DNA from: a virus
Length of the DNA: 64,000 bases
IMG/VR virus record: IMGVR_UViG_3300042302_000394
Location: 143,814-207,813 of that record
Strand: one strand, 5' to 3'
The notes below the pieces were generated by a model, which saw only the letters and a program-made list of their open reading frames with translations, did not search any database and was not told the DNA's origin. Below are positions 1 to 64,000 of this stretch, piece by piece. Position 1 is the first letter of the stretch; each line of letters starts with the position of its first letter. Both the position numbers and the translations under genes were made by a program.

Positions 1-1213
1 GGGCAAAACGGCTTTCACGCATTTCTCGACCTGTTGTGCCCATGCCTGCTGCTGCATCACTAGCACCAAACTCGTCACCGGCCGGTGCAGGTGCATTCAT
101 ATCGTCTGGTGCCGCAATATCCATGCTTGGATCATCTGTTGGCATACCTGCGTCCATGCCTGGCTCCATTCCCATATTGCCCATGTCTGGAGTAGCTTCG
201 CCTGCCAACACTGCAACTGCGCCGCTTACTGCTTCACGCTGTTGTGTCAATACTTCTAGTGTTGCGCTCAGTGCCGGGCCTACGGATGCCTTGAATGCTT
301 CTGCTTCTTGTGCTCCAAAGTCTGCCTTGATAGCATCAGCCAATTCAATCATTGTCTTTGTCTGATATTGACCAACACGTTGCATCCAACTTGTAAAGTC
401 ATTGACCATGTCGCCTGCGGCTGTGATAGCCTTGGCCTTGCCTTCTTCGTCTTCTTGCAATAAGAACTGTAGGCTCTCATTTACAAAGTGAACGTTGTGG
501 TTAAATTGGCTTTCTTTCATAGCCTTCTTAGCTTTCTTATCGCTGTCTGGTGCTTTAGGAGCATCCTTACCACCGTAGTTCTTGCCTGCTGTGTGCTTTA
601 GACCTGTAGCAGTTTTAGTAATCTCGCCACCTGTGCTTGACTTCTTCTTCTCGCCTGCTTTCATACTGGCTGTACCAGCGGCTGCTTTCTTAGCATCGTC
701 AACAGTTGGGAAACCTTCTTTGACTTTTTTGTCTTTAACGGCTTTCTTCATCGGTTCTTTTTTATTACCGTCTTTGTCCATGTCGAGGAAGTCTGGCTTA
801 GATCCTTTACCTTCTTCAAATGGCTTGCCTGACTTGGCAGCAGCTTTAGCACGACTACCCCAGACTTCGTCCTTAGGGCTTTCTTTCTTGCCATCGCCGT
901 CGTAGTCTTTAGCAGAGGTACCCTGTGAGTGAATCTTGTACTTAGGTGCTTTGACGCCCTTTTTAGCTTCACTTAGCTCTGTCATTTTGTCACGTAGTTT
1001 TTTGATGTCTTCACCTAGCATTTCTTTAATCCTTGTGTTGAGCAAGTCCAACATGGCCTTGTCTTTTTGGTATGTTTCGTTAGTTAGCAGATCGTTAATA
1101 CCTGCACGTCCTTCTTGTTGGAACACCCTTGTGCGTAGTTTGTTACGCATATCTTCTAGCTGCTCTCTGTCATATTTGTCAAGATGAACGTTAAGGCCAA
1201 ACATTTTATTCAT
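1..1213 (-). CDS. Virion/scaffold-like protein, C-terminus cut by window edge
   Basis: The frame is open from an ATG at 1213 to the window edge, at least 404 codons. The ATG follows AAAGGAAA, a good ribosome-binding site. The N-terminal ~90 residues are helical and charged. The middle (~90-210) is a low-complexity Lys/Gly/Asp stretch. The rest includes a helical segment with NDFTSWMQRVGQ and MIELADAIKADFG, then a Met/Pro/Asp-rich acidic tail. The mix of helices and disordered charged linkers suits a prohead core or other structural protein of T4-like phages, but I do not recognise a specific family. It is the last gene of the leftward block seen here. Confidence 0.75.
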   Translation of the reverse strand, partial: MNKMFGLNVHLDKYDREQLEDMRNKLRTRVFQQEGRAGINDLLTNETYQKDKAMLDLLNTRIKEMLGEDIKKLRDKMTELSEAKKGVKAPKYKIHSQGTSAKDYDGDGKKESPKDEVWGSRAKAAAKSGKPFEEGKGSKPDFLDMDKDGNKKEPMKKAVKDKKVKEGFPTVDDAKKAAAGTASMKAGEKKKSSTGGEITKTATGLKHTAGKNYGGKDAPKAPDSDKKAKKAMKESQFNHNVHFVNESLQFLLQEDEEGKAKAITAAGDMVNDFTSWMQRVGQYQTKTMIELADAIKADFGAQEAEAFKASVGPALSATLEVLTQQREAVSGAVAVLAGEATPDMGNMGMEPGMDAGMPTDDPSMDIAAPDDMNAPAPAGDEFGASDAAAGMGTTGREMRESRFA

Positions 1214-1297
1214 GTTTTCCTTTAGTTTAAAACTAGTAATTGTAGCTGAAAAATCTGTTGTCTTCATAGTGGTTCCGAAAGAATTGGTTAAATTTAT

Positions 1298-1768
1298 TTA
1301 TCTAAACCGCATTAGTTTCTCGAAGACTTTCTTAACTTCAAACATGTGCTGATTCTTTTTGTGTCTTGCAATAATTGACTTTGTGTACATCATTTCGGCT
1401 TTGTCTAGGTCTTTTTTACCTAGGCTGCGCTCAGCTAAATGAGTATGCAATTCTTCATCGAAATGTGCATGGCCATATTTTGTATCTGCCTGCATTATAT
1501 TGTCATCTATATACTTGCCCAGTGCTAACCTGTTGGCCTGTATTGCTGCGGTTTGCGGTAAGTTTATACGATTAAGTATAACTTCATTTTTAAAATCCAG
1601 TATGGAGTAAAATCCAGACCCTTCTTTTTTGATGCTGTACGAACCTATTTGAATAGATCCATCACGTTTCTTTACAGGAACAACAATGCCCTGACGTTTA
1701 AGTGTTTCCTTAACATCAGTGCTGATTTGTTGAATCTTTAAATAAATTTCATCTGAAGTTATTTTCAT
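1298..1768 (-). CDS. Hypothetical protein, 156 aa
   Basis: I do not recognise the family. The N-terminal half is mixed alpha/beta and contains GSGFYSILDFKNEVIL. The C-terminal half is helical and basic, with a His-rich patch (HAHFDEELHTHLAE) that could bind metal but matches no motif I know. It overlaps the upstream 69-aa gene by 20 nt, so the two are translationally coupled in the leftward virion-protein operon. Confidence 0.75.
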   Translation of the reverse strand: MKITSDEIYLKIQQISTDVKETLKRQGIVVPVKKRDGSIQIGSYSIKKEGSGFYSILDFKNEVILNRINLPQTAAIQANRLALGKYIDDNIMQADTKYGHAHFDEELHTHLAERSLGKKDLDKAEMMYTKSIIARHKKNQHMFEVKKVFEKLMRFR

Positions 1769-1958
1769 CTAATTTCTTTATAATTGATCGGCTGTCATTA
1801 CTTAGTTCATAGATGCCCTTGCGTACAAGGTTCTGAGCAATCCATTTATCTCGCTCGTCTAGTGCGTTGATAGTGGCTTCAGGGAAACGCTTTACAAATT
1901 TTTGTTCTTCATTTGTAAGTGCAATTGAAACACCGTCTAAAAGTTGTGCAATTTTCAT
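1749..1958 (-). CDS. Hypothetical small helical protein, 69 aa
   Basis: This is an all-helical, charged small protein with no recognised domain. Its start (MKIAQLLDGVS) resembles the MRIxELL-type N-termini of several other late proteins in this window. It starts 1 nt after the next upstream gene ends and overlaps the 156-aa gene downstream, so it is part of a tightly packed late operon. Confidence 0.7.
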   Translation of the reverse strand: MKIAQLLDGVSIALTNEEQKFVKRFPEATINALDERDKWIAQNLVRKGIYELSNDSRSIIKKLDENNFR

Positions 1959-1959
1959 A

Positions 1960-2376
1960 TTACATTGTTCCCTGTGCAGGAGTTGTTTGGCCTGGCAGGG
2001 TAGCAGGCTTTTGTCCCATTGGCTGACCTGGCTTTTGTGCAGATAATTGTTTTAGAGCAGTTGCAAATCCTTGATTCTTCATCATAGGATTAACTAGTTT
2101 ACCTAACAGCTCTTGCTGATCAGGCCTTAATTGTTTAGGATTCTGCATGGCAACTTGCAGAGCGGATGTGGCATTGTTTAGATCTTCCGGGTTTGTAATA
2201 CCCTGTGGCATCAACAACTTGGCCATCTTTTCTTGATCGGGATTTGTGGTTGCCTTATTATCAGTATTGGTCGGTGCAGATGATTGACTAACTTGAGGAA
2301 CCTGACCAGGAGTGCCTGCAGTTGAGCCCACACTGCCAATTGGTTGAATCTGCTCTAGAAGTTCGAATATACGCAT
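1960..2376 (-). CDS. Pro/Gln-rich late protein with capsid-targeting-like N-terminus
   Basis: The 138-aa protein begins MRIFELLEQIQ, a short amphipathic helix of the type used by T4 internal proteins as a capsid-targeting sequence. LLE fits the LxE cleavage rule of the T4 prohead protease. The rest is Gln/Pro/Thr-rich and probably disordered, with one helical patch (NPEDLNNATSALQVAMQ). Placement in the capsid is inference from the N-terminus and the late-operon setting. Confidence 0.7.
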   Translation of the reverse strand: MRIFELLEQIQPIGSVGSTAGTPGQVPQVSQSSAPTNTDNKATTNPDQEKMAKLLMPQGITNPEDLNNATSALQVAMQNPKQLRPDQQELLGKLVNPMMKNQGFATALKQLSAQKPGQPMGQKPATLPGQTTPAQGTM

Positions 2377-2377
2377 G

Positions 2378-2683
2378 TTATTTTATAAATTTTAAGATAG
2401 TGTCAGCATGTGCTGTTGCCCAACCTAATACTATCATTCCGCCGGCAAACGTATACATCCACCTGTCTTTTAATCTTTCCATGGCAGATATTTTTTTAGC
2501 CAGTTCCTCGTGCTGCTGGCAACTGGCCTGATACATAGTATCAAGTTTAACTCCTAGTTCATCACGAGTTTTATCTAGACAATCGTGCATTTCTTTTACA
2601 TCGACTTTAAGATTGTCTAATTTTTCATCTAAGTTAGTGACCTTGGTCTCTACTATACCAAGTCGCTCTACTGTTGTTGCCAT
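2378..2683 (-). CDS. Coiled-coil protein with C-terminal membrane anchor
   Basis: Residues 1-75 form heptads (RLGIVETKVTNLDEKLDNLKVDVKEM and on), followed by one hydrophobic segment (FAGGMIVLGWATAHA, ~80-95) and a basic tail. A coiled coil plus one C-terminal transmembrane segment is the layout of phage XhlA-like or lysis-accessory proteins, but no sequence motif settles it. The start has a strong AAGGAG site 9 nt upstream. Confidence 0.72.
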   Translation of the reverse strand: MATTVERLGIVETKVTNLDEKLDNLKVDVKEMHDCLDKTRDELGVKLDTMYQASCQQHEELAKKISAMERLKDRWMYTFAGGMIVLGWATAHADTILKFIK

Positions 2684-2721
2684 TGAGGCTCTCCTTAATT
2701 TTTAAAACTGAAACTTACTAC

Positions 2722-3147
2722 TTAGTTATTGCCTTGGATTGCCTTGATGATGGTATTTTTAGTGGCGGCGTTTTTTAACTCAAACATGGCCGTATCCATA
2801 TTTATAGTTTCTGTCAATTTTTGGATAACGGGGACTCCGTTGACATCGTCGAGTAGTGCGCCAACTTCGTTGTTTCCTTCTATGTAAGCCCCACTACGAT
2901 CTGGATAGAATCGGAATGTCCATACCCTGTGTTTGCCCTTGTATTGTGATCCAAATCCTAGATCCTTGATGTCGACTGTTTCCACAGTTGGACTAGCGTC
3001 ATAGCTGATAATAGATCTAATCTCAACACATTGTCTCAGTGTTGTAAAGTTTCGATATTGATCGTGTGCTAGAACAGATCCTTGATTGGGTCTAGCGACT
3101 TTAGTGTCTGTAATGTCTACAAGTGTTTGAATTTCGATGGTTTGCAT
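2722..3147 (-). CDS. Hypothetical late protein, 141 aa
   Basis: This is a beta-rich soluble protein with no recognised domain. The segment KGKHRVWTFRFYPDRSGAY looks like a beta-hairpin core. Two TAAATA late motifs lie upstream (minus strand, 3161-3156 and 3175-3170), the nearer one ending 8 nt before the ATG. It is probably a virion protein. Confidence 0.75.
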   Translation of the reverse strand: MQTIEIQTLVDITDTKVARPNQGSVLAHDQYRNFTTLRQCVEIRSIISYDASPTVETVDIKDLGFGSQYKGKHRVWTFRFYPDRSGAYIEGNNEVGALLDDVNGVPVIQKLTETINMDTAMFELKNAATKNTIIKAIQGNN

Positions 3148-3182
3148 AAAGTACCTATTTAATTACAGATATTTATGTCAAA

Positions 3183-3207
3183 GAAAAAGGACGCTAAAAA
3201 ACGTCCT
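3183..3207 (-). terminator. Intrinsic terminator downstream of 3229-3633
   Basis: On the minus strand, AGGACG (3207-3202) and CGTCCT (3193-3188) form a 6-bp stem around an 8-nt loop, followed by a T-rich run. It ends the transcript of the 134-aa gene. Confidence 0.85.
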
Positions 3208-3228
3208 TCTCTTATCTAAGTAATTAGA

Positions 3229-3633
3229 TTATAGTGCGTAAGCAACTACGGTAGCATTTGCAAGGTTAACACCCTGGTGTGTACCAGCGGCAATAACTAG
3301 GTCTTCTAGGTGAACAGCGAAAGCTTCGCTGTTTGTACCGTCATATGTGTCAGCACCGTATGCACCGCCGATTGCTGCAACAGCAATACGTAGGCCATTA
3401 CCAGCACCGCCAGTTGCATCACCTGCACCGATAATTTCGATGCTAGCAACTTGTGCAATTGCTTCTAGAGCAACAGCAACTGGGCTGCGTGGAGCATTTG
3501 GGAATCCAACTGGGTCAGAATCGAACATTGCAGATACGTCTGCGCCGAAGTCAATTTGGAAGAACTGTAGTGTTACGCCGTTCTTGTAAAAAGGTGCTAC
3601 TACCTTTTCGTTTTTGTTTGTTAATGTTGCCAT
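3229..3633 (-). CDS. Virion structural-like protein, 134 aa
   Basis: The protein has an Ala/Gly-rich beta pattern (IEIIGAGDATGGAGNGLRI) typical of small phage decoration or tail proteins. No specific family is recognised. It is a single-gene transcript: a TAAATA motif lies ~60 nt upstream, a 7-bp hairpin sits in the 5' leader (~3655-3674), AAGGAG precedes the ATG, and an intrinsic terminator follows. That arrangement suggests a strongly and separately expressed product. Confidence 0.75.
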   Translation of the reverse strand: MATLTNKNEKVVAPFYKNGVTLQFFQIDFGADVSAMFDSDPVGFPNAPRSPVAVALEAIAQVASIEIIGAGDATGGAGNGLRIAVAAIGGAYGADTYDGTNSEAFAVHLEDLVIAAGTHQGVNLANATVVAYAL

Positions 3634-3726
3634 TTTAATGGTCTCCTTAATCGTTTTTGAACTCCCCTATGGAGCTCGTTATGTTTTTATTTAGTCTCTT
3701 TGAAAAAAATTTACTCAAATGACTGA

Positions 3727-4056
3727 TTAATCGTCATCTTTTAGGTCACCCTCGATAACTTTTAACCCTTTAGCAGTTTCTTTACTATCACGTAACTTAC
3801 GTATACCCCTAGTAAATTTAGTAGGATCACCTGCTTTGATGCTGTTTAAGAGGCGCCGCTCTAACTCATACGCCTGCTCAGGTGGGAAATTTTCCTTAAT
3901 GATTGCTAAAAGATTAATTGCGCTATTAATGACATGAGCAGCTCTACTTTCTACAATAGCTTCGCCGTCTTTCTTAAGCGTAATTGAATTTAGTTCTTCT
4001 AATAGGCTTTTTGTGGCTCTTTTCAAGTTAGTATCCTTTGCAATATTTAGTTTCAA
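3727..4056 (-). CDS. Hypothetical helical protein, 109 aa, TTG start
   Basis: The protein is all-helical and charged with a Lys/Asp-rich C-terminus (KGLKVIEGDLKDDD). No domain is recognised. No ATG lies near the N-terminus, so the first plausible start is TTG at 4056 and the exact start is uncertain. It is transcribed divergently from the plus-strand cassette at 4177. Confidence 0.6.
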   Translation of the reverse strand: MKLNIAKDTNLKRATKSLLEELNSITLKKDGEAIVESRAAHVINSAINLLAIIKENFPPEQAYELERRLLNSIKAGDPTKFTRGIRKLRDSKETAKGLKVIEGDLKDDD

Positions 4057-4119
4057 ATAAAGTATAATAGATATTTTGGTAAAATACTATCTTGTTTTAA
4101 CTCAGTAGAAACACTAATA

Positions 4120-4127
4120 TATAAATA
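4120..4127 (+). promoter_or_regulatory. Late promoter TATAAATA
   Basis: This is an exact match to the T4 late-promoter consensus, 49 nt upstream of the ATG at 4177. It probably drives the small plus-strand cassette. Confidence 0.65.
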
Positions 4128-4176
4128 CAGAGTCAGTAGAAACCATGAGTCTACCCACACTTACAGAGGAAAAAAT

Positions 4177-4353
4177 ATGAAAATTATATCAGAATTTATG
4201 CTAGGACTAATGGAACGTTTAAGTGAGATGTTTCCGGGATCTAGTTATCAAAGCCGCTTAGACGCATATCTAAGCACCAAAGGCATTACCGATGCCGCAC
4301 AGTTGGAAACTTACGTCCGACAATTTAATTCTCAAAAGGAAAACTATCTATGA
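4177..4353 (+). CDS. Small DUF3563-like protein, 58 aa
   Basis: The product is MKIISEFMLGLMERL followed by SSYQSRLDAYLSTKGITDAAQLETYVRQF. An N-terminal helix followed by a (D)AYLxxxxDxxxLExxxR-type segment resembles DUF3563, a tiny family common in Burkholderiales and their phages. That match is from memory and modest. AGAGGA sits 8 nt before the ATG. The stop overlaps the next start (ATGA). Confidence 0.65.
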   Translation: MKIISEFMLGLMERLSEMFPGSSYQSRLDAYLSTKGITDAAQLETYVRQFNSQKENYL

Positions 4354-4472
4354 AAAAATTACTAAACATTCTATACGAAATTGGCCTAAGCATTGGTCAA
4401 GCTCGTGCTGCTTCTGCTATGGTTCGTGCAGGCATGCACAAAGAAGCACAGACATTACTGGCTGGCAAGTAA
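4350..4472 (+). CDS. Tiny protein, 40 aa (GQARAA type)
   Basis: The product is MKKLLNILYEIGLSIGQARA followed by ASAMVRAGMHKEAQTLLAGK. The pattern (aliphatic helix, then ARAAxxMxRxGxxxEA) is seen in short conserved bacterial proteins of unknown role. It overlaps the DUF3563-like gene by 4 nt (ATGA), and AAAGGAAA precedes the start, so the two are co-translated. Confidence 0.6.
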   Translation: MKKLLNILYEIGLSIGQARAASAMVRAGMHKEAQTLLAGK

Positions 4473-4519
4473 TATCGTATTTTGTCAGATCGCTTTACAC
4501 AGCGTAACAAGATCTATAT

Positions 4520-4548
4520 AATAAATACTTAGGCAGTAATGATACTGC
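4520..4548 (+). promoter_or_regulatory. Late promoter AATAAATA plus 5' leader hairpin
   Basis: AATAAATA at 4520-4527 is followed 5 nt later by a perfect hairpin, GCAGTA-ATGA-TACTGC (4533-4548). The hairpin would form the very 5' end of the mRNA for the gene at 4579 and may protect it from decay. Confidence 0.55.
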
Positions 4549-4578
4549 TTATACAAACATACACACAAGGAGAAAAAT

Positions 4579-4833
4579 ATGTTTTCAGCATTTGCACCAT
4601 ACTTTACGCTCGAGGCACAGATCGATGCGTTTCAAACTACCAAGCGTGGTTTAACAGATAAGATCATCACTGATCCTACATTGAACAAAGCGGCACACCA
4701 ATACATCGATGCTCAGACTACATTTGCCAAGATGTTGTCTAAGAACTTCGCTGATCTTGCCAAGTATTCCGTGGATTCTTTTGCCAACAAGGCATTTCCA
4801 CAGACTAAAGAAAAAGCCACTACTAAGGCTTAA
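4579..4833 (+). CDS. Phasin-like small helical protein, 84 aa
   Basis: The protein is entirely helical with amphipathic repeats (FTLEAQIDAFQTTKRGLTDK, TFAKMLSKNFADLAKYSVDS) and a Lys/Thr tail. The second segment resembles the helical region of polyhydroxyalkanoate phasins. That is similarity of pattern, not proof. The start has ACAAGGAG 9 nt upstream. It belongs to the cassette of small plus-strand genes between two leftward late operons. Confidence 0.65.
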   Translation: MFSAFAPYFTLEAQIDAFQTTKRGLTDKIITDPTLNKAAHQYIDAQTTFAKMLSKNFADLAKYSVDSFANKAFPQTKEKATTKA

Positions 4834-4855
4834 TACACACATACAGGAAAAAAAT

Positions 4856-5125
4856 ATGACAGACTTTAATACACCAAAGCTACCAGAAGTTAAATTTAAT
4901 AAGAACGGCTACGAAATCCGTACAGACATTCTAGGCATGGCAAAAAGCCTAGTACAAGAAGATTTCCATGCTAAATTTCAAGGCTGGGAAATGACTGCTA
5001 CTCGTGACGAGAAGACTGGTCAGATCGTCAGTACTGTTGCAATGCCGACTTTTCCAGGACTAGACAAAGTTCTTGAAACAGCAGAAAAAATGTACGCATT
5101 TGTCAACGCTGGCGCCAAGAAATAA
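4856..5125 (+). CDS. Conserved small phage protein, 89 aa (copy 1)
   Basis: This mixed alpha/beta protein has no known function. Its core is [20 protein letters not shown] and TRDEKTGQIVS, and it ends FVNAGAKK. CAGGAAA lies just upstream of the ATG. A truncated second copy lies at 9231-9485, and the following hairpin (GGGC-ATA-GCCC) and UUCG-type terminator are duplicated with it. Confidence 0.75.
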   Translation: MTDFNTPKLPEVKFNKNGYEIRTDILGMAKSLVQEDFHAKFQGWEMTATRDEKTGQIVSTVAMPTFPGLDKVLETAEKMYAFVNAGAKK

Positions 5126-5173
5126 TTTATAATAATATTAGGGCATAGCCCATAAAATAATATACTAGAAAAT

Positions 5174-5199
5174 AAAAAAGGACCTTCGGGTCCTTTTTT
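5174..5199. terminator. Bidirectional terminator with TTCG tetraloop
   Basis: AAAAAAGGACC (5174-5184), loop TTCG, GGTCCTTTTTT (5189-5199) form an 11-bp stem flanked by A and T runs on both sides. It serves the rightward small gene and the leftward metallopeptidase gene, which converge here. Confidence 0.92.
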
Positions 5200-5603
5200 T
5201 ATAGTGGCTTGCTTCTTAGATAGTTAGGATATCGTTTATTGAAGTTACGCATAATAACTCCTGCTATCTCATGTGCTTGATTTTCATGCGGACTACCTGT
5301 TTCACCACTAGTATCCGTTAGCTCACCTTGCTGATCTTGTTTGTAATGAACCAGCTCGTGTGCCACTGTTCTCAGTATGTCAACAGGGTGACGGTTCTTT
5401 AAGGCAACTAACAGCATATTCTCACTCGGCACGTATGCACCAAAGCTGGGCTGCTCGCCTGTATTTAGATCCGGGGCAAACTGCATCTTAGGCAACTGAT
5501 CTATTTCAAGGATCTCCATAGCTAGAGGTAGAAACTTTTGAAACATTTCCACAACGTTGGCATTTTCCTCTGCGCCTTCAACAATAAACTGACGTGCTCT
5601 CAT
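5199..5603 (-). CDS. Putative zinc metallopeptidase, 134 aa
   Basis: The protein carries HEXXH in VAHELVHYKQDQQG (~83-96), with a downstream Glu-rich helix (GSPHENQAHEIAG) that could supply the third zinc ligand. This fits small zincin-like proteases common in T4-like phages. The N-terminus MRARQFIVEG resembles a capsid-targeting peptide, with IVE fitting the IxE prohead-protease rule, so it may be packaged in the head. The start is leaderless: the TAAATA motif ends 5 nt before the ATG. Its stop lies inside the terminator at 5174-5199. Substrate unknown. Confidence 0.82.
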   Translation of the reverse strand: MRARQFIVEGAEENANVVEMFQKFLPLAMEILEIDQLPKMQFAPDLNTGEQPSFGAYVPSENMLLVALKNRHPVDILRTVAHELVHYKQDQQGELTDTSGETGSPHENQAHEIAGVIMRNFNKRYPNYLRSKPL

Positions 5604-5608
5604 AGCAG

Positions 5609-5614
5609 TATTTA
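5609..5614 (-). promoter_or_regulatory. Late motif TAAATA abutting start of 5199-5603
   Basis: TAAATA on the minus strand ends 5 nt upstream of ATGAGAGCA. No ribosome-binding site fits between, so the mRNA is predicted to begin at the start codon. The motif overlaps the stop of the upstream 1122-aa gene. Confidence 0.6.
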
Positions 5615-8600
5615 GCGCCGAACAAAATGATAATCACCGTCGGGTCCGTTGTTGCTAAAGATACCCAAACAGTCGAACCCTTGTGTGTCCATATATGCTA
5701 TTACATCATCTTTTAACGGGGCACCTTTATTGTATTCTACAACCTGTAGTTCTAGAATAACATGTTTCACTGTGGATAATGTTTCTACAGCACCCTTTAG
5801 CACATCTAACTCTGCACCTTGTACATCCATTTTAATCATATCTGGGGGAGGAAAGTTTTTAAGGCGGCGTACAGCATCTAGGGTCACTGTCTTTAGCCTA
5901 CGACGATGTGTTTCGTTAAAGTAGTTGACTGTTTCGGGATTTACTTCTTCGTTTTCTTTGTAATAACTGTTGCCACCCGGATGTACATCATTTTGATAGA
6001 AGTCAACTTCTTTGCCACTCTGGTCACTTAGCACACCCATATGATATTGCAAATTACGTTCTTTATATAGGAACTCGCTACTGTCCATTGCTTCAAATAC
6101 AACATACTTTGCTCGATCCCAAATACGTTGTGCTTCGTTAGTCCAGTGCAGAACACATGCACCGATATCGTATATAACCTTTGGTTCAAACCCTTCATTC
6201 TTGAGTTTGGCAAGATAATCTACATGGTTACGAGGAATCAGTCGTTGACTTCCTAACTCCCGTAAACGATCCTGTATGTTAAACGGTGTTACATCTGGGG
6301 CAGCAGTAATGGCATTATCTACATTAAAAGTAAAGCTGCCAGTATGGCTGCATAACACACTGGGATCTGCCCAAATTTTAAATCCTTTGTCCCGGGCCTT
6401 GCGACAGAAATCTACATCTTCTGAAACAGTGTTCCTATGATCGATAGCACTATAATACTTAAATTGTGGATAACCTATTTCACACATAACTTCTGCTTTG
6501 ACTAGAGCACAACCAAATCCACAGCCGGCAATTTCAACTAAAGGTCTACCCTTTAGCTTTTCATACGGCATATTGCTTACTCCGCCATTCTGATTGTGTT
6601 CATATATTTCTAAAATATGTAATCCAGGTTTACGTTGTATGTATAAACCGCTGACAACATCCTTATCGTGCGATAGCAACTTTGACAGTGTGTTAGGAGG
6701 GAAGCTAATATCACTATCTACACTGAATAGATAATCAAATCCTTTTACTACCCAGTCGGCAATCAAGTTGCGTACCTGATCAATATTGTATCCGTAAAAA
6801 TATTGGAACGTTGCTTCGTAGCCCTCGGGGATGATTAAGTCATAGATACTTTTAAAAGTTTCCGGTTCAATATTACGAGCTGTTGGAATTGCTATGAGAA
6901 TCTTTTTTTTAGATGGATTCATTTTTTTAATAATAGATTTAGCTGCTACGTTTTGTTCAATAGCATTTACTTTGTAATCGTTGAGTGGATTAACATCATT
7001 GTAATTATATACAATATCTTGTAGACATTTAACTTTACTAGGATCAGCATTTTCGATTAGTGCATAGAAAATACTGCCGTCACCGCCTGCCTTATACCAT
7101 GCACCTGTGTCATCTTGGAATAGGCTATCGTCTAGACCGTCAATTAACTGTTGTTTAAATGTGCGTAGGTGTGTGTAAGGTAAGATCCAATTAAAGTGAT
7201 GATTCCTGTATTCTTTGCTGTTCTTTACGTGCTCGGGATAAGGCTGACTAATCAATGGAATATTATCAACCATTGACCAGCAACTACCGTAGGTAAATTC
7301 TGTTGTGCCGTCATACACATTGTTATAGTAGCTGAACACAGTGTTGTCATTAACTAGACTGTCGTCACCGTCGAGTATCATTACAATAGCATTGGGATCT
7401 TGTAGACTTCTAAATGTATCTATTTGATTTTTTACTGCGCCTACGTTATTTTGATTTTCAATAACTTCAAACTTGGCTCGAATGTGTGCAGGATAGGCTG
7501 ACAGTGCAGTGTACAATGCTTCCAGTGTATTATCAGTACTTGCATCGTCTACCAAAATACATCGATAGTTGTCGTAGTCTTGTGTAGCAATACTGTTGAT
7601 GCAACGTGCAATATAATTTTTGCAATTGTAGAATGTGCTAACAACCACAATAGGTTGCTCTGTTCCCGGCTTGTAATCTTCTAATTCAACTGTATTATGA
7701 AACTTGCGATTGTAAATCTTGTGCAGTCTGTGGTTGATTTTGCTAACAGCACGATAGTCACTGCTGCTTAGATAATGTCCTGTCTTTTTATAAAAATGCT
7801 GCTTCCATTGCAGTGCTACACTGTCCCAACCCGCAATGTCTTTAACAATGTTGCAATAGTATTGTTTCTGTTGATGTAGATACGGATTACGATATGCTTC
7901 TACCGTGGTCTTGACAAACTGTTCAACCTGTGTTGGTACACTGATATCCGGAAACAGTCCATTGGGTTCAATAGCATAGTCAATTAAGTAACAAGCACCT
8001 GCCACTGCAATTTCTTCTAATGCACCAAAGCGGCAAGTTATGATAGGAGTGTTGTAGCATAAACTCTCCATTGATGAAATGCCGTAGGTTTCCGGAAACG
8101 CTGCCGGATACAGCATGAAGTTAGCAGTAGTTAGTATATCGGCAATTTCTTTCTGCGGTATAACACCTGTAAATTCTATACCTTGTGCTGCTAGCTGCGG
8201 ATCAGCAGCCATCTCGCGCCAATCTTTTTCTTGTTGATCAGGTTCTGCATTTGTGCTAAATCTATAGTAGCCGCCTATGACTTTTAGTTTAGCTTCAGGT
8301 ATATGTCGCTTGACATGTGGCCAGATCATTTTAACCAGCGGAATCATTCCTTTGGTCACTGATGCATTATAAACAAACAAATTCTTATCTTTGGCTTTGA
8401 TATCCACTTCGCGATTATAGATGCGTACACCGTTACGTGTGATGAACATCTTACGCTTTAGTACTTCGAAGTTTCGTCTGCGGCCATGATGACAGTTAGT
8501 AACATAGGTTAGGTGGAAATCGCTTAGTGTAAAGATGTCTGTAATTCTATCTGCAACAGCAAGCTCTTCGATCAAGTTATCGCCTAGACAGAATGTGTCG

Positions 8601-8980
8601 TGCATCCACAATACTCGCATTTTAGCTTTACTGATAATCCTGTCGTATAGATTCATAGACATGAATGGTACACTGCGATTATCGTTTAATCTCGGATAAT
8701 CTTTCGGATCAGTGAATGGAATAATTGTGCGACTGCTTATAACAATATCAAACTCGTGATTGTTAGCTAGATCTGTAAGTGGCCTATAAGTTACTGTGTC
8801 GTACTTGCCAGGTACTGCATGATCAATGTTACAGTTATTGAACACTGTAACATCAAATCCAATTTGTGCGAGTTCCCTACTCATTAGGATAACAGCACTT
8901 TCGCTGCCTCCTAGTCCTTGTTTGAATACCGTAGTTCCGTCGTATGGGATGCCGATAATATCTATAATAGCTAGCTTCAT
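5612..8980 (-). CDS. Fused glycosyltransferase (GT4 + GT2 + GT-A) and FkbM-type methyltransferase
   Basis: This is a four-domain, 1122-aa enzyme. Residues ~1-410 are a GT-B/GT4-type transferase (GGSESAVILMSRELA near the N-terminus; FPETYGISSMESL with the E-x7-E pattern). Residues ~445-690 are a GT2 domain (IVVVSTFYNCKNYIARCINS, LVDDASTDNT, ILDGDDS). Residues ~693-905 are a third GT-A-like domain (ILIAIPTARN, FSVDSDISFPP as the DxD region). Residues ~925-1122 are an FkbM-type SAM methyltransferase (IYDIGACVLHW, IKMDVQGAELDVL). It probably builds and methylates a glycan on the host surface or on virion proteins. It starts 7 nt after a sigma70 -10 box, so it may be early and leaderless. Confidence 0.88.
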   Translation of the reverse strand: MKLAIIDIIGIPYDGTTVFKQGLGGSESAVILMSRELAQIGFDVTVFNNCNIDHAVPGKYDTVTYRPLTDLANNHEFDIVISSRTIIPFTDPKDYPRLNDNRSVPFMSMNLYDRIISKAKMRVLWMHDTFCLGDNLIEELAVADRITDIFTLSDFHLTYVTNCHHGRRRNFEVLKRKMFITRNGVRIYNREVDIKAKDKNLFVYNASVTKGMIPLVKMIWPHVKRHIPEAKLKVIGGYYRFSTNAEPDQQEKDWREMAADPQLAAQGIEFTGVIPQKEIADILTTANFMLYPAAFPETYGISSMESLCYNTPIITCRFGALEEIAVAGACYLIDYAIEPNGLFPDISVPTQVEQFVKTTVEAYRNPYLHQQKQYYCNIVKDIAGWDSVALQWKQHFYKKTGHYLSSSDYRAVSKINHRLHKIYNRKFHNTVELEDYKPGTEQPIVVVSTFYNCKNYIARCINSIATQDYDNYRCILVDDASTDNTLEALYTALSAYPAHIRAKFEVIENQNNVGAVKNQIDTFRSLQDPNAIVMILDGDDSLVNDNTVFSYYNNVYDGTTEFTYGSCWSMVDNIPLISQPYPEHVKNSKEYRNHHFNWILPYTHLRTFKQQLIDGLDDSLFQDDTGAWYKAGGDGSIFYALIENADPSKVKCLQDIVYNYNDVNPLNDYKVNAIEQNVAAKSIIKKMNPSKKKILIAIPTARNIEPETFKSIYDLIIPEGYEATFQYFYGYNIDQVRNLIADWVVKGFDYLFSVDSDISFPPNTLSKLLSHDKDVVSGLYIQRKPGLHILEIYEHNQNGGVSNMPYEKLKGRPLVEIAGCGFGCALVKAEVMCEIGYPQFKYYSAIDHRNTVSEDVDFCRKARDKGFKIWADPSVLCSHTGSFTFNVDNAITAAPDVTPFNIQDRLRELGSQRLIPRNHVDYLAKLKNEGFEPKVIYDIGACVLHWTNEAQRIWDRAKYVVFEAMDSSEFLYKERNLQYHMGVLSDQSGKEVDFYQNDVHPGGNSYYKENEEVNPETVNYFNETHRRRLKTVTLDAVRRLKNFPPPDMIKMDVQGAELDVLKGAVETLSTVKHVILELQVVEYNKGAPLKDDVIAYMDTQGFDCLGIFSNNGPDGDYHFVRR

Positions 8981-8987
8981 GCTATTA

Positions 8988-9015
8988 ATTATACAGTATA
9001 TCTTAGTAGGGTCAA
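8988..9015 (-). promoter_or_regulatory. Sigma70 promoter of the fused glycosyltransferase gene
   Basis: On the minus strand, TTGACC (9015-9010), a 16-nt spacer and TATAAT (8993-8988) stand just 7 nt from the ATG at 8980. No Shine-Dalgarno sequence fits. Confidence 0.7.
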
Positions 9016-9102
9016 TGATATTGATTTTTACTCATTGATCGGATAATGCTCGTGAAATTAATCTTTTAATAATCTAGGTAAGACTCTGTCAGTGCTGTAA
9101 AG

Positions 9103-9235
9103 TTAAGAAGTTTGGAAAGGACCTGCAGGTGCCGTGAAGTTAGCAGTGTAACGTGCTACACCATTGGTAATTCTGAAGTCACTAATGTATCCGTTCAAAT
9201 AATCACCAGCCTGGCCTCCAAAGTTTTGAAACCCC
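9103..9235 (-). pseudogene. Remnant of a LamG adhesin C-terminus
   Basis: The minus strand reads [20 protein letters not shown], then APAGPFQTS and a stop at 9103. This matches the C-terminus of the 1526-aa LamG gene ([20 protein letters not shown]). Only about 40 codons remain and there is no start. Its upstream end abuts the truncated small gene at ~9231, which marks a recombination joint. Confidence 0.75.
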
Positions 9236-9485
9236 AAAATTGCCAGAAGTTAAATTCAACAAAAACGGATACGAAATCCGTACAGATATCCTAGATATGG
9301 CAAAGGGACTAGTAAGCGAAGAATTTCATTCCAAATTTCAAGGTTGGGAAATGACTGCTACTCGTGACGAGAAGACTGGTCAGATCGTTACCAAAGTTGG
9401 TATGCCAGAGTTTCCAGGACTTGAAAAAGTTCTTGAGACAGCGGAAAAAATGTATAGTTTTGTCAATGCTGGTGCTAAGAAATAA
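9231..9485 (+). pseudogene. 5'-truncated second copy of the 89-aa gene
   Basis: From [16 protein letters not shown] onward it parallels the gene at 4856-5125, with scattered substitutions (LDMAKGLVSEEFHSKFQGW). The first residues, ATG and ribosome-binding site of copy 1 are missing and replaced by the LamG remnant. The only start-like codon is TTG at 9240, without a ribosome-binding site. The reading frame itself is intact, so it may be recently broken or weakly expressed. Confidence 0.65.
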
Positions 9486-9537
9486 TTTTATAATAATAAT
9501 ATTAGGGCATAGCCCAAACATAATATAGTAAGTAATG

Positions 9538-9561
9538 AAAAAGGACCCGAAGGTCCTTTTT
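9538..9561. terminator. Bidirectional terminator (copy of 5174-5199)
   Basis: AAAAAGGACC (9538-9547), loop CGAA, GGTCCTTTTT (9552-9561). It ends the LamG gene from the left-moving side and the truncated copy from the other. Confidence 0.9.
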
Positions 9562-9577
9562 CTATAGTATTTCGCTG

Positions 9578-12500
9578 TTACTGAGTCAGGGAAACACCTG
9601 TAGGTGGTGTAAAGTTAGCAGTGTAACGGGCAATACCTAGGGTGATTCTAAAGTCACTAATATAACCATTGACACTATGAGCAGCACTAAAGCTACTGCC
9701 ACCTATATATATAAGACCGGTAGCAGATGCAAAATTAGTTGAATTAGAAGTAGTGGAGCCAACTTGTGTTCCGTTAACAAATAATCTCAGTGATGTGCCT
9801 GATCTGGTAGCTGCTATATGAGTCCAAGTATTTGCTACTACTGCTGTGGTCGTCACATTTAATATAACCGCGTTTCTTGCGTCAAGCTTCAGTTGGGTGG
9901 TGCTCCAATCGTAACCAAATGACACTACCGATCCTCCATCGTCAGGTCGTAAAAACGAAGAAAATGTACTAGTGTTTGCCATGTTTACCCAAAGTTCTAT
10001 AGTAAAGTCGCCTGTACCAAAATTTATAGAGGCACCGCCTATATAAGTCAAACTATCCCCATTACCGTCAAACTTCACGCTTTCTGTGCCGGTGAATTTA
10101 ACTACTGTGGTGTCAATTTTAGCATCACCCACAGTTTCATAATTGTTCATTCCCGAACTGTCATAGACACCAGCACCGGTTCCGTTGATCAATAATACAG
10201 TGTTTCTAACTGCTGTTAATGGTGTGTTTTGTGGTACGAAATTTGAGGTGTAGAGTGCGGTACCTTTGACATATCTAAAATCGCTGATGTAACCAGTAAC
10301 ACCTACTGGGTTAAAAGCAGTCCAATTGGTTGAATTAACGCCTAACCATAATCCGTTAGGTCCAGCTAAATCATATCGACTACTCAATGGTTGTGCTGCA
10401 CCAGGTGCGCTGACCGCTGTTCCTCCTACTCCATTTACATACACTTTAATAAAATTACTCGAACGAACTAGCGCAATGTGGTTCCAGCTATTAGTTGATA
10501 AAGTAGCCGACGACGGAAATAGCGCGGTATATTGTACAGAGCTCGTATTACTGCCGCCGCTGATAAAGATACTTGCGCTTTTGTTAGTAATCCAAATAAC
10601 CCGCTCACTGTTATATGCTTCTTTGTAAGTGCCGTAGTTTGCTATTGTGTAATCTGCCAAACCGCTAGTTGAGTAAACCCATAACTCCATAGTGAAGTCT
10701 TGACCGGAAGCAAAATTCATTACGGATGTGGTATTGGTCTGAGCAGAACCAATCCAATCATTGGTACCATCAAAGCGTGAACTACCGCCAAACACTTGTG
10801 GTGTATAACGTTGTCTAGTAGTGTAAGCGACGTTGAATGGTGCGAATTGGGATGGTATCGTGTTACCAACCGCAGTTATTGCAAAATTGTTTGTACTGTT
10901 ATCTATGAAAGTATTAGATTGGCAAGTCAATAAACTTGTACCTGCGATAGCAGTTAGTGGTTCAGTAGGTACTGTTATCGTAGTAGATGTAGCAGCGTAG
11001 GGAGCAGAACCAGTAGCACCATTATAAATCCTAACGTTACTAATATACCCCACATGGCCTCCGCCCCCAGCAATGATGCCAAAACCAATATATAAAGCAC
11101 TGGCACTGGTTTTTGCAGCAGTGTTCAATCCGTTGAAAGATGTTGCCCTAGTGCCATTGATGAACAAAGCCCAGTCTGCATTTGTTTTGACCAATGCCAA
11201 GTGATACCACTGACCTGCAACAGGAACGGTACTAGAAGGAAGAACGCCGATCCCCGAGCTGCCAGGTGCACCAGAAGCTCCCCAATTTATAGCAATTTGA
11301 CTAGATGCATTTAAATATATTGCCCAGTTTGAAAAAGAGACAGTATCTAATCCGCCGTTGTCAATGATAGTTCGGTTGGCACTAACAGTAGCAAAGTTTA
11401 CCCAAAGCTCGCAACTAAAAGAATCTGTGCTACCCGAAGTGATATTAAATGCAGCATTTGATGGTACAGTTAAATAATCCCCAGTACCATCAAAGTAGTT
11501 GCTATAATAAGGTGTAGGTAATGAGGTTTCTGTAAAAGGACTGAACTTTTGCACACTGACATCACCCGCCTTGGTGACGGCAAAGTTGTTGGGGCTGGCA
11601 TCGACGAGTCGATTGCGAGCACAGGTCAACAAACTTGTTCCAGCTATGGGTTGCAGTGGGGCGGTGCTTGGTGTAAAGTTAGCGGTATAAAGTGCGGTGC
11701 CTTTGACTAACCTTAAATTACTAATATAACCGGTAACATATTCAGATGTTCCGTCTGAATATGCTCCAACAGTCACTTGGCTTGCACCGTCGGTTAGTGC
11801 TCCTATTGTGCCGGTAGTTGCATCTAATACTCCGTTCACAAACAATCTAACAGTACTGCTGGATCGTGTAATTGCAACGTGATTCCATTGGTTGATGACT
11901 ACCGCAGTGGTAGTTCCTGTTACATTGGTAGCAGCCCCTGAAAATTGTAGTCGACCAGCAGCAACATATCTAAAGATCCATGCATTACCGGTACCCCATT
12001 GTGCCAATATATTATTATTTCCTGAAGTAATAGAAGTTGGATACACCCAGCATTCAAAAGTAAAGTCATTAGTGCCCAATGTGAACGCAGCGTTGTCCGG
12101 AATACTTAAATAATCGCCAGTACCATCAAAGTAGTTGCTCCATCCACCACCGTAGGGACTGAATGTTCCTTGTGTAGTATTACCATTTCTTGTTATCAAG
12201 AAATTGTTAGTGCTGTTGTCAATGAACACATTGTTGTTGACTGGTTGATTGGTTTGGCAAGTCAATAAACTTGTACCTGCGATAGCAGTTAGTGGTTCAG
12301 TAGGTACAGTTAATGTAGTTTGTGTCGGATCGTAAACTGCTGTACCTATAACAACTCTAAAATTACTAATATAACCAAAAAACATCTGTGAAGCTGCACC
12401 GCCTATAGTTGCTGGTCCTGCTACATAATTTGTGCTGACTGTACCATTGACATTACGAACACCGTTAAAAAATATACTTGTTTGGTTTGCACCTGTTCCA

Positions 12501-14158
12501 CTTCTTACAGCCACAATATGTAACCATCTATTTGTAACAAACGGACTTCCCGATGTTGCTATAGTATTGCCTACGCCGTATGTACCAATATTTAAATTTC
12601 CACCGCTATCTGTTTGTAATTGTATACCTCCGTTTGTAGTGGTACCAAATATAATAGCGTTTGTTGGTATTGATGTAGGATAAGCCCAAAACTCTATAGT
12701 AAAGGCACTAGTTCCGAGCGTCATTGATTGTGCCGTTAAAAAGTCCCCAGTACCATCAAAGTAAGTACTGCCGTATCCACTATAACTAGTATTGGGTACA
12801 AACGGATCAAACCCTGATATAGCCAAATTTCCATTTACTGTTAGTGCAAAATTGTTTGTACTGTTATCAATAAATCTATTGCTCTGACAAGTTAATAAAG
12901 TAGTACCTGCAATAGCAGTTAGTGGTACCGTAGGCGGTGTAAAGTTAGCTGTATAAACAGCAGAACCTTTGACTATTCTTACATTAGAAATATATCCGTT
13001 GAAGTCCCATCCACTGCCTGCATCTGGATTTCTACCAATGTAAAATGTACTTGCATTATCGGAGCCCGGGACAAGTGCGCCAGTAGCTGTTTGCGCTACA
13101 CCGTTTAAGTACAGTATATTTGTTGTTCCGTCGTAACACATGGCAACATGATTCCACTGGTTCAAAGGAGCAGTATTGTTTGATAGTTGACTACTGCCAG
13201 TATTAAATAACCAAGTCACTTGTTGAGATGTGTTTACATCAAGTCGCCATCTTGCGGCGCCTGATGAAATTAATTGAACTTGTTTTGAGCTTGTTTGATA
13301 AAACCAACATTCAACAGTCCACGACCCGGAGCTTAGGTTAAATGCTACATTTCCCGGATTAGATATAAAATCACCAGTACCATCAAAGAAATTACTGTAA
13401 TATCCAGGTGTATATGGACCGAAGTTATTTGGTCTAGTATCGCCAAATATAGATACTGGGAAGTTGTTTGTACTTGCATCGTCGACAAATACACTAGTTG
13501 CAGGGGAATTTGCACTAATCAATGTAGTGACATTTTTAAAGAAAGGGTCAGCGATCGTTATAGTAACAGTAAAGGCTCTGGGGCTTTCTTGTAATTCCAC
13601 ATCAATTGCTTCTATAGTAAAATTATAAAGTGTTTCAACACCCACTGCAACTAATCCAGTAATTAATCCACTGCTGGACAATGAAACACCGCTCGGTAAA
13701 CTACTACCGGCTTGAACCGCATATGTTAGTGGTGAATCTCCGGTTGTTTCTAGTTGTATAGAGATGGCAGTATTTGCCGGTTGATCGGGCAATGTACTAC
13801 CTGTTACCCAAGTAGGGTTTCCACTATAGGTTAACCCATTAACTCGTATTGCGACTCCACCATCGGGATTGACTACATACACTACATATGTACCCGCAAC
13901 CTGTGCAGGAACCTGTACATTTAGGGTAGTACTATTTACAAATGTAACTGATGTTGCGTTTGCACTGCCTAAAATAACTTGACATCCTGAAACAAACTTA
14001 GTTCCTGTGAGTTTTATGTAACCACCGGATAGTAATACAGCGGTATCATCAATAATAGCATAACTGGCATCTGTTATTTGTACGTTGGTTAACGTAGGGC
14101 CGCCCAACGCGGCTAATGTTGCAGGTTGTATGTTGTCTTGACTAATTTGAGTAGGCAT
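9578..14158 (-). CDS. Tail adhesin with six LamG-like domains, 1526 aa
   Basis: The N-terminus (~1-112) is an IPT/TIG-like Ig fold, homologous to the whole 115-aa protein encoded just upstream. Residues ~115-205 are a putative Ig (He_PIG-like) domain with LPSGVSLSSSGLITG. Six concanavalin/LamG-like jellyroll repeats follow, each with a (Y/R)FDGTGDxL strand, a (F/W)T(I/V)E(L/C/F)W strand, GYISNxR and LTAIAGTxLLTCQSN. LamG folds bind carbohydrate, so this is probably a receptor-binding or host-surface adhesin. A fragment of a related gene lies beyond its 3' end at 9103-9235. Confidence 0.85.
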   Translation of the reverse strand: MPTQISQDNIQPATLAALGGPTLTNVQITDASYAIIDDTAVLLSGGYIKLTGTKFVSGCQVILGSANATSVTFVNSTTLNVQVPAQVAGTYVVYVVNPDGGVAIRVNGLTYSGNPTWVTGSTLPDQPANTAISIQLETTGDSPLTYAVQAGSSLPSGVSLSSSGLITGLVAVGVETLYNFTIEAIDVELQESPRAFTVTITIADPFFKNVTTLISANSPATSVFVDDASTNNFPVSIFGDTRPNNFGPYTPGYYSNFFDGTGDFISNPGNVAFNLSSGSWTVECWFYQTSSKQVQLISSGAARWRLDVNTSQQVTWLFNTGSSQLSNNTAPLNQWNHVAMCYDGTTNILYLNGVAQTATGALVPGSDNASTFYIGRNPDAGSGWDFNGYISNVRIVKGSAVYTANFTPPTVPLTAIAGTTLLTCQSNRFIDNSTNNFALTVNGNLAISGFDPFVPNTSYSGYGSTYFDGTGDFLTAQSMTLGTSAFTIEFWAYPTSIPTNAIIFGTTTNGGIQLQTDSGGNLNIGTYGVGNTIATSGSPFVTNRWLHIVAVRSGTGANQTSIFFNGVRNVNGTVSTNYVAGPATIGGAASQMFFGYISNFRVVIGTAVYDPTQTTLTVPTEPLTAIAGTSLLTCQTNQPVNNNVFIDNSTNNFLITRNGNTTQGTFSPYGGGWSNYFDGTGDYLSIPDNAAFTLGTNDFTFECWVYPTSITSGNNNILAQWGTGNAWIFRYVAAGRLQFSGAATNVTGTTTAVVINQWNHVAITRSSSTVRLFVNGVLDATTGTIGALTDGASQVTVGAYSDGTSEYVTGYISNLRLVKGTALYTANFTPSTAPLQPIAGTSLLTCARNRLVDASPNNFAVTKAGDVSVQKFSPFTETSLPTPYYSNYFDGTGDYLTVPSNAAFNITSGSTDSFSCELWVNFATVSANRTIIDNGGLDTVSFSNWAIYLNASSQIAINWGASGAPGSSGIGVLPSSTVPVAGQWYHLALVKTNADWALFINGTRATSFNGLNTAAKTSASALYIGFGIIAGGGGHVGYISNVRIYNGATGSAPYAATSTTITVPTEPLTAIAGTSLLTCQSNTFIDNSTNNFAITAVGNTIPSQFAPFNVAYTTRQRYTPQVFGGSSRFDGTNDWIGSAQTNTTSVMNFASGQDFTMELWVYSTSGLADYTIANYGTYKEAYNSERVIWITNKSASIFISGGSNTSSVQYTALFPSSATLSTNSWNHIALVRSSNFIKVYVNGVGGTAVSAPGAAQPLSSRYDLAGPNGLWLGVNSTNWTAFNPVGVTGYISDFRYVKGTALYTSNFVPQNTPLTAVRNTVLLINGTGAGVYDSSGMNNYETVGDAKIDTTVVKFTGTESVKFDGNGDSLTYIGGASINFGTGDFTIELWVNMANTSTFSSFLRPDDGGSVVSFGYDWSTTQLKLDARNAVILNVTTTAVVANTWTHIAATRSGTSLRLFVNGTQVGSTTSNSTNFASATGLIYIGGSSFSAAHSVNGYISDFRITLGIARYTANFTPPTGVSLTQ

Positions 14159-14160
14159 AG

Positions 14161-14508
14161 TTATACTATTGTTATTCCATTCGGTTTTACTGCAACTTTT
14201 CCATTGTCAGTGGTTGTGACATAAACAATGTAATTTCCCACAGCTAGTGCAGGTACTTGAATATTTATTCTAACAGAGCTTACAAATGTAACTGTGCTGG
14301 CCAGTGCTGTACCTATCACAACATTGATGTTACTTGAAAAATTAGATCCGTTGATGATTGCAAACCCACCTGTTGTGCCTATTGTGGTTCCGCCTGTTGC
14401 AATATAAGAACCATTAGCAACCTGCACGCTGGTAATTTTAGGGCCAGATATATATATAATATCCAATGTACTGGGCTGAATATTGTTCGATGATATTTGA
14501 GTAGTCAT
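14161..14508 (-). CDS. IPT/TIG-like virion protein, 115 aa
   Basis: This is a single Ig-like domain whose start (MTTQISSNNIQPSTL) and core (NVVIGTALASTVTFVSSVRI, YIVYVTT) parallel the first 112 residues of the LamG adhesin that follows 2 nt downstream. The two probably arose by duplication of the N-terminal attachment domain. It is likely a tail-fibre component or docking subunit. Confidence 0.78.
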   Translation of the reverse strand: MTTQISSNNIQPSTLDIIYISGPKITSVQVANGSYIATGGTTIGTTGGFAIINGSNFSSNINVVIGTALASTVTFVSSVRINIQVPALAVGNYIVYVTTTDNGKVAVKPNGITIV

Positions 14509-14535
14509 TTATTTAAATTTTGATCAAATAACGTT

Positions 14536-14901
14536 TCAAGACAGCGTGAGTAGAATCCAAGATTGTGTATCTTCGTCCCATGTATATGTTTCACCGTCAG
14601 TTGGATACGGTACTGGAGCAGTCCATTGGCTGGTATCTGTGTCAAGAACCCAACTTGGATAGGGACTGGGAGGTATAAATGCGTCTAATTCTAGATCATA
14701 TGTATGGCCCGTGCCCGCATAATTTTTTCTAAAATTAGCATTGTAACTGGTTTGAACCCAATTTCCACCCAATAACTGTGTACAAAATTCTTGACCCAAT
14801 TGTTCACTTTCATTACCGTTAGCATCCAATAAAACATCGTTGTTTACTACGATTACTTGAATTACTGAATTATTTTCATCTAGTTGGGCAAAATGTGCCA
14901 T
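14536..14901 (-). CDS. Conserved phage structural protein, 121 aa
   Basis: The protein begins MAHFAQLDENNSVIQVIVVN and includes VQTSYNANFRKNYAGTGHTY, a signature I know from small proteins of T4-like marine and cyanobacterial phages found among tail-fibre genes. The C-terminal repeats of W, P and T (TYTWDEDTQSW) look like a fibre-associated beta domain. A TAAATA motif (14921-14916) and AAAGGAAA lie upstream of the ATG. Confidence 0.8.
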   Translation of the reverse strand: MAHFAQLDENNSVIQVIVVNNDVLLDANGNESEQLGQEFCTQLLGGNWVQTSYNANFRKNYAGTGHTYDLELDAFIPPSPYPSWVLDTDTSQWTAPVPYPTDGETYTWDEDTQSWILLTLS

Positions 14902-14918
14902 ATCTTTTCCTTTAATAT

Positions 14919-15857
14919 TTAAAATGTAATAGAGCCTGAGCCAATGAAGGAGTAGATTCTAAAACCGTTCAATAATGTAATAGTTGGACCACCAGTAGTA
15001 GATGTGGCCGCCGGGTACGCACTTGAGTATCTAAGTACCACAACTCCGGACGAACCGGCGGTACCTGTCGAACCTGTGCCACCACCACCACCGCCACCAC
15101 CCGTGTTTGCATCGCCAGCAACTGGTCTATTACCTGCGGCGGTTGGAGCGCCTTGGCCACCTGGTGAATAAGTTACAGCAGAGCCCCTAATACCATTAGA
15201 TAACCCTGCACCTCCGGCGGCCAGCACTATACCAGCACCGTTTGCGCCCACGCCGCCAGCTCCACCACCACCTGCGCCGCCGCCGCCGCTGGTGCCAGTT
15301 TCTGCTGTAGATCCACCGTTTCTACCGTAAACTCCGCCTGCACCAGCAGCGCCACTGGAGTTGGCGCCACCGCCTCCAGACCCATTTCCGGAACTATTTC
15401 CGGCACGAGTTGCAGCATAACTAGAGCCAGTACCACCGGCAGTTCCACCAAAACCTCCTCCATTGGCTGTGACAGAATACGCAACTGCTCCTGCTGTTGT
15501 AATACTGCTATTACCTCCGTTGGTTTGAGTTCTACTGGCCACGCCTCCAATTGTGCCGCCGCCGCCTACTGTGATGATATAGGTTTGGCCAATCTCAAAA
15601 TTCTGAGAAGACAATGTTAAGTATGCGCCGCCGCCGCCACCTCCGCCGCCACGTGCATTATTTGCTCCGGCACCGCCCGCTCCACCCCCTCCGACTATAA
15701 GTATATCATCAACAGGTATACGAAACAGCGGCGGCCAGGTATTAGTTTGTCTAGCCTGCATTTGCTGAGTAACATTAAAAACTCCATTTATCGCCGCTAC
15801 TGCGCTAATAGTTGGGGGTGTAGCCGATATTATTCCGCCAAGGTACCGTTTTACCAT
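14919..15857 (-). CDS. Glycine-rich tail adhesin, 312 aa
   Basis: After ~50 N-terminal residues comes DDILIVGGGGAGGAGANNAR, then ~210 residues of glycine-rich repeats, ending in VVVLRYSSAYPAATSTTGGP and YSFIGSGSITF. This matches the plan of the 304-aa paralogue at 16738-17652. Long glycine runs of this type form polyglycine-II sandwiches in some T4-like phage receptor-binding adhesins (for example S16 gp38); that structural reading is inference. Confidence 0.8.
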   Translation of the reverse strand: MVKRYLGGIISATPPTISAVAAINGVFNVTQQMQARQTNTWPPLFRIPVDDILIVGGGGAGGAGANNARGGGGGGGGAYLTLSSQNFEIGQTYIITVGGGGTIGGVASRTQTNGGNSSITTAGAVAYSVTANGGGFGGTAGGTGSSYAATRAGNSSGNGSGGGGANSSGAAGAGGVYGRNGGSTAETGTSGGGGAGGGGAGGVGANGAGIVLAAGGAGLSNGIRGSAVTYSPGGQGAPTAAGNRPVAGDANTGGGGGGGGTGSTGTAGSSGVVVLRYSSAYPAATSTTGGPTITLLNGFRIYSFIGSGSITF

Positions 15858-15858
15858 G

Positions 15859-16230
15859 TTAACTTATATCCTCATAACTACAAGTAACTATCAATGAATT
15901 TCCTGTCGCCGCCGCAGCGCCTAGACTATTGTTTTCTTCTAAATAGTACTGACTAGTTTTGTCAATAACGTTCAATGTTGCTCCCGCCGGCACCGCTGCA
16001 TTACTTATAATTGCAAACGCAGCACCTCCTATGCTTGCAGTATTATACCAACTTACAGTTACATTGGTTGCTGTGGCTCCATAATTTGCCACGTTCAATG
16101 TGTTGACTTTCAAACATTTTCCACTATCTGATGGATTATTCAACACTGTAGTAGTTGATGTTGTGGTAAGACTAGTTCCGGTGGTCTTACCTGTAATTGT
16201 TGTTGCGCCGATTAAGTTTGGTGCTGTCAT
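15859..16230 (-). CDS. Small virion protein paired with glycine-rich adhesin (copy A)
   Basis: I start it at the ATG at 16230 (MTAPNLIGATTITGKT) because TTGGAGG lies 6 nt upstream; an ATG 12 nt further upstream lacks such a site. The 123 residues are beta-rich and end VTCSYEDIS. It is a paralogue of 17652-18005. Each copy is followed directly by a glycine-rich adhesin gene. Confidence 0.75.
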   Translation of the reverse strand: MTAPNLIGATTITGKTTGTSLTTTSTTTVLNNPSDSGKCLKVNTLNVANYGATATNVTVSWYNTASIGGAAFAIISNAAVPAGATLNVIDKTSQYYLEENNSLGAAAATGNSLIVTCSYEDIS

Positions 16231-16231
16231 A

Positions 16232-16693
16232 TTATCCTCCAAAGACTAAATTGTATCCTGCTATTGCTGCGTTGCTAGTTCCGCCGGATCCACCAGAGCC
16301 ACCAGAGCCACTAATGATTATTTCTCTTATCTGTATGGCCATATTTGTTGTAGGTGCTGTGACAAATATTAAGTTTGTGCCACTAACAGTATAATCAGTT
16401 GTGGGAAACTGCATAATACCGTTTTCAAATACAAACACACTGTTTACAGTCAATCCGTTCGTAATGGTAAAGGTTGTATTACTACCATTACCTGTGTAAT
16501 TTCTAGTTACAAAATTTATTGATGCGCTGCTGCCTTGACTACCTGTATATCCAATATCACCCTTTGAACCAGTATATCCCAATTCTCCCTGGGGTGGAAC
16601 AACTTCCCAGCCCTCGCCATTAAACTTCCATGTTCTAGTTCCTAGAGTATAGAGAGCGTCGAGGGCCGGTGATGATGGAAAATTTAATGACAT
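16232..16693 (-). CDS. Collagen-like tail-fibre protein, 153 aa
   Basis: The N-terminus (FPSSPALDALYTLGTRTWKF) is followed by a short collagen-type run ([16 protein letters not shown], ~38-54). A beta-rich segment follows (FTITNGLTVNSVFVFENGIM) with a Gly/Ser-rich end. The N-terminus resembles the short attachment domains of other T4-like fibre proteins. It ends 2 nt before copy A. Confidence 0.75.
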   Translation of the reverse strand: MSLNFPSSPALDALYTLGTRTWKFNGEGWEVVPPQGELGYTGSKGDIGYTGSQGSSASINFVTRNYTGNGSNTTFTITNGLTVNSVFVFENGIMQFPTTDYTVSGTNLIFVTAPTTNMAIQIREIIISGSGGSGGSGGTSNAAIAGYNLVFGG

Positions 16694-16737
16694 AATATTG
16701 TATACTTATCTGTTGTTTGATAACTGATTGTTACTTT

Positions 16738-17652
16738 TTAGAATGTTATGCTACCGGACCCGGTGAAGGTATAGATTCTAAATCCACCAACTGTGGTAAT
16801 TGTAGGGCTTCCTGTTGTGGCTGATGCTGCATTGAATCTGTCTGGATAGCGAATGATGACAATGCCAGATCCACCACCACCGCCAGCACTGGTAGTGTTG
16901 CCGGCGCCACCGCCGCCACCACCTGTATTAGAAGTTCCCGGGGCAAACCCGCCGCTAGCTCTACCACCTTGGCCACCACCGCCAGCGCCTCCTGCAGGAA
17001 AAAAGCCAGCCGTTCCAGCAAAATGTCCGCCGCCTCCGCCGCCTGCATAGGTTACGGCATTTCCTGAAATAGCCGATGATGTTCCTGCGCCGCCAGCGCC
17101 GCCGCCAGTAGTATTGCCGGCAAATCCAGTACCACCTGCTCCACCACCACCACCAGCTGAAAACTGTGGGCTACCGGGACCTCCTTGTCCACCATTACTA
17201 CCTTGAGACGGAGTTGTAGACGGGGTATTACCGTCGCCGGCAGCTCCACTAGTATAGGAGCCACCTCCTCCTGAACCACCCGCAGCACCTGCTCCGGCAT
17301 TGCTAACACCACCTCTACCTCCACCGGTAGAAGTTATAGAAGAAAACACAGAGTTCACTCCGCTTGCAGCAGTAGTGCCGCCACTACCTCCTGCACCTAC
17401 TGTTATTGTATAACTTACTTGACTTGCAATACTTAAAGTTCCGGTTCTAAATCCTCCTGCGCCACCACCACCATAATTGCTGCCGCCGCCGCCGCCAGCA
17501 ACAACTAGATATTCAACTTCAGATACGATAAACCCCGGTGGCCATCTATTAAAGTTTTGCTGTTGTTCACTAATAGACCATATACCTGAAGATCCTAGCA
17601 GAGGATCTGGTGTATTCAACGAACCTATAAGGCCGCCATTATTCCTGCCCAT
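16738..17652 (-). CDS. Glycine-rich tail adhesin, 304 aa (paralogue)
   Basis: The layout is the same as 14919-15857: a short N-terminus, VEYLVVAGGGGGSNYGGGGA, a long glycine-rich core, and a C-terminus with GIVIIRYPDRFNAASATTGS and YTFTGSGSITF. The very similar ends and divergent middle suggest host-range variation by exchange or slippage in the glycine-rich DNA. It overlaps the upstream gene's stop by 1 nt. Confidence 0.8.
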   Translation of the reverse strand: MGRNNGGLIGSLNTPDPLLGSSGIWSISEQQQNFNRWPPGFIVSEVEYLVVAGGGGGSNYGGGGAGGFRTGTLSIASQVSYTITVGAGGSGGTTAASGVNSVFSSITSTGGGRGGVSNAGAGAAGGSGGGGSYTSGAAGDGNTPSTTPSQGSNGGQGGPGSPQFSAGGGGGAGGTGFAGNTTGGGAGGAGTSSAISGNAVTYAGGGGGGHFAGTAGFFPAGGAGGGGQGGRASGGFAPGTSNTGGGGGGAGNTTSAGGGGGSGIVIIRYPDRFNAASATTGSPTITTVGGFRIYTFTGSGSITF

Positions 17653-18005
17653 TACTGAATTTCCTCATATGAGCACACTGCCTGTAGACGAGAATTGACC
17701 CCAGCAGTCAATCTCAATGTATCACCTTCTTCTAGATAAATTGATTTATTAATTACATCTAGTGTTGCATCAGCAGGTACAACTACAGTTTTGGCAATGT
17801 GATATGCAACACTGCTTCTAAACACATCTACAGTGACGGATTCATTATTTGTACCATCCACATTACTAATGTATAATGCGCTGATTTTCAACACAGTGTT
17901 GCTGGCAGTGCTGTTGGTAACAATAGCAGTTGCGGCAGTTGTTATTGATTGAACTGCGGTTTTTGGTGTAATTGTTGTTAAACTTAATAAATTTGGTGTT
18001 GCCAT
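17652..18005 (-). CDS. Small virion protein paired with glycine-rich adhesin (copy B)
   Basis: The ATG at 18005 is preferred because TTGGAGG sits 6 nt upstream. The product (MATPNLLSLTTITPKT to VCSYEEIQ, 117 aa) is a paralogue of 15859-16230. Both share the LNVIDK/LDVINK and LEE(N/G) strands. Confidence 0.75.
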   Translation of the reverse strand: MATPNLLSLTTITPKTAVQSITTAATAIVTNSTASNTVLKISALYISNVDGTNNESVTVDVFRSSVAYHIAKTVVVPADATLDVINKSIYLEEGDTLRLTAGVNSRLQAVCSYEEIQ

Positions 18006-18006
18006 G

Positions 18007-19986
18007 TTATCCTCCAAAACTAAACACTGTGCCTAGTCCATAAACTTGTGAAGCGGTTAAGCCGCCCCCGCTGCCTGTCCCTACACTTCCAGTAAATCCA
18101 AGAGTACCTGGATTACTGAACTCTACCCACTGAGTAGAATTGCCGTCATCTATATAAAAATATTGTATGCCCGTGTCAGTATCAATCCAAACATCACCTA
18201 ATGATGGTGTGACTGGTGGCGTCGCAGATATTGTTGCTACTACTGCTCCTCGACTACCAGTGAATCCGACTCCTTGACTACCAGTGAATCCAACTCCCTG
18301 ACTACCAGTGAATCCTTGACTACCCACAAATCCATTAATACCTTGACTACCAGTGAATCCAACTCCCTGACTACCAGTGAATCCTTGACTTCCGTCATAT
18401 CCATTAATACCTTGACTACCAGTGAATCCAACTCCCTGACTACCAGTGAATCCTTGACTTCCCACAAATCCAACACTGCCAGTAAATCCCTGACTACCGG
18501 TATAGCCAATATCCCCCTGCGGCCCAACAATGCTGCCAACTGCATTCCATGTTGAACCAGTCCAAACATTAAGATATCCATTGTCTGTTGTAATGTATCC
18601 GTCGCCTATATTGCCTGAATAAGGATCAGGTAACGCAGTGTAAGTAGAAGTAGACCCAACGATAGCCACAGAAGTTCCGTCATTTCCTTGACTACCAGTA
18701 TATCCTTGACTACCAGTATATCCAATAACAGTGCTTGCCGAACCAGTGAATCCGACTCCTTGTGATCCAGTATAGCCAATATCTCCTTGACTACCTGTAT
18801 AACCTTGACTGCCAGTAAATCCTTGACTTCCGGTATAGCCAATATCTCCTTGACTACCCACAAATCCAACACTGCCAGTAAATCCTTGACTCCCGGTATA
18901 GCCAATATCTCCTTGACTACCCACAAATCCAACACTGCCAGTAAATCCTTGACTTCCGGTATAGCCAATATCTCCTTGACTACCTGTATAACCTTGACTA
19001 CCAGTAAATCCTTGACTTCCGGTATAGCCAATATCTCCTTGACTACCTGTATAACCTTGACTACCAGTGAACCCCTGACTACCAGTAAATCCCTGACTAC
19101 CAGTAAATCCCTGACTACCAGTATAGCCAATATCTCCCTGACTGCCAGTATAACCATCAGCGCCATCTGAGCCATTAGTACCGTCTGTACCCGGGTCTCC
19201 TTGGCTACCTGTATATCCCGTATCGCCTTGACTACCAGTATACCCTTGTGATCCGTCATAGCCTCTAGATCCAGTATATCCGTAGCCTACACTGATTCCA
19301 TTTCTGAATATCTCTCCGGCAATTTGTAGATCCTTACCAATGCCCGCGCCACCGGCAACTACTAACGCACCAGTTTCTGTTGATACGGAGTTAGTATCAT
19401 TGTCCACTGTGAATACATCATCAGTGACAATAGATGTTGTAGTAATTGTAGTCAGCTGTATTGTTAACTTTTCAGCAACAATCTCACCACCTACATATAG
19501 GTTTCCGCCGATGCCCACTCCGCCTGCTACTACTAATGAGCCCGTAACAGTTGATGTTGACTGTGTTGCAGTTGTCAACACTATGCTGGCAGCAGTTATA
19601 GTAGAATTGGCATTTATTCCACTAGTGAATAACGTTCCATTCTGATATAGGTCACCGCCAAAGTATATATTGCCACCGACTCCTAGGCCGCCAGAAATAA
19701 CCAATGCACCCGTTGTAGTGCTAGTAGATTCTGTGTCATTGACTATTGATAGGATACCGCTTACAGTTCCTGTAGTTATTGTAACAAAATCTAAAGTTAG
19801 ATTAGTTAATGTTTGTGACCAATATCTTAAACCATCGATACTACCTAATAATACAGAATTGTCATCGTTGGGTAGACCCAAGTCAGGTTCCGCTTGACTT
19901 ACATCTAAATATTCGTAGCGATCAACGGAGAGTTGCCCTCCGCTTAACTTTTTTATCTTACCGCTGAAGAGTCTGCTCTTACTCAT
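18007..19986 (-). CDS. Collagen-like tail fibre with beta-repeat stalk, 659 aa
   Basis: Residues ~1-75 form an N-terminal attachment domain. Three ~50-residue repeats follow, built around STxTGxLVVAGGxGIGGxLYVGGE. From ~245 onward are long collagen-type Gly-X-Y triplets dominated by GYT-GSQ and GFT-GSQ, interrupted by a small globular insert (STSTYTALPDPYSGNIGDGY and WTGSTWNAVGSIV). The DNA encoding the triplets is highly repetitive. It is probably a trimeric fibre of the tail or baseplate. Confidence 0.82.
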   Translation of the reverse strand: MSKSRLFSGKIKKLSGGQLSVDRYEYLDVSQAEPDLGLPNDDNSVLLGSIDGLRYWSQTLTNLTLDFVTITTGTVSGILSIVNDTESTSTTTGALVISGGLGVGGNIYFGGDLYQNGTLFTSGINANSTITAASIVLTTATQSTSTVTGSLVVAGGVGIGGNLYVGGEIVAEKLTIQLTTITTTSIVTDDVFTVDNDTNSVSTETGALVVAGGAGIGKDLQIAGEIFRNGISVGYGYTGSRGYDGSQGYTGSQGDTGYTGSQGDPGTDGTNGSDGADGYTGSQGDIGYTGSQGFTGSQGFTGSQGFTGSQGYTGSQGDIGYTGSQGFTGSQGYTGSQGDIGYTGSQGFTGSVGFVGSQGDIGYTGSQGFTGSVGFVGSQGDIGYTGSQGFTGSQGYTGSQGDIGYTGSQGVGFTGSASTVIGYTGSQGYTGSQGNDGTSVAIVGSTSTYTALPDPYSGNIGDGYITTDNGYLNVWTGSTWNAVGSIVGPQGDIGYTGSQGFTGSVGFVGSQGFTGSQGVGFTGSQGINGYDGSQGFTGSQGVGFTGSQGINGFVGSQGFTGSQGVGFTGSQGVGFTGSRGAVVATISATPPVTPSLGDVWIDTDTGIQYFYIDDGNSTQWVEFSNPGTLGFTGSVGTGSGGGLTASQVYGLGTVFSFGG

Positions 19987-20314
19987 TGCTTGTTTCTAGA
20001 ATACTTAGAATTAAATTTACACTGTTATTGGCACCGGCGCTGGCAGTAACAGATGAACCTGTTTCGATTACCAATTTACCTGTAGTTACTTCAGCCGCAT
20101 CATTAACAGGGATTTCAAAATCTTTTAACATGACAAAATTTGTATCATTTTTAATCAAGGTAAATCTAACAGTAACTGGGTCATTACCTATGTTGTTTGC
20201 CTGAGCGCCTAGTACGATGGTAGTAATATCAGCCGGCGTTTCATATATTGTCTGCGTCGATGTTGTTAACTCGAATGCCATAGTTTTAAACGAATTTAAG
20301 GGTAGCGTTGCCAT
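19979..20314 (-). CDS. Small virion protein, 111 aa
   Basis: This beta-rich protein (TIYETPADITTIVLGAQANN, SVTASAGANNSVNLILSILE) resembles the small phage proteins of ~100 aa often found between fibre genes. It overlaps the downstream collagen-like gene by 8 nt, so the two are coupled. Its function is not known. Confidence 0.7.
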   Translation of the reverse strand: MATLPLNSFKTMAFELTTSTQTIYETPADITTIVLGAQANNIGNDPVTVRFTLIKNDTNFVMLKDFEIPVNDAAEVTTGKLVIETGSSVTASAGANNSVNLILSILETSNE

Positions 20315-20317
20315 TTT

Positions 20318-22561
20318 TTAGGATCCTATTGCCAGTATATATGGCGTCATTACTGCGAACAGACTCTTGGTAAATGTTCTACCAGATATTGTTCCTATGC
20401 TGTTATTTATAACCAGGTCATTACCAATACGGAAATCTCCCTGCTGGTCTGTACCGGTATAGTAGACTTTCCCCCCATCTAATGCCACTGCTTGATTATC
20501 ACTGTTGGGTTCACCGCCTAGATAGGGCAAGGCCGAATTGATGTTTATACCTGCACCAATCCATTCAAAGTTGTGTGCCGAACTCTGTATTTGACTGTAT
20601 TGATGGAATGATACCACAGTGTTGTCCGCAACAGCCGGACTAACTGACGACTGTAAGGTAACTGTGCTCGAGTAAGCGTTTTCTAATATGTTAGATACGA
20701 TTGCTACTAATGCCTGTGCTCTTGCTGATTCAGTAGATGTTCCTGCTGTGGTACTAGTATTCTGCACTACACTAGACTGCAATGGAGTAACGGCTGTTGC
20801 TAATATACAATCATCTACAATTGTACTGATAAAATCATATGCTGCAATAGTAGCAGGTTTTTCTTCTAATGGTATTCTAAACACTGCTCCGTCGTAGTAG
20901 GAATCGGCAGCATCGGCAGTCTGACTATTGCCCCCGTATAATACATCGTAACTTACTGCATCTATAATATATCCTACATCTCTCTTGCAGGTGCCTGTAT
21001 TGTAGACAAGAGAAGGATATTCATCAGCAATATAGGCTATAGTTTCTTCTGCAATGAATGCTCTATTAGACTGAAGTAAAGTAACTGCATTAACAGTAGA
21101 AGTACTTGCACCTGTTGGTGTATTATAAGCCAGTGCAGGCGCTGCCGATTCGCCATTCTCTAATATGTTTAATAATATATCAAACAGATTAGATGTGCGT
21201 GTATAGGCAGTAGTTGCCGGAGTTAATAAAGCCAGTGTCTTGGTTTTTAAGAAACTGATAGCACTTAATGTTTCAGTTAATTGATCTTCTACGACTACTA
21301 AACTTGCTGCTCTATAATAACTCGTGCCTGCTTTCACAGTTTGATAGTTAGTGTTTAACACCATGTCGTATGCCACAGCATTTAAAATGTCACCTACGTC
21401 TCTACTGCACTTGAATTGATTAAAATCAAATCCTGGAAATGTTTCAAGAACATGATTAATAGTCATCACCTGTAATTTTGGCTTTTCGTTGAGTATAACT
21501 TGTCTAGAATTTCTTAAACCTGCATCTTCTGCTGTTAATATAGGATAGACAATGTCTGTGTTGCCCGTTTTAAATGCAGTTGCACTGACAATGGTATAGT
21601 ATGTACTAGTACCGAAACTGATAGCATCTCCCACGGATGGTTTAATACTTAAATTATCAATAGTAATTGTTCTACCACTAGATGTGCTGACTACCTTGCC
21701 TGTGTATTTTGCGGGACTTACTCCTACTGCTTTTAATGCATAGTTACCGAAACTGCTGTTACTGTTGGTAATAGAACAGAATCCGCCTGTTTCACACAAA
21801 AATCCCACATCGCAGCAAATGGTAAACACTGACACTAAAGATGCATATCCACTGTTTAACATATGTATGCCGATGCCGCCCTGGTTATACTGCGTGAACG
21901 CATCAACCATCATACTCTTTGTACCCAGTGCATGATCCCCGTCAACACGCATACCAGTACCGCTGCTGGTCATACTGGTGCAGTTTTGCACATATGGACT
22001 AGTAGATATAACACCTGCACTACCGTCCGGATCAAATGCCACTGCTGCGGAGGGGCTTACATGATCCTTAAATGTCATGTGTGCTAGGTAAGATCCATTG
22101 TTTACGTAGAATAAGTCGTTAGTGGGAGTTTGTGGACGAACTGTAACAGATCTTAAATTATCACCAATTACAGATACAAAATCTGGTACTGTGATAGGAT
22201 TTGCTTCAGTGTAGTCCCCGCTCTTGACAAAAACTGTAGTACCGCGAGTAGCAATAGCTAACGCTGCTTTGATAGTTCTTTTGCTTAAATTTAGTGCAGT
22301 TCCAGAATTTGCATCGTTGCCGCTTTCACTAACATACAGAACATTATCGACTGCAATGTTGCCCACGCTACCTGCATAACCTACACTACCTGTATAGCCG
22401 CGAATCCCGCCGTAGTCTAAATCTAGCCAGTTGTCCTGGCCGTTACCTATTTTAAACAGATCAGTATCTGTTTCTATACCCATTTCGGCTACAGCTAGGG
22501 CAGGGTTAACGCTAGCCCATTCCGCTGCTGTCCCCCTTTTAAATTGAATCTGTATTGCCAT
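20318..22561 (-). CDS. Beta-helix tail fibre with Mtd-like N-terminus, 747 aa
   Basis: The N-terminal ~55 residues (FKRGTAAEWASVNPALAVAE, then DLFKIGNGQDNW) match the N-terminal domain of major tropism determinant-type fibres. A short GYTGSVGYAGSVG linker follows. Residues ~80-290 have pectate-lyase-like right-handed beta-helix spacing (GTTVFVKSGDYTEANPITVP, ISTSPYVQNCTSM). The rest is a mixed C-terminal domain that may carry receptor or depolymerase function. A TAAATA motif (22591-22586) lies 24 nt upstream. Confidence 0.82.
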   Translation of the reverse strand: MAIQIQFKRGTAAEWASVNPALAVAEMGIETDTDLFKIGNGQDNWLDLDYGGIRGYTGSVGYAGSVGNIAVDNVLYVSESGNDANSGTALNLSKRTIKAALAIATRGTTVFVKSGDYTEANPITVPDFVSVIGDNLRSVTVRPQTPTNDLFYVNNGSYLAHMTFKDHVSPSAAVAFDPDGSAGVISTSPYVQNCTSMTSSGTGMRVDGDHALGTKSMMVDAFTQYNQGGIGIHMLNSGYASLVSVFTICCDVGFLCETGGFCSITNSNSSFGNYALKAVGVSPAKYTGKVVSTSSGRTITIDNLSIKPSVGDAISFGTSTYYTIVSATAFKTGNTDIVYPILTAEDAGLRNSRQVILNEKPKLQVMTINHVLETFPGFDFNQFKCSRDVGDILNAVAYDMVLNTNYQTVKAGTSYYRAASLVVVEDQLTETLSAISFLKTKTLALLTPATTAYTRTSNLFDILLNILENGESAAPALAYNTPTGASTSTVNAVTLLQSNRAFIAEETIAYIADEYPSLVYNTGTCKRDVGYIIDAVSYDVLYGGNSQTADAADSYYDGAVFRIPLEEKPATIAAYDFISTIVDDCILATAVTPLQSSVVQNTSTTAGTSTESARAQALVAIVSNILENAYSSTVTLQSSVSPAVADNTVVSFHQYSQIQSSAHNFEWIGAGININSALPYLGGEPNSDNQAVALDGGKVYYTGTDQQGDFRIGNDLVINNSIGTISGRTFTKSLFAVMTPYILAIGS

Positions 22562-22593
22562 TTTTATATATTCCAGTTGACAGGATATTTATT

Positions 22594-25500
22594 CTAAACA
22601 ATGTAGCCTGCATCTAAGGCAGTAATGCCCACATGATTTGAGTCCGGAGTCCCGCCATCGTAATTACCGGATGCGCCGCTGCCACCCGATATAGTAACTA
22701 CGACGGCTCCTGTGCCACTTGACACAGCAGACACTCCGTCCCCTAAGAATGTGATACTTGTAACGGTGTTAGTTATAGTAGTTGTTTGATCGACAATTTT
22801 AATAGAAGATCCTGATCCGGCGCTACCAGTGTAACCAACAGCAGCATATTCACCCGGGATACCTTGGCTACCAGTGTATCCTAGATCGCCCTTACTTCCG
22901 GTAAATCCAGTTTCACCTTGACTACCGGTAAATCCAGATCCTTGACTGCCGGTGTATCCAATACTGCCAATAAATCCAACTGATCCCACAAATCCAGTTT
23001 CACCTTGACTACCTGTGAATCCGGTTCCTTGACTGCCGGTGTATCCAACTGATCCCACAAATCCAGTTTCACCTTGACTACCTGTAAATCCAGCTCCTTG
23101 GCTACCAGTAAATCCAATACTGCCAGTGTATCCAACTGATCCCACAAATCCAGATTCGCCTCGACTACCTGTAAATCCAACTCCTTGACTACCTGTGTAA
23201 CCTAAATCGCCGGCAATACCCTGACTACCAGTGAAACCTGTAATGCCTTGACTACCTGTAAATCCAATACTGCCTGTATAACCTTTACTACCCGTAAAGC
23301 CCTTGCCGCCGGCAACAGGTGTAAACACAACAATTAAATTAAACGTTGCTGATGCTGTTTGTGGAACTGTGTCTTGCACTGTCACAGTAAAAGCAGCAGA
23401 ATTCGTCAGTACAGTAGGAATACCAGTGATAAATCCTGTAGCAGTGTTGAAACTTAGACCTGCAGGAAGATTAGGACTGATAGAATAAGTAACTGCACCA
23501 AAGCCCCCGGACACGATCACTGGCTGAAATTCTGTTTCAGCGTTTAATTCTAAAGCAACATCGCTGTTTTGCGGTGCAGCAACTAACGACGGAGGAACAG
23601 CATCATTTACTACTAAGTTAAAGTTAGCCGACGCAGTTATGCCCACACTGTCCAATGCAGTTACTGTATAAGTTGCTGAGGATTCAGTAGTAGGGGTTCC
23701 TGTAATTTGTCCGCTGGCGGTGTTAAATGTCAATCCGATAGGAAGCGAAGGACTAATGCTATATGTTTTAGATCCAGTGCCGCCTGTAGCAGTGACAGGG
23801 CTGACTGCTGTAATTTGAACATACTCTGTCAATACAATAGTTGGATTATTAACTACGGCAACTAACGGTTGTGCGATTACAGATAGACTAAAAGTGTTAC
23901 TGCTGGTTTGCGATAAACTATCAGTTACTGTAACAGTAAAATTAGTAGAAGTTAATAGTGCAACAGGTGTTCCTGTTATTCTTCCTGTGCTGCTGGCAAA
24001 TTGTAAACCAGTTGGCAAACTCGGGCTGATAGAAAATACTAGTGTACCATCGCCGCCTGTGGCAGTAACTGGAATAACGGGTGTGATCGTTTGACTTATA
24101 ACTAGCTCAACTGACGCAGTACTCAACACAGTGTTAACTGGCGGAGGATCTATTACAGTTAACAAGAATGTGGAAGAATTTGAAGACCCTACACTGTCAG
24201 ACACAATAACAGTAAAAGATGTAGCTGTCAACAAAGAATTAGGTTTACCGCCAACGAGTCCAGTGTTGACATTTAATGTCATTGTTGCAGGTAATGAAGG
24301 GCTTATGCTGTAAACCAAAGGAGCAATACCTCCAGCGCCGTTCACTGGTTTAAATGCTGTTGTTTCTTTTGTTCTTGTTGCAGTAGTTGAAGCAATCACC
24401 GTTGTTGCAGTAACAGGTGGATTGTTCAACGTTAAATTAAATTGTTTACTACTGACTTGTGCAATAGAATCATTTGCCGTAATAGTATAAGTTTGGTTAA
24501 CTAATACTGTGGCAACACCGCTGATTCTACCGTTGCCACTGTTAAAACTTAATCCTGCGGGCAAACTTGGGCTAATAGCAAAACTTATTGAACCAAAGCC
24601 GCCGGATGCGCTTACCGGGACTATGCTGATTGTGTCGGTTACTCTGTTAAATGTAGCAGACGATATAACCAAAGTGGTAGTTAATGGTGGCGGCTCATTT
24701 ACTGTTATTTTAAATGTGTTGCTGGCTGTTTGACTTAAACTGTCTGTAACAGTAACTGTATAAGTTGTTTCTGTTGATACAACTGTAGGGGTTCCAGTGA
24801 TCTGTCCAGTTGAAGTGCTAAATGCTAGCCCTGCAGACAAATTTGGTGCTACGCCGTAAGAATAAATTAAAGACCCGCCTGTAGCAGTCACTGGTGTAAA
24901 TGCTGAAATTGGTACAGTTCTAATCAGTGTCGAACCTGCAACAGATTGTTGTGCTTGTAATGGAGGCGTTTCAACTGTTAAACTAAAACTCTCGCTAGCA
25001 GACTGTGTAGCCTGATCTGAGACTGTTACAGTATGATTGGTAGCAGTACGGAAAATAGTAGCGGTGCCTGATACCTGTCCAGTTGCTGCGTTAAAATTTA
25101 AACCTGTAGGGAGTGCTGGATTAATTGCAAATGTCAGTGTACCAAATCCGCCAGTTGCAGTTATTGGAATAAAAGGAGTGTCTGCTAGATTTTGAACCAG
25201 TGTCTTAGTACCAATACTGGAAATTATCAATATAGGTGCAGGGTCTACTTTAAGACTAAATGTTTTGCTGCTAGTCTGTGGGGTACTATTACTGTCAGTT
25301 ACTGTAACAGTGTTGTTGGTGTTAGCACTTACAACTGTAGAAGATCCTGTTATTTGTCCAGTCGCAGTATTAAATGACAATCCTGAGGGCAAGCTAGGAC
25401 TAATTGCAAATGTCAGTGTACCTTCGCCACCACTTGCAGTTACCGGTGTAAAGGGAGCACTAACTTGCGAATTCTGAATCAATGTTCTAGAAGAAATCGC

Positions 25501-27216
25501 CAGTGTCGTTGATAATACAGGTGGGCCAACTAGAATAGTAAACTGTTTTGATGTAGTTTGTGTTGCTTGATCCGTTATGGTAACTGTATACTGCGTCTGA
25601 GTAGAAGTAACAGTAGGACGACCAGATATTTGACCAGTTGTAGTACTGAATGTTAATCCAGCAGGTAGTGCCGGACTAATTGCATAAGATAAAGTTAAAT
25701 ACCCACCGCTAGCAGATACTGGAGTAAATGCCGTAATGGTAGTATTTTTAATGAATGTACTAGTTGCAACTAGTAGTGTTGAATTAAGAGCAGGTAATGC
25801 TTCAACTGTTAAACTAAAAGTTTTGCTGCTAACTTGTGAAGGACTACTAGAGTCAGTAACTGATACAGTGTAAGTCGAAGCTGCAATGGCTTCAGTGGCC
25901 GTGCCCGATACTACCCCAGTTGATGTGTTAAAACTTAACCCAGCAGGCAATGCTGGACTAATTGAAAATGCTAAAGGCGTTATACCACCGCTAGCAGTTA
26001 CTGGAGTAAATGCTGTGAACGCAATAGTTCTAATTAGAGTTCTACTAGAAACATTTTGTACAGTAATTAGCGCCGGAGGAAGTATTTCTAAACTAAAAGT
26101 CTTACTGCTAGTAGCACCAGAACTGTCGCTAACAGTAATAACAAAATTATTCTGTGCAAAAGATACAGATGGTGTTCCTGAAATAAATCCTGTTGCAGTA
26201 TTAAATGTTAGTCCTGCAGGTAATGCAGGATTGATAGAATATGTTAAAGTTCCAATTCCGCCTGTACCATTAACTGGTTTAAATGCGGTAATAGATAAAT
26301 TTTGTGTAAGTGTTCTACTTGCCGTGTCTAGTGTAGAACCCAATTGGGTTGCTCCTGCGGCAACAGCTAATGTAAATGTTGCACTGCCTGTTTGACCGCT
26401 AGCATCTGTAAAAGTCATTACATATGAAGTAGATGGCGATGCTACTGTAGGAGTTCCGGCGATAACAATATCAAGATAGTTGTACCAGTAATTAACTGTG
26501 TCCGCTGCTGTTATCGATTTAACAGTAGCATCAGTGATACTAACAGTTGCACCTGTATTCCACGCAACCTGTCCTATCGGTGATGTTCCTCCGCTTAGAC
26601 TAGGATTAGCATTATATCTAAGCGTGATTGTGGATACTGTAACAGCAGTACATTCCCATATTCCGTTGTAGCTGGTTTTAGTTTGTCCTCTTACTGCGTA
26701 AAAACTTCCAGCAACAGGAGTTTGTCCGTTAGAAGTATATTGATATGTTACAGACCACGAAGTTCCAGATCCTGATATAGTAGGAGCAGTGCCAGAGACA
26801 TTTAGATCAACTCTAGTTTTTTTAATAGCAAGTCCAGCAGGCAGTGCAGGATTGATACTAACATTTAAAATTTCAGTTGGTATCGCACTTCCGCCGTACA
26901 CACTTACCGGATTAAAGGTGGCCAGTGTGCCTTGTGTAAAATTCAATGTAGGAACTAAGGTCGTTGCTACAATATTAGGCGGAGTAGGAGGTGAAGCTAG
27001 ACCGGGAAATCTAGAACCTGTTACGCCCAGGTAAGGTTTTGTTAAATCGTAGTTGCCCAGTGTAATCTTACCAGCAGACAACCCAGTACCTAATACGCCC
27101 GTTCTGGCAGCGCCGTTTTGGTTGATATAAGCGTCTTGAGCACCGAAGTAATTGTCACCTGCTACAGTAGCGGGTGCAGGTTGAGCTGTTGGATAGGGAA
27201 AGTAATAAATGGTCAC
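22594..27216 (-). CDS. Giant Ig-repeat fibre with collagen-like C-terminus, 1540 aa
   Basis: After ~250 N-terminal residues come eleven ~85-residue putative-Ig (He_PIG/cadherin-like) repeats. Each has P(V/I)xAxGGxGxLxFxISPxLPAGLxF, then TGxISGxxT and YTVTVTDS. A stretch of collagen-type triplets ([20 protein letters not shown] and variants) follows, then a ~90-residue C-terminus. Such repeats form stiff stalks of phage fibres. The near-identical units may allow length change by recombination. A TAAATA motif lies 13 nt before the ATG. Confidence 0.82.
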   Translation of the reverse strand: MTIYYFPYPTAQPAPATVAGDNYFGAQDAYINQNGAARTGVLGTGLSAGKITLGNYDLTKPYLGVTGSRFPGLASPPTPPNIVATTLVPTLNFTQGTLATFNPVSVYGGSAIPTEILNVSINPALPAGLAIKKTRVDLNVSGTAPTISGSGTSWSVTYQYTSNGQTPVAGSFYAVRGQTKTSYNGIWECTAVTVSTITLRYNANPSLSGGTSPIGQVAWNTGATVSITDATVKSITAADTVNYWYNYLDIVIAGTPTVASPSTSYVMTFTDASGQTGSATFTLAVAAGATQLGSTLDTASRTLTQNLSITAFKPVNGTGGIGTLTYSINPALPAGLTFNTATGFISGTPSVSFAQNNFVITVSDSSGATSSKTFSLEILPPALITVQNVSSRTLIRTIAFTAFTPVTASGGITPLAFSISPALPAGLSFNTSTGVVSGTATEAIAASTYTVSVTDSSSPSQVSSKTFSLTVEALPALNSTLLVATSTFIKNTTITAFTPVSASGGYLTLSYAISPALPAGLTFSTTTGQISGRPTVTSTQTQYTVTITDQATQTTSKQFTILVGPPVLSTTLAISSRTLIQNSQVSAPFTPVTASGGEGTLTFAISPSLPSGLSFNTATGQITGSSTVVSANTNNTVTVTDSNSTPQTSSKTFSLKVDPAPILIISSIGTKTLVQNLADTPFIPITATGGFGTLTFAINPALPTGLNFNAATGQVSGTATIFRTATNHTVTVSDQATQSASESFSLTVETPPLQAQQSVAGSTLIRTVPISAFTPVTATGGSLIYSYGVAPNLSAGLAFSTSTGQITGTPTVVSTETTYTVTVTDSLSQTASNTFKITVNEPPPLTTTLVISSATFNRVTDTISIVPVSASGGFGSISFAISPSLPAGLSFNSGNGRISGVATVLVNQTYTITANDSIAQVSSKQFNLTLNNPPVTATTVIASTTATRTKETTAFKPVNGAGGIAPLVYSISPSLPATMTLNVNTGLVGGKPNSLLTATSFTVIVSDSVGSSNSSTFLLTVIDPPPVNTVLSTASVELVISQTITPVIPVTATGGDGTLVFSISPSLPTGLQFASSTGRITGTPVALLTSTNFTVTVTDSLSQTSSNTFSLSVIAQPLVAVVNNPTIVLTEYVQITAVSPVTATGGTGSKTYSISPSLPIGLTFNTASGQITGTPTTESSATYTVTALDSVGITASANFNLVVNDAVPPSLVAAPQNSDVALELNAETEFQPVIVSGGFGAVTYSISPNLPAGLSFNTATGFITGIPTVLTNSAAFTVTVQDTVPQTASATFNLIVVFTPVAGGKGFTGSKGYTGSIGFTGSQGITGFTGSQGIAGDLGYTGSQGVGFTGSRGESGFVGSVGYTGSIGFTGSQGAGFTGSQGETGFVGSVGYTGSQGTGFTGSQGETGFVGSVGFIGSIGYTGSQGSGFTGSQGETGFTGSKGDLGYTGSQGIPGEYAAVGYTGSAGSGSSIKIVDQTTTITNTVTSITFLGDGVSAVSSGTGAVVVTISGGSGASGNYDGGTPDSNHVGITALDAGYIV

Positions 27217-27239
27217 AGTATTATATTTACCCTATTTTA

Positions 27240-28931
27240 TTATGCTCTCACTGTCAAGTCTAATATGTCAAAATATCCTAATCCAGTATCGTAACAAATG
27301 AATATAGCAGCATTGACATCATCATAGTAATAGTCACCGGGTTTAAGATCGCTTAGGCTTAATCCGTTTGCAGCATCTGCATTGGTATACATTCTAGGTG
27401 CAGCTGACAGTTGTCCCGAGCCATCTGGAAATACTAGGGTGTAACCCGATTGTATAGTAATAGAACCGATACCGTCTGAAACAAGACCTTCTACGGCACT
27501 ACCTGTATAGCCAATGTCCCCTTGACTACCTGTATAACCATCACGTCCTATTACACCGTCAACACCTGCACTACCTGTGAATCCAATACTACCTGTATAA
27601 CCTAGATCACCGGCGCTGCCTACATCACCTTTTTCTCCTTGCGAACCTACATAACCTACGTTGCCTCTCGAACCTACATAGCCCACATCGCCTTGTGAAC
27701 CTACATAGCCCACATCGCCTTTTTCTCCCTGCGAACCTACATAACCTACGTTGCCTCTCGAACCTACATAGCCCACATCGCCTTGTGAACCAGTATATCC
27801 ATCTATGCCTTGGCTACCAGTAAAACCAATACTTCCAGTATACCCTAACTCTCCCTGCGGTCCTACAATATTTCCAACATCTAACCAATCATCACCGACC
27901 CAAATGTTTAAGTGGCCATTATCAGATGTAATGTATCCATCACCGATATTTCCTAGATAGGACCCGGGGAGAGTTGCGTAGGTAGAAGTACTACCTAAAA
28001 TCTGTACACTAGTACCGTCAGTACCTCGACTACCCACATAGCCCACATTTCCCTGACTACCTGTAAATCCTAATTCTCCTTGTGAACCCGAGTATCCAAT
28101 GCTTCCAGTAAAACCTAGATCACCTTGACTACCTGTAAATCCTAATTCACCTTGTGATCCGGTAAAACCTTGTGATCCAGTATATCCACGACTTCCAGTA
28201 AATCCTATATCGCCTTGACTACCAGTAAATCCAGTATCACCAACTGATCCATCAACACCGGCACTTCCAGTAAATCCTATATCGCCTTGACTACCAGTAA
28301 ATCCAGTATCACCAACTGATCCATCAACACCGGCACTTCCAGTAAATCCAGTATTGCCTTGACTACCAGTAAATCCAGTATCACCAACTGATCCATCAAC
28401 ACCGGCACTTCCAGTAAATCCAGTATTGCCTTGACTACCAGTAAATCCAGTATCACCAACTGATCCAGTATAACCTACATTCCCTTGACTACCTGTAAAA
28501 CCTTGACTGCCTGTGTAGCCCGTATATCCGAGATTTCCCTGAGATCCAGTGTACCCGGTATCTCCACGCGAGCCTGTATAGCCAATATTACCCTGCGAAC
28601 CTGTATAGCCTGTAGGGCCTTGTATTTTTCCTACATCAACCCAAACTGTCCCGTCCCATACCCATAAATTTCCAGTGGCTTCTTCAATAAATCCATCACC
28701 GGAATCGCCTGCGTAACTAGTTTCCAATTGAGTACTATTAGATACGCTGCCTGTAATAGTAACGCCACTACCCGAACCATTAAATTGCAGTAATCTGCCG
28801 CCAGGGGTAACGCCGTCACCTATGCGTAGGTCCCCTAATGTCTCATCATACCAAATTGTGCCCTTGTCCCCTACCCAGTCGTAAGAATTGACAGTTATTA
28901 TTCTACCGGCTTGTATTTTATAGATTGGCAT
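27240..28931 (-). CDS. Collagen-like tail fibre with Mtd-like N-terminus, 563 aa
   Basis: The first ~55 residues ([20 protein letters not shown], then [12 protein letters not shown]) resemble the major-tropism-type N-terminal domain. Collagen triplets follow ([27 protein letters not shown] and [13 protein letters not shown] types), with an insert ([20 protein letters not shown]) paralogous to that of the 659-aa fibre. The C-terminus is globular. Its start is leaderless: the TAAATA motif ends 5 nt upstream. Confidence 0.82.
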
Positions 28932-28936
28932 AACGA

Positions 28937-28942
28937 TATTTA
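28937..28942 (-). promoter_or_regulatory. Late motif TAAATA abutting start of 27240-28931
   Basis: On the minus strand GATAAATATCGTT leads straight into ATG. The 5-nt gap leaves no room for a ribosome-binding site. Confidence 0.6.
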
Positions 28943-28952
28943 TCGTATGCTG

Positions 28953-29243
28953 TTATCTTGACATTAATGCTTTTAGTTGTTGAATAATGTCGTTCTGCTC
29001 AGGGGGCTCTTCGCCCACTGTTTCCTGACCTGTTAGTTTGTCTATAACAGGGCTGTCTTTGCCTGCTGCGGCTTTAGCAAGTTCTAGTTCTTGCTGCTGT
29101 GGGCTGATCATCACAGGATTTTGCTGCAATTCTGTATCGGCTTCCTCGGGTGGGTTTTGACCAGCAGCATTAACCACAGGATCTTCATCACCATTAATTG
29201 TAATGGTAATAGGTACATTAATGGTGAATTCTTTTGCTCTCAT
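28953..29243 (-). CDS. Small late protein with MRAKEF N-terminus, 96 aa
   Basis: The product begins MRAKEFTINVPITITINGDE and continues with a disordered, Gln/Pro/Glu-rich body. The first bases, ATGAGAGCA, are shared with 5199-5603 and 31838-32140, and all three sit directly behind a TAAATA motif. It may be a head-internal protein; function unknown. Confidence 0.7.
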   Translation of the reverse strand: MRAKEFTINVPITITINGDEDPVVNAAGQNPPEEADTELQQNPVMISPQQQELELAKAAAGKDSPVIDKLTGQETVGEEPPEQNDIIQQLKALMSR

Positions 29244-29247
29244 GATG

Positions 29248-29253
29248 TATTTA
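29248..29253 (-). promoter_or_regulatory. Late motif TAAATA abutting start of 28953-29243
   Basis: The minus-strand sequence is CTAAATACATC followed by ATG. The 4-nt gap predicts a leaderless mRNA. The 129 nt between here and 29382 hold short GC-rich inverted repeats (CCGTT/AACGG, GCCC/GGGC) but no gene. Confidence 0.6.
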
Positions 29254-29381
29254 GTTGCCGGTTACTTAATCCGGCGCCGAATTTTTTATGGCTCAGCAGT
29301 GTAATTACGCCGGCAATTTACGTTTGCTAGACGGACGCCTGCCCGGTGGGCTAACCGTTACGACAACGGACCTAAGGTGGT

Positions 29382-29822
29382 TTAGTTACACCAACTTTGT
29401 TTAGCATCGCCGTAATATTCGCGTGCTAGACCGTTGGCAATTAATCCTTGACGAATGCTCTGTCCATTGACTAAGATGTCTCCTAGAATGCGACCGCCAA
29501 ACTTGTCCCAACCGTAGATGATAACTTGATGTTTAGGGTGGGATTGAATCGCATGTGTGGTAAATTTGCTGGCCACTAATGCTCTCTCGTTTTCTTGCGG
29601 GCACTGTGCTCTGTGTCCTTTTTCCGGAGTATCAACACCAAATATACGAACTGCTAGTTCTGGCTTTAGTGGAGCAGGAAGGAATGGTGCTGCAATCACA
29701 ATAGTGTCACCGTCGCTTACACGTATAATCTGTGCGTCATAAGTTGCACCTTTAGGTGTCTTTTGTGCTAGAGCAGGAACTGCCGCCACTGCTAATAATA
29801 GGGTTAATAATAGTTTTTTCAT
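29382..29822 (-). CDS. Secreted thermonuclease (SNase-like)
   Basis: The start at 29822 is chosen because TAAATA ends 4 nt upstream and the product then begins with a clean signal peptide (MKKLLLTLLLAVAAVPALAQ). Staphylococcal-nuclease motifs follow: VSDGDTIVI (metal-binding Asp), RIFGVDTPE (catalytic Arg with Asp/Thr/Glu) and GGRILGD (second Arg). At 146 aa it is full length. It is expected to act in the periplasm or outside the cell, degrading DNA or RNA. Its place among fibre genes suggests late expression, perhaps to clear host or competitor DNA; that role is inference. Confidence 0.88.
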   Translation of the reverse strand: MKKLLLTLLLAVAAVPALAQKTPKGATYDAQIIRVSDGDTIVIAAPFLPAPLKPELAVRIFGVDTPEKGHRAQCPQENERALVASKFTTHAIQSHPKHQVIIYGWDKFGGRILGDILVNGQSIRQGLIANGLAREYYGDAKQSWCN

Positions 29823-29829
29823 AATGTAT

Positions 29830-31542
29830 TTAAGTAATTTCTTGCCAGCCAATTTGTGCCAGCACGTCTGCGTTGTTTGATGTTGCTGCCATAGTTAGTG
29901 TCACAATATCGCTGACTCCTGCCAATGTTCTGCCTAACTGAAACGCAAACGCATCTGCTCCTAGTTCCGATAGTTCTCTACTGCTGACATAACCAGTTTG
30001 TAGTTCTATACCGCCCGAAACTCCTGTGGCGGCCGTGTCATATTCAACAGTTCCTGAAGTACTGGTTCCTGCCCAAGTAGCACCAGTTAGGGTAGGGTTT
30101 AGCACCAATCTCCAACGATAGTAATTCACTGTGGGACTCAGCACATCCACTTGTCTGGGCAACACAATAGCATCTAATCTTGTGCTGGCCAATCTAATGC
30201 TGACCAACGGATAGTATGTTCCGGCATTGACCAATCTCAACACACTGGTGCCACGTCCTGCTGATTCGCTGTAGGTAAATGCGTTGTAGCCACCTTCGCT
30301 GATTACAGTGGAGCATATCTGTCTCATCATACTGGATGAAGCAGTGGCTCCAGTATTGGTTATTTCATAACGCACTGGCAGTACAGCCGTGGTCATATAA
30401 GTGGTGGTATTATTCACAACATTGGCATGATGGAATGTGTGGCAAAGCACATAAGCACCGTTGACAACAAATCCACAGCGAACACTTCCCACGCCCAACC
30501 ACTCAATGTCTGTCCAAAATATCTGTGTCCTGTCTACATTTAATGCGGCGAATGGATTGTCCCAAGCGTCTTGTCTTATCCTATCTTCAACCAACGCACC
30601 TGTACTATAACTTCTTATTACCAAATAGTTATATGCGCCATCATTTTCAAAATAGACTCCGTTGTTGGTGGTAAAATATCCCACACGCTGACGCAGGTTG
30701 GCCTTGGGAGTGTTCATGGCAAAAGTGGCCAACACCAGCAGACTCTTGCCTGGCTGATAAGGAAAAACTCTTTTGGTTTCTCGTATGACACTGGATCCAT
30801 TACTTGTGCTCACTGCCAGTCTAAATGTAGAACTGTCTGTTTCGTAGACCACTGTGCCGCCAGTGCTGGTGCTACTGCTAAAATCATTGTGGTCGTAATA
30901 TCTTGCTCTACTGTCAAACAGTGTATAAGGCTCACTGACTCGCAGTCTACCAAACGCATCAGTAGATCCTGTGCCCAATGTAAATGTGTTAGTGCCAGTT
31001 AGTGTGGCAGTTACCGTACCACTGACGGGTATAGGATTACCTGAATCGTTTTTAATCTCTACTTCCGGAAGGCTTGAGATAGCAACTGTGCCAGTTATAG
31101 TCCACGGTATTGTACCTTGGTATACTGTGGAGGTGGTTGGAAAGTTAGTTACAGCAAAACTGGTGTTGCTGATTGTCAGTGTATTGCTTACAAATACAGT
31201 TGAAGTAAAATTACTTACTGTGACTGTTCCTGTGATAGCAGGTAGAGAAGAAATATTTACAGTTGATGTAAAATTGCTGACTACAACTTGTCCGTTGGTT
31301 CCTATGCTAACTGTCCAGGTGCCTTCTTGACGAACACTAATGCTTTCTAATGCAGCCAGTGTTGATGTACTTAAACTTACAGTGTCAACAATAACATCAC
31401 CTTCAAGATTGATACCATCAACATGTACACGAGCCACGGGTTGCCCCTGGCTGTTGTACTGCATAGTCTTATGAATATTTAGAAGATTGCTCTCCTGTGG
31501 ATGTTCATAGGCTGTGCTGTTCTGATAGCGATCAACCGCCAT
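29830..31542 (-). CDS. Virion structural protein, 570 aa
   Basis: The N-terminal part has repeated beta strands (VVVSNFTSTVNISSLPAITG, TVTVSNFTSTVFVSNTLTIS). The second half begins at GRLRVSEPYTLFDSRARYYD, a signature I know from structural proteins of marine T4-like phages. The C-terminus ends LAQIGWQEIT. No enzymatic motif is seen. It starts 2 nt after the upstream gene, so the operon from 32140 to 29830 is tightly packed. Confidence 0.78.
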   Translation of the reverse strand: MAVDRYQNSTAYEHPQESNLLNIHKTMQYNSQGQPVARVHVDGINLEGDVIVDTVSLSTSTLAALESISVRQEGTWTVSIGTNGQVVVSNFTSTVNISSLPAITGTVTVSNFTSTVFVSNTLTISNTSFAVTNFPTTSTVYQGTIPWTITGTVAISSLPEVEIKNDSGNPIPVSGTVTATLTGTNTFTLGTGSTDAFGRLRVSEPYTLFDSRARYYDHNDFSSSTSTGGTVVYETDSSTFRLAVSTSNGSSVIRETKRVFPYQPGKSLLVLATFAMNTPKANLRQRVGYFTTNNGVYFENDGAYNYLVIRSYSTGALVEDRIRQDAWDNPFAALNVDRTQIFWTDIEWLGVGSVRCGFVVNGAYVLCHTFHHANVVNNTTTYMTTAVLPVRYEITNTGATASSSMMRQICSTVISEGGYNAFTYSESAGRGTSVLRLVNAGTYYPLVSIRLASTRLDAIVLPRQVDVLSPTVNYYRWRLVLNPTLTGATWAGTSTSGTVEYDTAATGVSGGIELQTGYVSSRELSELGADAFAFQLGRTLAGVSDIVTLTMAATSNNADVLAQIGWQEIT

Positions 31543-31544
31543 AA

Positions 31545-31835
31545 TTAATCAGCGTCGATAAGTGTAACGTAACCTAAACCCGTTGGACTGATAAACGCAA
31601 CGTGCGTTCCTGTAGTAACATTAAAATCCATCATAGAGTTTGCAGGAACTACACAGCTGGCAGTCGTTGCAGCAACAGTTCCTGTACCGAATGACATGAA
31701 CTGGCTAGTACCGTTGGTTACTACAGTAATACGTCTTGCGGTAATTGCTGTATTAACACTGGCTGCACCTGTTTGCAGTGTGGTGAATTTTGGAGTGGCG
31801 CTATTGCTAGCATAAAGGGTGTGATATCTACTCAT
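31545..31835 (-). CDS. Small virion protein, 96 aa
   Basis: This beta-rich protein (FTTLQTGAASVNTAITARRI, TASCVVPANSMMDFNV) has no known function. It lies between two late genes with gaps of 2 nt, consistent with a minor tail or fibre component. Confidence 0.7.
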   Translation of the reverse strand: MSRYHTLYASNSATPKFTTLQTGAASVNTAITARRITVVTNGTSQFMSFGTGTVAATTASCVVPANSMMDFNVTTGTHVAFISPTGLGYVTLIDAD

Positions 31836-31837
31836 TG

Positions 31838-32140
31838 TTATTCCTTGGTTTGAAAGTTTGGATACATGCTTACGCTGTCTGATCTAATGTCACTAGGGTT
31901 TTTAGGACCGTTTAGTCCGCCTAGCCCTGCGGCTGTGGTCACGCTGTCAATGCCTTGTACATGCACGTCTGGACTGTTGTCATACATGCCAGCAGATTTA
32001 ACTTCTACAGGTTCTGCTGATAATTGTGCAAACAGTTGTGCAAAGGCACCACCGATCGGATCTTGCTGTGTAGATTGTTGGGCGCACTCAACTTGATCAA
32101 TAAGATCCAGTACGCCACGAATAATTTCAGTTGCTCTCAT
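31838..32140 (-). CDS. Late protein with MRATEI N-terminus, 100 aa
   Basis: The product begins MRATEIIRGVLDLIDQVE, an amphipathic helix of the capsid-targeting type with QVE as a possible cleavage site. A Gln-rich helix and a disordered tail follow. The ATG lies 6 nt behind a TAAATA motif, so the start is leaderless. Confidence 0.7.
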   Translation of the reverse strand: MRATEIIRGVLDLIDQVECAQQSTQQDPIGGAFAQLFAQLSAEPVEVKSAGMYDNSPDVHVQGIDSVTTAAGLGGLNGPKNPSDIRSDSVSMYPNFQTKE

Positions 32141-32146
32141 AATGTG

Positions 32147-32152
32147 TATTTA
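32147..32152 (-). promoter_or_regulatory. Late motif TAAATA abutting start of 31838-32140
   Basis: The minus strand reads GTAAATACACATT followed by ATGAGAGCA; the gap is 6 nt. Confidence 0.6.
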
Positions 32153-32170
32153 CTCGTAAGTTAACACTGA

Positions 32171-34870
32171 TTAGACTATGTTGATAACATTACCCATTAC
32201 GCCATGGATAGTGCATTGATAATACAGTGTAGATGGTGCATTCATTGGCACAGTAAATGTCTGTGTGCCTGCTTGACTGCCTGAAACGCCGTCAGTATAA
32301 GCTGCGCCGCCGTCACTTACTCTAATAGCAAAGGGATGACTGCCACCCGTAGTGTTGATAAAAGTATAGGTAAATCCTCTGTATAGATATAGCACAGGAT
32401 CATTAGTGTTGCCTGCAACTACACCGGGTCCGCTGAATACGTAATCACTAGTTCCAGTAGATGATACTGACCACGTAATAGAAGCACTAGGGCCAGTTGG
32501 CCCTGTATCGCCTTGTGGTCCTTGTGGTCCAGTTACTCCTTGTGGACCAGTTGGACCTACGTTTCCTTGAACGCCTTGTGAACCACTTGGCCCAGTTGGC
32601 CCTGATGGTCCAATAAATCCTATGCCGTTTGCTCCACTAGGTCCTGATGGCCCGGTTGGCCCGGTGGGTCCTGTGGCCCCGTCGACTCCTGTGGGTCCCG
32701 ATGGCCCAGTAGGACCCGAAGGTCCTGCTACTGCGCTTGCCGGTCCTGCTGGTCCAGTGGCGCCTGATGGGCCAGTAGGTCCTGTATCACCAGATGGTCC
32801 TTGTGGACCAGTTGGGCCTGCACCTGTAGGTCCTGTATCGCCTGGAATTCCTTGAGCACCTGATGGTCCAGTTGGACCAGTTGGACCTACAGCTCCTTGA
32901 ACACCCTGTGGGCCAGTTGGACCCACGTCTCCTTGAACGCCTTGTGGACCTTGCGGGCCACCGGATGGGCCAGTTGGACCCACGTCTCCTTGAACGCCTT
33001 GTGGACCAGCAGGGCCAGTTGCACCAGTAGGCCCCTGTGGACCTACGTCTCCTTGAACGCCTTGTGGACCTTGCGGGCCACCGGATGGGCCAGTTGGACC
33101 CACGTCTCCTTGAACGCCTTGTGGACCAGCAGGGCCAGTTGCACCTACCGATCCTTGACCACCGGCAGGGCCAGTTGGACCCACGTCTCCTTGAACGCCT
33201 TGTGGACCAGCAGGACCAGTTGGACCTACAGCTCCTTGACCACCAGCAGGTCCTTGTGGGCCAGTTAGTCCTTGTGATCCGGTACTTGCAACTACAATAC
33301 CATTTACACTTATATCACCTTCGAGTGTAACTTGCAAAGGAATACCGCCAAAATATACGGTGCTAGTCCCAACATACAAACTACGCCATTGTTTATCAGC
33401 ACTACCTAAATCAAATCTTATATCATCTGTTGGAATTAAACTGTTTTGCACTTGTAAGTCTGTACCTGTTGCCAGTGACCCTATCTTTGTAAACTTAAAT
33501 GTTCCTGTTGATGAAAGCTCCGATGAAACTATGCTAGTAGTAGTAGTTCCGGAGTTAGTAAAAAACATAAACTTGGCAGTGGGGAAAGTCCCTGTGTTTT
33601 CAACTCGAACGTGTATTCTTGCGGGAGCCATGAATTGTGTTGGAGTTCGAGTTGAAAACACAAGCTCTGCAATATTATCATTTTCTAACAAAGGTGTTGG
33701 TGCAGTTGCTGTTCCTCTAGTTCTAACCCATCTAAAATCTAATGCATCTGGTTGATCAAAGTGTTGTGAAAATGACCAACCTGCGGCACCTGGTATAAAA
33801 AGTTCTCTAGACCAAGCAACACTTGTACCAGTATTAGAGGTAGCACCACCAATAAAAATTACCTGACTATCGAAATTGTAAGACATTGCTAAACTAGGAG
33901 AAATTTCTGTATTATTAGTTGTTCCGTAGAGTGCAAATCTTCCAAATTGACCAGGATTTACTCTTCCTTGTCTAATACCATCTATACTAATTCCGGTTGT
34001 TGGATCTACAGATACTTGGTAATTGTCAAAGTACATGGATGTAGATGCTACATGTATCGTTCCACTGTTTAGGTATAGATTGCCTTGTCCAGTTAGTTCT
34101 AACTTTTTAACCCAGGTAGTTTCCTGTCCGGTGGTAGGGACTGTATAGGTTTCAAATGAATTGTCAGCAACACCGATACCGAATAATGTCTGTGAATCAC
34201 CCGGTCCCGTATCCCCTAGAAATAAAACTTGATTTATGTTTGCATCTTCATTTACTAAAACTGTTGATTGCTCGTATGCCGAGGCGAATCCGTATGCTCG
34301 ATATTCACCTCCGGTAAATGGAGTTGATTCTAAGTGACGTATTCTACTATAATTGTCACTATCATAACCTCCAACAACAATAGCTTGACGAATGGTAAGT
34401 GTGTTAACATAGACGGTATTCCATCTACGTAGGTCAGATCCTAAGTTAAATTGGTTACTAGCATTGGGTAATACATTACCGGAAGTTACTAAGTTTCCAA
34501 AGCTATTTAGACTAGTAACAAAAGATCCGTTAACCAGAGACGACGTGGTTGAAAATCCGCCCCCGGTACCGGCAGGGCCAGTTGGGCCAGTCTCACCTTG
34601 TGGCCCAGCAGGGCCGGTAGGACCGGCAGCTACAGTAAATTGAACAATATTTAATGCATCATTATATACAGCAGTCATGCCACTATGACTACTATGAACT
34701 AATAGCGTAGCACCAGCGTCTGCTACTGCTTCTGTAAAATCAGTACCAGTTGTTCCTAGCAGTGTGGCAATTTCTGTAAAATTTTGATTTACTTTGATAA
34801 ATGCAGATCGTATGCTGTCACCGTCGCCTGAGTTTGCATTAGAACCTGTATTGATAACTTGAATGGTCAT
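32171..34870 (-). CDS. Collagen-like tail fibre with cupredoxin-like tip, 899 aa
   Basis: The N-terminus (~1-80, [20 protein letters not shown]) is a typical fibre attachment domain. A beta-rich region follows to ~540. Residues ~540-790 are proline-containing collagen triplets ([13 protein letters not shown] type), unlike the GSQ-type triplets of the other fibres. The last ~100 residues form a cupredoxin-like domain with [28 protein letters not shown]: His, Cys, His and Met are placed as in type-1 copper sites. The domain is also seen at the ends of cyanophage fibres. Copper binding is inference. Confidence 0.83.
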
Positions 34871-34872
34871 TT

Positions 34873-35160
34873 TTATAATCCTGCTAGTTTTCTAATTGAC
34901 TCTAACTGATCCGGTTTCTCTAGAATCTTGTCATAATCTTGCATAGTGAGTACACCCTTGTTCTTAATAGCCAAAATGTTAGTGATAACAAAGTGCAGGT
35001 CTGCATCCGATTTTACGTCCTCGCGGGCTAGTTCTAAAATTCGAGTAAGTAATGGAATATCCAATGTTACTGTATCAACAGCATCTGCGGACTCCTTTAC
35101 TGTAATATTTGGTTTGGCAGGGTTTACAATGCCGGAATGTATAAAAGTTGAGTGACTCAT
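34873..35160 (-). CDS. Conserved phage protein, 95 aa
   Basis: The segment [24 protein letters not shown] is typical of a small T4-like phage protein family of unknown function; the rest is helical. It starts 5 nt behind a TAAATA motif (minus, 35171-35166), so it is predicted leaderless. It is divergent from the HNH gene, and their promoters lie side by side. Confidence 0.73.
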
Positions 35161-35165
35161 ATGAC

Positions 35166-35171
35166 TATTTA
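35166..35171 (-). promoter_or_regulatory. Late motif TAAATA abutting start of 34873-35160
   Basis: The minus strand reads CTAAATAGTCAT followed by ATG, a 5-nt gap. Confidence 0.58.
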
Positions 35172-35172
35172 G

Positions 35173-35206
35173 TTGCTCTTTATGGTAAATGACTGTATAA
35201 TAAATA
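35173..35206 (+). promoter_or_regulatory. Overlapping early and late promoters of the HNH gene
   Basis: TTGCTC (35173-35178), a 17-nt spacer holding TGGTAAA, and TATAAT (35196-35201) form a sigma70 promoter. Its -10 overlaps AATAAATA (35199-35206), a late motif, so the gene could be read both early and late. Confidence 0.68.
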
Positions 35207-35236
35207 CTGGGTCACAACAACCTTTGAAAGTAGTAA

Positions 35237-35749
35237 ATGAGTTCGACATTATTGTTAAATGCAGACGGAGCCCCGATTTCTTGGCTACCGTTGAGCACAA
35301 TTTCCTGGGAAGAATCTATTAAGTTCATAGTGCTTGAAAAAGCCACTGTGTTAGATGTCTACGATAATTGGGTCGTGCATAGTGCAAACTGGGAAACACA
35401 GGTTCCTGCCGTTATGATTCTTCGCGAGTACGAAAAGCGCAAGACTGCAATTCGTTATTCCAAACATAATGTGTTCCTTCGTGATGGCTATACATGCCAG
35501 TACTGTGGGGATGATGTAAGCCGTAAAACAGCCACGTTAGACCACGTGCTGCCAGTTAGTCACGGTGGTAAGACTACCTTTGAAAACACTGTCTGCGCCT
35601 GCGCGAGCTGTAATGCAAACAAGGGTAACGACAAGAAGATTGTGCCAAAGCACAAGCCAGTTAAGCCCACCTACTATCAATTAGTAGACAAGCGTAGACA
35701 GCAAAAGTGGGATATACCACACCCATCGTGGGCCAACTACTTAGGATAA
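35237..35749 (+). CDS. HNH endonuclease-like protein, 170 aa
   Basis: An HNH core lies at ~80-133: FLRDGYTCQYCGDD, then LDHVLPVSHGG with the catalytic His-Asp-His pattern, ENTVCACASCNANKG with the second CxxC. The two CxxC pairs bind zinc. The N-terminal ~75 residues (LLLNADGAPISWLPLSTISW) are the extension seen in stand-alone bacterial and phage HNH proteins. It may be a homing or a genome-processing nuclease. It is convergent with the IF-1 gene. Confidence 0.88.
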   Translation: MSSTLLLNADGAPISWLPLSTISWEESIKFIVLEKATVLDVYDNWVVHSANWETQVPAVMILREYEKRKTAIRYSKHNVFLRDGYTCQYCGDDVSRKTATLDHVLPVSHGGKTTFENTVCACASCNANKGNDKKIVPKHKPVKPTYYQLVDKRRQQKWDIPHPSWANYLG

Positions 35750-35752
35750 AAG

Positions 35753-35774
35753 AAAAGCACCGTAAGGTGCTTTT
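35753..35774. terminator. Bidirectional terminator between HNH and IF-1 genes
   Basis: AAAAGCACC (35753-35761), loop GTAA, GGTGCTTTT (35766-35774), followed by more T. It serves both converging genes. Confidence 0.9.
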
Positions 35775-35789
35775 TTTATGACCCAAATT

Positions 35790-36008
35790 TTATTTTGAAC
35801 GATATACTATACGACATTTAGTTAAGTCGTATGGGCTCATTTCTACCCTAACTCTATCCCCTAACAGTATTTGAATTCTGTTCTGTCGCATCTTGCCCGA
35901 GATGAATCCCAGAACTGCGGAACCTTGTTCCAACCTTACCCGAAACATTGCGTTGGGTAGTACTTCTTCGATCCTGCCCTCAAGGCTGATCATATCTTCT
36001 TTAGCCAC
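35790..36008 (-). CDS. infA: Translation initiation factor IF-1
   Basis: At 72 aa it has exactly the bacterial length. It reads as a complete S1/OB-fold IF-1: [63 protein letters not shown]-1 binds the ribosomal A site with IF-2 and IF-3 during initiation. It is the third gene of a minus-strand operon behind DNA ligase and an 80-aa protein, driven by the sigma70 promoter at 37579-37607. A phage copy could bias host ribosomes toward phage mRNAs, including leaderless ones; that is inference. Confidence 0.95.
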
Positions 36009-36010
36009 GA

Positions 36011-36253
36011 TTAAACACTTTCTCCTTTAAGTCCTTTAATGACCATTTCTTTAGCTCTCCTATCTAAATCAGCTACTTCAGCTTTGTGTATATTTACTGC
36101 CATTTGAATCATAAAGTCCGTTATGGCAATCTTGCCCCGATCAGTAAAATAACAGTATTCTGGACCTACGGCACTGCGGTGGTAGAATCGATCGTCCCTG
36201 GCCAACTCGCAGAAGCCTCCGAACATTAAATTTTTAACAGCTTCTTTATCCAT
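36011..36253 (-). CDS. Hypothetical protein between ligase and IF-1, 80 aa
   Basis: The start at 36253 lies 1 nt after the ligase stop; a longer frame upstream is only the ligase in another frame. The product ([20 protein letters not shown] to GLKGESV) is helical with a winged-helix-like centre ([15 protein letters not shown]). I do not recognise it. Coupling to ligase and infA suggests shared early expression. Confidence 0.7.
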
Positions 36254-36254
36254 A

Positions 36255-37547
36255 TTATAGTTTCTCACCTGCTTTAAAACCTCGGAATCGAAGAGCCCGT
36301 GGAAATCGGAGGCTGTATACGTCTTCACTATCTTGGCTCCGAGTAATTGCATCTGCTCGCACTTCCAAGACTTGACCAATAACCTCATCGTCAACTTCGG
36401 CTCTCTGATCATCTGTCCAGCCAGAGCCAACATTAACACGGATGAACTTGCCATCCTCTTCGCCTTCGCAGATAACTGCGCCCATTTTGCCTTCATTTTT
36501 ACCTGTTCCTGGCTCGATGCCCACAATGGTTAAACTTACTTCGATAAATGGCTTTTGTTTGAGCCACGCCACATGACGCTTACAGACATAAGGTGCATCA
36601 ATGTCTTTGATCATAATGCCTTCAAACCCTGCATCAATGGCATCTTTGTTATATTGTTTAAATTGCATTTCACCAACTGCTGTGTCTAGATCCACTTCAA
36701 GTTGAGGAATAATATCAATGTTCCCAATCTTATCCAGTACAGACTGCATACTGCGTAGGAGATTACTACGACGGCGTTGTCCCAGAATGCTTTTACCTTT
36801 TCGGAATTCACTAAGTGGAAGAACATCAAAGGCCATCAGTCGTGCATCGCTGGCATCTGCATCGCTTTTACGATGTACCTGTTTCATTAGTGCTTGGAAG
36901 CTAGAGCTAACCACTTCACCGTCAATGACAATACTGCGATCAAACAGTTCGATGTTATCTTCAATGCCTTTGGTAATGTGTCCAAAGTTTTCTAAAATTT
37001 TGCCATTGCGGCTGTAGACAGTTGCAGTCTTAGCATCGGCATCAACAATCAACACAGCACGAACACCGTCCAGTTTAGGCTCAAGCAGTTTCTTACCTGC
37101 GACTTTGCTTTCGTGGTTGGCGCCGTCGTGAGCCAACATGCACTCGAACAATGGTACAGCGTCTTTCTTAATCTTATTGATAGTCTTTTCACTAACACCG
37201 CAACGGAGATCCTTGATTAGGATACGACGATACCAATCATTCCATTGCTTCTGTGTGCTTGCACTCAATGCCAATTCGATTGCATCACGTGCGGCATCGC
37301 CTGTTAGTTGTCGAGTGCGTAGAAGTTCGCACAGTTCTTTAAATGCAACCCAAGGCAGACCCTGTCCGCTACCACCTGTGCTGGTAGGTACTTTCTTTAC
37401 ACCAAATGTAATAAATGGACTTAGAGCCAGTTGAAAGCCTTCAAACAACTCTACGTTGTCGATTTCTGCTTCTAGGATTGCTTCTTTGTTTAGTCGGCTG
37501 GAGTGTTCTTCCAGACTGCGGATTACTGCATCGCAAGGAGTTGTCAT
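36255..37547 (-). CDS. ATP-dependent DNA ligase
   Basis: The 430-aa enzyme seals nicks in phage DNA. Motif I is EPKLDGVR with the adenylated Lys158. Motif III is IDGEVV, IIIa LMAFDVL, IV FEGIMIKD and V WLKQKPF. The C-terminal OB-fold ends in RFPRALRFRGF. The ~150-residue N-terminal domain (WYRRILIKDLRCGVSEKTIN) is the helical DNA-binding domain of T4/T7-type and eukaryote-like ligases. It heads an operon with an 80-aa gene and infA. Confidence 0.95.
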   Translation of the reverse strand: MTTPCDAVIRSLEEHSSRLNKEAILEAEIDNVELFEGFQLALSPFITFGVKKVPTSTGGSGQGLPWVAFKELCELLRTRQLTGDAARDAIELALSASTQKQWNDWYRRILIKDLRCGVSEKTINKIKKDAVPLFECMLAHDGANHESKVAGKKLLEPKLDGVRAVLIVDADAKTATVYSRNGKILENFGHITKGIEDNIELFDRSIVIDGEVVSSSFQALMKQVHRKSDADASDARLMAFDVLPLSEFRKGKSILGQRRRSNLLRSMQSVLDKIGNIDIIPQLEVDLDTAVGEMQFKQYNKDAIDAGFEGIMIKDIDAPYVCKRHVAWLKQKPFIEVSLTIVGIEPGTGKNEGKMGAVICEGEEDGKFIRVNVGSGWTDDQRAEVDDEVIGQVLEVRADAITRSQDSEDVYSLRFPRALRFRGFKAGEKL

Positions 37548-37578
37548 GTGTGTTTCATTAGTGTGTTACGATAAGACA

Positions 37579-37607
37579 ATTATACAACATTTTTGGAACA
37601 GTGTCAA
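37579..37607 (-). promoter_or_regulatory. Sigma70 promoter of the ligase operon
   Basis: On the minus strand: TTGACA (37607-37602), 17-nt spacer, TATAAT (37584-37579). GGTAAAA lies just upstream of the -35. Confidence 0.82.
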
Positions 37608-37625
37608 TGGACATTTTACCAAAAT

Positions 37626-37949
37626 TTAAATGGAGAAGCTACTGCCGCAGCCGCAAGTGGATTGAGCGTTTGGATTTTTTATTGAAAAGCTAGATCCGGA
37701 AAGATCTTCTTTGTAATCAATTTCGGCACCTTGTAGATACTGCATACTCATAGCATCTACTACGACTTTAAATTCACCAATTGGAAATTGGAAATCATCT
37801 TCGTTAAATTCTTCATCAAAGGTAAATCCGTAACTAAATCCAGAACAGCCGCCACCTTGTACAAAGGTTCTTAAGGCAAGTTTTGGATTATTTTCCTCCA
37901 TTAGGAGGTCTGTAATCTTTGTCTTAGCATTTGATGTTATGTTGATCAT
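37626..37949 (-). CDS. erpA: A-type iron-sulfur carrier protein ErpA
   Basis: The 107-aa protein carries the three cluster ligands Cys35, Cys99 and Cys101 in [15 protein letters not shown] and [11 protein letters not shown]. The C-terminal motif is the ErpA rather than IscA form. ErpA receives Fe-S clusters from IscU and passes them to apo-enzymes. I start at the ATG at 37949 ([11 protein letters not shown]) because the longer upstream frame has no homology to the family and no better ribosome-binding site. The four radical-SAM enzymes 3-11 kb away all need 4Fe-4S clusters, so this carrier may serve them (inference). Confidence 0.95.
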
Positions 37950-37963
37950 ACTACTATTTACAC

Positions 37964-37971
37964 TATAAATA
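37964..37971 (+). promoter_or_regulatory. Late promoter TATAAATA of the Cys-rich gene
   Basis: An exact TATAAATA lies 18 nt before the ATG at 37990, and AGGAG fills the gap. It is divergent from erpA. Confidence 0.7.
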
Positions 37972-37989
37972 TCCAAGCAGGAGAAAAAC

Positions 37990-38154
37990 ATGGAACAATA
38001 CATGGATGACTTTCAAAACTACAAACGATTTACAGCTAAATGCAAATGCGGATGTCCTGCACACTGCAATCATAGTTGTACTGAATGCGAATACTGCCCG
38101 GACTGCGAATGTCCAGAGTGCATAGAATTAGATAATAGCAGAGGGTACAATTAA
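37990..38154 (+). CDS. Cys-rich small protein, 54 aa
   Basis: Ten cysteines are packed in [20 protein letters not shown] and DCECPEC (residues ~18-44), with two histidines among them. It is likely a metal-binding mini-protein (zinc or iron-sulfur). AGGAG lies upstream of the ATG and the stop overlaps the next start by 1 nt. Its divergent position beside erpA is suggestive but does not prove a shared role. Confidence 0.72.
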
Positions 38155-38507
38155 TGGCATACTGGTCTAGAGATGATACTAAAGAATGGATCATACAGTT
38201 AGAGCATCGTATTGACGACATCGACTACTATTTGAATAAAACTTTAGAATGGTGCGAAGAATACGGTATAGAAAATCAACGTGTGATTTTTATGTGCAGT
38301 TTCTTAACCTGTATTTGGGTTAGCCAGGTTCGGGGAGAGACTATAACGTTTACAGAACTAATGGAAATGTTAGGCGTTTCGGAATGGGAAACTAATTTTA
38401 ATAACGAAGAAAAAATATATGAACTCGACAAGTGTTTCGCCGAGTTAGATCATCACGAGTTGTTAGAAACGGCCGTGCTGAAACTCAATCAGAATGACGA
38501 GTGGTAA
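38154..38507 (+). CDS. Hypothetical helical protein, 117 aa
   Basis: The protein is helical with an acidic N-terminal region (TKEWIIQLEHRIDDIDYYLN) and a hydrophobic central helix (VIFMCSFLTCIWVS) that is too short and interrupted to call membrane-spanning with confidence. No family is recognised. It is co-transcribed with the Cys-rich gene. Confidence 0.72.
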   Translation: MAYWSRDDTKEWIIQLEHRIDDIDYYLNKTLEWCEEYGIENQRVIFMCSFLTCIWVSQVRGETITFTELMEMLGVSEWETNFNNEEKIYELDKCFAELDHHELLETAVLKLNQNDEW

Positions 38508-38759
38508 TCATTTACTGTCGTAGTCTTTAACAGGGCCGCCGTGTAATTCACTCTTAGACTTTTTGCCTTTGAGTCTTACACCGCTGCCTGCCTTGCCCTG
38601 TGTACCCGTACCGTCAGTATGATTGCTATCATGTTTAAGCATGCCGCGGCTCACGCATTGTGAATAGCGCACATTACTCAATCTAGAACGCCCAATAGAG
38701 CATTGGCTAGCAGTAGGTGCGGCTATTTTCTTTTCGGCAAGTAGTTCTGTGATTCGCAT
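38508..38759 (-). CDS. Putative head-internal protein, 83 aa
   Basis: The N-terminus MRITELLAEKKIAAP is capsid-targeting-like; LAE fits the LxE prohead-protease rule. The rest is basic and probably unfolded (RSRLSNVRYSQCVSRGMLKH, GVRLKGKKSKSELHGG), as expected of DNA-associated internal proteins. The start is leaderless: TAAATA ends 5 nt upstream. Confidence 0.7.
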   Translation of the reverse strand: MRITELLAEKKIAAPTASQCSIGRSRLSNVRYSQCVSRGMLKHDSNHTDGTGTQGKAGSGVRLKGKKSKSELHGGPVKDYDSK

Positions 38760-38764
38760 AGATT

Positions 38765-38770
38765 TATTTA
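38765..38770 (-). promoter_or_regulatory. Late motif TAAATA abutting start of 38508-38759
   Basis: The minus strand reads AATAAATAAATCT followed by ATG, a 5-nt gap. Confidence 0.55.
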
Positions 38771-39088
38771 TTTGAATAGGATCAAACTCATAATTACTGT
38801 CTGTGCCGCAAAGCCCAAACAGATAGTAGCAATGTACAAGAAGTTACGTTCAATAAGAGCTTTAAAAAACAGCGTGATCAATGCACTCCAAACAAATACC
38901 ATTAAATCTACAGGAGGCAGCTTATCGCTCTGCGCCATCAATACTGCTACAAGAGTAGGAATACTAGACAGATGCAGTAGGATAATTGTAACCCAACCTA
39001 ATGTATGGGCACTTACATGCCCAAGGTGATCTTTAGCAAATTTAACAAGAAATAATACTGCGTCTTTAATTTGATCAATGATAAACAT
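38768..39088 (-). CDS. Three-helix membrane protein, possible holin
   Basis: Hydrophobic segments lie at ~30-50 (LGWVTIILLHLSSIPTLVAV), ~60-75 (VDLMVFVWSALITLFF) and ~82-104. The protein has 106 residues. It is encoded directly downstream (8 nt) of a peptidoglycan hydrolase gene. Size, three membrane passes and context fit a holin, but no holin-family motif is evident. Confidence 0.7.
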   Translation of the reverse strand: MFIIDQIKDAVLFLVKFAKDHLGHVSAHTLGWVTIILLHLSSIPTLVAVLMAQSDKLPPVDLMVFVWSALITLFFKALIERNFLYIATICLGFAAQTVIMSLILFK

Positions 39089-39096
39089 ACTTGTCC

Positions 39097-39678
39097 TTAC
39101 TTGTAAAAAATGTGATTGCCGATTTTAGTGATACGTTCTCTCTTCCAGCCTGGATTGATATAATCACCGTGGAAGTACATGGCCTCTTTTAGGCTAGGAA
39201 GGCGAAATCCTTCTAGTAGAACTTTCTTAGCGACTTCTTCGCTTTCTTTAAAAGAAGCCTTGTTCACTGCCCTAGTTGGAACAGTCCTGTCACAGACCCA
39301 ACTAAATTGGCATAGGACCTTTTCATAGACAATGTTCTTTTGATAGATTGTCTTGCAGATATCGCTTGGATACTGCCCGCTTTCAGTTCTGTTTATTGTA
39401 ACTTGTGCAACTGCAACCTTGCCCTCAAACGGCTGATTGCCTGCTTCATAATAGATGTTCTTGGCGAGACAAGCTAATTGTCTTTCGCGAACTTCTGTTG
39501 TAATTTGGGAACTATCTGTTACTTGATAATTAGATTGCTTGTTAGCAATGGCCCATTGTAATAGAGATACAGATCCATAAGCAGCTACAATCATCAACAA
39601 TAATGTGATGATCTTCAACAAAGTCGAAGAAACTTGCACCTGTGTATCTTGATCCCTATCTAGCGTTAACTCAGTCAT
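39097..39678 (-). CDS. SleB/CwlJ-type cell-wall hydrolase (endolysin)
   Basis: Residues ~20-45 are a membrane-spanning signal anchor (LLKIITLLLMIVAAYGSVSL). The catalytic Hydrolase_2 domain follows: LACLAKNIYYEAGNQPFEGK with the catalytic Glu, then VAQVTINRTES and YFHGDYINP. Such enzymes are lytic transglycosylases on peptidoglycan. The anchor suggests SAR-type export to the periplasm. Its AAGGAGG site is among the strongest in the window. It probably forms the lysis cassette with the downstream membrane protein. Confidence 0.9.
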   Translation of the reverse strand: MTELTLDRDQDTQVQVSSTLLKIITLLLMIVAAYGSVSLLQWAIANKQSNYQVTDSSQITTEVRERQLACLAKNIYYEAGNQPFEGKVAVAQVTINRTESGQYPSDICKTIYQKNIVYEKVLCQFSWVCDRTVPTRAVNKASFKESEEVAKKVLLEGFRLPSLKEAMYFHGDYINPGWKRERITKIGNHIFYK

Positions 39679-39709
39679 ATAGACCTCCTTTTTCGTTAGT
39701 GGTAAAATA

Positions 39710-39739
39710 ATTATACAACAATGACTATTATACAGTCAA
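39710..39739 (-). promoter_or_regulatory. Sigma70 promoter(s) of the lysis genes
   Basis: On the minus strand: TTGACT (39739-39734), 18 nt, TATAAT (39715-39710). A second TATAAT lies just upstream behind TTGCTT at 17 nt, its spacer containing TTTTACC, the reverse of the GGTAAAA spacer motif. Confidence 0.68.
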
Positions 39740-39777
39740 AGTTGGTAAAAAGCAACCGGTTTTGGTAAAATCTAGGA

Positions 39778-40329
39778 TTACTTAATGCCAATAAGCATAA
39801 ATCTTGAGAACTTCCAAGTGGGGTACTCAAAGTCTTTTTGGCCGCGGTACAGTAGGTTACTAACTGGATAAGTCCCGATGAACTCGTCTAAACTACTGCT
39901 GTGTATGTGGTGGTCTTCGTGCGGCATATTGTTGCCTTGAAGTACTACAGTGGTTCCTTTTGGGATACTGTTCCACCAATCCAAACTTTCGAAGTGTTCG
40001 GTGCTTGTATTTATAACCAAATCTGGGCCGTGCCAGTCCAGATCAAGTAGATTACAGTCCTGGGTTTTAGCTTTAAACTTCCAGTTATCTATAACCCAAT
40101 TCTCGTTGATCATGTCCGCCACAGCTTCGCATTTTGGATCAACGTCGTAACTGCGTATCTTTCCAATCTGTATATTGCCTCGACTGTTTAATAGGAACGC
40201 TGTTACTCCATACCATCCGCCGTAGATCCAAATACTATCGACAGAATCAAAAAGTTTTTCTAATTCTTCGCAGAGCCAAATCTTACTTCCTATTTGACCG
40301 CTACTAAATGCATCCTTATTCACTATCAT
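39778..40329 (-). CDS. Class I SAM methyltransferase-like protein, 183 aa
   Basis: The Rossmann-like pattern includes SIWIYGGWYGVTAFLL (motif I region, with an unusual YGGWYG instead of ExGxGxG), RSYDVDPKCEAVADM (acidic strand 2) and DLVINTSTEHFES (strand 4). Close to small phage methyltransferase-like proteins. Substrate unknown. It flanks the radical-SAM island and may belong to it. Confidence 0.72.
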   Translation of the reverse strand: MIVNKDAFSSGQIGSKIWLCEELEKLFDSVDSIWIYGGWYGVTAFLLNSRGNIQIGKIRSYDVDPKCEAVADMINENWVIDNWKFKAKTQDCNLLDLDWHGPDLVINTSTEHFESLDWWNSIPKGTTVVLQGNNMPHEDHHIHSSSLDEFIGTYPVSNLLYRGQKDFEYPTWKFSRFMLIGIK

Positions 40330-40425
40330 ACTTTAATTTCAATATTTTTTTCAAGACTAGGAACCCTAAATATAGCATCTATTTACTGAGAGATCAAATG
40401 TTGTTAATATAACAGTATTTTATTT

Positions 40426-40433
40426 AATAAATA
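40426..40433 (+). promoter_or_regulatory. Late motif AATAAATA abutting start of 40439
   Basis: AATAAATA is followed by CCGCT and the ATG at 40439, a 5-nt gap, so the mRNA should be leaderless. Confidence 0.6.
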
Positions 40434-40438
40434 CCGCT

Positions 40439-42403
40439 ATGCCTGATAGATCTATACAATTACTAACTGATGTTTTTCCAAATTCAACTACAAATCATGG
40501 TAATTTGAACAATCCCGATATAATACTAGTCCAGGCACCTGGATGGGGAGTGCAAACAGCTCCGCTTTCTTTAGCATCACTTTCAGCCTATGTTCGGCAG
40601 AAAGGATACAAGATTTTACCATTAGATTTAAATGTTGAATTTTTTGCTATTAGACCTGAGAAATTTTCCATAATGTGGGACATAGATCAATCTCAGTGGT
40701 TTTGGGAATCTAAAGACTGCGTTAATGACCTGTTAACCGAATACAAAAAAGAAATTGATGACTTTGTCGAGTTAGTGGTGTCGACTAATACACCATTAGT
40801 TGGATTTAGTTTATACAACACTTCAATGCATACTTCGATGCATCTTATCAAACTGCTCAAAGCACGTAAGCCTGAGCTAAAGATTATTGTCGGTGGTCCT
40901 CATGCCCACCGATATCTAGCTGGTAATGTTTTGGCAAAAAATCCGTTAATAGATGCAGTCGCCCAGGCTGAGGGAGAAGAAACATTAGTAGACATAATTG
41001 AGCGTGTTCGAAAAAATCAATCATTGCTCGATTGCCCTGGATTGTTAGTGTTTAAAGACGGAGCAGTACATGCTACTCCAACAAGGCCAATGATTCCAAA
41101 AATCGACACTCTTCCGATACCCCACTACAGTGATTTTTCATTAGCTCCTTACCTATCCCCAACACGATTACCAATGGCGTCTAGTCGAGGGTGTCCTAAT
41201 AAATGTATATTCTGTAATGAGCAACCTTATTGGGAATCATATCGATTTCGGTCTGCAGAAAGCATGATTGAAGAAGTTAAGTACCAATTAAAATTATATC
41301 CTGAAATTGACTTTATTGACTTTCAAGATAGTTTATGTAACGGGAAGATAAGCGCAATTGAAAAGTTTGCCGAATACCTCATTGAAAATAAAATTAAAAT
41401 ACAATGGGCCGGACAGGCAGTTATTAGAAAAGAAATGACCGAAGAACTGATGATAAAATTAAAACAGTCCGGATGTGTGGTCATGGCCTACGGATTAGAA
41501 ACTCCAAACCCTACACTTATGAGGAGTGTAGGAAAGTTATTATCAAAAGGTGCCGATATTGATAAAATTGCTGAATCTCATGCAAGGACCGGACTTAATG
41601 CAGTTTACAATGTCATGTTTGGGTTACCGGGAGAAACTGAAGAAGATTCATTAATGGTCTTAGAGTTTTTAAGACGTAATTCAAAAAATAAATTATATGT
41701 AAATCCCAGTGCAGCATTTTGCGGATTTGCTAACGGAACTCCTGGATGGGAGAACGCAGAAAAATTCGGTATTGACAAAACACTCGGCGGAACTTTTTGG
41801 AAAAGTGTAGATGGTAATAACACATTCCTAGTTCGATTAAAAAGATTTGAAGATTTTTGTCGATTAGTTTCCGACTTAGGTATAAAAACCACTTATCCGT
41901 CGACATATCTTCTCAATAGAAATCAAGTCATTGCCCAATATTATATTGCAATAGGTCAACCAGAAAAAGCAATATACTATTACACAGAATGGGTTAAAGA
42001 TCATCCCGAAGATCAAATAGCTAAAAAGTTTTTATTCGAATATTCAGGTTTCTTAAAAAGTACCCCAAGTTCAAATGTTTATGCAATTAGCCGGCATTCG
42101 GATGAGAATTGGTTAAATGGTGTTGCTAGAAATTGGGGGCCTGCAATATTATTTTCACATGTTCCTTACATTTTAGAAGAATTAACAGTTGGTAAAATTG
42201 TACAGTTTTCAGATCTTCAAACAAGAAAAATAATTAGAGTTGAAGATAATTTTGAAAATGATTGTATTGTAATACACCTCGACGGCACTCATTTAGATGG
42301 AGATCAAGTTGGTTGGCCAAAACTAATAACTGTTTTAGAGGAGCCTAGCAAAGTTATCCCTATTAAGATAGTTAATTACACAGAAATAGATTTTAAAAAA
42401 TGA
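40439..42403 (+). CDS. B12-binding-domain radical SAM enzyme, 654 aa
   Basis: Residues ~25-220 are a cobalamin-binding-type Rossmann domain (LVQAPGWGVQTAPLSLASLS, LKIIVGGPHAH). The radical-SAM cluster motif is GCPNKCIFC (Cys252, Cys256, Cys259). A SAM-binding core follows (YGLETPNPTLMRSVGK, YNVMFGLPGETEEDS). The C-terminal ~170 residues contain a TPR-like helix pair (YIAIGQPEKAIYYYTEWVKD). Enzymes of this class often methylate or rearrange unactivated carbons. The gene overlaps the next by 4 nt. The DNA is visibly more AT-rich than the early region. Confidence 0.9.
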   Translation: MPDRSIQLLTDVFPNSTTNHGNLNNPDIILVQAPGWGVQTAPLSLASLSAYVRQKGYKILPLDLNVEFFAIRPEKFSIMWDIDQSQWFWESKDCVNDLLTEYKKEIDDFVELVVSTNTPLVGFSLYNTSMHTSMHLIKLLKARKPELKIIVGGPHAHRYLAGNVLAKNPLIDAVAQAEGEETLVDIIERVRKNQSLLDCPGLLVFKDGAVHATPTRPMIPKIDTLPIPHYSDFSLAPYLSPTRLPMASSRGCPNKCIFCNEQPYWESYRFRSAESMIEEVKYQLKLYPEIDFIDFQDSLCNGKISAIEKFAEYLIENKIKIQWAGQAVIRKEMTEELMIKLKQSGCVVMAYGLETPNPTLMRSVGKLLSKGADIDKIAESHARTGLNAVYNVMFGLPGETEEDSLMVLEFLRRNSKNKLYVNPSAAFCGFANGTPGWENAEKFGIDKTLGGTFWKSVDGNNTFLVRLKRFEDFCRLVSDLGIKTTYPSTYLLNRNQVIAQYYIAIGQPEKAIYYYTEWVKDHPEDQIAKKFLFEYSGFLKSTPSSNVYAISRHSDENWLNGVARNWGPAILFSHVPYILEELTVGKIVQFSDLQTRKIIRVEDNFENDCIVIHLDGTHLDGDQVGWPKLITVLEEPSKVIPIKIVNYTEIDFKK

Positions 42404-43182
42404 AAAGTTTTTTAAATCAATATAATGTTATATCTGAAGATATACCAGGGTCCTTACAATTTCCCAGTGCATTAGTATGGGACTCGTTATTAGGTTATCA
42501 AACCGAAAATAAAGTTGTGCGTAATTTTTTAGAAATAGGTGTATTACATGGAAAGTCTGCAATGCTAAGTGGGCTATATGCACAGGCCAACAACACACAG
42601 CAGGTGATTGTAGATCCCGGTGAATGGATGGACACAACTTATTCAAATTTACTATCAAAGATTGAGGGATTAAATCTAAGATTAATAAATGATTATTCTA
42701 ACAGTTTGGTGCATTTTCATTATTCTATTTTTCAAGAACATTCTCGCGATTATTCATGGTTTCATATTGATGGCGATCATAGTTATGCACAATGCTATAA
42801 AGATTTAATTTTAGCTGATCATTTTTTGTCTGACTATGGAGTTGTTATTGTTGATGATTTCTTTTCAACCATGTTTCCTCAGGTTACAGCTAGCACTTTT
42901 TCATATTTAGAAAAACATCCATTAAATTTAAAAATGTTTTTAGTTGGTCAATGTAATAAAGCATATCTATGCAGACCGCCAGCATTTGATTTTTATAAAA
43001 CGTTTTGCATAGATGTATTATCTAAAGATATGAAAGACCGAAAATATCCTGTAACTATAACTAAAACAACTTATCCTCAGGATTTTGATTGTTACGGGTA
43101 TCAACCCATAGGATGGACTGATGACAGAATGGAGTTTCGTGGTCCGGACTGGGATAGAACTAATTTTATAAAATATACCTAA
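42400..43182 (+). CDS. SAM-dependent methyltransferase (Methyltransf_24-like), 260 aa
   Basis: Motif I is FLEIGVLHGKSAMLSG. Strand 4 is WFHIDGDHSYAQCYKDL with VVIVDDFF, the cluster typical of Methyltransf_24/cephalosporin-hydroxylase-like methyltransferases that act on sugars or small molecules. It overlaps the radical-SAM gene (ATGA), so the two are translationally coupled and may act on one substrate. It converges with 43186-44433 with a 3-nt gap. Confidence 0.82.
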   Translation: MKSFLNQYNVISEDIPGSLQFPSALVWDSLLGYQTENKVVRNFLEIGVLHGKSAMLSGLYAQANNTQQVIVDPGEWMDTTYSNLLSKIEGLNLRLINDYSNSLVHFHYSIFQEHSRDYSWFHIDGDHSYAQCYKDLILADHFLSDYGVVIVDDFFSTMFPQVTASTFSYLEKHPLNLKMFLVGQCNKAYLCRPPAFDFYKTFCIDVLSKDMKDRKYPVTITKTTYPQDFDCYGYQPIGWTDDRMEFRGPDWDRTNFIKYT

Positions 43183-43185
43183 CAG

Positions 43186-44433
43186 TTAATTTTTCCACCA
43201 CGGCAAATATTTTTCTGTATTGTGATTTCGATAAGCATCCATCTTTTTTATTATCGAAACACTGTTTTTAAAATTTATATCTGACTCAGGTGTTCCGATT
43301 AAAAATGTAATCATTGCACTCAATATGTTAGCCTTTTCTTTAACTGCATCTTTTTCAAGTAGTTCTCTATTGTTTTCAAACCAGGTTGCAATTTCTTGAT
43401 ACACTGTATTTTTATAAGCTGTTGGTAAATTACTCGGGGATGCATAGCTTGGATCGTAGATATAATTTATGTGAGGAAAGTTTAAAATATTCTTTCCTTC
43501 CAACCTCACAATATAATCTAACAATTCTGTAAATTTATGTGTATTAAAAATAGAAAACACAGTGTGAAACTCGATACCAATATTTTCGTTTTCATTCGAA
43601 TATTGAACTATGCTATCAATATTATCTTTAACAATGTTCCATTTTCCAGGATATCTAATATATTCGTACATATCAGCAACAGCATCAATACTTACTTTAA
43701 TAGTCATAGTCTTAAAATGGCTCCAGATGTCAAACCATTTTGACGGTGTCACAGTTAAATTTGTATGTATAGATAAGTCAACCTGTTTAGATAAACCTGA
43801 ACTAATTAGTTCTTTACAAAATGTATAAAAATCGTTGTTGATTAATGGTTCACCACCGGTTACTAATATCTGCACTAATCCGTCAGTCTTTACTAGGTCA
43901 AGGATATGTTTAATTTGATCATAGTTCCATTGAGCTTTATAATCACTTTCTTTTTCACCCCATGGTTTAATGTTGAGGAATTTAAATTCTTTTATTAGTT
44001 GATCGCTAGCTCCCGGGGTACACATCTTGCATTGTAGATTACACTTATTCGACCAACTTAAATCTAAGTAATTTACATCAACAGATTCTAACTTGCCCGT
44101 ATGCATTTCAGTGTTTGTTATAATATCTTCAATCGGCCATCTCTTTACAAACCAATTTCTAACACTTTCACCCCCATTGTCCTCAACATTATAACAATGC
44201 TGGCACTCGGCCACCCGCTCGCCGTCTATCATTTTCTTTCTTATATTTTTTAATTGATCAATATTGTAAAATTCAATCAAACTTGTTATCTCATTTATTT
44301 TTACAAACTTGCCATCTTTCTTTAATCTTCCTGCATTAGTAGAATTACAACAAAGACGCATATTGCCATCAGTGTGTGTAGAAAAATGATTCCATGCTAA
44401 CGGGCAATATGTCTTAGTCATGTTTAAAAGCAT
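43186..44433 (-). CDS. Radical SAM protein with N-terminal twitch-like domain, 415 aa
   Basis: The N-terminus carries a SPASM/twitch-like cysteine set (YCPLAWNHFSTHTDGNMRLC C, AECQHCYN). The catalytic motif is CNLQCKMC (Cys131, Cys135, Cys138), then LVTGGEPLINND. Proteins of this type occur in marine phages without known function. The start overlaps the upstream radical-SAM gene by 20 nt. In-frame ATG 12 nt further in is an alternative start. Confidence 0.88.
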   Translation of the reverse strand: MLLNMTKTYCPLAWNHFSTHTDGNMRLCCNSTNAGRLKKDGKFVKINEITSLIEFYNIDQLKNIRKKMIDGERVAECQHCYNVEDNGGESVRNWFVKRWPIEDIITNTEMHTGKLESVDVNYLDLSWSNKCNLQCKMCTPGASDQLIKEFKFLNIKPWGEKESDYKAQWNYDQIKHILDLVKTDGLVQILVTGGEPLINNDFYTFCKELISSGLSKQVDLSIHTNLTVTPSKWFDIWSHFKTMTIKVSIDAVADMYEYIRYPGKWNIVKDNIDSIVQYSNENENIGIEFHTVFSIFNTHKFTELLDYIVRLEGKNILNFPHINYIYDPSYASPSNLPTAYKNTVYQEIATWFENNRELLEKDAVKEKANILSAMITFLIGTPESDINFKNSVSIIKKMDAYRNHNTEKYLPWWKN

Positions 44434-45763
44434 CTTTCAAGTCTGGAATATAATCGCCGATTGAAATTCCTCTATGGTCATCAAGTATTTTAATTCTATG
44501 TTTGAATACCTTAAACAGTTTCGGATTGTCAGGCTTGGTTAATTCATTTAATAACAAGTGTATCTTTCCATCTAGTCCGGGAAAATCTTTAATGACTTGA
44601 CTATTTTCTAGATATGCTGTTAATCTCTGTGTAGCTAAATCTTTCAGAGACTGTGGTAACATTGATATTTGTTGTTCCATCGGAAACATAATTAAGTTGA
44701 TGTTATATGGCCACTCTTTAAAGTATGGATGCACTTTGGCCTGTTCTTCTATAAAATATAATAGGCTATCTAAGTTAACAATGTTCAATGAGCTAACGGT
44801 GATATTATTCAATATCTTAACATTGCTGTGTTTCATATAACTCTTTGCTTCAATGTAATTCTTTGATACCTGGCGCCATTTACTAGGATATCTAGCATAA
44901 TCGTTGACTTTATCAAACCCGTCAATACTGGCAATGAGTTCAAACTTTTTAAACTTAGGCATTAACTCTAAAAAGTTTTTATTTAGGTTTGTAAAGTTAC
45001 TGGACAAAAATACAGTAATATTTTTAGCATGATCATTGTCTACAACATATTGCAGTGCCTTTAACACAAATGGCATAATTGTAGGTTCACCACCGGCAAA
45101 ACTTAATACTTCTAGTCCAGGTGCTAATTTTGTAAAACTTTCCCATATTTCTTCATTATCAGACCAATCGGGATGTTCGACATCTTTCCATGTTTTATTA
45201 TGTTCAGTGATTCCAAACACACTGGAAATTTCAATAAATCTTCCATCTAATACTTTGATGCCACCAAATTTATTATTAAGTTCACCTAACTCTTTAGCAA
45301 TCTGACTACTGTCGTAACTGTTGCACATGACACATTTAAGGTTGCACAAATTACTAGGCTTTAATTCTAAATATGTTGGTTGGTGTAACACTTCGTAACT
45401 GTTGTTTATGCTGTTGGCAACTATCTCTAATGTTTTTCGATTATTTTTATAATCTTCAATTGACCGTGTACGCATACTAACGTCGCCGTCTCGAATGCAA
45501 CGCCTGCAAGCATCAGGAGTATCTCCTGTATGTAATTTTTTTCTTAAATCAACAAGGTGTTCGCTGTTCCACGCATCACTAAAATTATCCCCGGATAAAA
45601 TGCTAATGATATCTCCGTTCGGGTGTGTCATTGTTCCTACATAATTACAACACGGTTTAAGGTGGCCAGCGGGATTAGAACTTAGTTGTGTAAAAGGATA
45701 AAAACAAAATGTCTCACTTTCAATAATTTCTGTTCTTAATTGATCAATCTTGTCCATATTCAT
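44414..45763 (-). CDS. Radical SAM protein with N-terminal twitch-like domain, 449 aa
   Basis: It is a paralogue of the neighbouring gene. The auxiliary cysteines are FCFYPFTQLSSNPAGHLKPC C and ACRRC; the SAM cluster is CNLKCVMC (Cys140, Cys144, Cys147); the SAM-binding motif is SFAGGEPTIMP. It overlaps both neighbours by 20 nt, so three radical-SAM genes are translated as a coupled set. Probably acts on a peptide or glycan, by analogy with SPASM enzymes. Confidence 0.88.
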   Translation of the reverse strand: MNMDKIDQLRTEIIESETFCFYPFTQLSSNPAGHLKPCCNYVGTMTHPNGDIISILSGDNFSDAWNSEHLVDLRKKLHTGDTPDACRRCIRDGDVSMRTRSIEDYKNNRKTLEIVANSINNSYEVLHQPTYLELKPSNLCNLKCVMCNSYDSSQIAKELGELNNKFGGIKVLDGRFIEISSVFGITEHNKTWKDVEHPDWSDNEEIWESFTKLAPGLEVLSFAGGEPTIMPFVLKALQYVVDNDHAKNITVFLSSNFTNLNKNFLELMPKFKKFELIASIDGFDKVNDYARYPSKWRQVSKNYIEAKSYMKHSNVKILNNITVSSLNIVNLDSLLYFIEEQAKVHPYFKEWPYNINLIMFPMEQQISMLPQSLKDLATQRLTAYLENSQVIKDFPGLDGKIHLLLNELTKPDNPKLFKVFKHRIKILDDHRGISIGDYIPDLKDAFKHD

Positions 45764-48689
45764 TATTCCTTGTTGCTTCTAACACTAATTTCATTTCTGG
45801 TATGATTTCATAAGTATTCTCACCTCTTAACTTATCCAATTGTTCCGTCACTGTTACAAATTTCTTTGCTGATGTTAAATCAAATGGTTTTTTTAATTCA
45901 TGTATGATATGTGTTAAAAGATGATCTATGCTTGTATTATATGTTTCGTTGTGCTCTTTGACAAAAGTTTCTAATTTAATTACAGTCTCTGCACGATAAT
46001 CATCGGGTAGAATACTAACATGATAATGTGAAGGATGTTCTAACAAATTGATGAAGAAATTATTGTAATTAATAAATTTGGTTTTAGGATGTTGACGTAT
46101 AACTCCTATTGAAATCAAATGTTTAATAATTTCAGGAAATCTGCCAACATTCCAAGCACCTACAGTAATACCCGGGCGTATGATAGCATTATCTAATGTC
46201 ATCAATTCTTTTAGATTTGACTCAACCTTAGACCATACAGTGCCGGCTCGAATGAGTTCTGCACGTTCTCCAACTTCATCGATACTGGGCCATATTTCTA
46301 ATTTGCCAAAGTTCCATCGCCGCCAGTAGTCAATAACATTTTTCTTATTATAAGATAACACTGATGCATTTGTGTTATATGATAGTTTAACATCAAATCG
46401 TTGTTTTTCTACCAACATTTCTAAAATTTGCCAGTGTTCAGGCATGAGTAGAGGTTCGCCTCCAGCAAAGTAAATTCTTTCCACATGGTTAATTTGATCT
46501 TTTAGAAAATCAAAGTTATTCTTATCATCTACTGATTCGATGCTCCATATTTTTTCTTGATCAGTGAGGCCTAATTTTTTAGCATCCGGCACCCATGCTG
46601 AACTGTAACGTGGTCCGCAACTACGACATTTAAAATTGCAAAGATTACTAAAACGGAAATCCCAATACTTCAACTCCATAGTAGTGCATGTTCCGTCTGC
46701 TAGTGTAATTTCTGGAATTTTTTTTACTACCTCTGGAAAGTCTCTATTGTGATAGAAACGACCACTTTCACCAGTGACCCGTTCTCTATCAAAACATTTA
46801 CGGCATATTTCGGGCTCTTTGCCCCCTATCATATCTTTTCTTAAAGATTTCATATTGCCGCTGTTCCAAATTTCTTCAATGCTCTGATGTGTTAGATCAC
46901 CAGCAAAATAATTATGTACAGAGGTTAGGCAACACGGAATTACTTTTCCACTAGGTTCAAATGCAAGATGCATCCAGGGCACTGCACATATTGTGGTTGT
47001 ATTTGTTGCAACTGCAACTACATCTTCTTTTTTGACAATTTTAATAGGTTTGTAATCGAAGGCAGTTATTTTTTTTGAGTTGAACATTGTGAGTAACCAG
47101 GACCTGTTATTTATTTGTTGTAATGTTGGTGTATTTTTATTTGCATCAAAGAACTCTTTAGCAGAATGTACAGCAGATAATGCATAATTACCGAACGGCC
47201 TATCTACTCCCAGAGTCTCCCATGCTGCCAATCTATCAATAGCTTCAGCATTATCGGGATCTTGTGCAATGGTATTGCATAACTTAATTGTTTCCCTAAA
47301 TGCACTTCGCCATGTGGCAAACTCGTCTGTGTTAAATGTTGTAATGTTACTGACTTTATCGAAGACTTTTAATTTAGGAACAATAGTCGTCAGTAGGTCT
47401 AATGTTTTCCAAACTTTGATTTTGCCAAATGCCCGCTTAGGGAATAATTTAACGCCACCGTAACCATATTCTAAATCATTAACAGGATTCTTACTGTGCC
47501 AGACGTATGTACAGTCTCTATCAAATATCTCTGGTTGGTAGTCGAACTGCCAGTCATCGACTAAGTAAGCATCACCGTCGACTACATAGAACATGTCAGT
47601 CTTGGATAACTTAGCCGCTGCCTTATGTGCCTCAAAGATACCAGTAACACCATCCACACGTTTGGCATGTGGTGCTTTTTCTAAAACACGCTGCCAATTC
47701 TCTTCTGCATTAGATTCATGGTAACTAATAAAGATTACATCCAGTGTTTCGGCAATCAGAGGAGTAACTGTTCCTATTTCTTTAACACCCACAATCTCTG
47801 CACTGGGAGTAATTTTCAAAGCCCAAATCTTCTCCCCGTTTATTTCTTTGTCTAGATACCATATATGTTCATAGGCTAGATCGTGCCAAGGAATGTCGTA
47901 ATCTAAATCAAAACGCATTTCTGGTAGGCTAGGATTTTGTTCAATTTTAAACTCAGGACTAACTGTGCCTAACCATTCCCATTTAGAAGTTTTTTTACGT
48001 TTAGGTTCAAACTTAATCAACCAAGTACCTGGTTTTGGACTGTAGTTAGGATCCAGCTCAAGTGCAGTAACGTAATCCAGAAACCAAAATGGCGGATAAC
48101 ATTCGTTGACATCGATGAGTAGTTTAGGAAGATCAGGATTCCATGTAACTCGCATTTCAGGCATAACGTATCCCATGTCTTTCTCGCCTTTAACGTTGGC
48201 GCCAGGCACCTCACAAGTAAATGCCCATATTTTATCTTCTAAAGGATTGACTCTAGGATCAATGTACCAAACTAACGTATAGTCAGCATCGTCTTGATTA
48301 TATACATAACTTTCTATAGGATTAAATTCAAATGTAATAGAACTTGCTATTGCAGAATTCTTTTTCCAGATAGGCGTTTTTGCCCACATGTGATTCTTTG
48401 GTACTTCTATTTCATGTGTTTCATATCCAGCATATGGGTGCCACCCATCTTTAAACAGTTTGGCTACCCACTCACCTTTGTATGTCCAAACTAGACATTT
48501 TCTTGTTTTAGGCACATCATTTACAAAGTTCAAGACACTAGAATGTCTTGCATAAGGATTTATCACTAAGAATTCAGTATCGCCTTCACCTAAGTTGTAT
48601 AATTGTTGGTCATAATAAAACTCATCCCCTCCCCAGGGGATTTCTTTGATTAGGTCTGTATTGATTTTGGGGTATTGATCTAGAAGCAT
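45744..48689 (-). CDS. Glycosyltransferase-like and radical SAM fusion, 981 aa
   Basis: Residues ~1-130 are unassigned. Residues ~135-315 hold three diverged ~75-residue repeats (VWYIDPR..KIWAF; WFLDYV..TWLIKF; IWYLDKE..KIWALK, each followed by GTVxPE-like turns). Residues ~315-530 resemble a GT-A fold (DVIFISYHESNAEENW, VVDGDAYLVDDW with DGD at 371-373). Residues ~565-981 are a twitch-type radical-SAM module: auxiliary C568, C586, C587, and CRKC near 630; catalytic CNFKCRSC (Cys684, 688, 691); YFAGGEPLLMP. The fusion ties radical-SAM chemistry to a sugar-transfer domain. Confidence 0.87.
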   Translation of the reverse strand: MLLDQYPKINTDLIKEIPWGGDEFYYDQQLYNLGEGDTEFLVINPYARHSSVLNFVNDVPKTRKCLVWTYKGEWVAKLFKDGWHPYAGYETHEIEVPKNHMWAKTPIWKKNSAIASSITFEFNPIESYVYNQDDADYTLVWYIDPRVNPLEDKIWAFTCEVPGANVKGEKDMGYVMPEMRVTWNPDLPKLLIDVNECYPPFWFLDYVTALELDPNYSPKPGTWLIKFEPKRKKTSKWEWLGTVSPEFKIEQNPSLPEMRFDLDYDIPWHDLAYEHIWYLDKEINGEKIWALKITPSAEIVGVKEIGTVTPLIAETLDVIFISYHESNAEENWQRVLEKAPHAKRVDGVTGIFEAHKAAAKLSKTDMFYVVDGDAYLVDDWQFDYQPEIFDRDCTYVWHSKNPVNDLEYGYGGVKLFPKRAFGKIKVWKTLDLLTTIVPKLKVFDKVSNITTFNTDEFATWRSAFRETIKLCNTIAQDPDNAEAIDRLAAWETLGVDRPFGNYALSAVHSAKEFFDANKNTPTLQQINNRSWLLTMFNSKKITAFDYKPIKIVKKEDVVAVATNTTTICAVPWMHLAFEPSGKVIPCCLTSVHNYFAGDLTHQSIEEIWNSGNMKSLRKDMIGGKEPEICRKCFDRERVTGESGRFYHNRDFPEVVKKIPEITLADGTCTTMELKYWDFRFSNLCNFKCRSCGPRYSSAWVPDAKKLGLTDQEKIWSIESVDDKNNFDFLKDQINHVERIYFAGGEPLLMPEHWQILEMLVEKQRFDVKLSYNTNASVLSYNKKNVIDYWRRWNFGKLEIWPSIDEVGERAELIRAGTVWSKVESNLKELMTLDNAIIRPGITVGAWNVGRFPEIIKHLISIGVIRQHPKTKFINYNNFFINLLEHPSHYHVSILPDDYRAETVIKLETFVKEHNETYNTSIDHLLTHIIHELKKPFDLTSAKKFVTVTEQLDKLRGENTYEIIPEMKLVLEATRNNEYGQD

Positions 48690-48728
48690 TACTACTAATT
48701 ATCTTAGTAGAGAATGCTTCCGAATCTT

Positions 48729-50258
48729 TTAGAAACTCTTAGGCAGCGACACAATGCTGGTCAGTACTGTACCCGAATTGTCAAATCCTATAAATTTACG
48801 TGTCACTGTTCCATCAAGTATAGCGCCGGAGTCTAACTGGTAATACCTAGGCGGAGTATCAACATTCGAATAATAATGGAATGCTCTAGTTAGATTTTTT
48901 AGTGTTGTATCAAAATCACTGTTAAGATCCGATATGTCCCTCAACTGATTTAATGAAACATTAACGTTTCCGTTGCCGTCGTCATTGACAATGAACATAG
49001 ATCCTACAGAAGATTCTAAACCAAAAGATGTTTCGTAGTCCAATCCTGGTGTACTCTTTACCTTATACAGTGGCAGGCCGTCACTATTTGTGGCGCTACT
49101 GAGATGCTGTACAGGTCCAGTAGACGATAACGGGAATCTATATACAGTGGCCCATCCACTATACGGATAGTCTGTAGCTGTGGCAAGATAGCCCAATGTG
49201 CTGGTTGCTGTAAAGACTTGACCACCAGCACCATATAAATCTGTGCCATCTCCACCTGTACCTACACCTATGGTAAGAACTTTAACTTGATCAATCTTGT
49301 CGTAACTCATTCCTATAACACTGTTATACGGTGCAGCAGGACTTACCCAATAACCCAAGGATTCAAATCTCGAAAGGTCAATAGCTACATTAACTATGTT
49401 AGTGACTGTGACTACAGAGTTAATTCCAACACCGCCTTCAGATGCAATAGTTACATTGTTAGTATAGGTTCCGGGTGTGTTGTTTAGCTCTAGCACACGC
49501 AATCTTACAGTAAAGGTATTGTTGGCTTTATCAACGATGCTCCATCCTGGGTTGTTGTTTCCAAACGATGTAGTAAAATCTAATAGTACATCTGGCTGAT
49601 CAATTAGATCATATACGGGCATAATTTCAAAACTTTGACGTACTTGTTCTCCTAGCTGTGTTGCCGTGGTAGTTGCAGTGATGGGACTTACACGCATACT
49701 AAAGGTACGTTCTACATTTTGAAATGTAGGTATCTTATAGTTTACAGCATCAAAATCAGAAACAATATTTAAGAAATTAGAATATTGACCTACTTCAGTT
49801 CCATAATAAGAGATAATAAAGTTTTGACTGCCGCCCGGAGGGATAACAAAGGAACTGGTAGTATGAAATATTGGAAAGACTCCGTTAGGAAAAGATCGTT
49901 TAATACCATTACCATCAGTGTCTCCTACGGTCAAAGGAGTATTTCCGTCATTATGTAGGGTAAGAGTCTGTCGTGTAGCAGTACTGTACCATTTTAACAA
50001 ATCTGCCCAGTTAGTTGGATTTTGCAAAACAAGATCTGTGGTACTGGTCGAAGCTGGTGGAAATACAAAGGTAGGAACGGGATTAGGTGTTACTCGTAAT
50101 ATCTTTGTTTGAGTAACAGCCGTAGGTGCCCTCTTAACTGGTTCCCATAGATATTTCAGTGTCTCTAATGTTGGAACTGGGCCTTTAACAGCGCCACCAG
50201 ATATTCTAAATCCGAGTGAACTGGTAATTCTTAGATTAGTATCAAAATTATTTGCCAT
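48729..50258 (-). CDS. Virion structural protein, 509 aa
   Basis: This beta-rich, Thr/Ser-rich protein has no enzymatic motif. The centre resembles Ig-like or ASPM/SPD-2-type beta domains (LTLHNDGNTPLTVGD, FIISYYGTEVGQYSNFL), and the end is a mixed domain. It is the first of three adjacent late genes likely to encode tail or neck proteins. Confidence 0.72.
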   Translation of the reverse strand: MANNFDTNLRITSSLGFRISGGAVKGPVPTLETLKYLWEPVKRAPTAVTQTKILRVTPNPVPTFVFPPASTSTTDLVLQNPTNWADLLKWYSTATRQTLTLHNDGNTPLTVGDTDGNGIKRSFPNGVFPIFHTTSSFVIPPGGSQNFIISYYGTEVGQYSNFLNIVSDFDAVNYKIPTFQNVERTFSMRVSPITATTTATQLGEQVRQSFEIMPVYDLIDQPDVLLDFTTSFGNNNPGWSIVDKANNTFTVRLRVLELNNTPGTYTNNVTIASEGGVGINSVVTVTNIVNVAIDLSRFESLGYWVSPAAPYNSVIGMSYDKIDQVKVLTIGVGTGGDGTDLYGAGGQVFTATSTLGYLATATDYPYSGWATVYRFPLSSTGPVQHLSSATNSDGLPLYKVKSTPGLDYETSFGLESSVGSMFIVNDDGNGNVNVSLNQLRDISDLNSDFDTTLKNLTRAFHYYSNVDTPPRYYQLDSGAILDGTVTRKFIGFDNSGTVLTSIVSLPKSF

Positions 50259-50261
50259 GAC

Positions 50262-51086
50262 TTATTTGTTTTTCCTATATAAGGATATCCACGATTTTCT
50301 TGCATATCTTTTACTTACAACAGCACCAGTTACAGTCATTGCCGCTAACCAAACAACACTATTTGGTATAGATAATTTATTAAATCTGTTACCGCGTAAC
50401 ATATTTGTAGCATTAGTAAATGACCATTCTACATATTTAGATGTCCACCTTGTTCCGTTTTTAAACAATAAAGGAAGAATGATTTTTGATCCAATAACCT
50501 GATAACCGCGTCGAAATGTTTCACCTAACATTGTATCATGTAAAGCATTTTCGCACCACTTTACTAATTCCATTTTTTCAGATAAAGACCAAGTGCCAGC
50601 GGTAGTCAACGCTGTTGCTACTACGCAAGCACCGGCGCTGCCGCTGCCGCTGCCGCTGGCCGAGCAACTACTACTGTTGCTGTCAGCACAAGAAACACCA
50701 CCGCCACCACCGCCGTCACCTGTAGGTGTGTAAGGAACTTCTGGGTCTGGCTGCGATGTTCCAGAAATACGCACTGTTGTGGTCTCTGATGTAGTAGTTG
50801 AACTAGCGTCCGGGTACTGACCAGACACTGTTAAAACACTGAGATAGTCACCTGTGACCAGTGTGGCCGAAGTATGGAATGTGGTAAATTCAGAACTGTA
50901 TGTACGTGGGGGCAACACCAACGGACTAGCCAGGGTAATGGGCGTTGTGGTAATGTCACTGCCCTCTCCAAATACTGTGAGATTCGCGTGTTGCAGTATC
51001 TTAGTGTTGTCAATTGTAAAAGAGAATGTGGTAACAGTGATGGTGTTTGCACTGTTGTTGTATAGTTTAAAGTTTCCCGCTGCCAT
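50262..51086 (-). CDS. Virion protein with Gly/Ser hinge, 274 aa
   Basis: The N-terminal ~120 residues are an Ig-like beta domain (FKLYNNSANTITVTTFSFTI). A flexible Gly/Ser/Cys linker follows (~125-155, GDGGGGGGVSCADSNSSSCS). The C-terminal half is helical and basic (CVVATALTTAGTWSLSEKME, WCENALHDTMLGETFRRGYQ), like the CFI-box/helical tails fused to secreted bacterial proteins, then a hydrophobic helix near the end. It is likely a virion protein; the CVVATAL segment also occurs in host extracellular proteins. Confidence 0.7.
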   Translation of the reverse strand: MAAGNFKLYNNSANTITVTTFSFTIDNTKILQHANLTVFGEGSDITTTPITLASPLVLPPRTYSSEFTTFHTSATLVTGDYLSVLTVSGQYPDASSTTTSETTTVRISGTSQPDPEVPYTPTGDGGGGGGVSCADSNSSSCSASGSGSGSAGACVVATALTTAGTWSLSEKMELVKWCENALHDTMLGETFRRGYQVIGSKIILPLLFKNGTRWTSKYVEWSFTNATNMLRGNRFNKLSIPNSVVWLAAMTVTGAVVSKRYARKSWISLYRKNK

Positions 51087-51101
51087 ATATGTTGTTCTCT
51101 T

Positions 51102-51929
51102 TTATAGTACGATGTTCTCAAAATGGGTCTTGGGCGTGATGATAAAGCCAGGAGCCGTGGTATCTGTATAGGTTATGGTAAATTCCACACCCTTGCCGGT
51201 GTTAACGTCCTTTTGTGCTACCATGCTGATCTGCAGGGTACCACTGGTCCAGTAGGTACTGGTAGTGGGCCAGGCTGTGTCGCGCCACTGTGTTCTGGTA
51301 TATTTCCAGTTCTGGGTATCCTGTATATAGAGTATAAATGCAGCCCACTCCTGATCTAGATCGTTGACCCCCGTGGTGTCATCGTAGAAACTGCTCCAAA
51401 CAAACTCACCCCCAGTGTTAAAGAAATAGTGACCTAGCAGGCTAGTAGTCCAACTGGCCGTGACCACATGGCTGATTTCCCCAACCCATGATGTAGTTGT
51501 ACTGGTACTAACACCCCCTCTATAAGGGCTTGTGGTCACAGCGCCTGTGCGATCTATAGTATTACCACCATCTGAGAAGTACTGGCTAGGATGGCAAGTG
51601 TACCGACGCACATCGTCCAAGAGCCAAAGAGCTCTGTAGTGTAGATCATTATGTGTGGCTGTGGAGACCAGGGTAGTGCCTGTTGTGGGGCCCACTGTTG
51701 ATGTAGTGACGTTTAGTACGTGAAGATGTATTTGATTAATGTCAGCAATCAAGTTATGCCAACCCTGGGCTGTGACCCTGTTGCGATTGGTCACGGGCAC
51801 ACTGTTCAGCCAGGTCAACCCATAGCCATCTATGCCCGTGCCCAGAATTTCTTCCACATTGTTGTAGATGGTGTTGTAGTCGTCGATCTGGATTAGAGTC
51901 AATGGACTGGAATATAGTGGATAGGTCAT
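51102..51929 (-). CDS. Virion structural protein, 275 aa
   Basis: The N-terminus (LIQIDDYNTIYNNVEEILGT, WHNLIADINQIHLHV) is typical of T4-like phage fibre or neck proteins. The rest is Thr/Ser/Trp-rich beta structure ending FIITPKTHFENIVL. A GATAAATAT late motif lies 21 nt upstream of the ATG. Confidence 0.72.
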   Translation of the reverse strand: MTYPLYSSPLTLIQIDDYNTIYNNVEEILGTGIDGYGLTWLNSVPVTNRNRVTAQGWHNLIADINQIHLHVLNVTTSTVGPTTGTTLVSTATHNDLHYRALWLLDDVRRYTCHPSQYFSDGGNTIDRTGAVTTSPYRGGVSTSTTTSWVGEISHVVTASWTTSLLGHYFFNTGGEFVWSSFYDDTTGVNDLDQEWAAFILYIQDTQNWKYTRTQWRDTAWPTTSTYWTSGTLQISMVAQKDVNTGKGVEFTITYTDTTAPGFIITPKTHFENIVL

Positions 51930-51950
51930 AATGATGTTACAATAGTGTGA

Positions 51951-51996
51951 TATTTATCCTTGATCTCGACATTGACAAATCAGCTTAGATTAAATA
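51951..51996. promoter_or_regulatory. Divergent late motifs
   Basis: TAAATA on the minus strand (51956-51951) faces the 275-aa gene. TAAATA on the plus strand (51991-51996) ends 8 nt before the ATG at 52005. Confidence 0.55.
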
Positions 51997-52004
51997 CTAA
52001 CATT

Positions 52005-52763
52005 ATGAAACGATACAAACATTCAGGTACCATGGGCGACATCATATATGCTCTGCCCATAATGCGTCACTTTGGCGGTGGAGAATTTTATCTACACCTC
52101 AATCAAGTTGACTGGATAGGTCAACACTACTACGGTAGCCCCCCAAACCCATTCCATCAGGGTCGCATGACCCCAAAAGATCTAGACTTCATGCAGAGCT
52201 TTTTCCTGGCCCAGGACTACATCACACGCTGTGATGCACTGGATCCCAAAGAGGAAATCACGCACAATTTGGATCTATTCAGACCCTTGTTCGTGGGTCA
52301 CCCGGGCAACTATGTGGACTGCTACGCAGAAGCATTCAAGATCCGAGAGCCGGGTCTGCGCACAATTTTACGCAATCAACCCTGGCTCACCGTGCCCAAG
52401 CCCACGCCCATTGCGGAAATAGTGGTCAACAGGTCCGCTCGTTGGAACAGTCCCGACAGTCTAACAGGTTGGACAGCCATTCGTGATCAAGCAGAAGATC
52501 GAGCTGTGTTTGTGGGTCTACCCGAAGAGCATCAAGAGTTCTGTAAGTTTGCCAACTGGGCCATACCCTATCATCCCACAGAGACCCTACTGGAGTTGGC
52601 TGAAGTCATTGCGGGTGCGGATCAGTTCGTGGGCAATCAAAGCCTAGGTTTGAGTCTGGCCATAGGACTGGGAGCGGACTGGGCCTGTGAACTACGCAGA
52701 GATCTACCACAGGAACGCAATGAATGCTGGTTCCCGGATCATCCCCGCGGCGAATACTTTTAA
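52005..52763 (+). CDS. GT9/heptosyltransferase-like glycosyltransferase, 252 aa
   Basis: The N-terminal GxMGDIIYALPIMRHFGG matches the glycine-rich start of GT-B heptosyltransferase-like enzymes. The C-terminal part has FVGLPEEHQEFCKF and ELAEVIAGADQFVGNQSLGL, the family's nucleotide-sugar region. The start at 52005 is chosen over the longer frame because the homology begins there. It pairs with the next gene 8 nt downstream. Confidence 0.82.
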   Translation: MKRYKHSGTMGDIIYALPIMRHFGGGEFYLHLNQVDWIGQHYYGSPPNPFHQGRMTPKDLDFMQSFFLAQDYITRCDALDPKEEITHNLDLFRPLFVGHPGNYVDCYAEAFKIREPGLRTILRNQPWLTVPKPTPIAEIVVNRSARWNSPDSLTGWTAIRDQAEDRAVFVGLPEEHQEFCKFANWAIPYHPTETLLELAEVIAGADQFVGNQSLGLSLAIGLGADWACELRRDLPQERNECWFPDHPRGEYF

Positions 52764-52771
52764 TCAACAAT

Positions 52772-53503
52772 ATGACAGCAAAATCTCCACGTAGACCCAA
52801 ACTGGGCATAGTACAATCAAGAGGTCTAGGCGACATAGTGATAGCTCTGCCCATAGCTAAATTTTATCACGATCAAGGCTGGGATATTCTGTGGCCCATA
52901 TGTACAGAATTCATCTCGCACTTTGAACACACAGTACCCTGGATCAAATGGATTCCAGTGCAGACAGACCCGGGCAGTTTCTTCTACGACCAACCCATGA
53001 AGGCCCTGAAGAACTTTCATTGTGACGAGATCATCCCCCTGTATCAAGCACTGACGGGCCATAAATTCCACGAAGAACTGTACTTTCAACAGACCAAGTT
53101 TGATCAATACAAGTACATCAAAGCGGGCGTACCATTCTTAAACAAGTGGAAACTTAGCGAGTGTATTCAGCGTGATGCACAAAGAGAACAACGTCTATAT
53201 GACAAGATCATTACCAATGAAAAATACGCAGTAGTACATCTAGAAGGCAGCGATCACACGGCCAACTTCGATCCCAGTATAATACCCAGCGACTGGCAAA
53301 CAGTGTATATCAAAGCGGAAACTGACAGCATCTTCGACTGGCTAAAGATCATAGAAGGCGCAGAAAGTCTAGTAATGGTCGACAGTGTGTATAGTAATCT
53401 AGTTGATCAATTAAAGATCAAAACGGACAAATACTTTATACCAAGAAGTCATGTGGGACTAACACCTGTACACGGTATGGACTGGACATGGATTAAGTTC
53501 TAA
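52772..53503 (+). CDS. GT9/heptosyltransferase-like glycosyltransferase, 243 aa
   Basis: The N-terminal LGIVQSRGLGDIVIALPIAK is the family's glycine-rich loop. The C-terminal SIFDWLKIIEGAESLVMVDS corresponds to the sugar-nucleotide site of the first enzyme (AGADQFVGNQS). The two probably act in sequence on LPS or a phage-modified glycan. I start at 52772 because earlier in-frame codons overlap the upstream gene. Confidence 0.82.
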   Translation: MTAKSPRRPKLGIVQSRGLGDIVIALPIAKFYHDQGWDILWPICTEFISHFEHTVPWIKWIPVQTDPGSFFYDQPMKALKNFHCDEIIPLYQALTGHKFHEELYFQQTKFDQYKYIKAGVPFLNKWKLSECIQRDAQREQRLYDKIITNEKYAVVHLEGSDHTANFDPSIIPSDWQTVYIKAETDSIFDWLKIIEGAESLVMVDSVYSNLVDQLKIKTDKYFIPRSHVGLTPVHGMDWTWIKF

Positions 53504-53509
53504 ACACAC

Positions 53510-53664
53510 AGTATATATACACTACACTGTATACACCCAAATACCCCGCTACAGCCTAATACGTTATAGCGGGATTCTTATATATACACATAGTCAAATA
53601 CCCCGCTGTAGGTCTATTGGGGATTAGTCATACAGCGTATATACACATAGTCAAATACCCCGCT
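53510..53664 (+). repeat. Three-copy element with exact 57-bp period
   Basis: CAAATACCCCGCT ends at 53550, 53607 and 53664, exactly 57 bp apart. The last two copies share the longer core TATATACACATAGT before it (27 bp in all). Each is followed by an inverted repeat: CCCGCTA/TAGCGGG (53545-53551/53567-53573) and CGCTGTA/TACAGCG (53604-53610/53631-53637). It could be a protein-binding iteron array, an origin element or a set of terminators. Confidence 0.8.
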
Positions 53665-53924
53665 ATAAGAGGCCCCTCACACAGTAAAGAGAACTCAAAC
53701 TTCTACAATGATTGGCGGTGGGAGAACCTGAGAGAACCTGAGGAAGAACGGTGAAAACCATTTTACGATAACCTCTCTTCACCATGGCCCCACCACAGCC
53801 CGCACCCTAGAAATCACGGTGAATCCACAGCCAAACCACAGCATCTTATGCTGGAAAAGTGGCATTTTCGCCACAGAAATGCTGGAAATACACCGGTTAT
53901 TAGCAGGGTTTTTCAGCCCCACAG
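53665..53924. other. Non-coding region rich in CCACAG and short hairpins
   Basis: No credible gene was seen. It holds the direct repeat GAGAACCT (two copies, ~53719-53738), at least four CCACAG repeats, the hairpin CAGCAT-CTT-ATGCTG (~53842-53856), and GTGGC-N6-GCCAC, which read on the minus strand is followed by TTTT and could be a weak terminator. Confidence 0.5.
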
Positions 53925-53953
53925 TTGCCCAAACTAGCTAATGATGTTATACT
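53925..53953 (+). promoter_or_regulatory. Sigma70 promoter of candidate structured RNA
   Basis: TTGCCC (53925-53930), a 17-nt spacer and TATACT (53948-53953). Transcription would begin near 53960, at the first hairpin of the RNA, and no start codon follows. Confidence 0.7.
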
Positions 53954-53959
53954 ATACGC

Positions 53960-54140
53960 ATACAGTAGAGAAAACCGTAACTGTATAGGTAGTGTATGAG
54001 CTTAACCACAGTCGCTTACCGGATGGGAGTGGGGACCAAGTACATGAGCAGAAGTCCTAGACCTGTGTACTATACAGTGAAAGACCGGCCGGAATGTGGT
54101 AAGCGGCAAAGTCTAGCTCATTGAGCAGGAACAAGGTCTG
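53960..54140 (+). ncRNA. Candidate structured RNA, ~180 nt
   Basis: ATACAGT/ACTGTAT (53960-53966/53980-53986) forms a 5' hairpin. ATGAGCT/AGCTCAT (53996-54002/54115-54121) closes a multibranch domain. CGCTTACC/GGTAAGCG (54013-54020/54098-54105) forms a long-range helix; ACCACA (54005-54010) can instead pair with TGTGGT (54095-54100). AGTACA/TGTACT (54039-54044/54066-54071) is an inner hairpin. AGACCT (54059-54064) can pair with AGGTCT (54134-54139) as a pseudoknot. No ORF lies inside. It does not match RNase P, tmRNA or other RNAs I can recall. Confidence 0.55.
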
Positions 54141-54144
54141 CGGG

Positions 54145-54262
54145 CCCGTATAATGACACTTGCGTATATACGGGATATATAATGACTATACTGGTATATT
54201 GGAGTATTATCTCACTATATACAGTATAGTCTATTATGTAGATAATCAATAACTGATTATCT
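54145..54262. other. Series of strong inverted repeats
   Basis: CCCGTATA/TATACGGG (54145-54152/54167-54174). A long stem with one bulge, GACTATACTG-GTATAT against ATATACAGTATAGTC (54184-54199/54217-54231). AGATAATCA-ATAAC-TGATTATCT (54240-54262). The last two lie between the RNA and the convergent minus-strand gene, so they may be terminators or processing sites. Confidence 0.55.
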
Positions 54263-54272
54263 GGATTATCTT

Positions 54273-54524
54273 TTAAACAAACTCAATATTATCTGTACGC
54301 ATAGTTTGTTTTGCAGTAGAGATAATACGCTCTTTATCTTTTTGTATAGTTTCCCAAACAAAATCTCCGCTAACAAAATCGCATTTAGCACGAGTGGGAA
54401 ACTTCCAAGCACCTTTATCTGTTTGTTCTGTAACATTAAAAGCGCAGATAATAGTATATACTTCTTTTTCTTTATTATATACAATTTTAGCTTTTGCAGT
54501 GTTTGCAGTGTATACTTTTGACAT
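54273..54524 (-). CDS. Hypothetical early protein, 83 aa (only minus-strand gene of the early region)
   Basis: The frame is MSKVYTANTAKAKIVYNKEK to TDNIEFV. AAAGGAAG lies 6 nt upstream and a sigma70 promoter further up. The protein is beta-rich and small. A longer overlapping frame (54266-54595) is a shadow with no ribosome-binding site. Function unknown. Confidence 0.75.
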   Translation of the reverse strand: MSKVYTANTAKAKIVYNKEKEVYTIICAFNVTEQTDKGAWKFPTRAKCDFVSGDFVWETIQKDKERIISTAKQTMRTDNIEFV

Positions 54525-54550
54525 GTGCTTCCTTTGTTGTTTAAGTATGT

Positions 54551-54579
54551 ATTATAGCATCTTTTGGAGTGCCTGTCTT
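54551..54579 (-). promoter_or_regulatory. Sigma70 promoter of 54273-54524
   Basis: On the minus strand: AAGACA (54579-54574), 17-nt spacer, TATAAT (54556-54551), then ACATAC as in many plus-strand early promoters. Confidence 0.75.
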
Positions 54580-54617
54580 GTTGTATTTTGAACACAGATC
54601 ATTTGGAGGGTCTTTGG

Positions 54618-54646
54618 TTGACTGATTGGTAAAACCTTGCTATAAT
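54618..54646 (+). promoter_or_regulatory. Early promoter with GGTAAAACC spacer motif
   Basis: TTGACT, 17 nt (GATTGGTAAAACCTTGC), TATAAT. The ATG follows after only 5 nt. Confidence 0.85.
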
Positions 54647-54651
54647 ACACT

Positions 54652-54990
54652 ATGACGACACAAACAGTAACCCGTAAGAAGCGTGTAGACCGCAATCATA
54701 TCATCTATGAGCTTGTGGTCAACGGCAAGAACTACATTGGCGTCACAGCTAAGACAGAGAGCACTGTGAACAAGAGTGTTTTGAGTCGTGCCGCTAAACA
54801 CTTCTATCGTGCCAAGACTGAGACTAAGAACTGGCTGCTCTGTGCTGAGTTGCGCACACTGAGCGACAAGAGCGAGATTGAAGTATACGTGCATGAAGTT
54901 ATACGAGGCAAGGCAGAAGCCCACAAGCGTGAAGTAGAGATCCGCAGAATGGTTAAGCCTGTTTTAAATACAGACGTTCGTGGGGACTAA
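54652..54990 (+). CDS. GIY-YIG-like domain protein, 112 aa, leaderless
   Basis: IIYELVVNGKNYIGVTAKTE is a GIY-YIG-type strand pair. A helix with Arg (LSRAAKHFYRA) follows, then EAHKREVEIRRMVKPVLNTD, placing the catalytic-type Glu and the LNTDVRG end seen in this nuclease family. It may be a stand-alone nuclease or a homing-type remnant. No ribosome-binding site exists: the start codon is the expected transcription start. Confidence 0.72.
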   Translation: MTTQTVTRKKRVDRNHIIYELVVNGKNYIGVTAKTESTVNKSVLSRAAKHFYRAKTETKNWLLCAELRTLSDKSEIEVYVHEVIRGKAEAHKREVEIRRMVKPVLNTDVRGD

Positions 54991-55009
54991 GTGTCACTTC
55001 AAGTAACAC

Positions 55010-55038
55010 TTGACAAGTTGGTAAAACCGTGTTATAAT
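55010..55038 (+). promoter_or_regulatory. Early promoter with GGTAAAACC spacer motif
   Basis: TTGACA, 17 nt (AGTTGGTAAAACCGTGT), TATAAT. Confidence 0.88.
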
Positions 55039-55061
55039 TGACACTTACACACTAAGGAGCA

Positions 55062-55340
55062 ATGATGAGTTATACACTATACATCTACAAAGCAGATCGT
55101 CGTACAAAGACCGGAGAGCGCTTGTTCTCTACTACAGTTTGGCCCGTAGCGGATGACAATGCCATGCGCCGCACTGTAGCGGACTTGTTCCATTTGTACA
55201 GGCCAGAAGACGGCTTCCGCTTCGACTGGACTCCCAGCATGAAGACTGTTAAGAACTTGATGACTGGGGCAATGGTTGAGATCGCACACGACACTCCCCG
55301 CAGTTGCGATCCGTCAAGCGAACTCTACTGGAGCATGTGA
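55062..55340 (+). CDS. Hypothetical early protein, 92 aa
   Basis: The product (MSYTLYIYKADRRTKTGERL, then ADLFHLYRPEDGFRFDWTPS) is an alpha/beta protein of a type often seen in T4-like phage early regions; no function is known. AAGGAGC precedes two tandem ATGs (55062, 55065). The stop TGA shares its A with the next ATG. Confidence 0.75.
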   Translation: MMSYTLYIYKADRRTKTGERLFSTTVWPVADDNAMRRTVADLFHLYRPEDGFRFDWTPSMKTVKNLMTGAMVEIAHDTPRSCDPSSELYWSM

Positions 55341-55501
55341 TGAAGAACGAAATTGAACGTTTGAACTTTGTGATCTGGGCCAAGGATCGATTCCCGGGCT
55401 TTACCACCAATCACGAACAATGGACCAAGGCCAATCGGGCATGGCGGGCTGTGGCTCGCAAAAACCCAATGGTTGACAAGGTTATCGGTTTTACCGTATA
55501 A
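55340..55501 (+). CDS. Small early protein, 53 aa
   Basis: The product (MKNEIERLNFVIWAKDRFPG to MVDKVIGFTV) is helical and basic, Trp-rich. It is coupled to the upstream gene by a 1-nt overlap. The promoter of the next gene lies inside its 3' end, and its stop codon sits in that promoter's -10 box. Confidence 0.68.
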   Translation: MKNEIERLNFVIWAKDRFPGFTTNHEQWTKANRAWRAVARKNPMVDKVIGFTV

Positions 55502-55502
55502 T
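55473..55502 (+). promoter_or_regulatory. Early promoter with inverted spacer motif
   Basis: TTGACA, 18-nt spacer with GGTTTTACC (the reverse complement of GGTAAAACC), TATAAT. It overlaps the end of the 53-aa gene. Confidence 0.8.
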
Positions 55503-55528
55503 ATACACTTACACACAAAGGAGCTGAT

Positions 55529-55801
55529 ATGTCCGTTCAATCTATCAACAATGAGATTCTTGCAGGCAACTTCACTAACGATCAACTGACCAGCATCATC
55601 GACGCTGTGAAATTTGCCCGAGCACGCCTTGCAGAGAAGACCAAACGCTCTGTCACGCTGGGCAGTGCTGTGAAGTTCACTAGCACTAAAACAGGCATCA
55701 CTATGCAGGGTGTCGTAGACAAGATCGCGATCAAATACGTAACAGTTCGTACTAACCAGGGCCTGTGGAGGGTGCCTGCAAATATGTTAGAAACCGCTTG
55801 A
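55529..55801 (+). CDS. Conserved early protein with SH3/KOW-like C-terminus, 90 aa
   Basis: The N-terminal half is helical (TNDQLTSIIDAVKFARARLA). The C-terminal half (VTLGSAVKFTSTKTGITMQG, IAIKYVTVRTNQGLWRVPAN) has the strand pattern of a small beta-barrel (KOW/SH3-like), a fold often used to bind nucleic acid. Related proteins occur in T4-like phages; function unknown. The TGA stop is part of the next -35 box. Confidence 0.75.
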   Translation: MSVQSINNEILAGNFTNDQLTSIIDAVKFARARLAEKTKRSVTLGSAVKFTSTKTGITMQGVVDKIAIKYVTVRTNQGLWRVPANMLETA

Positions 55802-55826
55802 CACTTTGGTAAAACCGTGTTATAAT
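55798..55826 (+). promoter_or_regulatory. Early promoter with GGTAAAACC spacer motif
   Basis: TTGACA, 17 nt (CTTTGGTAAAACCGTGT), TATAAT; the -35 contains the stop codon of the previous gene. Confidence 0.88.
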
Positions 55827-55852
55827 ACATACTTGTTTAACAGGAGAAGACG

Positions 55853-56209
55853 ATGACTGTAGTGTATAAAGCAGGTGAGCAGACCTTTAAGGCCGTTGAG
55901 TTGTTGTTTGGCAAGCGCGAACTGGTCAATGCCGTTGTAGAGCAAGTACTGATCAGCCAGACAGAAGCTTTCATTGAGATGATCATGGACGGGCAAGAGG
56001 ACATGTCGCGCAATGGGATCAACGAAACCCTGCGTGGCGTTAAAGACAGCGCCACTGACTTCATTGGCGATATGATGGGCGACCTCGAAAGCATGATCAG
56101 AGAGCGTCTCAAGCAGGTCAACTACGGCGCGGCTGTGACGGGTATTAAGTACGATCTCGCTGGCGACGTTACAGATATTGAGGTCGATGTGTCTGTGGGC
56201 GTTGAATAA
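55853..56209 (+). CDS. Hypothetical early protein, 118 aa
   Basis: The protein is helical with an acidic middle (AFIEMIMDGQEDMSRNGINE, ATDFIGDMMGDLESMIRERL) and a beta-type C-terminus ending DVSVGVE. I do not recognise it. CAGGAGA lies 7 nt upstream of the ATG. Confidence 0.72.
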   Translation: MTVVYKAGEQTFKAVELLFGKRELVNAVVEQVLISQTEAFIEMIMDGQEDMSRNGINETLRGVKDSATDFIGDMMGDLESMIRERLKQVNYGAAVTGIKYDLAGDVTDIEVDVSVGVE

Positions 56210-56246
56210 CCCTTCGGTTGACAGGGTTGGTAAAACCTGTTATAAT
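56208..56246 (+). promoter_or_regulatory. Nested terminator and early promoter
   Basis: AACCCT/AGGGTT (56208-56213/56223-56228) forms a hairpin whose loop and 3' arm contain TTGACA (56218-56223). A 17-nt spacer with GGTAAAACC and TATAAT (56241-56246) follow. Confidence 0.8.
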
Positions 56247-56271
56247 ACATACATCGCAACAAGGAGCTGAT

Positions 56272-56502
56272 ATGCGCAAGTACACTACGAAGCTGTTAGA
56301 GATGATGGATGAGGGTTTGATCTCAGCAGAAGCTGTGGCAGAGATGGCATTGGCCTACATGAGCGAGGACGATGTTAAAGACATGTGCCGTGCTAACGAC
56401 ATCCTGGACGAAGAGGATGAGGACACCATTGTTGAAGAAGACGAGGAGTGGACTCCCGACAATGCAGACTTCTGCGATCCCGGCTCACGTCACCACTATT
56501 GA
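56272..56502 (+). CDS. Acidic early protein, 76 aa
   Basis: The helical N-terminus (KYTTKLLEMMDEGLISAEAV) is followed by a highly acidic tail (ILDEEDEDTIVEEDEEWTPD). The acidity could mimic DNA, but no evidence beyond charge supports that. Start set by AAGGAGC. Confidence 0.73.
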   Translation: MRKYTTKLLEMMDEGLISAEAVAEMALAYMSEDDVKDMCRANDILDEEDEDTIVEEDEEWTPDNADFCDPGSRHHY

Positions 56503-56511
56503 AAGGCAACT

Positions 56512-56892
56512 ATGCGATACTACGATGAACTGGCAACTTACGAGCGCGATGGCTTTACTGTGATCGTAGACAAGAGCTACGAAGACCTGAACCCACGTGA
56601 TTGCTTTGACTTTGATAGTGAAGAAGAAGTTAGCAAGATGTGTAAAGACATCGACAATGGCAACTTGGATTGGTTCATGTTGCGAGTGCGTGTAATGGTT
56701 GACAGCCTTGAGATGGGTTCGCACTACCTGGGCGGATGTCTGTACAAGGATGCTCGCGAAGTACTGACAGACGGCACCGCAGAGGACTGCATCGGCGAAG
56801 CACTGCACGAAGCCAAACGCGAAGTCTACAAGTACAAACAAAAATTCGCTGAGTTGAGCGACATGGTTGATCGTGAAGGTGTTGATGTTTAA
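56512..56892 (+). CDS. Hypothetical early protein, 126 aa
   Basis: The product (MRYYDELATYERDGFTVIVD, then FDFDSEEEVSKMCKDIDNGN) is alpha/beta and acidic, with a conserved-looking YxDLxPRDCFD segment. No known function. GAAAGG lies upstream. It overlaps the membrane-protein gene by 8 nt. Confidence 0.73.
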   Translation: MRYYDELATYERDGFTVIVDKSYEDLNPRDCFDFDSEEEVSKMCKDIDNGNLDWFMLRVRVMVDSLEMGSHYLGGCLYKDAREVLTDGTAEDCIGEALHEAKREVYKYKQKFAELSDMVDREGVDV

Positions 56893-57115
56893 TAAGAATG
56901 AAGTACTACAGTGGGTGGGTGCCGTGGCGATCATTGCCGGGCACGTACTCAACGCAATAGGTCCCAGTGTCTATCCTTACAATATTATCGCGTTCGCTGT
57001 GGGCACTGTAGCGTTCTTGGCATGGGCTATCCGTGTGGCAAATAAGCCACAGGCTGTGGTCAACGTTGTATCATTAGCCATAGGCATTGTAGGGTTATAC
57101 AAAGCATTTGGTTGA
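56885..57115 (+). CDS. Small membrane protein, 76 aa, three TM segments
   Basis: Hydrophobic segments lie at ~8-27 (VLQWVGAVAIIAGHVLNAIG), ~33-52 (IIAFAVGTVAFLAWAIRVAN) and ~58-74 (VNVVSLAIGIVGLYKAF). The ATG at 56885 is preferred because it has GAAGGT upstream. The TGA stop is part of the next promoter's -35 box. It probably sits in the host inner membrane; role unknown. Confidence 0.72.
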   Translation: MFNKNEVLQWVGAVAIIAGHVLNAIGPSVYPYNIIAFAVGTVAFLAWAIRVANKPQAVVNVVSLAIGIVGLYKAFG

Positions 57116-57140
57116 CAAGTTGGTAAAACCTTGCTATAAT
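57112..57140 (+). promoter_or_regulatory. Early promoter of candidate structured RNA
   Basis: TTGACA, 17 nt (AGTTGGTAAAACCTTGC), TATAAT. No start codon with a frame follows, only the structured region 57147-57326. Confidence 0.88.
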
Positions 57141-57146
57141 AAGGCA

Positions 57147-57326
57147 TAGTAAGAAATAAACAGGGTTACCTAGTCCGTTAGGGCCCACAGCAAGCGAAGA
57201 GTTCCGACGGGGACAGGTTGCTGTGGGGCATGAAGGCAGTTGTAAACGAAAGTTTACACGAGTTGCTGACGGGGAACTAGGGCGTAATGTTTGGCACACC
57301 GAACGTTAGAGACGGACTAACGGGTA
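57147..57326 (+). ncRNA. Candidate structured RNA, ~180 nt
   Basis: CCTAGTCC/GGAACTAGG (57169-57176/57273-57281, one bulge) closes the fold. CCCACAGCAA/TTGCTGTGGG (57184-57193/57218-57227) is a 10-bp helix capped by GTTCC/GGGAC. TGTAAAC-GAAA-GTTTACA (57241-57258) is a 7-bp GNRA hairpin. GTTTGG-CACA-CCGAAC (57289-57304) and CGTTAG-N7-CTAACG (57304-57322) end it. The last loop (ACGGA) can pair with TCCGT (57174-57178), a possible pseudoknot or switch that competes with the closing helix. There is no ORF. It is not a family I recognise. Confidence 0.68.
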
Positions 57327-57327
57327 G

Positions 57328-57356
57328 TTGACAATCCCCTGTTTTCTTGCTATAAT
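57328..57356 (+). promoter_or_regulatory. Early promoter
   Basis: TTGACA, 17-nt spacer, TATAAT; the spacer lacks GGTAAAACC. Confidence 0.88.
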
Positions 57357-57382
57357 ACACACTTACACACTAAGGAGCAAAG

Positions 57383-57652
57383 ATGAAAGCACTAGAGAAG
57401 TTTATCGAGCAGAAGAATCACTGGAACAGTTTCTTCAAAGGCGAGCAATACGAGATCCAGAGTGCCAAGGGTCGCCAGCGTATCGCAGACATGATCGATG
57501 CCGCATTGAGTCCGGAGAACTTGACCTGTGATGGCGAACTGAGCCGCACAGAAGTCAATCGTCGCTACAAGGAACTGATGACTGCGGCAAAGCAGTTGAA
57601 GAAGTTGGACCCGGCTGTTTCTTTTTACGAGTGGGAAGAGGAGATCATCTAA
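57383..57652 (+). CDS. Hypothetical early protein, 89 aa
   Basis: All-helical, charged protein (MKALEKFIEQKNHWNSFFKG to FYEWEEEII) without a recognised domain. AAGGAGC precedes the ATG. Its TAA shares one base with the next ATG, so the genes are coupled. Confidence 0.74.
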   Translation: MKALEKFIEQKNHWNSFFKGEQYEIQSAKGRQRIADMIDAALSPENLTCDGELSRTEVNRRYKELMTAAKQLKKLDPAVSFYEWEEEII

Positions 57653-57864
57653 TGAAAGCAATGGTTACAACTGTTCTCCGTCAGGAGATTGAAGTGCCCG
57701 AGGGCACGGATCGTCAAAGTGTGCTGGAGTTTCTGGCAGAGAACCAAAGCTTCACAGATGCGTTCTGTGGTGTTAGCGATATGACACAACGGTTCCGCAT
57801 TGTTGATATCAGTGTGGTGGAAGAAGAGATTACTGAACTTGGCGAGGAGAGCTACGATGCCTAA
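57652..57864 (+). CDS. Small early protein, 70 aa
   Basis: The product (MKAMVTTVLRQEIEVPEGTD to LGEESYDA) has a beta-alpha-beta pattern. Function unknown. It overlaps the DUF1281-like gene by 8 nt; an earlier in-frame ATG inside the previous gene was not used. Confidence 0.7.
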   Translation: MKAMVTTVLRQEIEVPEGTDRQSVLEFLAENQSFTDAFCGVSDMTQRFRIVDISVVEEEITELGEESYDA

Positions 57865-58405
57865 TTGGTGTTCAAACGGTATTACACTGCGTCACGCAGA
57901 CCCCCAAATGATCCAGCGGGCCGCCAAGGCTCTGCAAGAGGGCAAGTTCCTGCAGGAGTTCATTCCTTGCCCTGCCGAACTGCTGGACACTGTGGCTCAG
58001 ATGGGCACCAACGATGCTGAAAAAGCTAACCGAGAGAAGTACGGATACAGTTCCTGGTATGACTTCAATGTGGCCAACTGGGGCACCAAGTGGGATGTAG
58101 AGTCTAGCAATGTAGAGATCGAGGATGCTAACACTGTCACAGCTGGCTTCGACAGTGCCTGGGCACCACCCATCCGTGCATATGAGCAGTTGATGGACTT
58201 GGGCTTTGATCTAGTGGCCTTCTACTACGAGCCTGGCATGCAGTTTGTGGGCAAGTGGGACAACGGTAGTGACGACTGCTGTGAGTACGGTGGCGCAACT
58301 GCTGACACGGTGCGTGACATGATCGGCGAGGAGTTAGACGACTACTTCTGCATCAGCGAGAGTATGGCTGACTGGGAAGAAGAGAACCAAGAGGATCAAG
58401 AATAA
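57857..58405 (+). CDS. Api92/YubB-like (DUF1281) protein, 182 aa
   Basis: It begins MPNWCSNGITLRH and includes WYDFNVANWGTKWD and FDSAWAPPIRAYEQLMDLGF, the signature of the DUF1281/Api92-like family with a ferredoxin-like fold, common on plasmids and phages. Function is unknown. The start is fixed by the conserved MPNWCSN; a longer frame upstream overlaps the previous gene. Confidence 0.88.
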   Translation: MPNWCSNGITLRHADPQMIQRAAKALQEGKFLQEFIPCPAELLDTVAQMGTNDAEKANREKYGYSSWYDFNVANWGTKWDVESSNVEIEDANTVTAGFDSAWAPPIRAYEQLMDLGFDLVAFYYEPGMQFVGKWDNGSDDCCEYGGATADTVRDMIGEELDDYFCISESMADWEEENQEDQE

Positions 58406-58429
58406 CCCTACAGCCCCCAGGGGCTTTGG

Positions 58430-58458
58430 TTGCTCGTTTTACAAAACAGTGTTATAAT
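58430..58458 (+). promoter_or_regulatory. Early promoter (TTGCTC type)
   Basis: TTGCTC, 17 nt, TATAAT. A hairpin AGCCCC/GGGGCT (~58412-58425) just upstream probably terminates the previous gene. Confidence 0.78.
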
Positions 58459-58488
58459 ACACACATGTTAAAACAAACAGGAACCAAA

Positions 58489-58665
58489 ATGTTAAAAATG
58501 TATACACTGCAACGCAATAACACTTATCTAATTGCAGGAAAATTTGTGCCGCTAGCAGTAGCACAAAAAAATAAAGCAAGCATGTACAAATATAAAACTA
58601 TGCTCGCACATGCAACACAAAGCATTAAGCAAGCAGGAGACACTGTAGCAGTGTTTACTTTATAA
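58489..58665 (+). CDS. Small basic early protein, 58 aa
   Basis: The product is MLKMYTLQRNNTYLIAGKFV to GDTVAVFTL. AGGAA lies 5 nt upstream of the ATG at 58489; ATGs at 58465 and 58498 are alternatives. The gene is more AT-rich than its neighbours. Function unknown. Confidence 0.68.
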   Translation: MLKMYTLQRNNTYLIAGKFVPLAVAQKNKASMYKYKTMLAHATQSIKQAGDTVAVFTL

Positions 58666-58689
58666 CCCTACAGCACATAGGGTCTTTGG

Positions 58690-58718
58690 TTGCCCTGTGT
58701 ACCTTTTTGCGTTATAAT
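58690..58718 (+). promoter_or_regulatory. Early promoter (TTGCCC type)
   Basis: TTGCCC, 17 nt, TATAAT. The hairpin ACCCT/AGGGT followed by CTTTGG lies just upstream. Confidence 0.78.
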
Positions 58719-58748
58719 ACACACATGTTAAACGAAAAGGAAATTAAA

Positions 58749-59135
58749 ATGCAAACATACACTACACTGCACACAAACGGACTCGGCTACTGGAGCCGCA
58801 CAGCTAAAGCTGTAGACGTTACGAAACTAGACTTGCAGTTCATTAACGACGAGAGAGACTTCGGCGAGCTGTGTGTGTACTTTACAGCAGACAGCTGGGA
58901 CGTTAACACAATGGGACTAATTTACACAGACAAGCAGTTTAAAGCAGAACTGCGTGAGTACTTGGTTACGTTGGGCTTTACGCAAGCAGAAGCAAACGAC
59001 GTGGAGTACAGCGAGCAGGGTATGCAGGGCGACAATTACGTGTCGTGCGATGTAGGAGATAAGTTTATTGCGGGCTTAATGCGTTTGGACCCCCAGCATG
59101 TTAACGCTGTGATTGCGGAGTGCGAGGGCATTTAA
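58749..59135 (+). CDS. Hypothetical early protein, 128 aa
   Basis: Alpha/beta protein (MQTYTTLHTNGLGYWSRTAK, TADSWDVNTMGLIYTDKQFK) with an acidic centre. A type common in T4-like early regions; function unknown. AAAGGAAA lies upstream of the chosen ATG. Confidence 0.74.
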   Translation: MQTYTTLHTNGLGYWSRTAKAVDVTKLDLQFINDERDFGELCVYFTADSWDVNTMGLIYTDKQFKAELREYLVTLGFTQAEANDVEYSEQGMQGDNYVSCDVGDKFIAGLMRLDPQHVNAVIAECEGI

Positions 59136-59161
59136 TAGTACAGTAAAGTGGAAGGGCATTG

Positions 59162-59190
59162 TTGACAGCAGTGCCCTTTTGCGTTATAAT
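59162..59190 (+). promoter_or_regulatory. Early promoter
   Basis: TTGACA, 17-nt spacer, TATAAT. Confidence 0.87.
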
Positions 59191-59217
59191 ACACACATAC
59201 ACTAAACAGGAGCAGAC

Positions 59218-59373
59218 ATGAAGCGTACAGATGTTGAAGAGCTGTTGGGAAAGATGGAACAGTTTGCGGACTTCCTGTTTGCACAGGGCAAGAACTGTGC
59301 AGGCAATGAGCTGTTGGGCTTTATTGAGACCGCAGATGCTGTGTTAGAGGACTGCGAGTTGGAGGCGGAATGA
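59218..59373 (+). CDS. Small early protein, 51 aa
   Basis: The product (MKRTDVEELLGKMEQFADFL to EDCELEAE) is helical and acidic. ACAGGAGC precedes the ATG. It overlaps the next gene (ATGA). Function unknown. Confidence 0.72.
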   Translation: MKRTDVEELLGKMEQFADFLFAQGKNCAGNELLGFIETADAVLEDCELEAE

Positions 59374-59594
59374 TTACAGCGGACAAACTCAAACTCCTCA
59401 CCAACATGCCAGCAGTTATGCTAGAGCAGGCACTGCCCGTCAAAGGCCGACCCAAACTCAAGACAGCCCGCTTCCTGGGCATCACCAACGGGCACGAGTT
59501 CTGCTACCTTGTGACAGACACTGATGACGGTGCGGGCAAACTGTTCCTCAAGTATGACCCTACAGCGGATAAGGTTTCTGCTACGCTGGCTTGA
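59370..59594 (+). CDS. Hypothetical early protein, 74 aa
   Basis: Alpha/beta protein (MITADKLKLLTNMPAVMLEQ, FLGITNGHEFCYLVTDTDDG). Coupled to the previous gene. Its TGA stop lies in the next -35 box. Function unknown. Confidence 0.73.
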   Translation: MITADKLKLLTNMPAVMLEQALPVKGRPKLKTARFLGITNGHEFCYLVTDTDDGAGKLFLKYDPTADKVSATLA

Positions 59595-59619
59595 CAAGTT
59601 GGCAAAATCTTGTTATAAT
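59591..59619 (+). promoter_or_regulatory. Early promoter with GGCAAAATC variant
   Basis: TTGACA, 17 nt (AGTTGGCAAAATCTTGT), TATAAT. Confidence 0.85.
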
Positions 59620-59644
59620 ACATACATCGCAACAAGGAGTAGAC

Positions 59645-59908
59645 ATGCTTACAGTCAATCAAACTACCCGCTCTTACACTGGCAAGCCCGGCTGCATGTG
59701 CGGATGCAATGGCACTTACAACGAGGGCGAACGTGCTCGTAAGATGGCTATAACTGCTCTGCTTAAAAACCCTGCTGTGCGCTACGACAGCTGGAACGAT
59801 GGGCAAGAGGGCGCTGTGTTTGTTGTTACAGCTACCCGCAATCGTGTACTTTATCTTACAGCAGAGGGCGTGAAAGCTGTTGAAGCTATGGGCGTAAAGC
59901 CCGAGTAA
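59645..59908 (+). CDS. Early protein with CMCGC motif, 87 aa
   Basis: GKPGCMCGCNGTYNEGERAR (~13-32) is a Cys-rich motif seen in small phage proteins of unknown function. The C-terminus is beta-rich (GAVFVVTATRNRVLYLTAEG). The three Cys are too few to fix a metal site. AAGGAG precedes the ATG. Confidence 0.75.
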   Translation: MLTVNQTTRSYTGKPGCMCGCNGTYNEGERARKMAITALLKNPAVRYDSWNDGQEGAVFVVTATRNRVLYLTAEGVKAVEAMGVKPE

Positions 59909-59924
59909 GCTGTAGGGTCTTTGG

Positions 59925-59953
59925 TTGACAGGGTAGCCAAACAGTGTTATAAT
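59925..59953 (+). promoter_or_regulatory. Early promoter
   Basis: TTGACA, 17-nt spacer, TATAAT. Confidence 0.86.
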
Positions 59954-59980
59954 ACACACATACACAACAAAGGAGCTGAT

Positions 59981-60223
59981 ATGAATATGTCTTACTGCAT
60001 GTTTGAGAACACAATGAATGATCTGCGTCACTGCGTGGAAGCAATGGACAATGCGGACTCTATGAGCGAGCTGGACTTGAGCCGCACTGAGAAAGCAGCT
60101 TATGAGTATATGCGCGAGCTGTGCCAAAACTTCCTGGACTGTGCAGAGCGCCTGGAGCAAGAGGAAGCTGACGGACAGCCCGACGAAGCGCAAGAGTGGG
60201 CAGACTTTGATCCCGATTGCTGA
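59981..60223 (+). CDS. Acidic helical early protein, 80 aa
   Basis: The product (MNMSYCMFENTMNDLRHCVE to EWADFDPDC) is helical and acidic, without a known domain. AAAGGAGC precedes the ATG. Confidence 0.72.
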   Translation: MNMSYCMFENTMNDLRHCVEAMDNADSMSELDLSRTEKAAYEYMRELCQNFLDCAERLEQEEADGQPDEAQEWADFDPDC

Positions 60224-60228
60224 AATGT

Positions 60229-60305
60229 CAACCCCTGCCATTAGACCCTGCAACACGCCTGGGTACTTCGCAGGGGTTGACAGTTTGGTAAAACCTTGCT
60301 ATAAT
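60229..60305 (+). promoter_or_regulatory. Nested 10-bp hairpin and early promoter
   Basis: CAACCCCTGC/GCAGGGGTTG (60229-60238/60270-60279) is a perfect 10-bp inverted repeat whose 3' arm runs into TTGACA (60277-60282). A 17-nt spacer with TGGTAAAACC and TATAAT (60300-60305) follow. Confidence 0.82.
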
Positions 60306-60336
60306 TAACACTTACACAAACACACTGGAGCACACA

Positions 60337-60750
60337 ATGGGTACACGAAGCACTATCGCACTTGAGTTTGCAGATGGCACAGTACAGCAAGTCTACTGTC
60401 ACTGGGACGGCTACCTGGCACACAACGGCCAGCTCTTGCTCAAGCACTACAGCGATCCGTTCAAACTGCGTGACTTGATTGACTTGGGCGGTTTCTCAAG
60501 CCTGTGCGACTCTGTTGAGGAAACTAAACAGGGTGCCTACACACAACGCGGTGAAGAGTTGTCGATTGAGAAATACAAAGACATTGAGGACTATTACAAA
60601 AATGTCAGCGGCGAGGAGTACGACTACATCCTCAGCATGAACTGGAAAGGCAAGGCTCAGTGGTATGTTCGTCACTACGGCACACAAGAGAATTGGATTC
60701 CGTTAGAACTGGCATTTGAACAAGAGAAGCAAGAGGAGGAAATGGAATGA
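60337..60750 (+). CDS. Conserved phage early protein (MGTRSTIA family), 137 aa
   Basis: It begins MGTRSTIALEFADGTVQQVY and contains CHWDGYLAHNGQLLLKHYSD, a family I know from many T4-like and related phages; function unknown. The C-terminus is acidic (FEQEKQEEEME). It overlaps the next gene by 4 nt (ATGA). Confidence 0.85.
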   Translation: MGTRSTIALEFADGTVQQVYCHWDGYLAHNGQLLLKHYSDPFKLRDLIDLGGFSSLCDSVEETKQGAYTQRGEELSIEKYKDIEDYYKNVSGEEYDYILSMNWKGKAQWYVRHYGTQENWIPLELAFEQEKQEEEME

Positions 60751-60926
60751 GCAAGATCGCTGAACTGGCATACGACATTGAGCAACTGTACATCGATGGC
60801 ATGAGTGCCAGAATGATTGCACTGACATTGGATTGCCCCGTGGAGATGGTCTACGGTTGGATTGAAGGCAACAGTGTTGCTGATACGCCACAAGAGGAGG
60901 AAGTCTATTCGCCATATTTTGGTTGA
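60747..60926 (+). CDS. Helix-turn-helix-like small protein, 59 aa
   Basis: IEQLYIDGMSARMIALTLDC, then PVEMVYGWIEG, reads as a short helix-turn-helix of the kind that binds DNA. It could be a regulator of the early promoters (inference). The TGA stop lies in the next -35 box. Confidence 0.72.
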   Translation: MSKIAELAYDIEQLYIDGMSARMIALTLDCPVEMVYGWIEGNSVADTPQEEEVYSPYFG

Positions 60927-60951
60927 CAGTTCCTCCAAAAGAGGTTATAAT
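60923..60951 (+). promoter_or_regulatory. Early promoter with CCTC/GAGG inverted repeat
   Basis: TTGACA, 17 nt (GTTCCTCCAAAAGAGGT), TATAAT. Here the spacer holds CCTC-N5-GAGG instead of GGTAAAACC. The 5' leader also has a hairpin ACAGC/GCTGT (~60962-60976). Confidence 0.85.
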
Positions 60952-61008
60952 TAATACATGGACAGCGCGGTGCTGTTCGTACACACAGACAAACACAAAG
61001 GAAATTTT

Positions 61009-61428
61009 ATGTCTAAATCTTTTACCCATGCTGGCGTTTCTAAACAAGATGGCCAATTCAAAGTTCGTTTTGCCAATGACGCACTGCGTACCAAGGTGCT
61101 GATCAAGAACGGTCATACCGATATTGATATCATCGAGCTGAAACACGCTATGACCAAAGAGGACGCTGTTGCTTATCTCATGGAGATCGACTTTGCCACT
61201 ACCAACGGCAAGACCAATGCTGATGTGTTGGCTGCACTGGCTGCTGAGATCGACAAGCGTAGCGAAGTGCCTGCTAAAGAGGCTAAGGTTGCCAAAGCTG
61301 CAAAGGCCAAGCCTACTATGAAGGCTATCGAAGCCAAGGTGGCTGCTAAGAAGGCAGAAGCCAAACCCACTCCTACTAAAGCCCAAGTGATTGCCCAGCT
61401 GGCTGACATGGAAGACGCCCCTTACTAA
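61009..61428 (+). CDS. Early protein with Ala/Lys-rich histone-H1-like tail, 139 aa
   Basis: The first ~90 residues are an alpha/beta domain (FKVRFANDALRTKVLIKNGH). The tail (~85-139) is Ala/Lys/Pro-rich (KVAKAAKAKPTMKAIEAKVA), like histone-H1-type bacterial DNA-binding tails, so it may bind DNA or RNA. AAAGGAAA precedes the ATG. Confidence 0.74.
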   Translation: MSKSFTHAGVSKQDGQFKVRFANDALRTKVLIKNGHTDIDIIELKHAMTKEDAVAYLMEIDFATTNGKTNADVLAALAAEIDKRSEVPAKEAKVAKAAKAKPTMKAIEAKVAAKKAEAKPTPTKAQVIAQLADMEDAPY

Positions 61429-61512
61429 GAATAACCCCTGCAGTGTGCGTAGAGGCAATGTCAATAAGTCCTCTTCGATAACATGTATAACGGGGTATTC
61501 AGAGAGAACACT

Positions 61513-61731
61513 ATGAGTAGATTAGATTATATTGGTCGTCCTTGGACGGCATTCGATCCGGAGAACAAGCAACACCGCAAATGGTTTGCAGAGTTCCAAA
61601 GGTCCGGTACTTGGGGTCGTTGCCCTGTTCGATTCATTGTTTCGGATCAGCACGGGGATTTGATTACCCTTATCCAGCGTAAACTGATCGGACATTATGT
61701 CGATCGTGAATTTGGCAAAATTAGTGCTTGA
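61513..61731 (+). CDS. Small early protein, 72 aa
   Basis: The product is MSRLDYIGRPWTAFDPENKQ to VDREFGKISA. I chose 61513 over 61483 because homologous-looking sequence begins there and AGAGAGAA lies upstream. Function unknown. The TGA stop overlaps the next -35. Confidence 0.68.
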   Translation: MSRLDYIGRPWTAFDPENKQHRKWFAEFQRSGTWGRCPVRFIVSDQHGDLITLIQRKLIGHYVDREFGKISA

Positions 61732-61756
61732 TTTACCAGTCAGTCTTCTCTATAAT
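61728..61756 (+). promoter_or_regulatory. Early promoter (TTGATT type)
   Basis: TTGATT, 17 nt, TATAAT; the -35 contains the stop codon of the previous gene. Confidence 0.75.
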
Positions 61757-61796
61757 AGATAATAACTGCACAGCAGTATCTAACAAGGAAGACAAA

Positions 61797-62066
61797 ATGA
61801 AAACGATTAATCCAGAAACCAAAGCCGGGAAACTATTCACAGCATTGAAAGCAGGCGAGGCATTGACTCCTGCACAGGCTGCAAAGCGTTTCGGTATCAA
61901 GAATGTCACAGCTGAAGTCAGCCGTATTCGTCAAAGCGGTTTCGCAGTGTATGCAAACAACCGCAAAGCCGGTAACGGTGTTGAAGTGACCGAGTATGTT
62001 ATGGGTCAACCAAGCCGCAAGATCATTGCCGCAGGTTACAAGGCTATGGCTCTCGGCCTTGCGTAA
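61797..62066 (+). CDS. Winged-helix-like DNA-binding protein, 89 aa
   Basis: KAGKLFTALKAGEALTPAQA, AKRFGIKNVTAEVSRIRQSG and GFAVYANNRK form the pattern of a winged helix-turn-helix domain. Members occur in many T4-like phages. It is a plausible regulator of the early region. AAGGAAG precedes the ATG. Confidence 0.8.
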   Translation: MKTINPETKAGKLFTALKAGEALTPAQAAKRFGIKNVTAEVSRIRQSGFAVYANNRKAGNGVEVTEYVMGQPSRKIIAAGYKAMALGLA

Positions 62067-62087
62067 GTAGAGAGTTCGCTCCGAAGT

Positions 62088-62155
62088 CCTGGGGGTAGTG
62101 TCCCAGGCAAACCCCCGAGCCCTGCCACGCTGTGAAGCTGTTGCGGGGCTCACCT
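62088..62155 (+). terminator. Two hairpins, probable terminator
   Basis: CCTGGG/CCCAGG (62088-62093/62102-62107) and a 9-bp GC-rich stem GAGCCCTGC/GCGGGGCTC (62117-62125/62143-62151), followed by ACCTTTT. Confidence 0.72.
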
Positions 62156-62185
62156 TTTGTGGCAAAAATACAACACCAAAAGAGG

Positions 62186-62214
62186 TTGACAGAGTGGTAA
62201 AACCTTGCTATAAT
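62186..62214 (+). promoter_or_regulatory. Early promoter with GGTAAAACC spacer motif
   Basis: TTGACA, 17 nt (GAGTGGTAAAACCTTGC), TATAAT. The ATG follows after 6 nt. Confidence 0.88.
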
Positions 62215-62220
62215 ACATAC

Positions 62221-62493
62221 ATGAACTTAAACAATGTCGACGAAGAATGGTTCCGCAGAGATCGAAGCTTTCGTATCATAGGCAATGATCAAGTAGGCTA
62301 TCATGTCCGAGCCTGTGGAAACCATCGTGTTCTCAGCGATAGAGAAGAGCCCTTAAAGACCCTACAAGACGCAAGGAATTGGTTGACAGAATACTATCCC
62401 GGTGTTATAATACATACATCGCAACAAGGAGCAGTCAATGAGCTACATTGTTTTCAAACACAACAAGGAATACGGTCCACGCAAAGGACTTGA
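62221..62493 (+). CDS. Hypothetical early protein, 90 aa, leaderless
   Basis: The product is MNLNNVDEEWFRRDRSFRII to RSTQRT. No ribosome-binding site fits between the -10 box and the ATG. The next gene's promoter and start lie inside its 3' third, which encodes LTEYYPGVIIHTSQQG, so the real protein may end earlier in evolution or the overlap is tolerated. Function unknown. Confidence 0.6.
   Translation: MNLNNVDEEWFRRDRSFRIIGNDQVGYHVRACGNHRVLSDREEPLKTLQDARNWLTEYYPGVIIHTSQQGAVNELHCFQTQQGIRSTQRT
62383..62411 (+). promoter_or_regulatory. Early promoter inside the 62221 gene
   Basis: TTGACA, 17-nt spacer, TATAAT, then the shared leader ACATACATCGCAACAAGGAG. Confidence 0.86.
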
Positions 62494-62641
62494 AGGACCC
62501 TTCCACTATCCCAATGGCCGTGTTGCCTACTACGATCCTAAGGAAGGCCGCTACTGGGATCCACGGACTGACTTCTACCTCGAGACTGAGGAAGCCGCTG
62601 AACTCCAGAACTCGATCTTCGGAGTGCTGAAACGTGCTTAA
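62438..62641 (+). CDS. Small early protein, 67 aa
   Basis: The product is MSYIVFKHNKEYGPRKGLEG to FGVLKRA, rich in Tyr and Pro (GRVAYYDPKEGRYWDPRTDF). Function unknown. It overlaps the next gene by 8 nt. Confidence 0.72.
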   Translation: MSYIVFKHNKEYGPRKGLEGPFHYPNGRVAYYDPKEGRYWDPRTDFYLETEEAAELQNSIFGVLKRA

Positions 62642-62819
62642 GATACATCCAGACCTTAACCCACTAGAGGTCATCCTAGTCGAAGAGGACATGGCCCGCA
62701 AGGGAATCACACACTACACAATGACTCCGGGCAATGACTGCATCTGGGTCTACTACGGTTCTATGAACCTTTACTACATCTTCAACGAGGGTAAGATACA
62801 TGACATCCAAATCGATTAA
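62634..62819 (+). CDS. Small early protein, 61 aa
   Basis: The product (MLKIHPDLNPLEVILVEEDM to IHDIQID) has an alpha/beta pattern. It overlaps both neighbours (8 and 20 nt). Function unknown. Confidence 0.7.
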   Translation: MLKIHPDLNPLEVILVEEDMARKGITHYTMTPGNDCIWVYYGSMNLYYIFNEGKIHDIQID

Positions 62820-63009
62820 AGTCTATCAGGAAACCACACAGTGGACAGACAGCAACGCCGGTAACCATGTCTACATCTTCAACGAGCGGGTTACAGGTCG
62901 AAGTGCCACAGCTATTGCCTACATACCTGCGGGCACAGATCAGGTAAAGAAGTTCCGTACACCGCTCAAGCTGGATCTCAAAGGGCGAACATTTAAAGAG
63001 TTGACTTGA
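62800..63009 (+). CDS. Small early protein, 69 aa
   Basis: The product is MTSKSIKVYQETTQWTDSNA to GRTFKELT, beta-rich (HVYIFNERVTGRSATAIAYI). The stop lies in the spacer of the next promoter. Function unknown. Confidence 0.7.
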   Translation: MTSKSIKVYQETTQWTDSNAGNHVYIFNERVTGRSATAIAYIPAGTDQVKKFRTPLKLDLKGRTFKELT

Positions 63010-63029
63010 TAAATAATTGACTGTATAAT
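63001..63029 (+). promoter_or_regulatory. Early promoter, leaderless type
   Basis: TTGACT, 17 nt, TATAAT; the ATG at 63036 follows after 6 nt. Confidence 0.8.
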
Positions 63030-63035
63030 AGAACT

Positions 63036-63323
63036 ATGAAACGAATCCTTACTTCAATCGCACTGATCGCATCCTTGGGCACTGCACAGGCAGCTGGTCC
63101 AGAGGATGTCTTGCTGGGTATCATCCTAGGCGGATTCATAGGCAATTCAATGGCTAAACAACAGCCCGTTCAGCCTCCTGTAATCGTTCAACAACCTCCT
63201 GTGATCTACCAACCACAACCGCAGATCATCTACCAACCCTTGCCCCCACAGCCGGTATGCTACCATACTCCGGTCTATAACGGCTATGGTCAGTTCTTTG
63301 GCTGGCGCACTCACTGTAGATAA
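63036..63323 (+). CDS. Secreted Pro/Gln-rich protein, 95 aa
   Basis: A signal peptide (MKRILTSIALIASLGTAQA, cleavage after AQA) is followed by a glycine-zipper-like segment (LLGIILGGFIGNSMAK) and Pro/Gln-rich repeats (PPVIVQQPPVIYQPQPQIIY). It ends YHTPVYNGYGQFFGWRTHCR. It is probably exported to the periplasm or envelope. No ribosome-binding site: predicted leaderless. Confidence 0.76.
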   Translation: MKRILTSIALIASLGTAQAAGPEDVLLGIILGGFIGNSMAKQQPVQPPVIVQQPPVIYQPQPQIIYQPLPPQPVCYHTPVYNGYGQFFGWRTHCR

Positions 63324-63329
63324 AGATTC

Positions 63330-63404
63330 CTGGCCATAGTTCAATGGACAGAACATCTGCCTTCTAAGCAGTCAATCCAGGTTCGATTCCTGGTGGCCGG
63401 ACCA
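63330..63404 (+). tRNA. tRNA-Arg (anticodon TCT), CCA encoded
   Basis: The acceptor stem is CTGGCCA/TGGCCGG (one T-G pair). The D arm, the anticodon loop CTTCTAA and the T arm CCAGG-TTCGATT-CCTGG fold normally. The discriminator A and CCA are encoded. It reads AGA codons, which are often rare in proteobacterial hosts. Confidence 0.95.
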
Positions 63405-63407
63405 AAT

Positions 63408-63446
63408 AACCCTGCACTTGACAGGGTTTCTTTTTGATGTTATAAT
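63408..63446 (+). promoter_or_regulatory. Nested tRNA terminator and early promoter
   Basis: AACCCTG/CAGGGTT (63408-63414/63422-63428) followed by TTCTTTTT is an intrinsic terminator behind the tRNA. TTGACA (63418-63423) lies in its loop and 3' arm, 17 nt before TATAAT (63441-63446). Confidence 0.87.
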
Positions 63447-63472
63447 ACATACATCGCAACAAGGAGCACACA

Positions 63473-63790
63473 ATGGCTAAACTGTTAATCACTACACAAT
63501 ACTACGAGAACTACGGTGCCCATGATTGGGACGGCAAGAACGAGTGCCCACAGTACTGGAAAGCCAAGGGCGGTTCGGACTACGTGGTCAAGAAGTTCAA
63601 AGGTGGCTCTGCCGATGCTACCATGGCGGTCATGTGCCTGCGAGCACAGATTGAGTCAGACAACGATCACTTCCGTGAAACAGTGATCGACTTCCGCATT
63701 GTCAAGGACGACTACCTCACAGAGTTTGAGCAGAGCCAGTTGGACTACGAAGGTTCCATCCGTTACCCAGCAAAAGAGTTGGTTTGGTAA
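63473..63790 (+). CDS. Conserved phage early protein, 105 aa
   Basis: The product begins MAKLLITTQYYENYGAHDWD and ends IRYPAKELVW. It belongs to a small family I know from T4-like phages; function unknown. AAGGAGC precedes the ATG. Confidence 0.8.
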   Translation: MAKLLITTQYYENYGAHDWDGKNECPQYWKAKGGSDYVVKKFKGGSADATMAVMCLRAQIESDNDHFRETVIDFRIVKDDYLTEFEQSQLDYEGSIRYPAKELVW

Positions 63791-63802
63791 AGACCTTAGT
63801 GG

Positions 63803-63831
63803 TTGACAGGGCTTTGAATTCCTGTTACAAT
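63803..63831 (+). promoter_or_regulatory. Early promoter
   Basis: TTGACA, 17 nt, TACAAT. Confidence 0.82.
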
Positions 63832-63857
63832 ACACACATAGACACTAAGGAGCAAAG

Positions 63858-64000
63858 ATGATTAGAGAACACATCGAGATGGACACACGACACGGTGGTC
63901 CTTATGATCGCGGCATGGCAGACAGCTATTACCGCAGGGACTACAATCCCCACTACTACCTAGGTGACACCAAAGCCTCAGGGCGTGTCACTCTCAAGGA
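63858..64000 (+). CDS. Early protein, C-terminus cut by window edge
   Basis: The frame MIREHIEMDTRHGGPYDRGM, then ADSYYRRDYNPHYYLGDTKA stays open to the edge. AAGGAGC precedes the ATG. The Tyr/Arg-rich start resembles short proteins of T4-like phages; function unknown. Confidence 0.72.
   Translation, partial: MIREHIEMDTRHGGPYDRGMADSYYRRDYNPHYYLGDTKASGRVTLK

Follow-up and report, generated by a model that had tools for sequence, protein, structure and literature searches.

A conserved, exchangeable cassette of twitch-type radical SAM enzymes and a glycosyltransferase-like domain in large aquatic phages

Background

What do radical S-adenosylmethionine (rSAM) enzymes do for a phage, and do several such genes lying side by side in one phage genome belong to a single system? 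Phage rSAM genes have been listed for 15 years without a substrate in the papers that we found. The original prediction for the locus analyzed here was that four rSAM genes, along with methyltransferase and glycosyltransferase (GT) domains, comprise an AT-rich island that makes or alters a sugar-containing group of the virion or the host surface. We describe below the evidence that three of these rSAM enzymes and a GT-A-like domain form one conserved, swappable unit that is located beside virion-type genes in large aquatic phages.

The stretch of DNA analyzed, hereinafter the window, forms the final 64 kb of a 207,813-bp virus record and contains tail-fibre, baseplate and virion genes identified by PHROG matches; seven rSAM genes were found in the record. 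The segment between positions 40439 and 48689 of the window is AT-rich locally, with a GC content of 35.0% compared to 43.4% in the remainder of the window, but is not exceptional genome-wide, other 8-kb stretches of the same phage genome being at 32% GC. A second AT-rich stretch (locus L078, record positions 71586-81290, GC about 0.32) has genes for another rSAM enzyme and for a Rieske-domain protein, along with two TctC-like receptors, of which one is subthreshold in Pfam, and several SGGxDS (PP-loop-like) proteins; it is possibly another biosynthetic island. At least 40 tRNA genes are present in the scanned part of the 208-kb record, approximately 39 of them in a row at record positions 83070-92415, where most amino acids are covered and a B12-type rSAM gene (86457-87959) sits inside the array.

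Results and discussion

Organization of the locus

The genes of the locus, in window coordinates, are the following.

39778..40329, minus strand: class-I-methyltransferase-like protein (by eye), 183 aa, no library match
40439..42403, plus strand: B12-binding rSAM enzyme, 654 aa, PF02310 and PF04055
42400..43182, plus strand: Methyltransf_24-type methyltransferase, 260 aa, PF13578, 4-nt ATGA overlap with the B12-rSAM gene
43186..44433, minus strand: twitch rSAM C, 415 aa, NF033640 324.2 bits, 20-nt overlap with the rSAM B gene
44414..45763, minus strand: twitch rSAM B, 449 aa, NF033640 305.7 bits, 20-nt overlap with the fusion gene
45744..48689, minus strand: fusion protein, 981 aa, with a repeat-like region (residues 1-312), the GT-A-like domain (313-540) and twitch rSAM A (560-973)
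47070..47753, minus strand: GT-A-like domain of the fusion, supported by alignment with phage proteins and by Foldseek
45771..47012, minus strand: twitch rSAM A, at the C-terminus of the fusion, NF033640 352.6 bits (residues 565-967)

The gene content originally described is borne out by the translations, the ORF coordinates and the domain searches. The four rSAM genes encode CxxxCxxC motifs (CPNKCIFC, CNLQCKMC, CNLKCVMC and CNFKCRSC); the B12-type gene is joined through ATGA to the methyltransferase gene, with both expected domains detected; the three twitch-type genes are consecutive, with both overlaps exactly 20 nt long; and one of them is fused, within the 981-aa protein, to a domain that structurally matches GT-A enzymes. 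The 183-aa methyltransferase-like gene was left out of that description; its family recurs in rSAM cassettes, with relatives in loci L047, L164, L167, L174, L177, L182, L185 and L186 (L numbers designate the loci compared). An assembly artefact was rejected as a source of this arrangement: the 981-aa protein is found at 100% identity in several other assemblies, one of which, compared in full, has the same 20 kb at 100%.

The twitch rSAM enzymes

All three minus-strand enzymes score 306-353 bits against NF033640 (N_Twi_rSAM), far above its curated cut-off of 170 bits, and thus are members of this family, which is defined by sequence and whose name assigns no reaction or substrate. The N-terminal twitch/SPASM cysteines that the three enzymes were predicted to share are found in all of them, and PF13186 (SPASM) matches at the N-terminus, clearly for the fusion protein and for the 449-aa enzyme, and just subthreshold for the 415-aa one (18.7 bits, cut-off 21.5). 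In an alignment of 20 phage homologues with a mean identity of 32%, the twitch cysteines C13, C31, C74 and C77 and the rSAM cysteines C129, C133 and C136 are invariant in 20 of 20 sequences. Comparison with locus L022 yielded pN and pS values of 0.085 and 0.738 for rSAM A, and of 0.089 and 0.625 for rSAM B. Given the invariant cysteines and a pN that is about a tenth of pS, the twitch genes are under purifying selection, and the possibility that they are degenerate remnants was rejected on the same grounds.

Among bacteria, NF033640 matches at E<=1e-40 were found in 2 of 274 genomes of one class and in 0 of 14 control genomes, compared to four members above the cut-off in the 208-kb phage record, so a chance occurrence was rejected as well. 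One of the two positive bacterial genomes is the centre genome of the search, and its twitch locus, which carries relatives of phage-cassette genes, may be a phage contig. Inspection of 141 neighbours of bacterial twitch rSAM genes revealed mainly other rSAM genes and few GTs, and no clear pathway was seen among them. Many twitch-rSAM genes, often with rSAM neighbours, are present in Bdellovibrionota-like metagenome-assembled genomes (loci L085-L159, at most 9 ORFs per locus), and some viral records contain at least 10 matches to the family each.

The well-studied SPASM-type rSAM enzymes are mostly modifiers of peptides and proteins, and the main rival to a role in sugar chemistry follows from this: the twitch enzymes could modify virion proteins directly, by introducing cross-links or epimerised or hydroxylated side chains, with the GT-A domain glycosylating the same proteins, so that sugars would not be the rSAM substrate. 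This reading is in line with the placement of the cassette directly after structural-type genes on the same strand, with the presence of Asp/Asn beta-hydroxylase-like genes (PF05118) in 5 of the 36 related loci described below, and with the identity of the PDB entry that the GT fold matches best, SunS, which is a peptide S-glycosyltransferase. However, the auxiliary domain of the twitch enzymes is N-terminal, not a C-terminal SPASM domain as in the maturases of ribosomally made peptides (RiPPs), and neither a precursor peptide nor a leader-binding domain was seen with these enzymes; overall, we consider direct protein modification unlikely. A RiPP system in particular is disfavoured as far as ORFs of at least 60 aa go: none of those in the window is an obvious precursor, and the window has no counterpart of the 74-aa ORF that is conserved in many of the related cassettes. 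In those cassettes (L167, L169, L171, L173, L177, L182 and L184-L187), this mostly cysteine-free protein of 73-78 aa, with a consensus near LSxRELQxESARALSTxxATNNNIxQFNKxAHHNSxNWYxAVIEWYI and no Pfam match, is encoded beside twitch-rSAM arrays and is a candidate substrate or partner.

The GT-A-like domain and its fusion to rSAM A

No Pfam family matches residues 313-540 of the fusion protein, but this region is homologous, by alignment, to 12 other phage proteins. In the AlphaFold model, residues 316-540 have block-mean pLDDT values of about 63-93, and a Foldseek search against the PDB retrieved GT-A folds, namely SunS (7msn, the best match, E 7.6e-5, prob 1.00), WrtF, RmlT and GtrB; the TM-scores are low, as only half of the region was modelled with confidence. 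The domain contains a DxD-like motif, VVDGDA, as well as YGYGGVKL, and the paralogues have IDADN. The GT is identified by the fold of a single confidently modelled domain, which is GT-A glycosyltransferase-like at the level of fold class only, so that the acceptor is not readable from the fold.

Fusion to rSAM A is one of several states of this domain. It is a separate gene in L164, L013, L042 and others, and the GT-A and rSAM A genes are adjacent in L041, L042, L164 and others; in L164, specifically, two overlapping genes, one for the GT protein and one for rSAM A, occupy the place of the 981-aa fusion, and L024 has a second, independent GT-A/twitch fusion. Elsewhere in the record, a fourth twitch rSAM gene, at about 95 kb, adjoins a GT34-type glycosyltransferase gene. 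Methyltransferase-like and 2OG-type oxygenase-like genes were recognized by eye around that rSAM gene. The same phage also encodes a second fused glycan enzyme, an 1122-aa protein (window 5612-8980, minus strand) with glycosyltransferase and methyltransferase PHROG matches in a single chain, in which GT4-, GT2- and FkbM-like parts can be discerned by eye.

Conservation in related loci

Searches with the 981-aa and 415-aa proteins found 58 and 30 viral loci, respectively, and grouping by a shared twitch enzyme at >=95% left 36 non-redundant loci, each no shorter than 8 kb, the window's own phage included. These loci are metagenomic contigs, often fragments, in which ORFs were called by a simple longest-ORF rule; all 36 were found via a twitch enzyme, so that the counts that follow describe the neighbourhood of that enzyme rather than the frequency of the cassette among phages. 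At least two twitch enzymes are encoded in 22 of the 36 loci and at least three in 16. One or more of three GT-type families (GT-A, recognized by structure, and c7 and c13, named by eye) are represented in 23 loci, the other 13 lacking all three in the stretch seen. The c3 family, discussed below, is found in 11.

Three loci, L022, L164 and L165, share the order A-B-(x)-C with the window. In L165 (A, B and C 69%, 67% and 64% identical to the window's enzymes) and L022 (86%, 85% and 38%), A adjoins B; in L164 (63% [62.6%], 60% and 59%), a methyltransferase gene lies between them. GT-A precedes A in L164 and L165, and L022 lacks it. As a single gene, rSAM A is found in L017-L022 at 86-88% identity. 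The original prediction pointed to unlinked genes or lost cysteines in related phages as evidence against one system; that comparison was run, and the twitch/GT unit survives it, with the order kept in these three loci and the cysteines invariant.

The predicted link to sugars gains support from the GT-A fold, the GT-type genes in 23 of the 36 loci, the GT34-type gene next to the fourth twitch rSAM gene and a cytidylyltransferase in one cassette. The latter (PF02348, L185 6147-6848, within a phage rSAM cassette) resembles, by eye, a CMP-sialic-acid-type synthetase.

The B12-rSAM and methyltransferase pair

The 654-aa protein combines a B12-binding domain (PF02310, 54.1 bits) with the rSAM core (PF04055, 49.5 bits), both above the cut-offs, as in class B rSAM methylases, and accordingly is a predicted methylase; its partner matches PF13578, Methyltransf_24, with 46.8 bits (cut-off 26.3). 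The protein falls into none of the characterised equivalogs (ApyD, HpnJ, PhpK and others), the best score, 113.7 bits, being far below the cut-off of 750. Outside the contigs of its own phage population, no close relative was found for either protein, and a search for the source of the B12-rSAM gene gave weak matches only, at 25-29% identity, in 4 of 369 genomes. In this respect, the original prediction that all four rSAM enzymes serve one pathway is not supported, and with close relatives found only in its own population, the pair is probably separate cargo.

Two unrelated, abutting acquisitions, rather than one pathway, are therefore somewhat probable in our judgement, a reading that is compatible with our preferred explanation of the twitch/GT array. 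The pair and the array are on opposite strands and convergent, and L164 lacks the pair next to its counterparts of the array genes. Against this, a B12-type rSAM gene and a twitch array occur in the same locus in 6 of the 36 phage loci (this phage included), in some cases a few genes apart. B12-type enzymes with 24-26% identity are encoded in related cassettes, and distant ones were also noted in L022 and L039, which makes an optional methylation step possible as far as sequence comparison goes.

Exchange of the rSAM block between close relatives

Replacement of the rSAM block between close relatives was found in L012/L058. These are 94% identical to the window over positions 47292-53668, with another stretch at 86% past position 53700, after which the sequences differ. 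The break near 47292 lies inside the GT domain: the exchange spares the N-terminal part and the GT domain, with 73% protein identity over residues 1-567 of the 981-aa protein, but the rSAM domain after the break and the twitch genes downstream are not the same.

Genomic setting and ErpA

Upstream of the cassette, and on the same strand, three genes precede the fusion gene; the gene for an iron-sulfur carrier lies on the other side of the locus.

48729..50258, minus strand: structural-type protein (by eye), 509 aa, 34% identical to L164 3765-5207 in the same place, no PHROG match
50262..51086, minus strand: structural-type protein (by eye), 274 aa, in the position of a 390-aa gene of L164, no PHROG match
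51102..51929, minus strand: c3-family protein (c3 HMM), 275 aa, found upstream of the cassette in related phages
37626..38003, minus strand: ErpA-type Fe-S carrier, NF010147 161 bits, cut-off 117

The GT and rSAM A genes of L164 come after the same structural-type genes as in the window, and in L041 and L042 the c3 gene is preceded by genes for virion-structural and tail-fibre PHROG proteins. With tail-fibre and baseplate PHROGs in the window and c3 next to tail-fibre-type genes in relatives, the location may be that of a T4-like host-recognition/tail-fibre region. The structure model of c3 (pLDDT 51.5) is too poor to establish c3 as a component of the virion, and the names structural-type (for the three upstream genes), SGNH hydrolase and heptosyltransferase-like were given by eye without a library match. 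Two overlapping plus-strand genes at 51960-53503 look, by eye, like GT9/heptosyltransferases, have no family match, and are both found beside the cassette in L164 (66% and 55% identity).

The phage ErpA that was said to be next to the rSAM set is confirmed by its NF010147 score but is 2.4 kb away, with several ORFs in between; its family recurs in L028/L059, L037 and L062. It is outside the operon and possibly helps to meet a demand for Fe-S clusters. Its presence in this genome fits the view that the rSAM enzymes are auxiliary metabolic genes that boost anaerobic or cofactor metabolism of the host, as proposed for the Campylobacter phages CP220/CPt10 (PMC2853527). We find such a general metabolic boost quite improbable: a booster would not usually come as tandem paralogues in a fixed order, be linked to GT and virion-type genes, or have its alleles swapped, and no named metabolic equivalog was matched above the cut-off.

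A possible function

From the genes, motifs, linkage, fusion, selection and allele swap observed, we infer a substrate, a reaction and a purpose. The location of the cassette with host-contact genes and its swapping between near-identical phages suggest that it probably makes a surface group on which diversifying pressure acts. Tailoring of glycoconjugates is favoured by the coupling to GT-A, the additional GT-type genes, the virion-type neighbours, the exchange of alleles and the interpretation of pelagimyophage cassettes in terms of the host surface. Hence we propose, in a judgement evenly poised between acceptance and doubt, that the GT-A domain and rSAM A, B and C comprise a conserved, exchangeable tailoring cassette for glycoconjugates of the virion or the host surface. 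The GT34 neighbour of the fourth twitch gene and the PagP gene near the rSAM array of Vibrio phage K566 (see below) also speak for this proposal, and the fold-class level of the GT match, the 13 loci without any of the three GT families, the few GTs beside bacterial twitch genes and the poor model of c3 speak against it. The GT-A domain would add a sugar to an acceptor on either surface; the twitch enzymes would cleave S-adenosylmethionine at the [4Fe-4S] cluster, yielding a 5'-deoxyadenosyl radical; and this radical, aided by a cluster held by the N-terminal twitch cysteines, would oxidise or rearrange that sugar or the residue to which it is attached. The resulting surface group might act in superinfection exclusion, in receptor masking or through altered fibre binding. 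The B12-rSAM and methyltransferase pair would probably be a separate, optional methylation add-on. A more specific version is tentative and rather doubtful: a dedicated line of a GT and tandem N-twitch rSAM enzymes might put a radical-made modification on tail-fibre proteins or host glycans and be exchanged as an allele between phages, as a radical-chemistry counterpart of serotype conversion.

With the fixed GT-A/rSAM order, the fusion, the conserved cysteines and the allele swap, the vague notion of an 'auxiliary gene' gives way to a claim that can be tested. Should the cassette be a true surface modifier, radical chemistry would join the means of phage superinfection exclusion or host-range switching.

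Comparison with known systems

The suggestion that such a phage-encoded set is new was too strong, being preceded by CP220/CPt10 (2010), a marine phage with 12 rSAM genes (2017) and the pelagimyophage cassettes (2020). We found no publication that describes the GT-A/twitch unit, or the fusion, gene by gene. Among cultured phages, Vibrio phages K566/K567 are similar to the cassette in having three rSAM-annotated genes with interleaved unknown genes, but the identity to twitch rSAM A is only 26%, and our queries detected no relatives of the GT-A domain or of c3 among cultured phages. In K566 (L082), a gene annotated as PagP, for lipid A acylation, is located at 22005-22454, the three-gene rSAM array lying 5.6 kb before it.

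Marine viromes with an enrichment of rSAM, glycosyltransferase and RmlD genes have been described (PMC7150976). In pelagimyophages, rSAM cassettes are located in the host-recognition cluster, and the GTs have been interpreted as modifiers of the host O-chain (PMC7029224); the present phage likewise appears to have its rSAM genes within a variable tail-fibre/GT region. The T4-like marine phage TARA_ERS488813_N000010 encodes 12 rSAM enzymes and an A-type Fe-S carrier (PMC5332604), so the combination of ErpA and rSAM enzymes in one phage is not new, and the two phages share an Fe-S carrier in an rSAM-rich genome. Unlike either of these, the present phage is represented by a 208-kb record with the large tRNA complement described above.

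The closest parallel to the exchange comes from the Campylobacter phages CP220/CPt10, distant T4-like phages with 11-12 rSAM genes, in which, as described by Timms et al., a cluster of 10-12 genes, five of them for rSAM enzymes, is swapped between otherwise near-identical genomes (PMC2853527). These phages encode a putative glycine amidinotransferase, and no GT fusion is reported in the passages considered, which sets them apart from the present one. What they have in common is the multitude of rSAM genes and a module swapped between close relatives, and the replacement in L012/L058 parallels the interchangeable rSAM module of CP220/CPt10.

Follow-up and report, generated by a model that had tools for sequence, protein, structure and literature searches.

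GOLLD and ROOL are structured RNAs of phages and prophages that are often found near tRNA islands and are described as having no known function; pull-downs have reportedly shown GOLLD bound to ribosomes (both as given in the accessible part of PMC12286853), which makes such a role plausible for a phage RNA that lies near tRNAs. Two small stable RNAs, rnaC and rnaD (species 1 and 2), lie in the tRNA cluster of phage T4 (annotation of NC_000866). In bacterial rRNA operons, the boxB-boxA leader and the leader-trailer helix have known roles, according to the available portion of PMC10250234. Here we describe a folded RNA of ∼190 nt, carried by large freshwater T4-like bacterial viruses, usually as one copy per genome, which is a new family by every search made here. 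The copy with which the analysis began (the query) lies in a stretch of 64,000 nucleotides (the window) at the end of a virus record of 207,813 bases (IMG/VR record IMGVR_UViG_3300042302_000394).

The initial annotation had placed a new structured RNA at 57147-57326, behind a strong promoter of its own. That such an RNA lies there is borne out by 97 aligned copies that share one covarying fold and by the lack of any Rfam match, but its extent had to be refined: the closing helix P0, in which AAACAGGG (57158-57165) pairs with CCCUGUUU (57337-57344), together with diverged homologues and covariation, sets the bounds at about 57158-57344 on the plus strand, as are all features of the window given below unless noted. 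The 3′ end of the RNA would therefore fall at ∼57344, within the promoter of the next gene (57328-57356), whose −35 element is in the 3′ part of the RNA; the 3′ strand of P0 overlaps the spacer of that promoter and is followed by a short U run. In L071, L075, and L085, as in the window, the promoter of the next gene also makes use of the final bases of the RNA gene. The next gene in the window (57383-57652) encodes an 89-aa protein, has its own promoter and ribosome-binding site, and is not a constant neighbor of the RNA across the family. Upstream of the RNA, the promoter at 57112-57140 is the sigma-70-type consensus that had been claimed (TTGACA-17-TATAAT, 12/12, with TG before the −10), with a predicted start at ∼57147, but it is not specific to the RNA. 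Perfect TTGACA-17-TATAAT promoters recur across 54600-63450 of the window, mostly ahead of small genes, and form an array to which it belongs; strict promoters ending in TATAATA number 11 in the window versus 0.06 expected. The stretch had also been said to hold no open reading frame, which is correct in that no plus-strand frame of at least 50 aa lies inside the RNA; two mechanically called frames nevertheless touch it, one on the minus strand (79 aa, 57060-57299) and one on the plus strand that starts at 57328, within the final 17 nt of the refined RNA. The fold was confirmed, with 57147-57326 folding at −64.5 kcal/mol (z = −5.09) and none of 200 shuffled sequences folding as well.

Homologues were collected by several routes. 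By blastn, close kin matched the RNA at 88-97%, and a short motif was shared with distant relatives; searches with flanking proteins added 124 loci, and a scan of IMG/VR with a 5′ motif provided loci that were taken from among the matches listed. Seventy full-length references were obtained, and 52 of them, of one subtype, were aligned without structure (alignment A1), analyzed with RNAalifold, and used to build the model R1. Left out of A1 were 12 sequences of subtype II and six others; among the 58 of subtype I, L098 is in A1, and L091, L145, L147, L156, L176, L190, and L224 are not. Of 100 motif loci, 96 gave an R1 match at E ≤10 (three of them as weak or short truncated pieces only). R1 also matched 16 in a further set of 18 motif loci and 35 of 45 loci recovered with two other motifs, and it gave a clear match in 20 of 94 flank-protein loci. 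The search pattern was present with no R1 match in L130, L187, L204, L217, L228, and L234 and in 10 of the 45 other-motif loci, and these were taken as chance occurrences. Subtype II sequences, which were outside the training of R1, scored ∼42-78 bits (E ∼1e-9 to 1e-20); the match in the query's own genome (96.5 bits) is by construction, because this copy sits in the model's alignment. Sequences fitted to R1 formed alignment A2, with 97 aligned rows from 96 loci; since L205 is a duplicate of L075 and L274 carries a tandem pair, these rows represent 96 sites on 95 virus contigs.

Both alignments support a common fold. In A1, 89.0% of cells are paired, and the covariation of 0.458 exceeds that of shuffled alignments (0.178; 0/500 as high) and of slid versions of the fold (at most 0.117); the corresponding values for A2 are 91.2%, 0.472, 0.153, and at most 0.096, the shuffle controls in each case ignoring the relatedness of the rows. 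Each of the 20 column pairs with the strongest covariation belongs to the fold. A1 was collected mostly by a fixed 5′ motif, and 10 of the 96 distinct A2 rows are without that motif. The search that the initial annotation had proposed, with a covariance model for covarying homologues in viral metagenomes, has thus been carried out and yielded clear copies in many virus contigs, in which the changes keep the helices.

In the family architecture, P0 closes the RNA, P1 and P2 open into a junction from which P3/P3b and P4 branch, and P5 and P6 make up a second arm. P0 covaries across the family. P1, in which CCUAGU (57169-57174) pairs with ACUAGG (57276-57281), contains the second strongest covarying pair; its fifth pair is C-G in 52, G-C in 34, A-U in 6, and U-A in 3 of 96 rows. 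P2, in which CCGUU (57175-57179) pairs with GACGG (57268-57272), also covaries, and its third pair is G-C in 79 and A-U in 17 of 96, with 100% of cells paired. The P3 arm (57184-57227), identified by fold and covariation, is built on the 10-bp helix that had been recognized in the lone sequence (57184-57193/57218-57227), and its cap P3b (57201-57205/57210-57214, loop GACG) includes the strongest covarying pair of all. The GAAA-capped 7-bp hairpin of the initial annotation is P4 (57241-57258), which is found by folding and covaries in the family; its alignment register in the query is shifted relative to the folded hairpin. The 3′ domain (57282-57336) consists of a conserved GUAAUG stretch, P5, which differs in one class of 3′ domains, and P6 (57304-57322), a hairpin of CGUUAG and CUAACG with the 7-nt loop AGACGGA that covaries in the family and whose stem is changed on both sides in L011, L017, and L098. 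The loop of P3 is GACG or GCCG in many copies, P4 is often GNRA-capped, and the loop of P6 is mostly AGACGUU or AGACGGU in the 77 rows where it is short. Three unpaired segments are conserved: UUA after P0, AUGAA between P3 and P4, and GUAAUG between P1 and P5. In subtype II, CACCA of P4 and UGGUG of P6 are complementary in 18 of 21 aligned rows (the complement is absent in L061, L298, and L299); this possible kissing contact, recognized by eye, is a lead only, because the two segments show no variation.

The closing helix originally drawn for the lone sequence is not that of the family, as homologues support P1 and P2 instead. The lone-sequence minimum of the query (−73.5 kcal/mol versus −45.4 for the family fold imposed on it) uses UCCGU (57174-57178) in its closing helix and was rejected as the family fold on the evidence of these homologues; a C-G to A-U replacement in L264 and L265 retains P1 and breaks the alternative CCUA/UAGG hairpin. 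Because the lone minimum lies so far below the imposed fold, the query may also adopt the other structure, and it is possible that this could still form in its clade (L001, L011, L012, L017, and L098). Since the two folds differ, the competing helix between the 3′ loop and 57174-57178 that had been postulated is physically possible in the query, and the ACGGA of the loop is indeed complementary to UCCGU. As a conserved switch, however, it was rejected: all five pairs are possible in just 24 of the 77 copies with a short P6 loop, a count that leaves out 19 rows with a longer loop. In the query P5 forms poorly, and its pairing is uncertain in the clade. The clade has no tRNA near the RNA and no extended closing helix, its P0 being 7-8 bp with little or no outward extension (scores 1.5-4).

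None of 4227 Rfam families, including RNase P RNA, tmRNA, tRNA, and YrlA, matched the query or the other members searched, consistent with the original view that this is not RNase P, tmRNA, or another recognized RNA. GOLLD and ROOL gave no match at gathering score, nor, when the query and nine other loci were searched, at E ≤10. Among isolated phages, blastn with the query returned nothing credible (best E 0.08 over 17% of the query), L135, L186, L229, L182, and L149 had no blastn match, and no match was found for one protein of the window. In bacterial and archaeal genomes (84,980 species), the 5′ motif yielded 18 stretches, the best of which scored 14.4 bits with R1, and R1 with stricter filters, run without a positive control, did not find the RNA in 369 and 198 bacterial genomes; a bacterial origin was rejected on these two results. 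A description of the RNA was not found in the open-access literature, including the accessible parts of PMC12286853, PMC2864571, and PMC10250234.

Among 32 large records, 28 had one clear copy each, one had a partial weak match, one had a weak match (12.8 bits), and two had none; the query's own record holds one copy. In G029 (364,554 bases) and G032, large relatives with no R1 match, the RNA is either lacking or more diverged. Tandem copies were seen in a single case (L274:94-282 and L274:320-513, minus strand). Carriers range up to 383 kb, and because gp23 was matched in 18 of 33 records (17 above the cut-off), many of them are T4-like; neither gp23 nor a match to the terminase model PF03237 was found in the query's own record, which is possibly a fragment.

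The RNA occurs in two settings, as a single gene after a strong promoter (the query) and in tRNA operons. When a promoter was required to score at least 10/12 within 120 nt and a tRNA to lie within 400 nt, the 97 rows comprised 29 with a promoter only, 26 with a tRNA only, 28 with both, and 14 with neither, L205 and L075 being one site that is counted twice in these and in the tRNA, promoter, and downstream-gene tallies. One of the 14 rows with neither is L205, and in ten of them, which have an extra element upstream, a promoter-like site can be seen by eye further upstream. Promoters by this definition precede 57 of 97 rows, as compared to 6.6% of random stretches, and end 15-25 nt before P0 in one group, 82-89 nt before it in another, and at other distances in a few. 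A tRNA lies within 400 nt in 54 of 97 rows, none such being present in this window, and all 141 tRNAs within that distance are on the same strand as the RNA. In 45 of the 54 rows, tRNA-Asp (24) or tRNA-Glu (21) is the closest; together these two make up 15% of the 647 tRNAs at those loci.

Where the promoter lies 80-90 nt upstream, the leader contains a boxA-like site (at least 9/12) in 20 of 20 cases (3.5% in shuffled sequence), preceded in 20 of 20 by a hairpin of at least 5 bp (shuffled, 17.5%); these 20 leaders are kin to each other and not independent. The boxA and hairpin leader is absent from the promoter setting of the query. P0 extends outward (score of at least 8) in 74 of 95 rows, as opposed to 5.7% of shuffled ones, with sequences that are unrelated between groups, and in many promoter copies the helix begins close to where transcription is expected to start. 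The genes downstream belong to 16 families among 39 rows (a 14-member cluster is inflated because its protein served as a search query), and the RNA is therefore not the leader of one gene.

The single copy, the lack of a fixed downstream gene, the closing helix, and the company of tRNAs argue for a stable RNA that acts in trans. Our preferred explanation, to which we assign a probability of roughly 0.6, is a stand-alone noncoding gene of large T4-like phages whose stable RNA would be excised and act in trans. The RNA would be made either from its own strong promoter or within a tRNA transcript, often with a ribosomal-RNA-type leader, and in tRNA transcripts the long closing helix may allow its release by host RNase III and other nucleases. 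Because no phage RNase III was found in 29 carrier records, excision would need a host enzyme. Once released, this single-copy RNA might act in trans, with the host translation or stable-RNA machinery as its most likely target. This target is speculative; the translation machinery is the first candidate, given the neighboring tRNAs and the signals of rRNA type, and it counts against this explanation that nothing links the RNA directly to ribosomes. Also against it are the lower-energy alternative fold of the query, the query clade's lack of a nearby tRNA and of an extended closing helix, and the 14 rows with neither a strong promoter nor a tRNA. A pairing of GGUUACC and GGUUCC with the 3′ end of 16S rRNA was considered and dropped, as the segments are short and in the wrong order for one duplex.

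Conserved loops might allow a different role in trans, in which the RNA would serve as a decoy or sponge that occupies a host RNA-binding protein or an RNA-cleaving defense enzyme (e.g., one that attacks tRNAs). GACG-type loops conserved on two arms, a single-copy gene often next to tRNAs, and strong sigma-70-type promoters would all suit a decoy, which we regard as possible though unlikely, the loops being unlike an anticodon loop. More ambitious, and in our estimation unlikely, is the proposal that giant phages carry a miniature rRNA-like operon (boxB-like hairpin, boxA, leader-trailer helix, and tRNA-Glu/Asp) and that the RNA enters host rRNA transcription and processing through it, remodeling or capturing ribosomes or assembly factors during infection.

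The put RNAs of phage HK022 are nascent phage RNAs that bind RNA polymerase and give terminator read-through. The present RNA could likewise act in cis, on the polymerase that makes it, for the benefit of a tRNA operon or of early genes; it often lies early in the transcript (15-25 nt behind the −10 in one setting, 82-89 nt in the other), and boxA-like antitermination signals adjoin it. One would then not expect one copy per genome despite many promoters, nor another promoter directly 3′ of the RNA, as in the window. In L182, L186, L270, L275, and L294, the RNA is inside the array, as shown by a tRNA 11-18 nt upstream of it, and the long closing helix suggests excision. We thus consider action in cis rather improbable.

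In some phages, other unrecognized structured elements adjoin the RNA. One of them, conserved and ∼90 nt long, is located upstream of or near it (L127, ∼5237-5337 on the minus strand; L171:5047-5161; also L129, L138, L150, L152, L199, L211, L264, L265, L280, and others). Its 19 distinct sequences have a consensus fold with a 3′ hairpin changed on both sides, no Rfam match was found in six loci, and it is possibly another new RNA. A further stretch, apparently structured and bearing a conserved CTTCCCAAAACC run, lies downstream of the RNA in L129, L143, and L219; it has no Rfam match in these loci, and that of L143 has blastn matches in 41 loci. At L162:6265-6783, near tRNAs and the RNA, ARAGORN calls a tmRNA with the tag ANDEKFLMAA, possibly a phage tmRNA. 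Such neighbors, and the shared habitat of phages with tRNA islands, would be expected if the RNA were one module in a larger RNA assembly comparable to the multimeric cages of GOLLD and ROOL. The neighboring elements are inconstant, however, P0 closes the RNA as a unit, there is no Rfam match to GOLLD or ROOL, and its ∼190 nt contrast with the >800 of many GOLLD members (accessible part of PMC12286853), all of which makes a module of this kind very improbable. A riboswitch-like leader of the following gene can be practically dismissed, for although a gene with a ribosome-binding site comes next in the window, that 89-aa gene has its own promoter, and elsewhere the RNA is followed by 16 different gene families or by tRNAs.

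A conserved single-copy RNA found among tRNAs and behind rRNA-type signals offers a handle on phage takeover of the host RNA and translation machinery. Giant phages bring large tRNA sets, and their further translation cargo is poorly known. The covariance model and the conserved loops open this RNA to direct tests.

Of the systems to which the RNA may be compared, the HK022 put RNA is also a structured phage RNA near a promoter, but the new RNA is single-copy, occurs inside tRNA arrays as well, and has a processing-type closing helix. It differs from the Y RNA/Ro system in that none of 29 carrier records, possibly fragments, had a TROVE-domain protein, whereas the control genome, Deinobacterium, was matched. 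Like GOLLD and ROOL, it is phage-borne and found near tRNA islands (54 of 97 rows here); unlike them, it is ∼190 nt long, has another fold, matches no Rfam family, and is not known to form multimers. The likeness to a bacterial rRNA operon, as outlined in the available portion of PMC10250234, is seen in the tRNA-operon setting and consists of a hairpin, a boxA-like site, and a long closing helix, followed by tRNAs. The extended P0 resembles the leader-trailer helix of pre-16S and pre-23S rRNA, an extension that the query clade is without, and the enclosed RNA differs in being ∼190 nt long with no match to an Rfam rRNA. Nearest in kind are rnaC and rnaD of T4, by place and not by sequence or model: part of the new family likewise lies among tRNAs, but R1 run without filters on the T4 tRNA region scored at best 10.2 bits, outside both genes, and at most 1.2 bits inside them. 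By kind, the RNA is another orphan structured phage RNA, and its new feature is the rRNA-type transcription and processing signals that accompany it.
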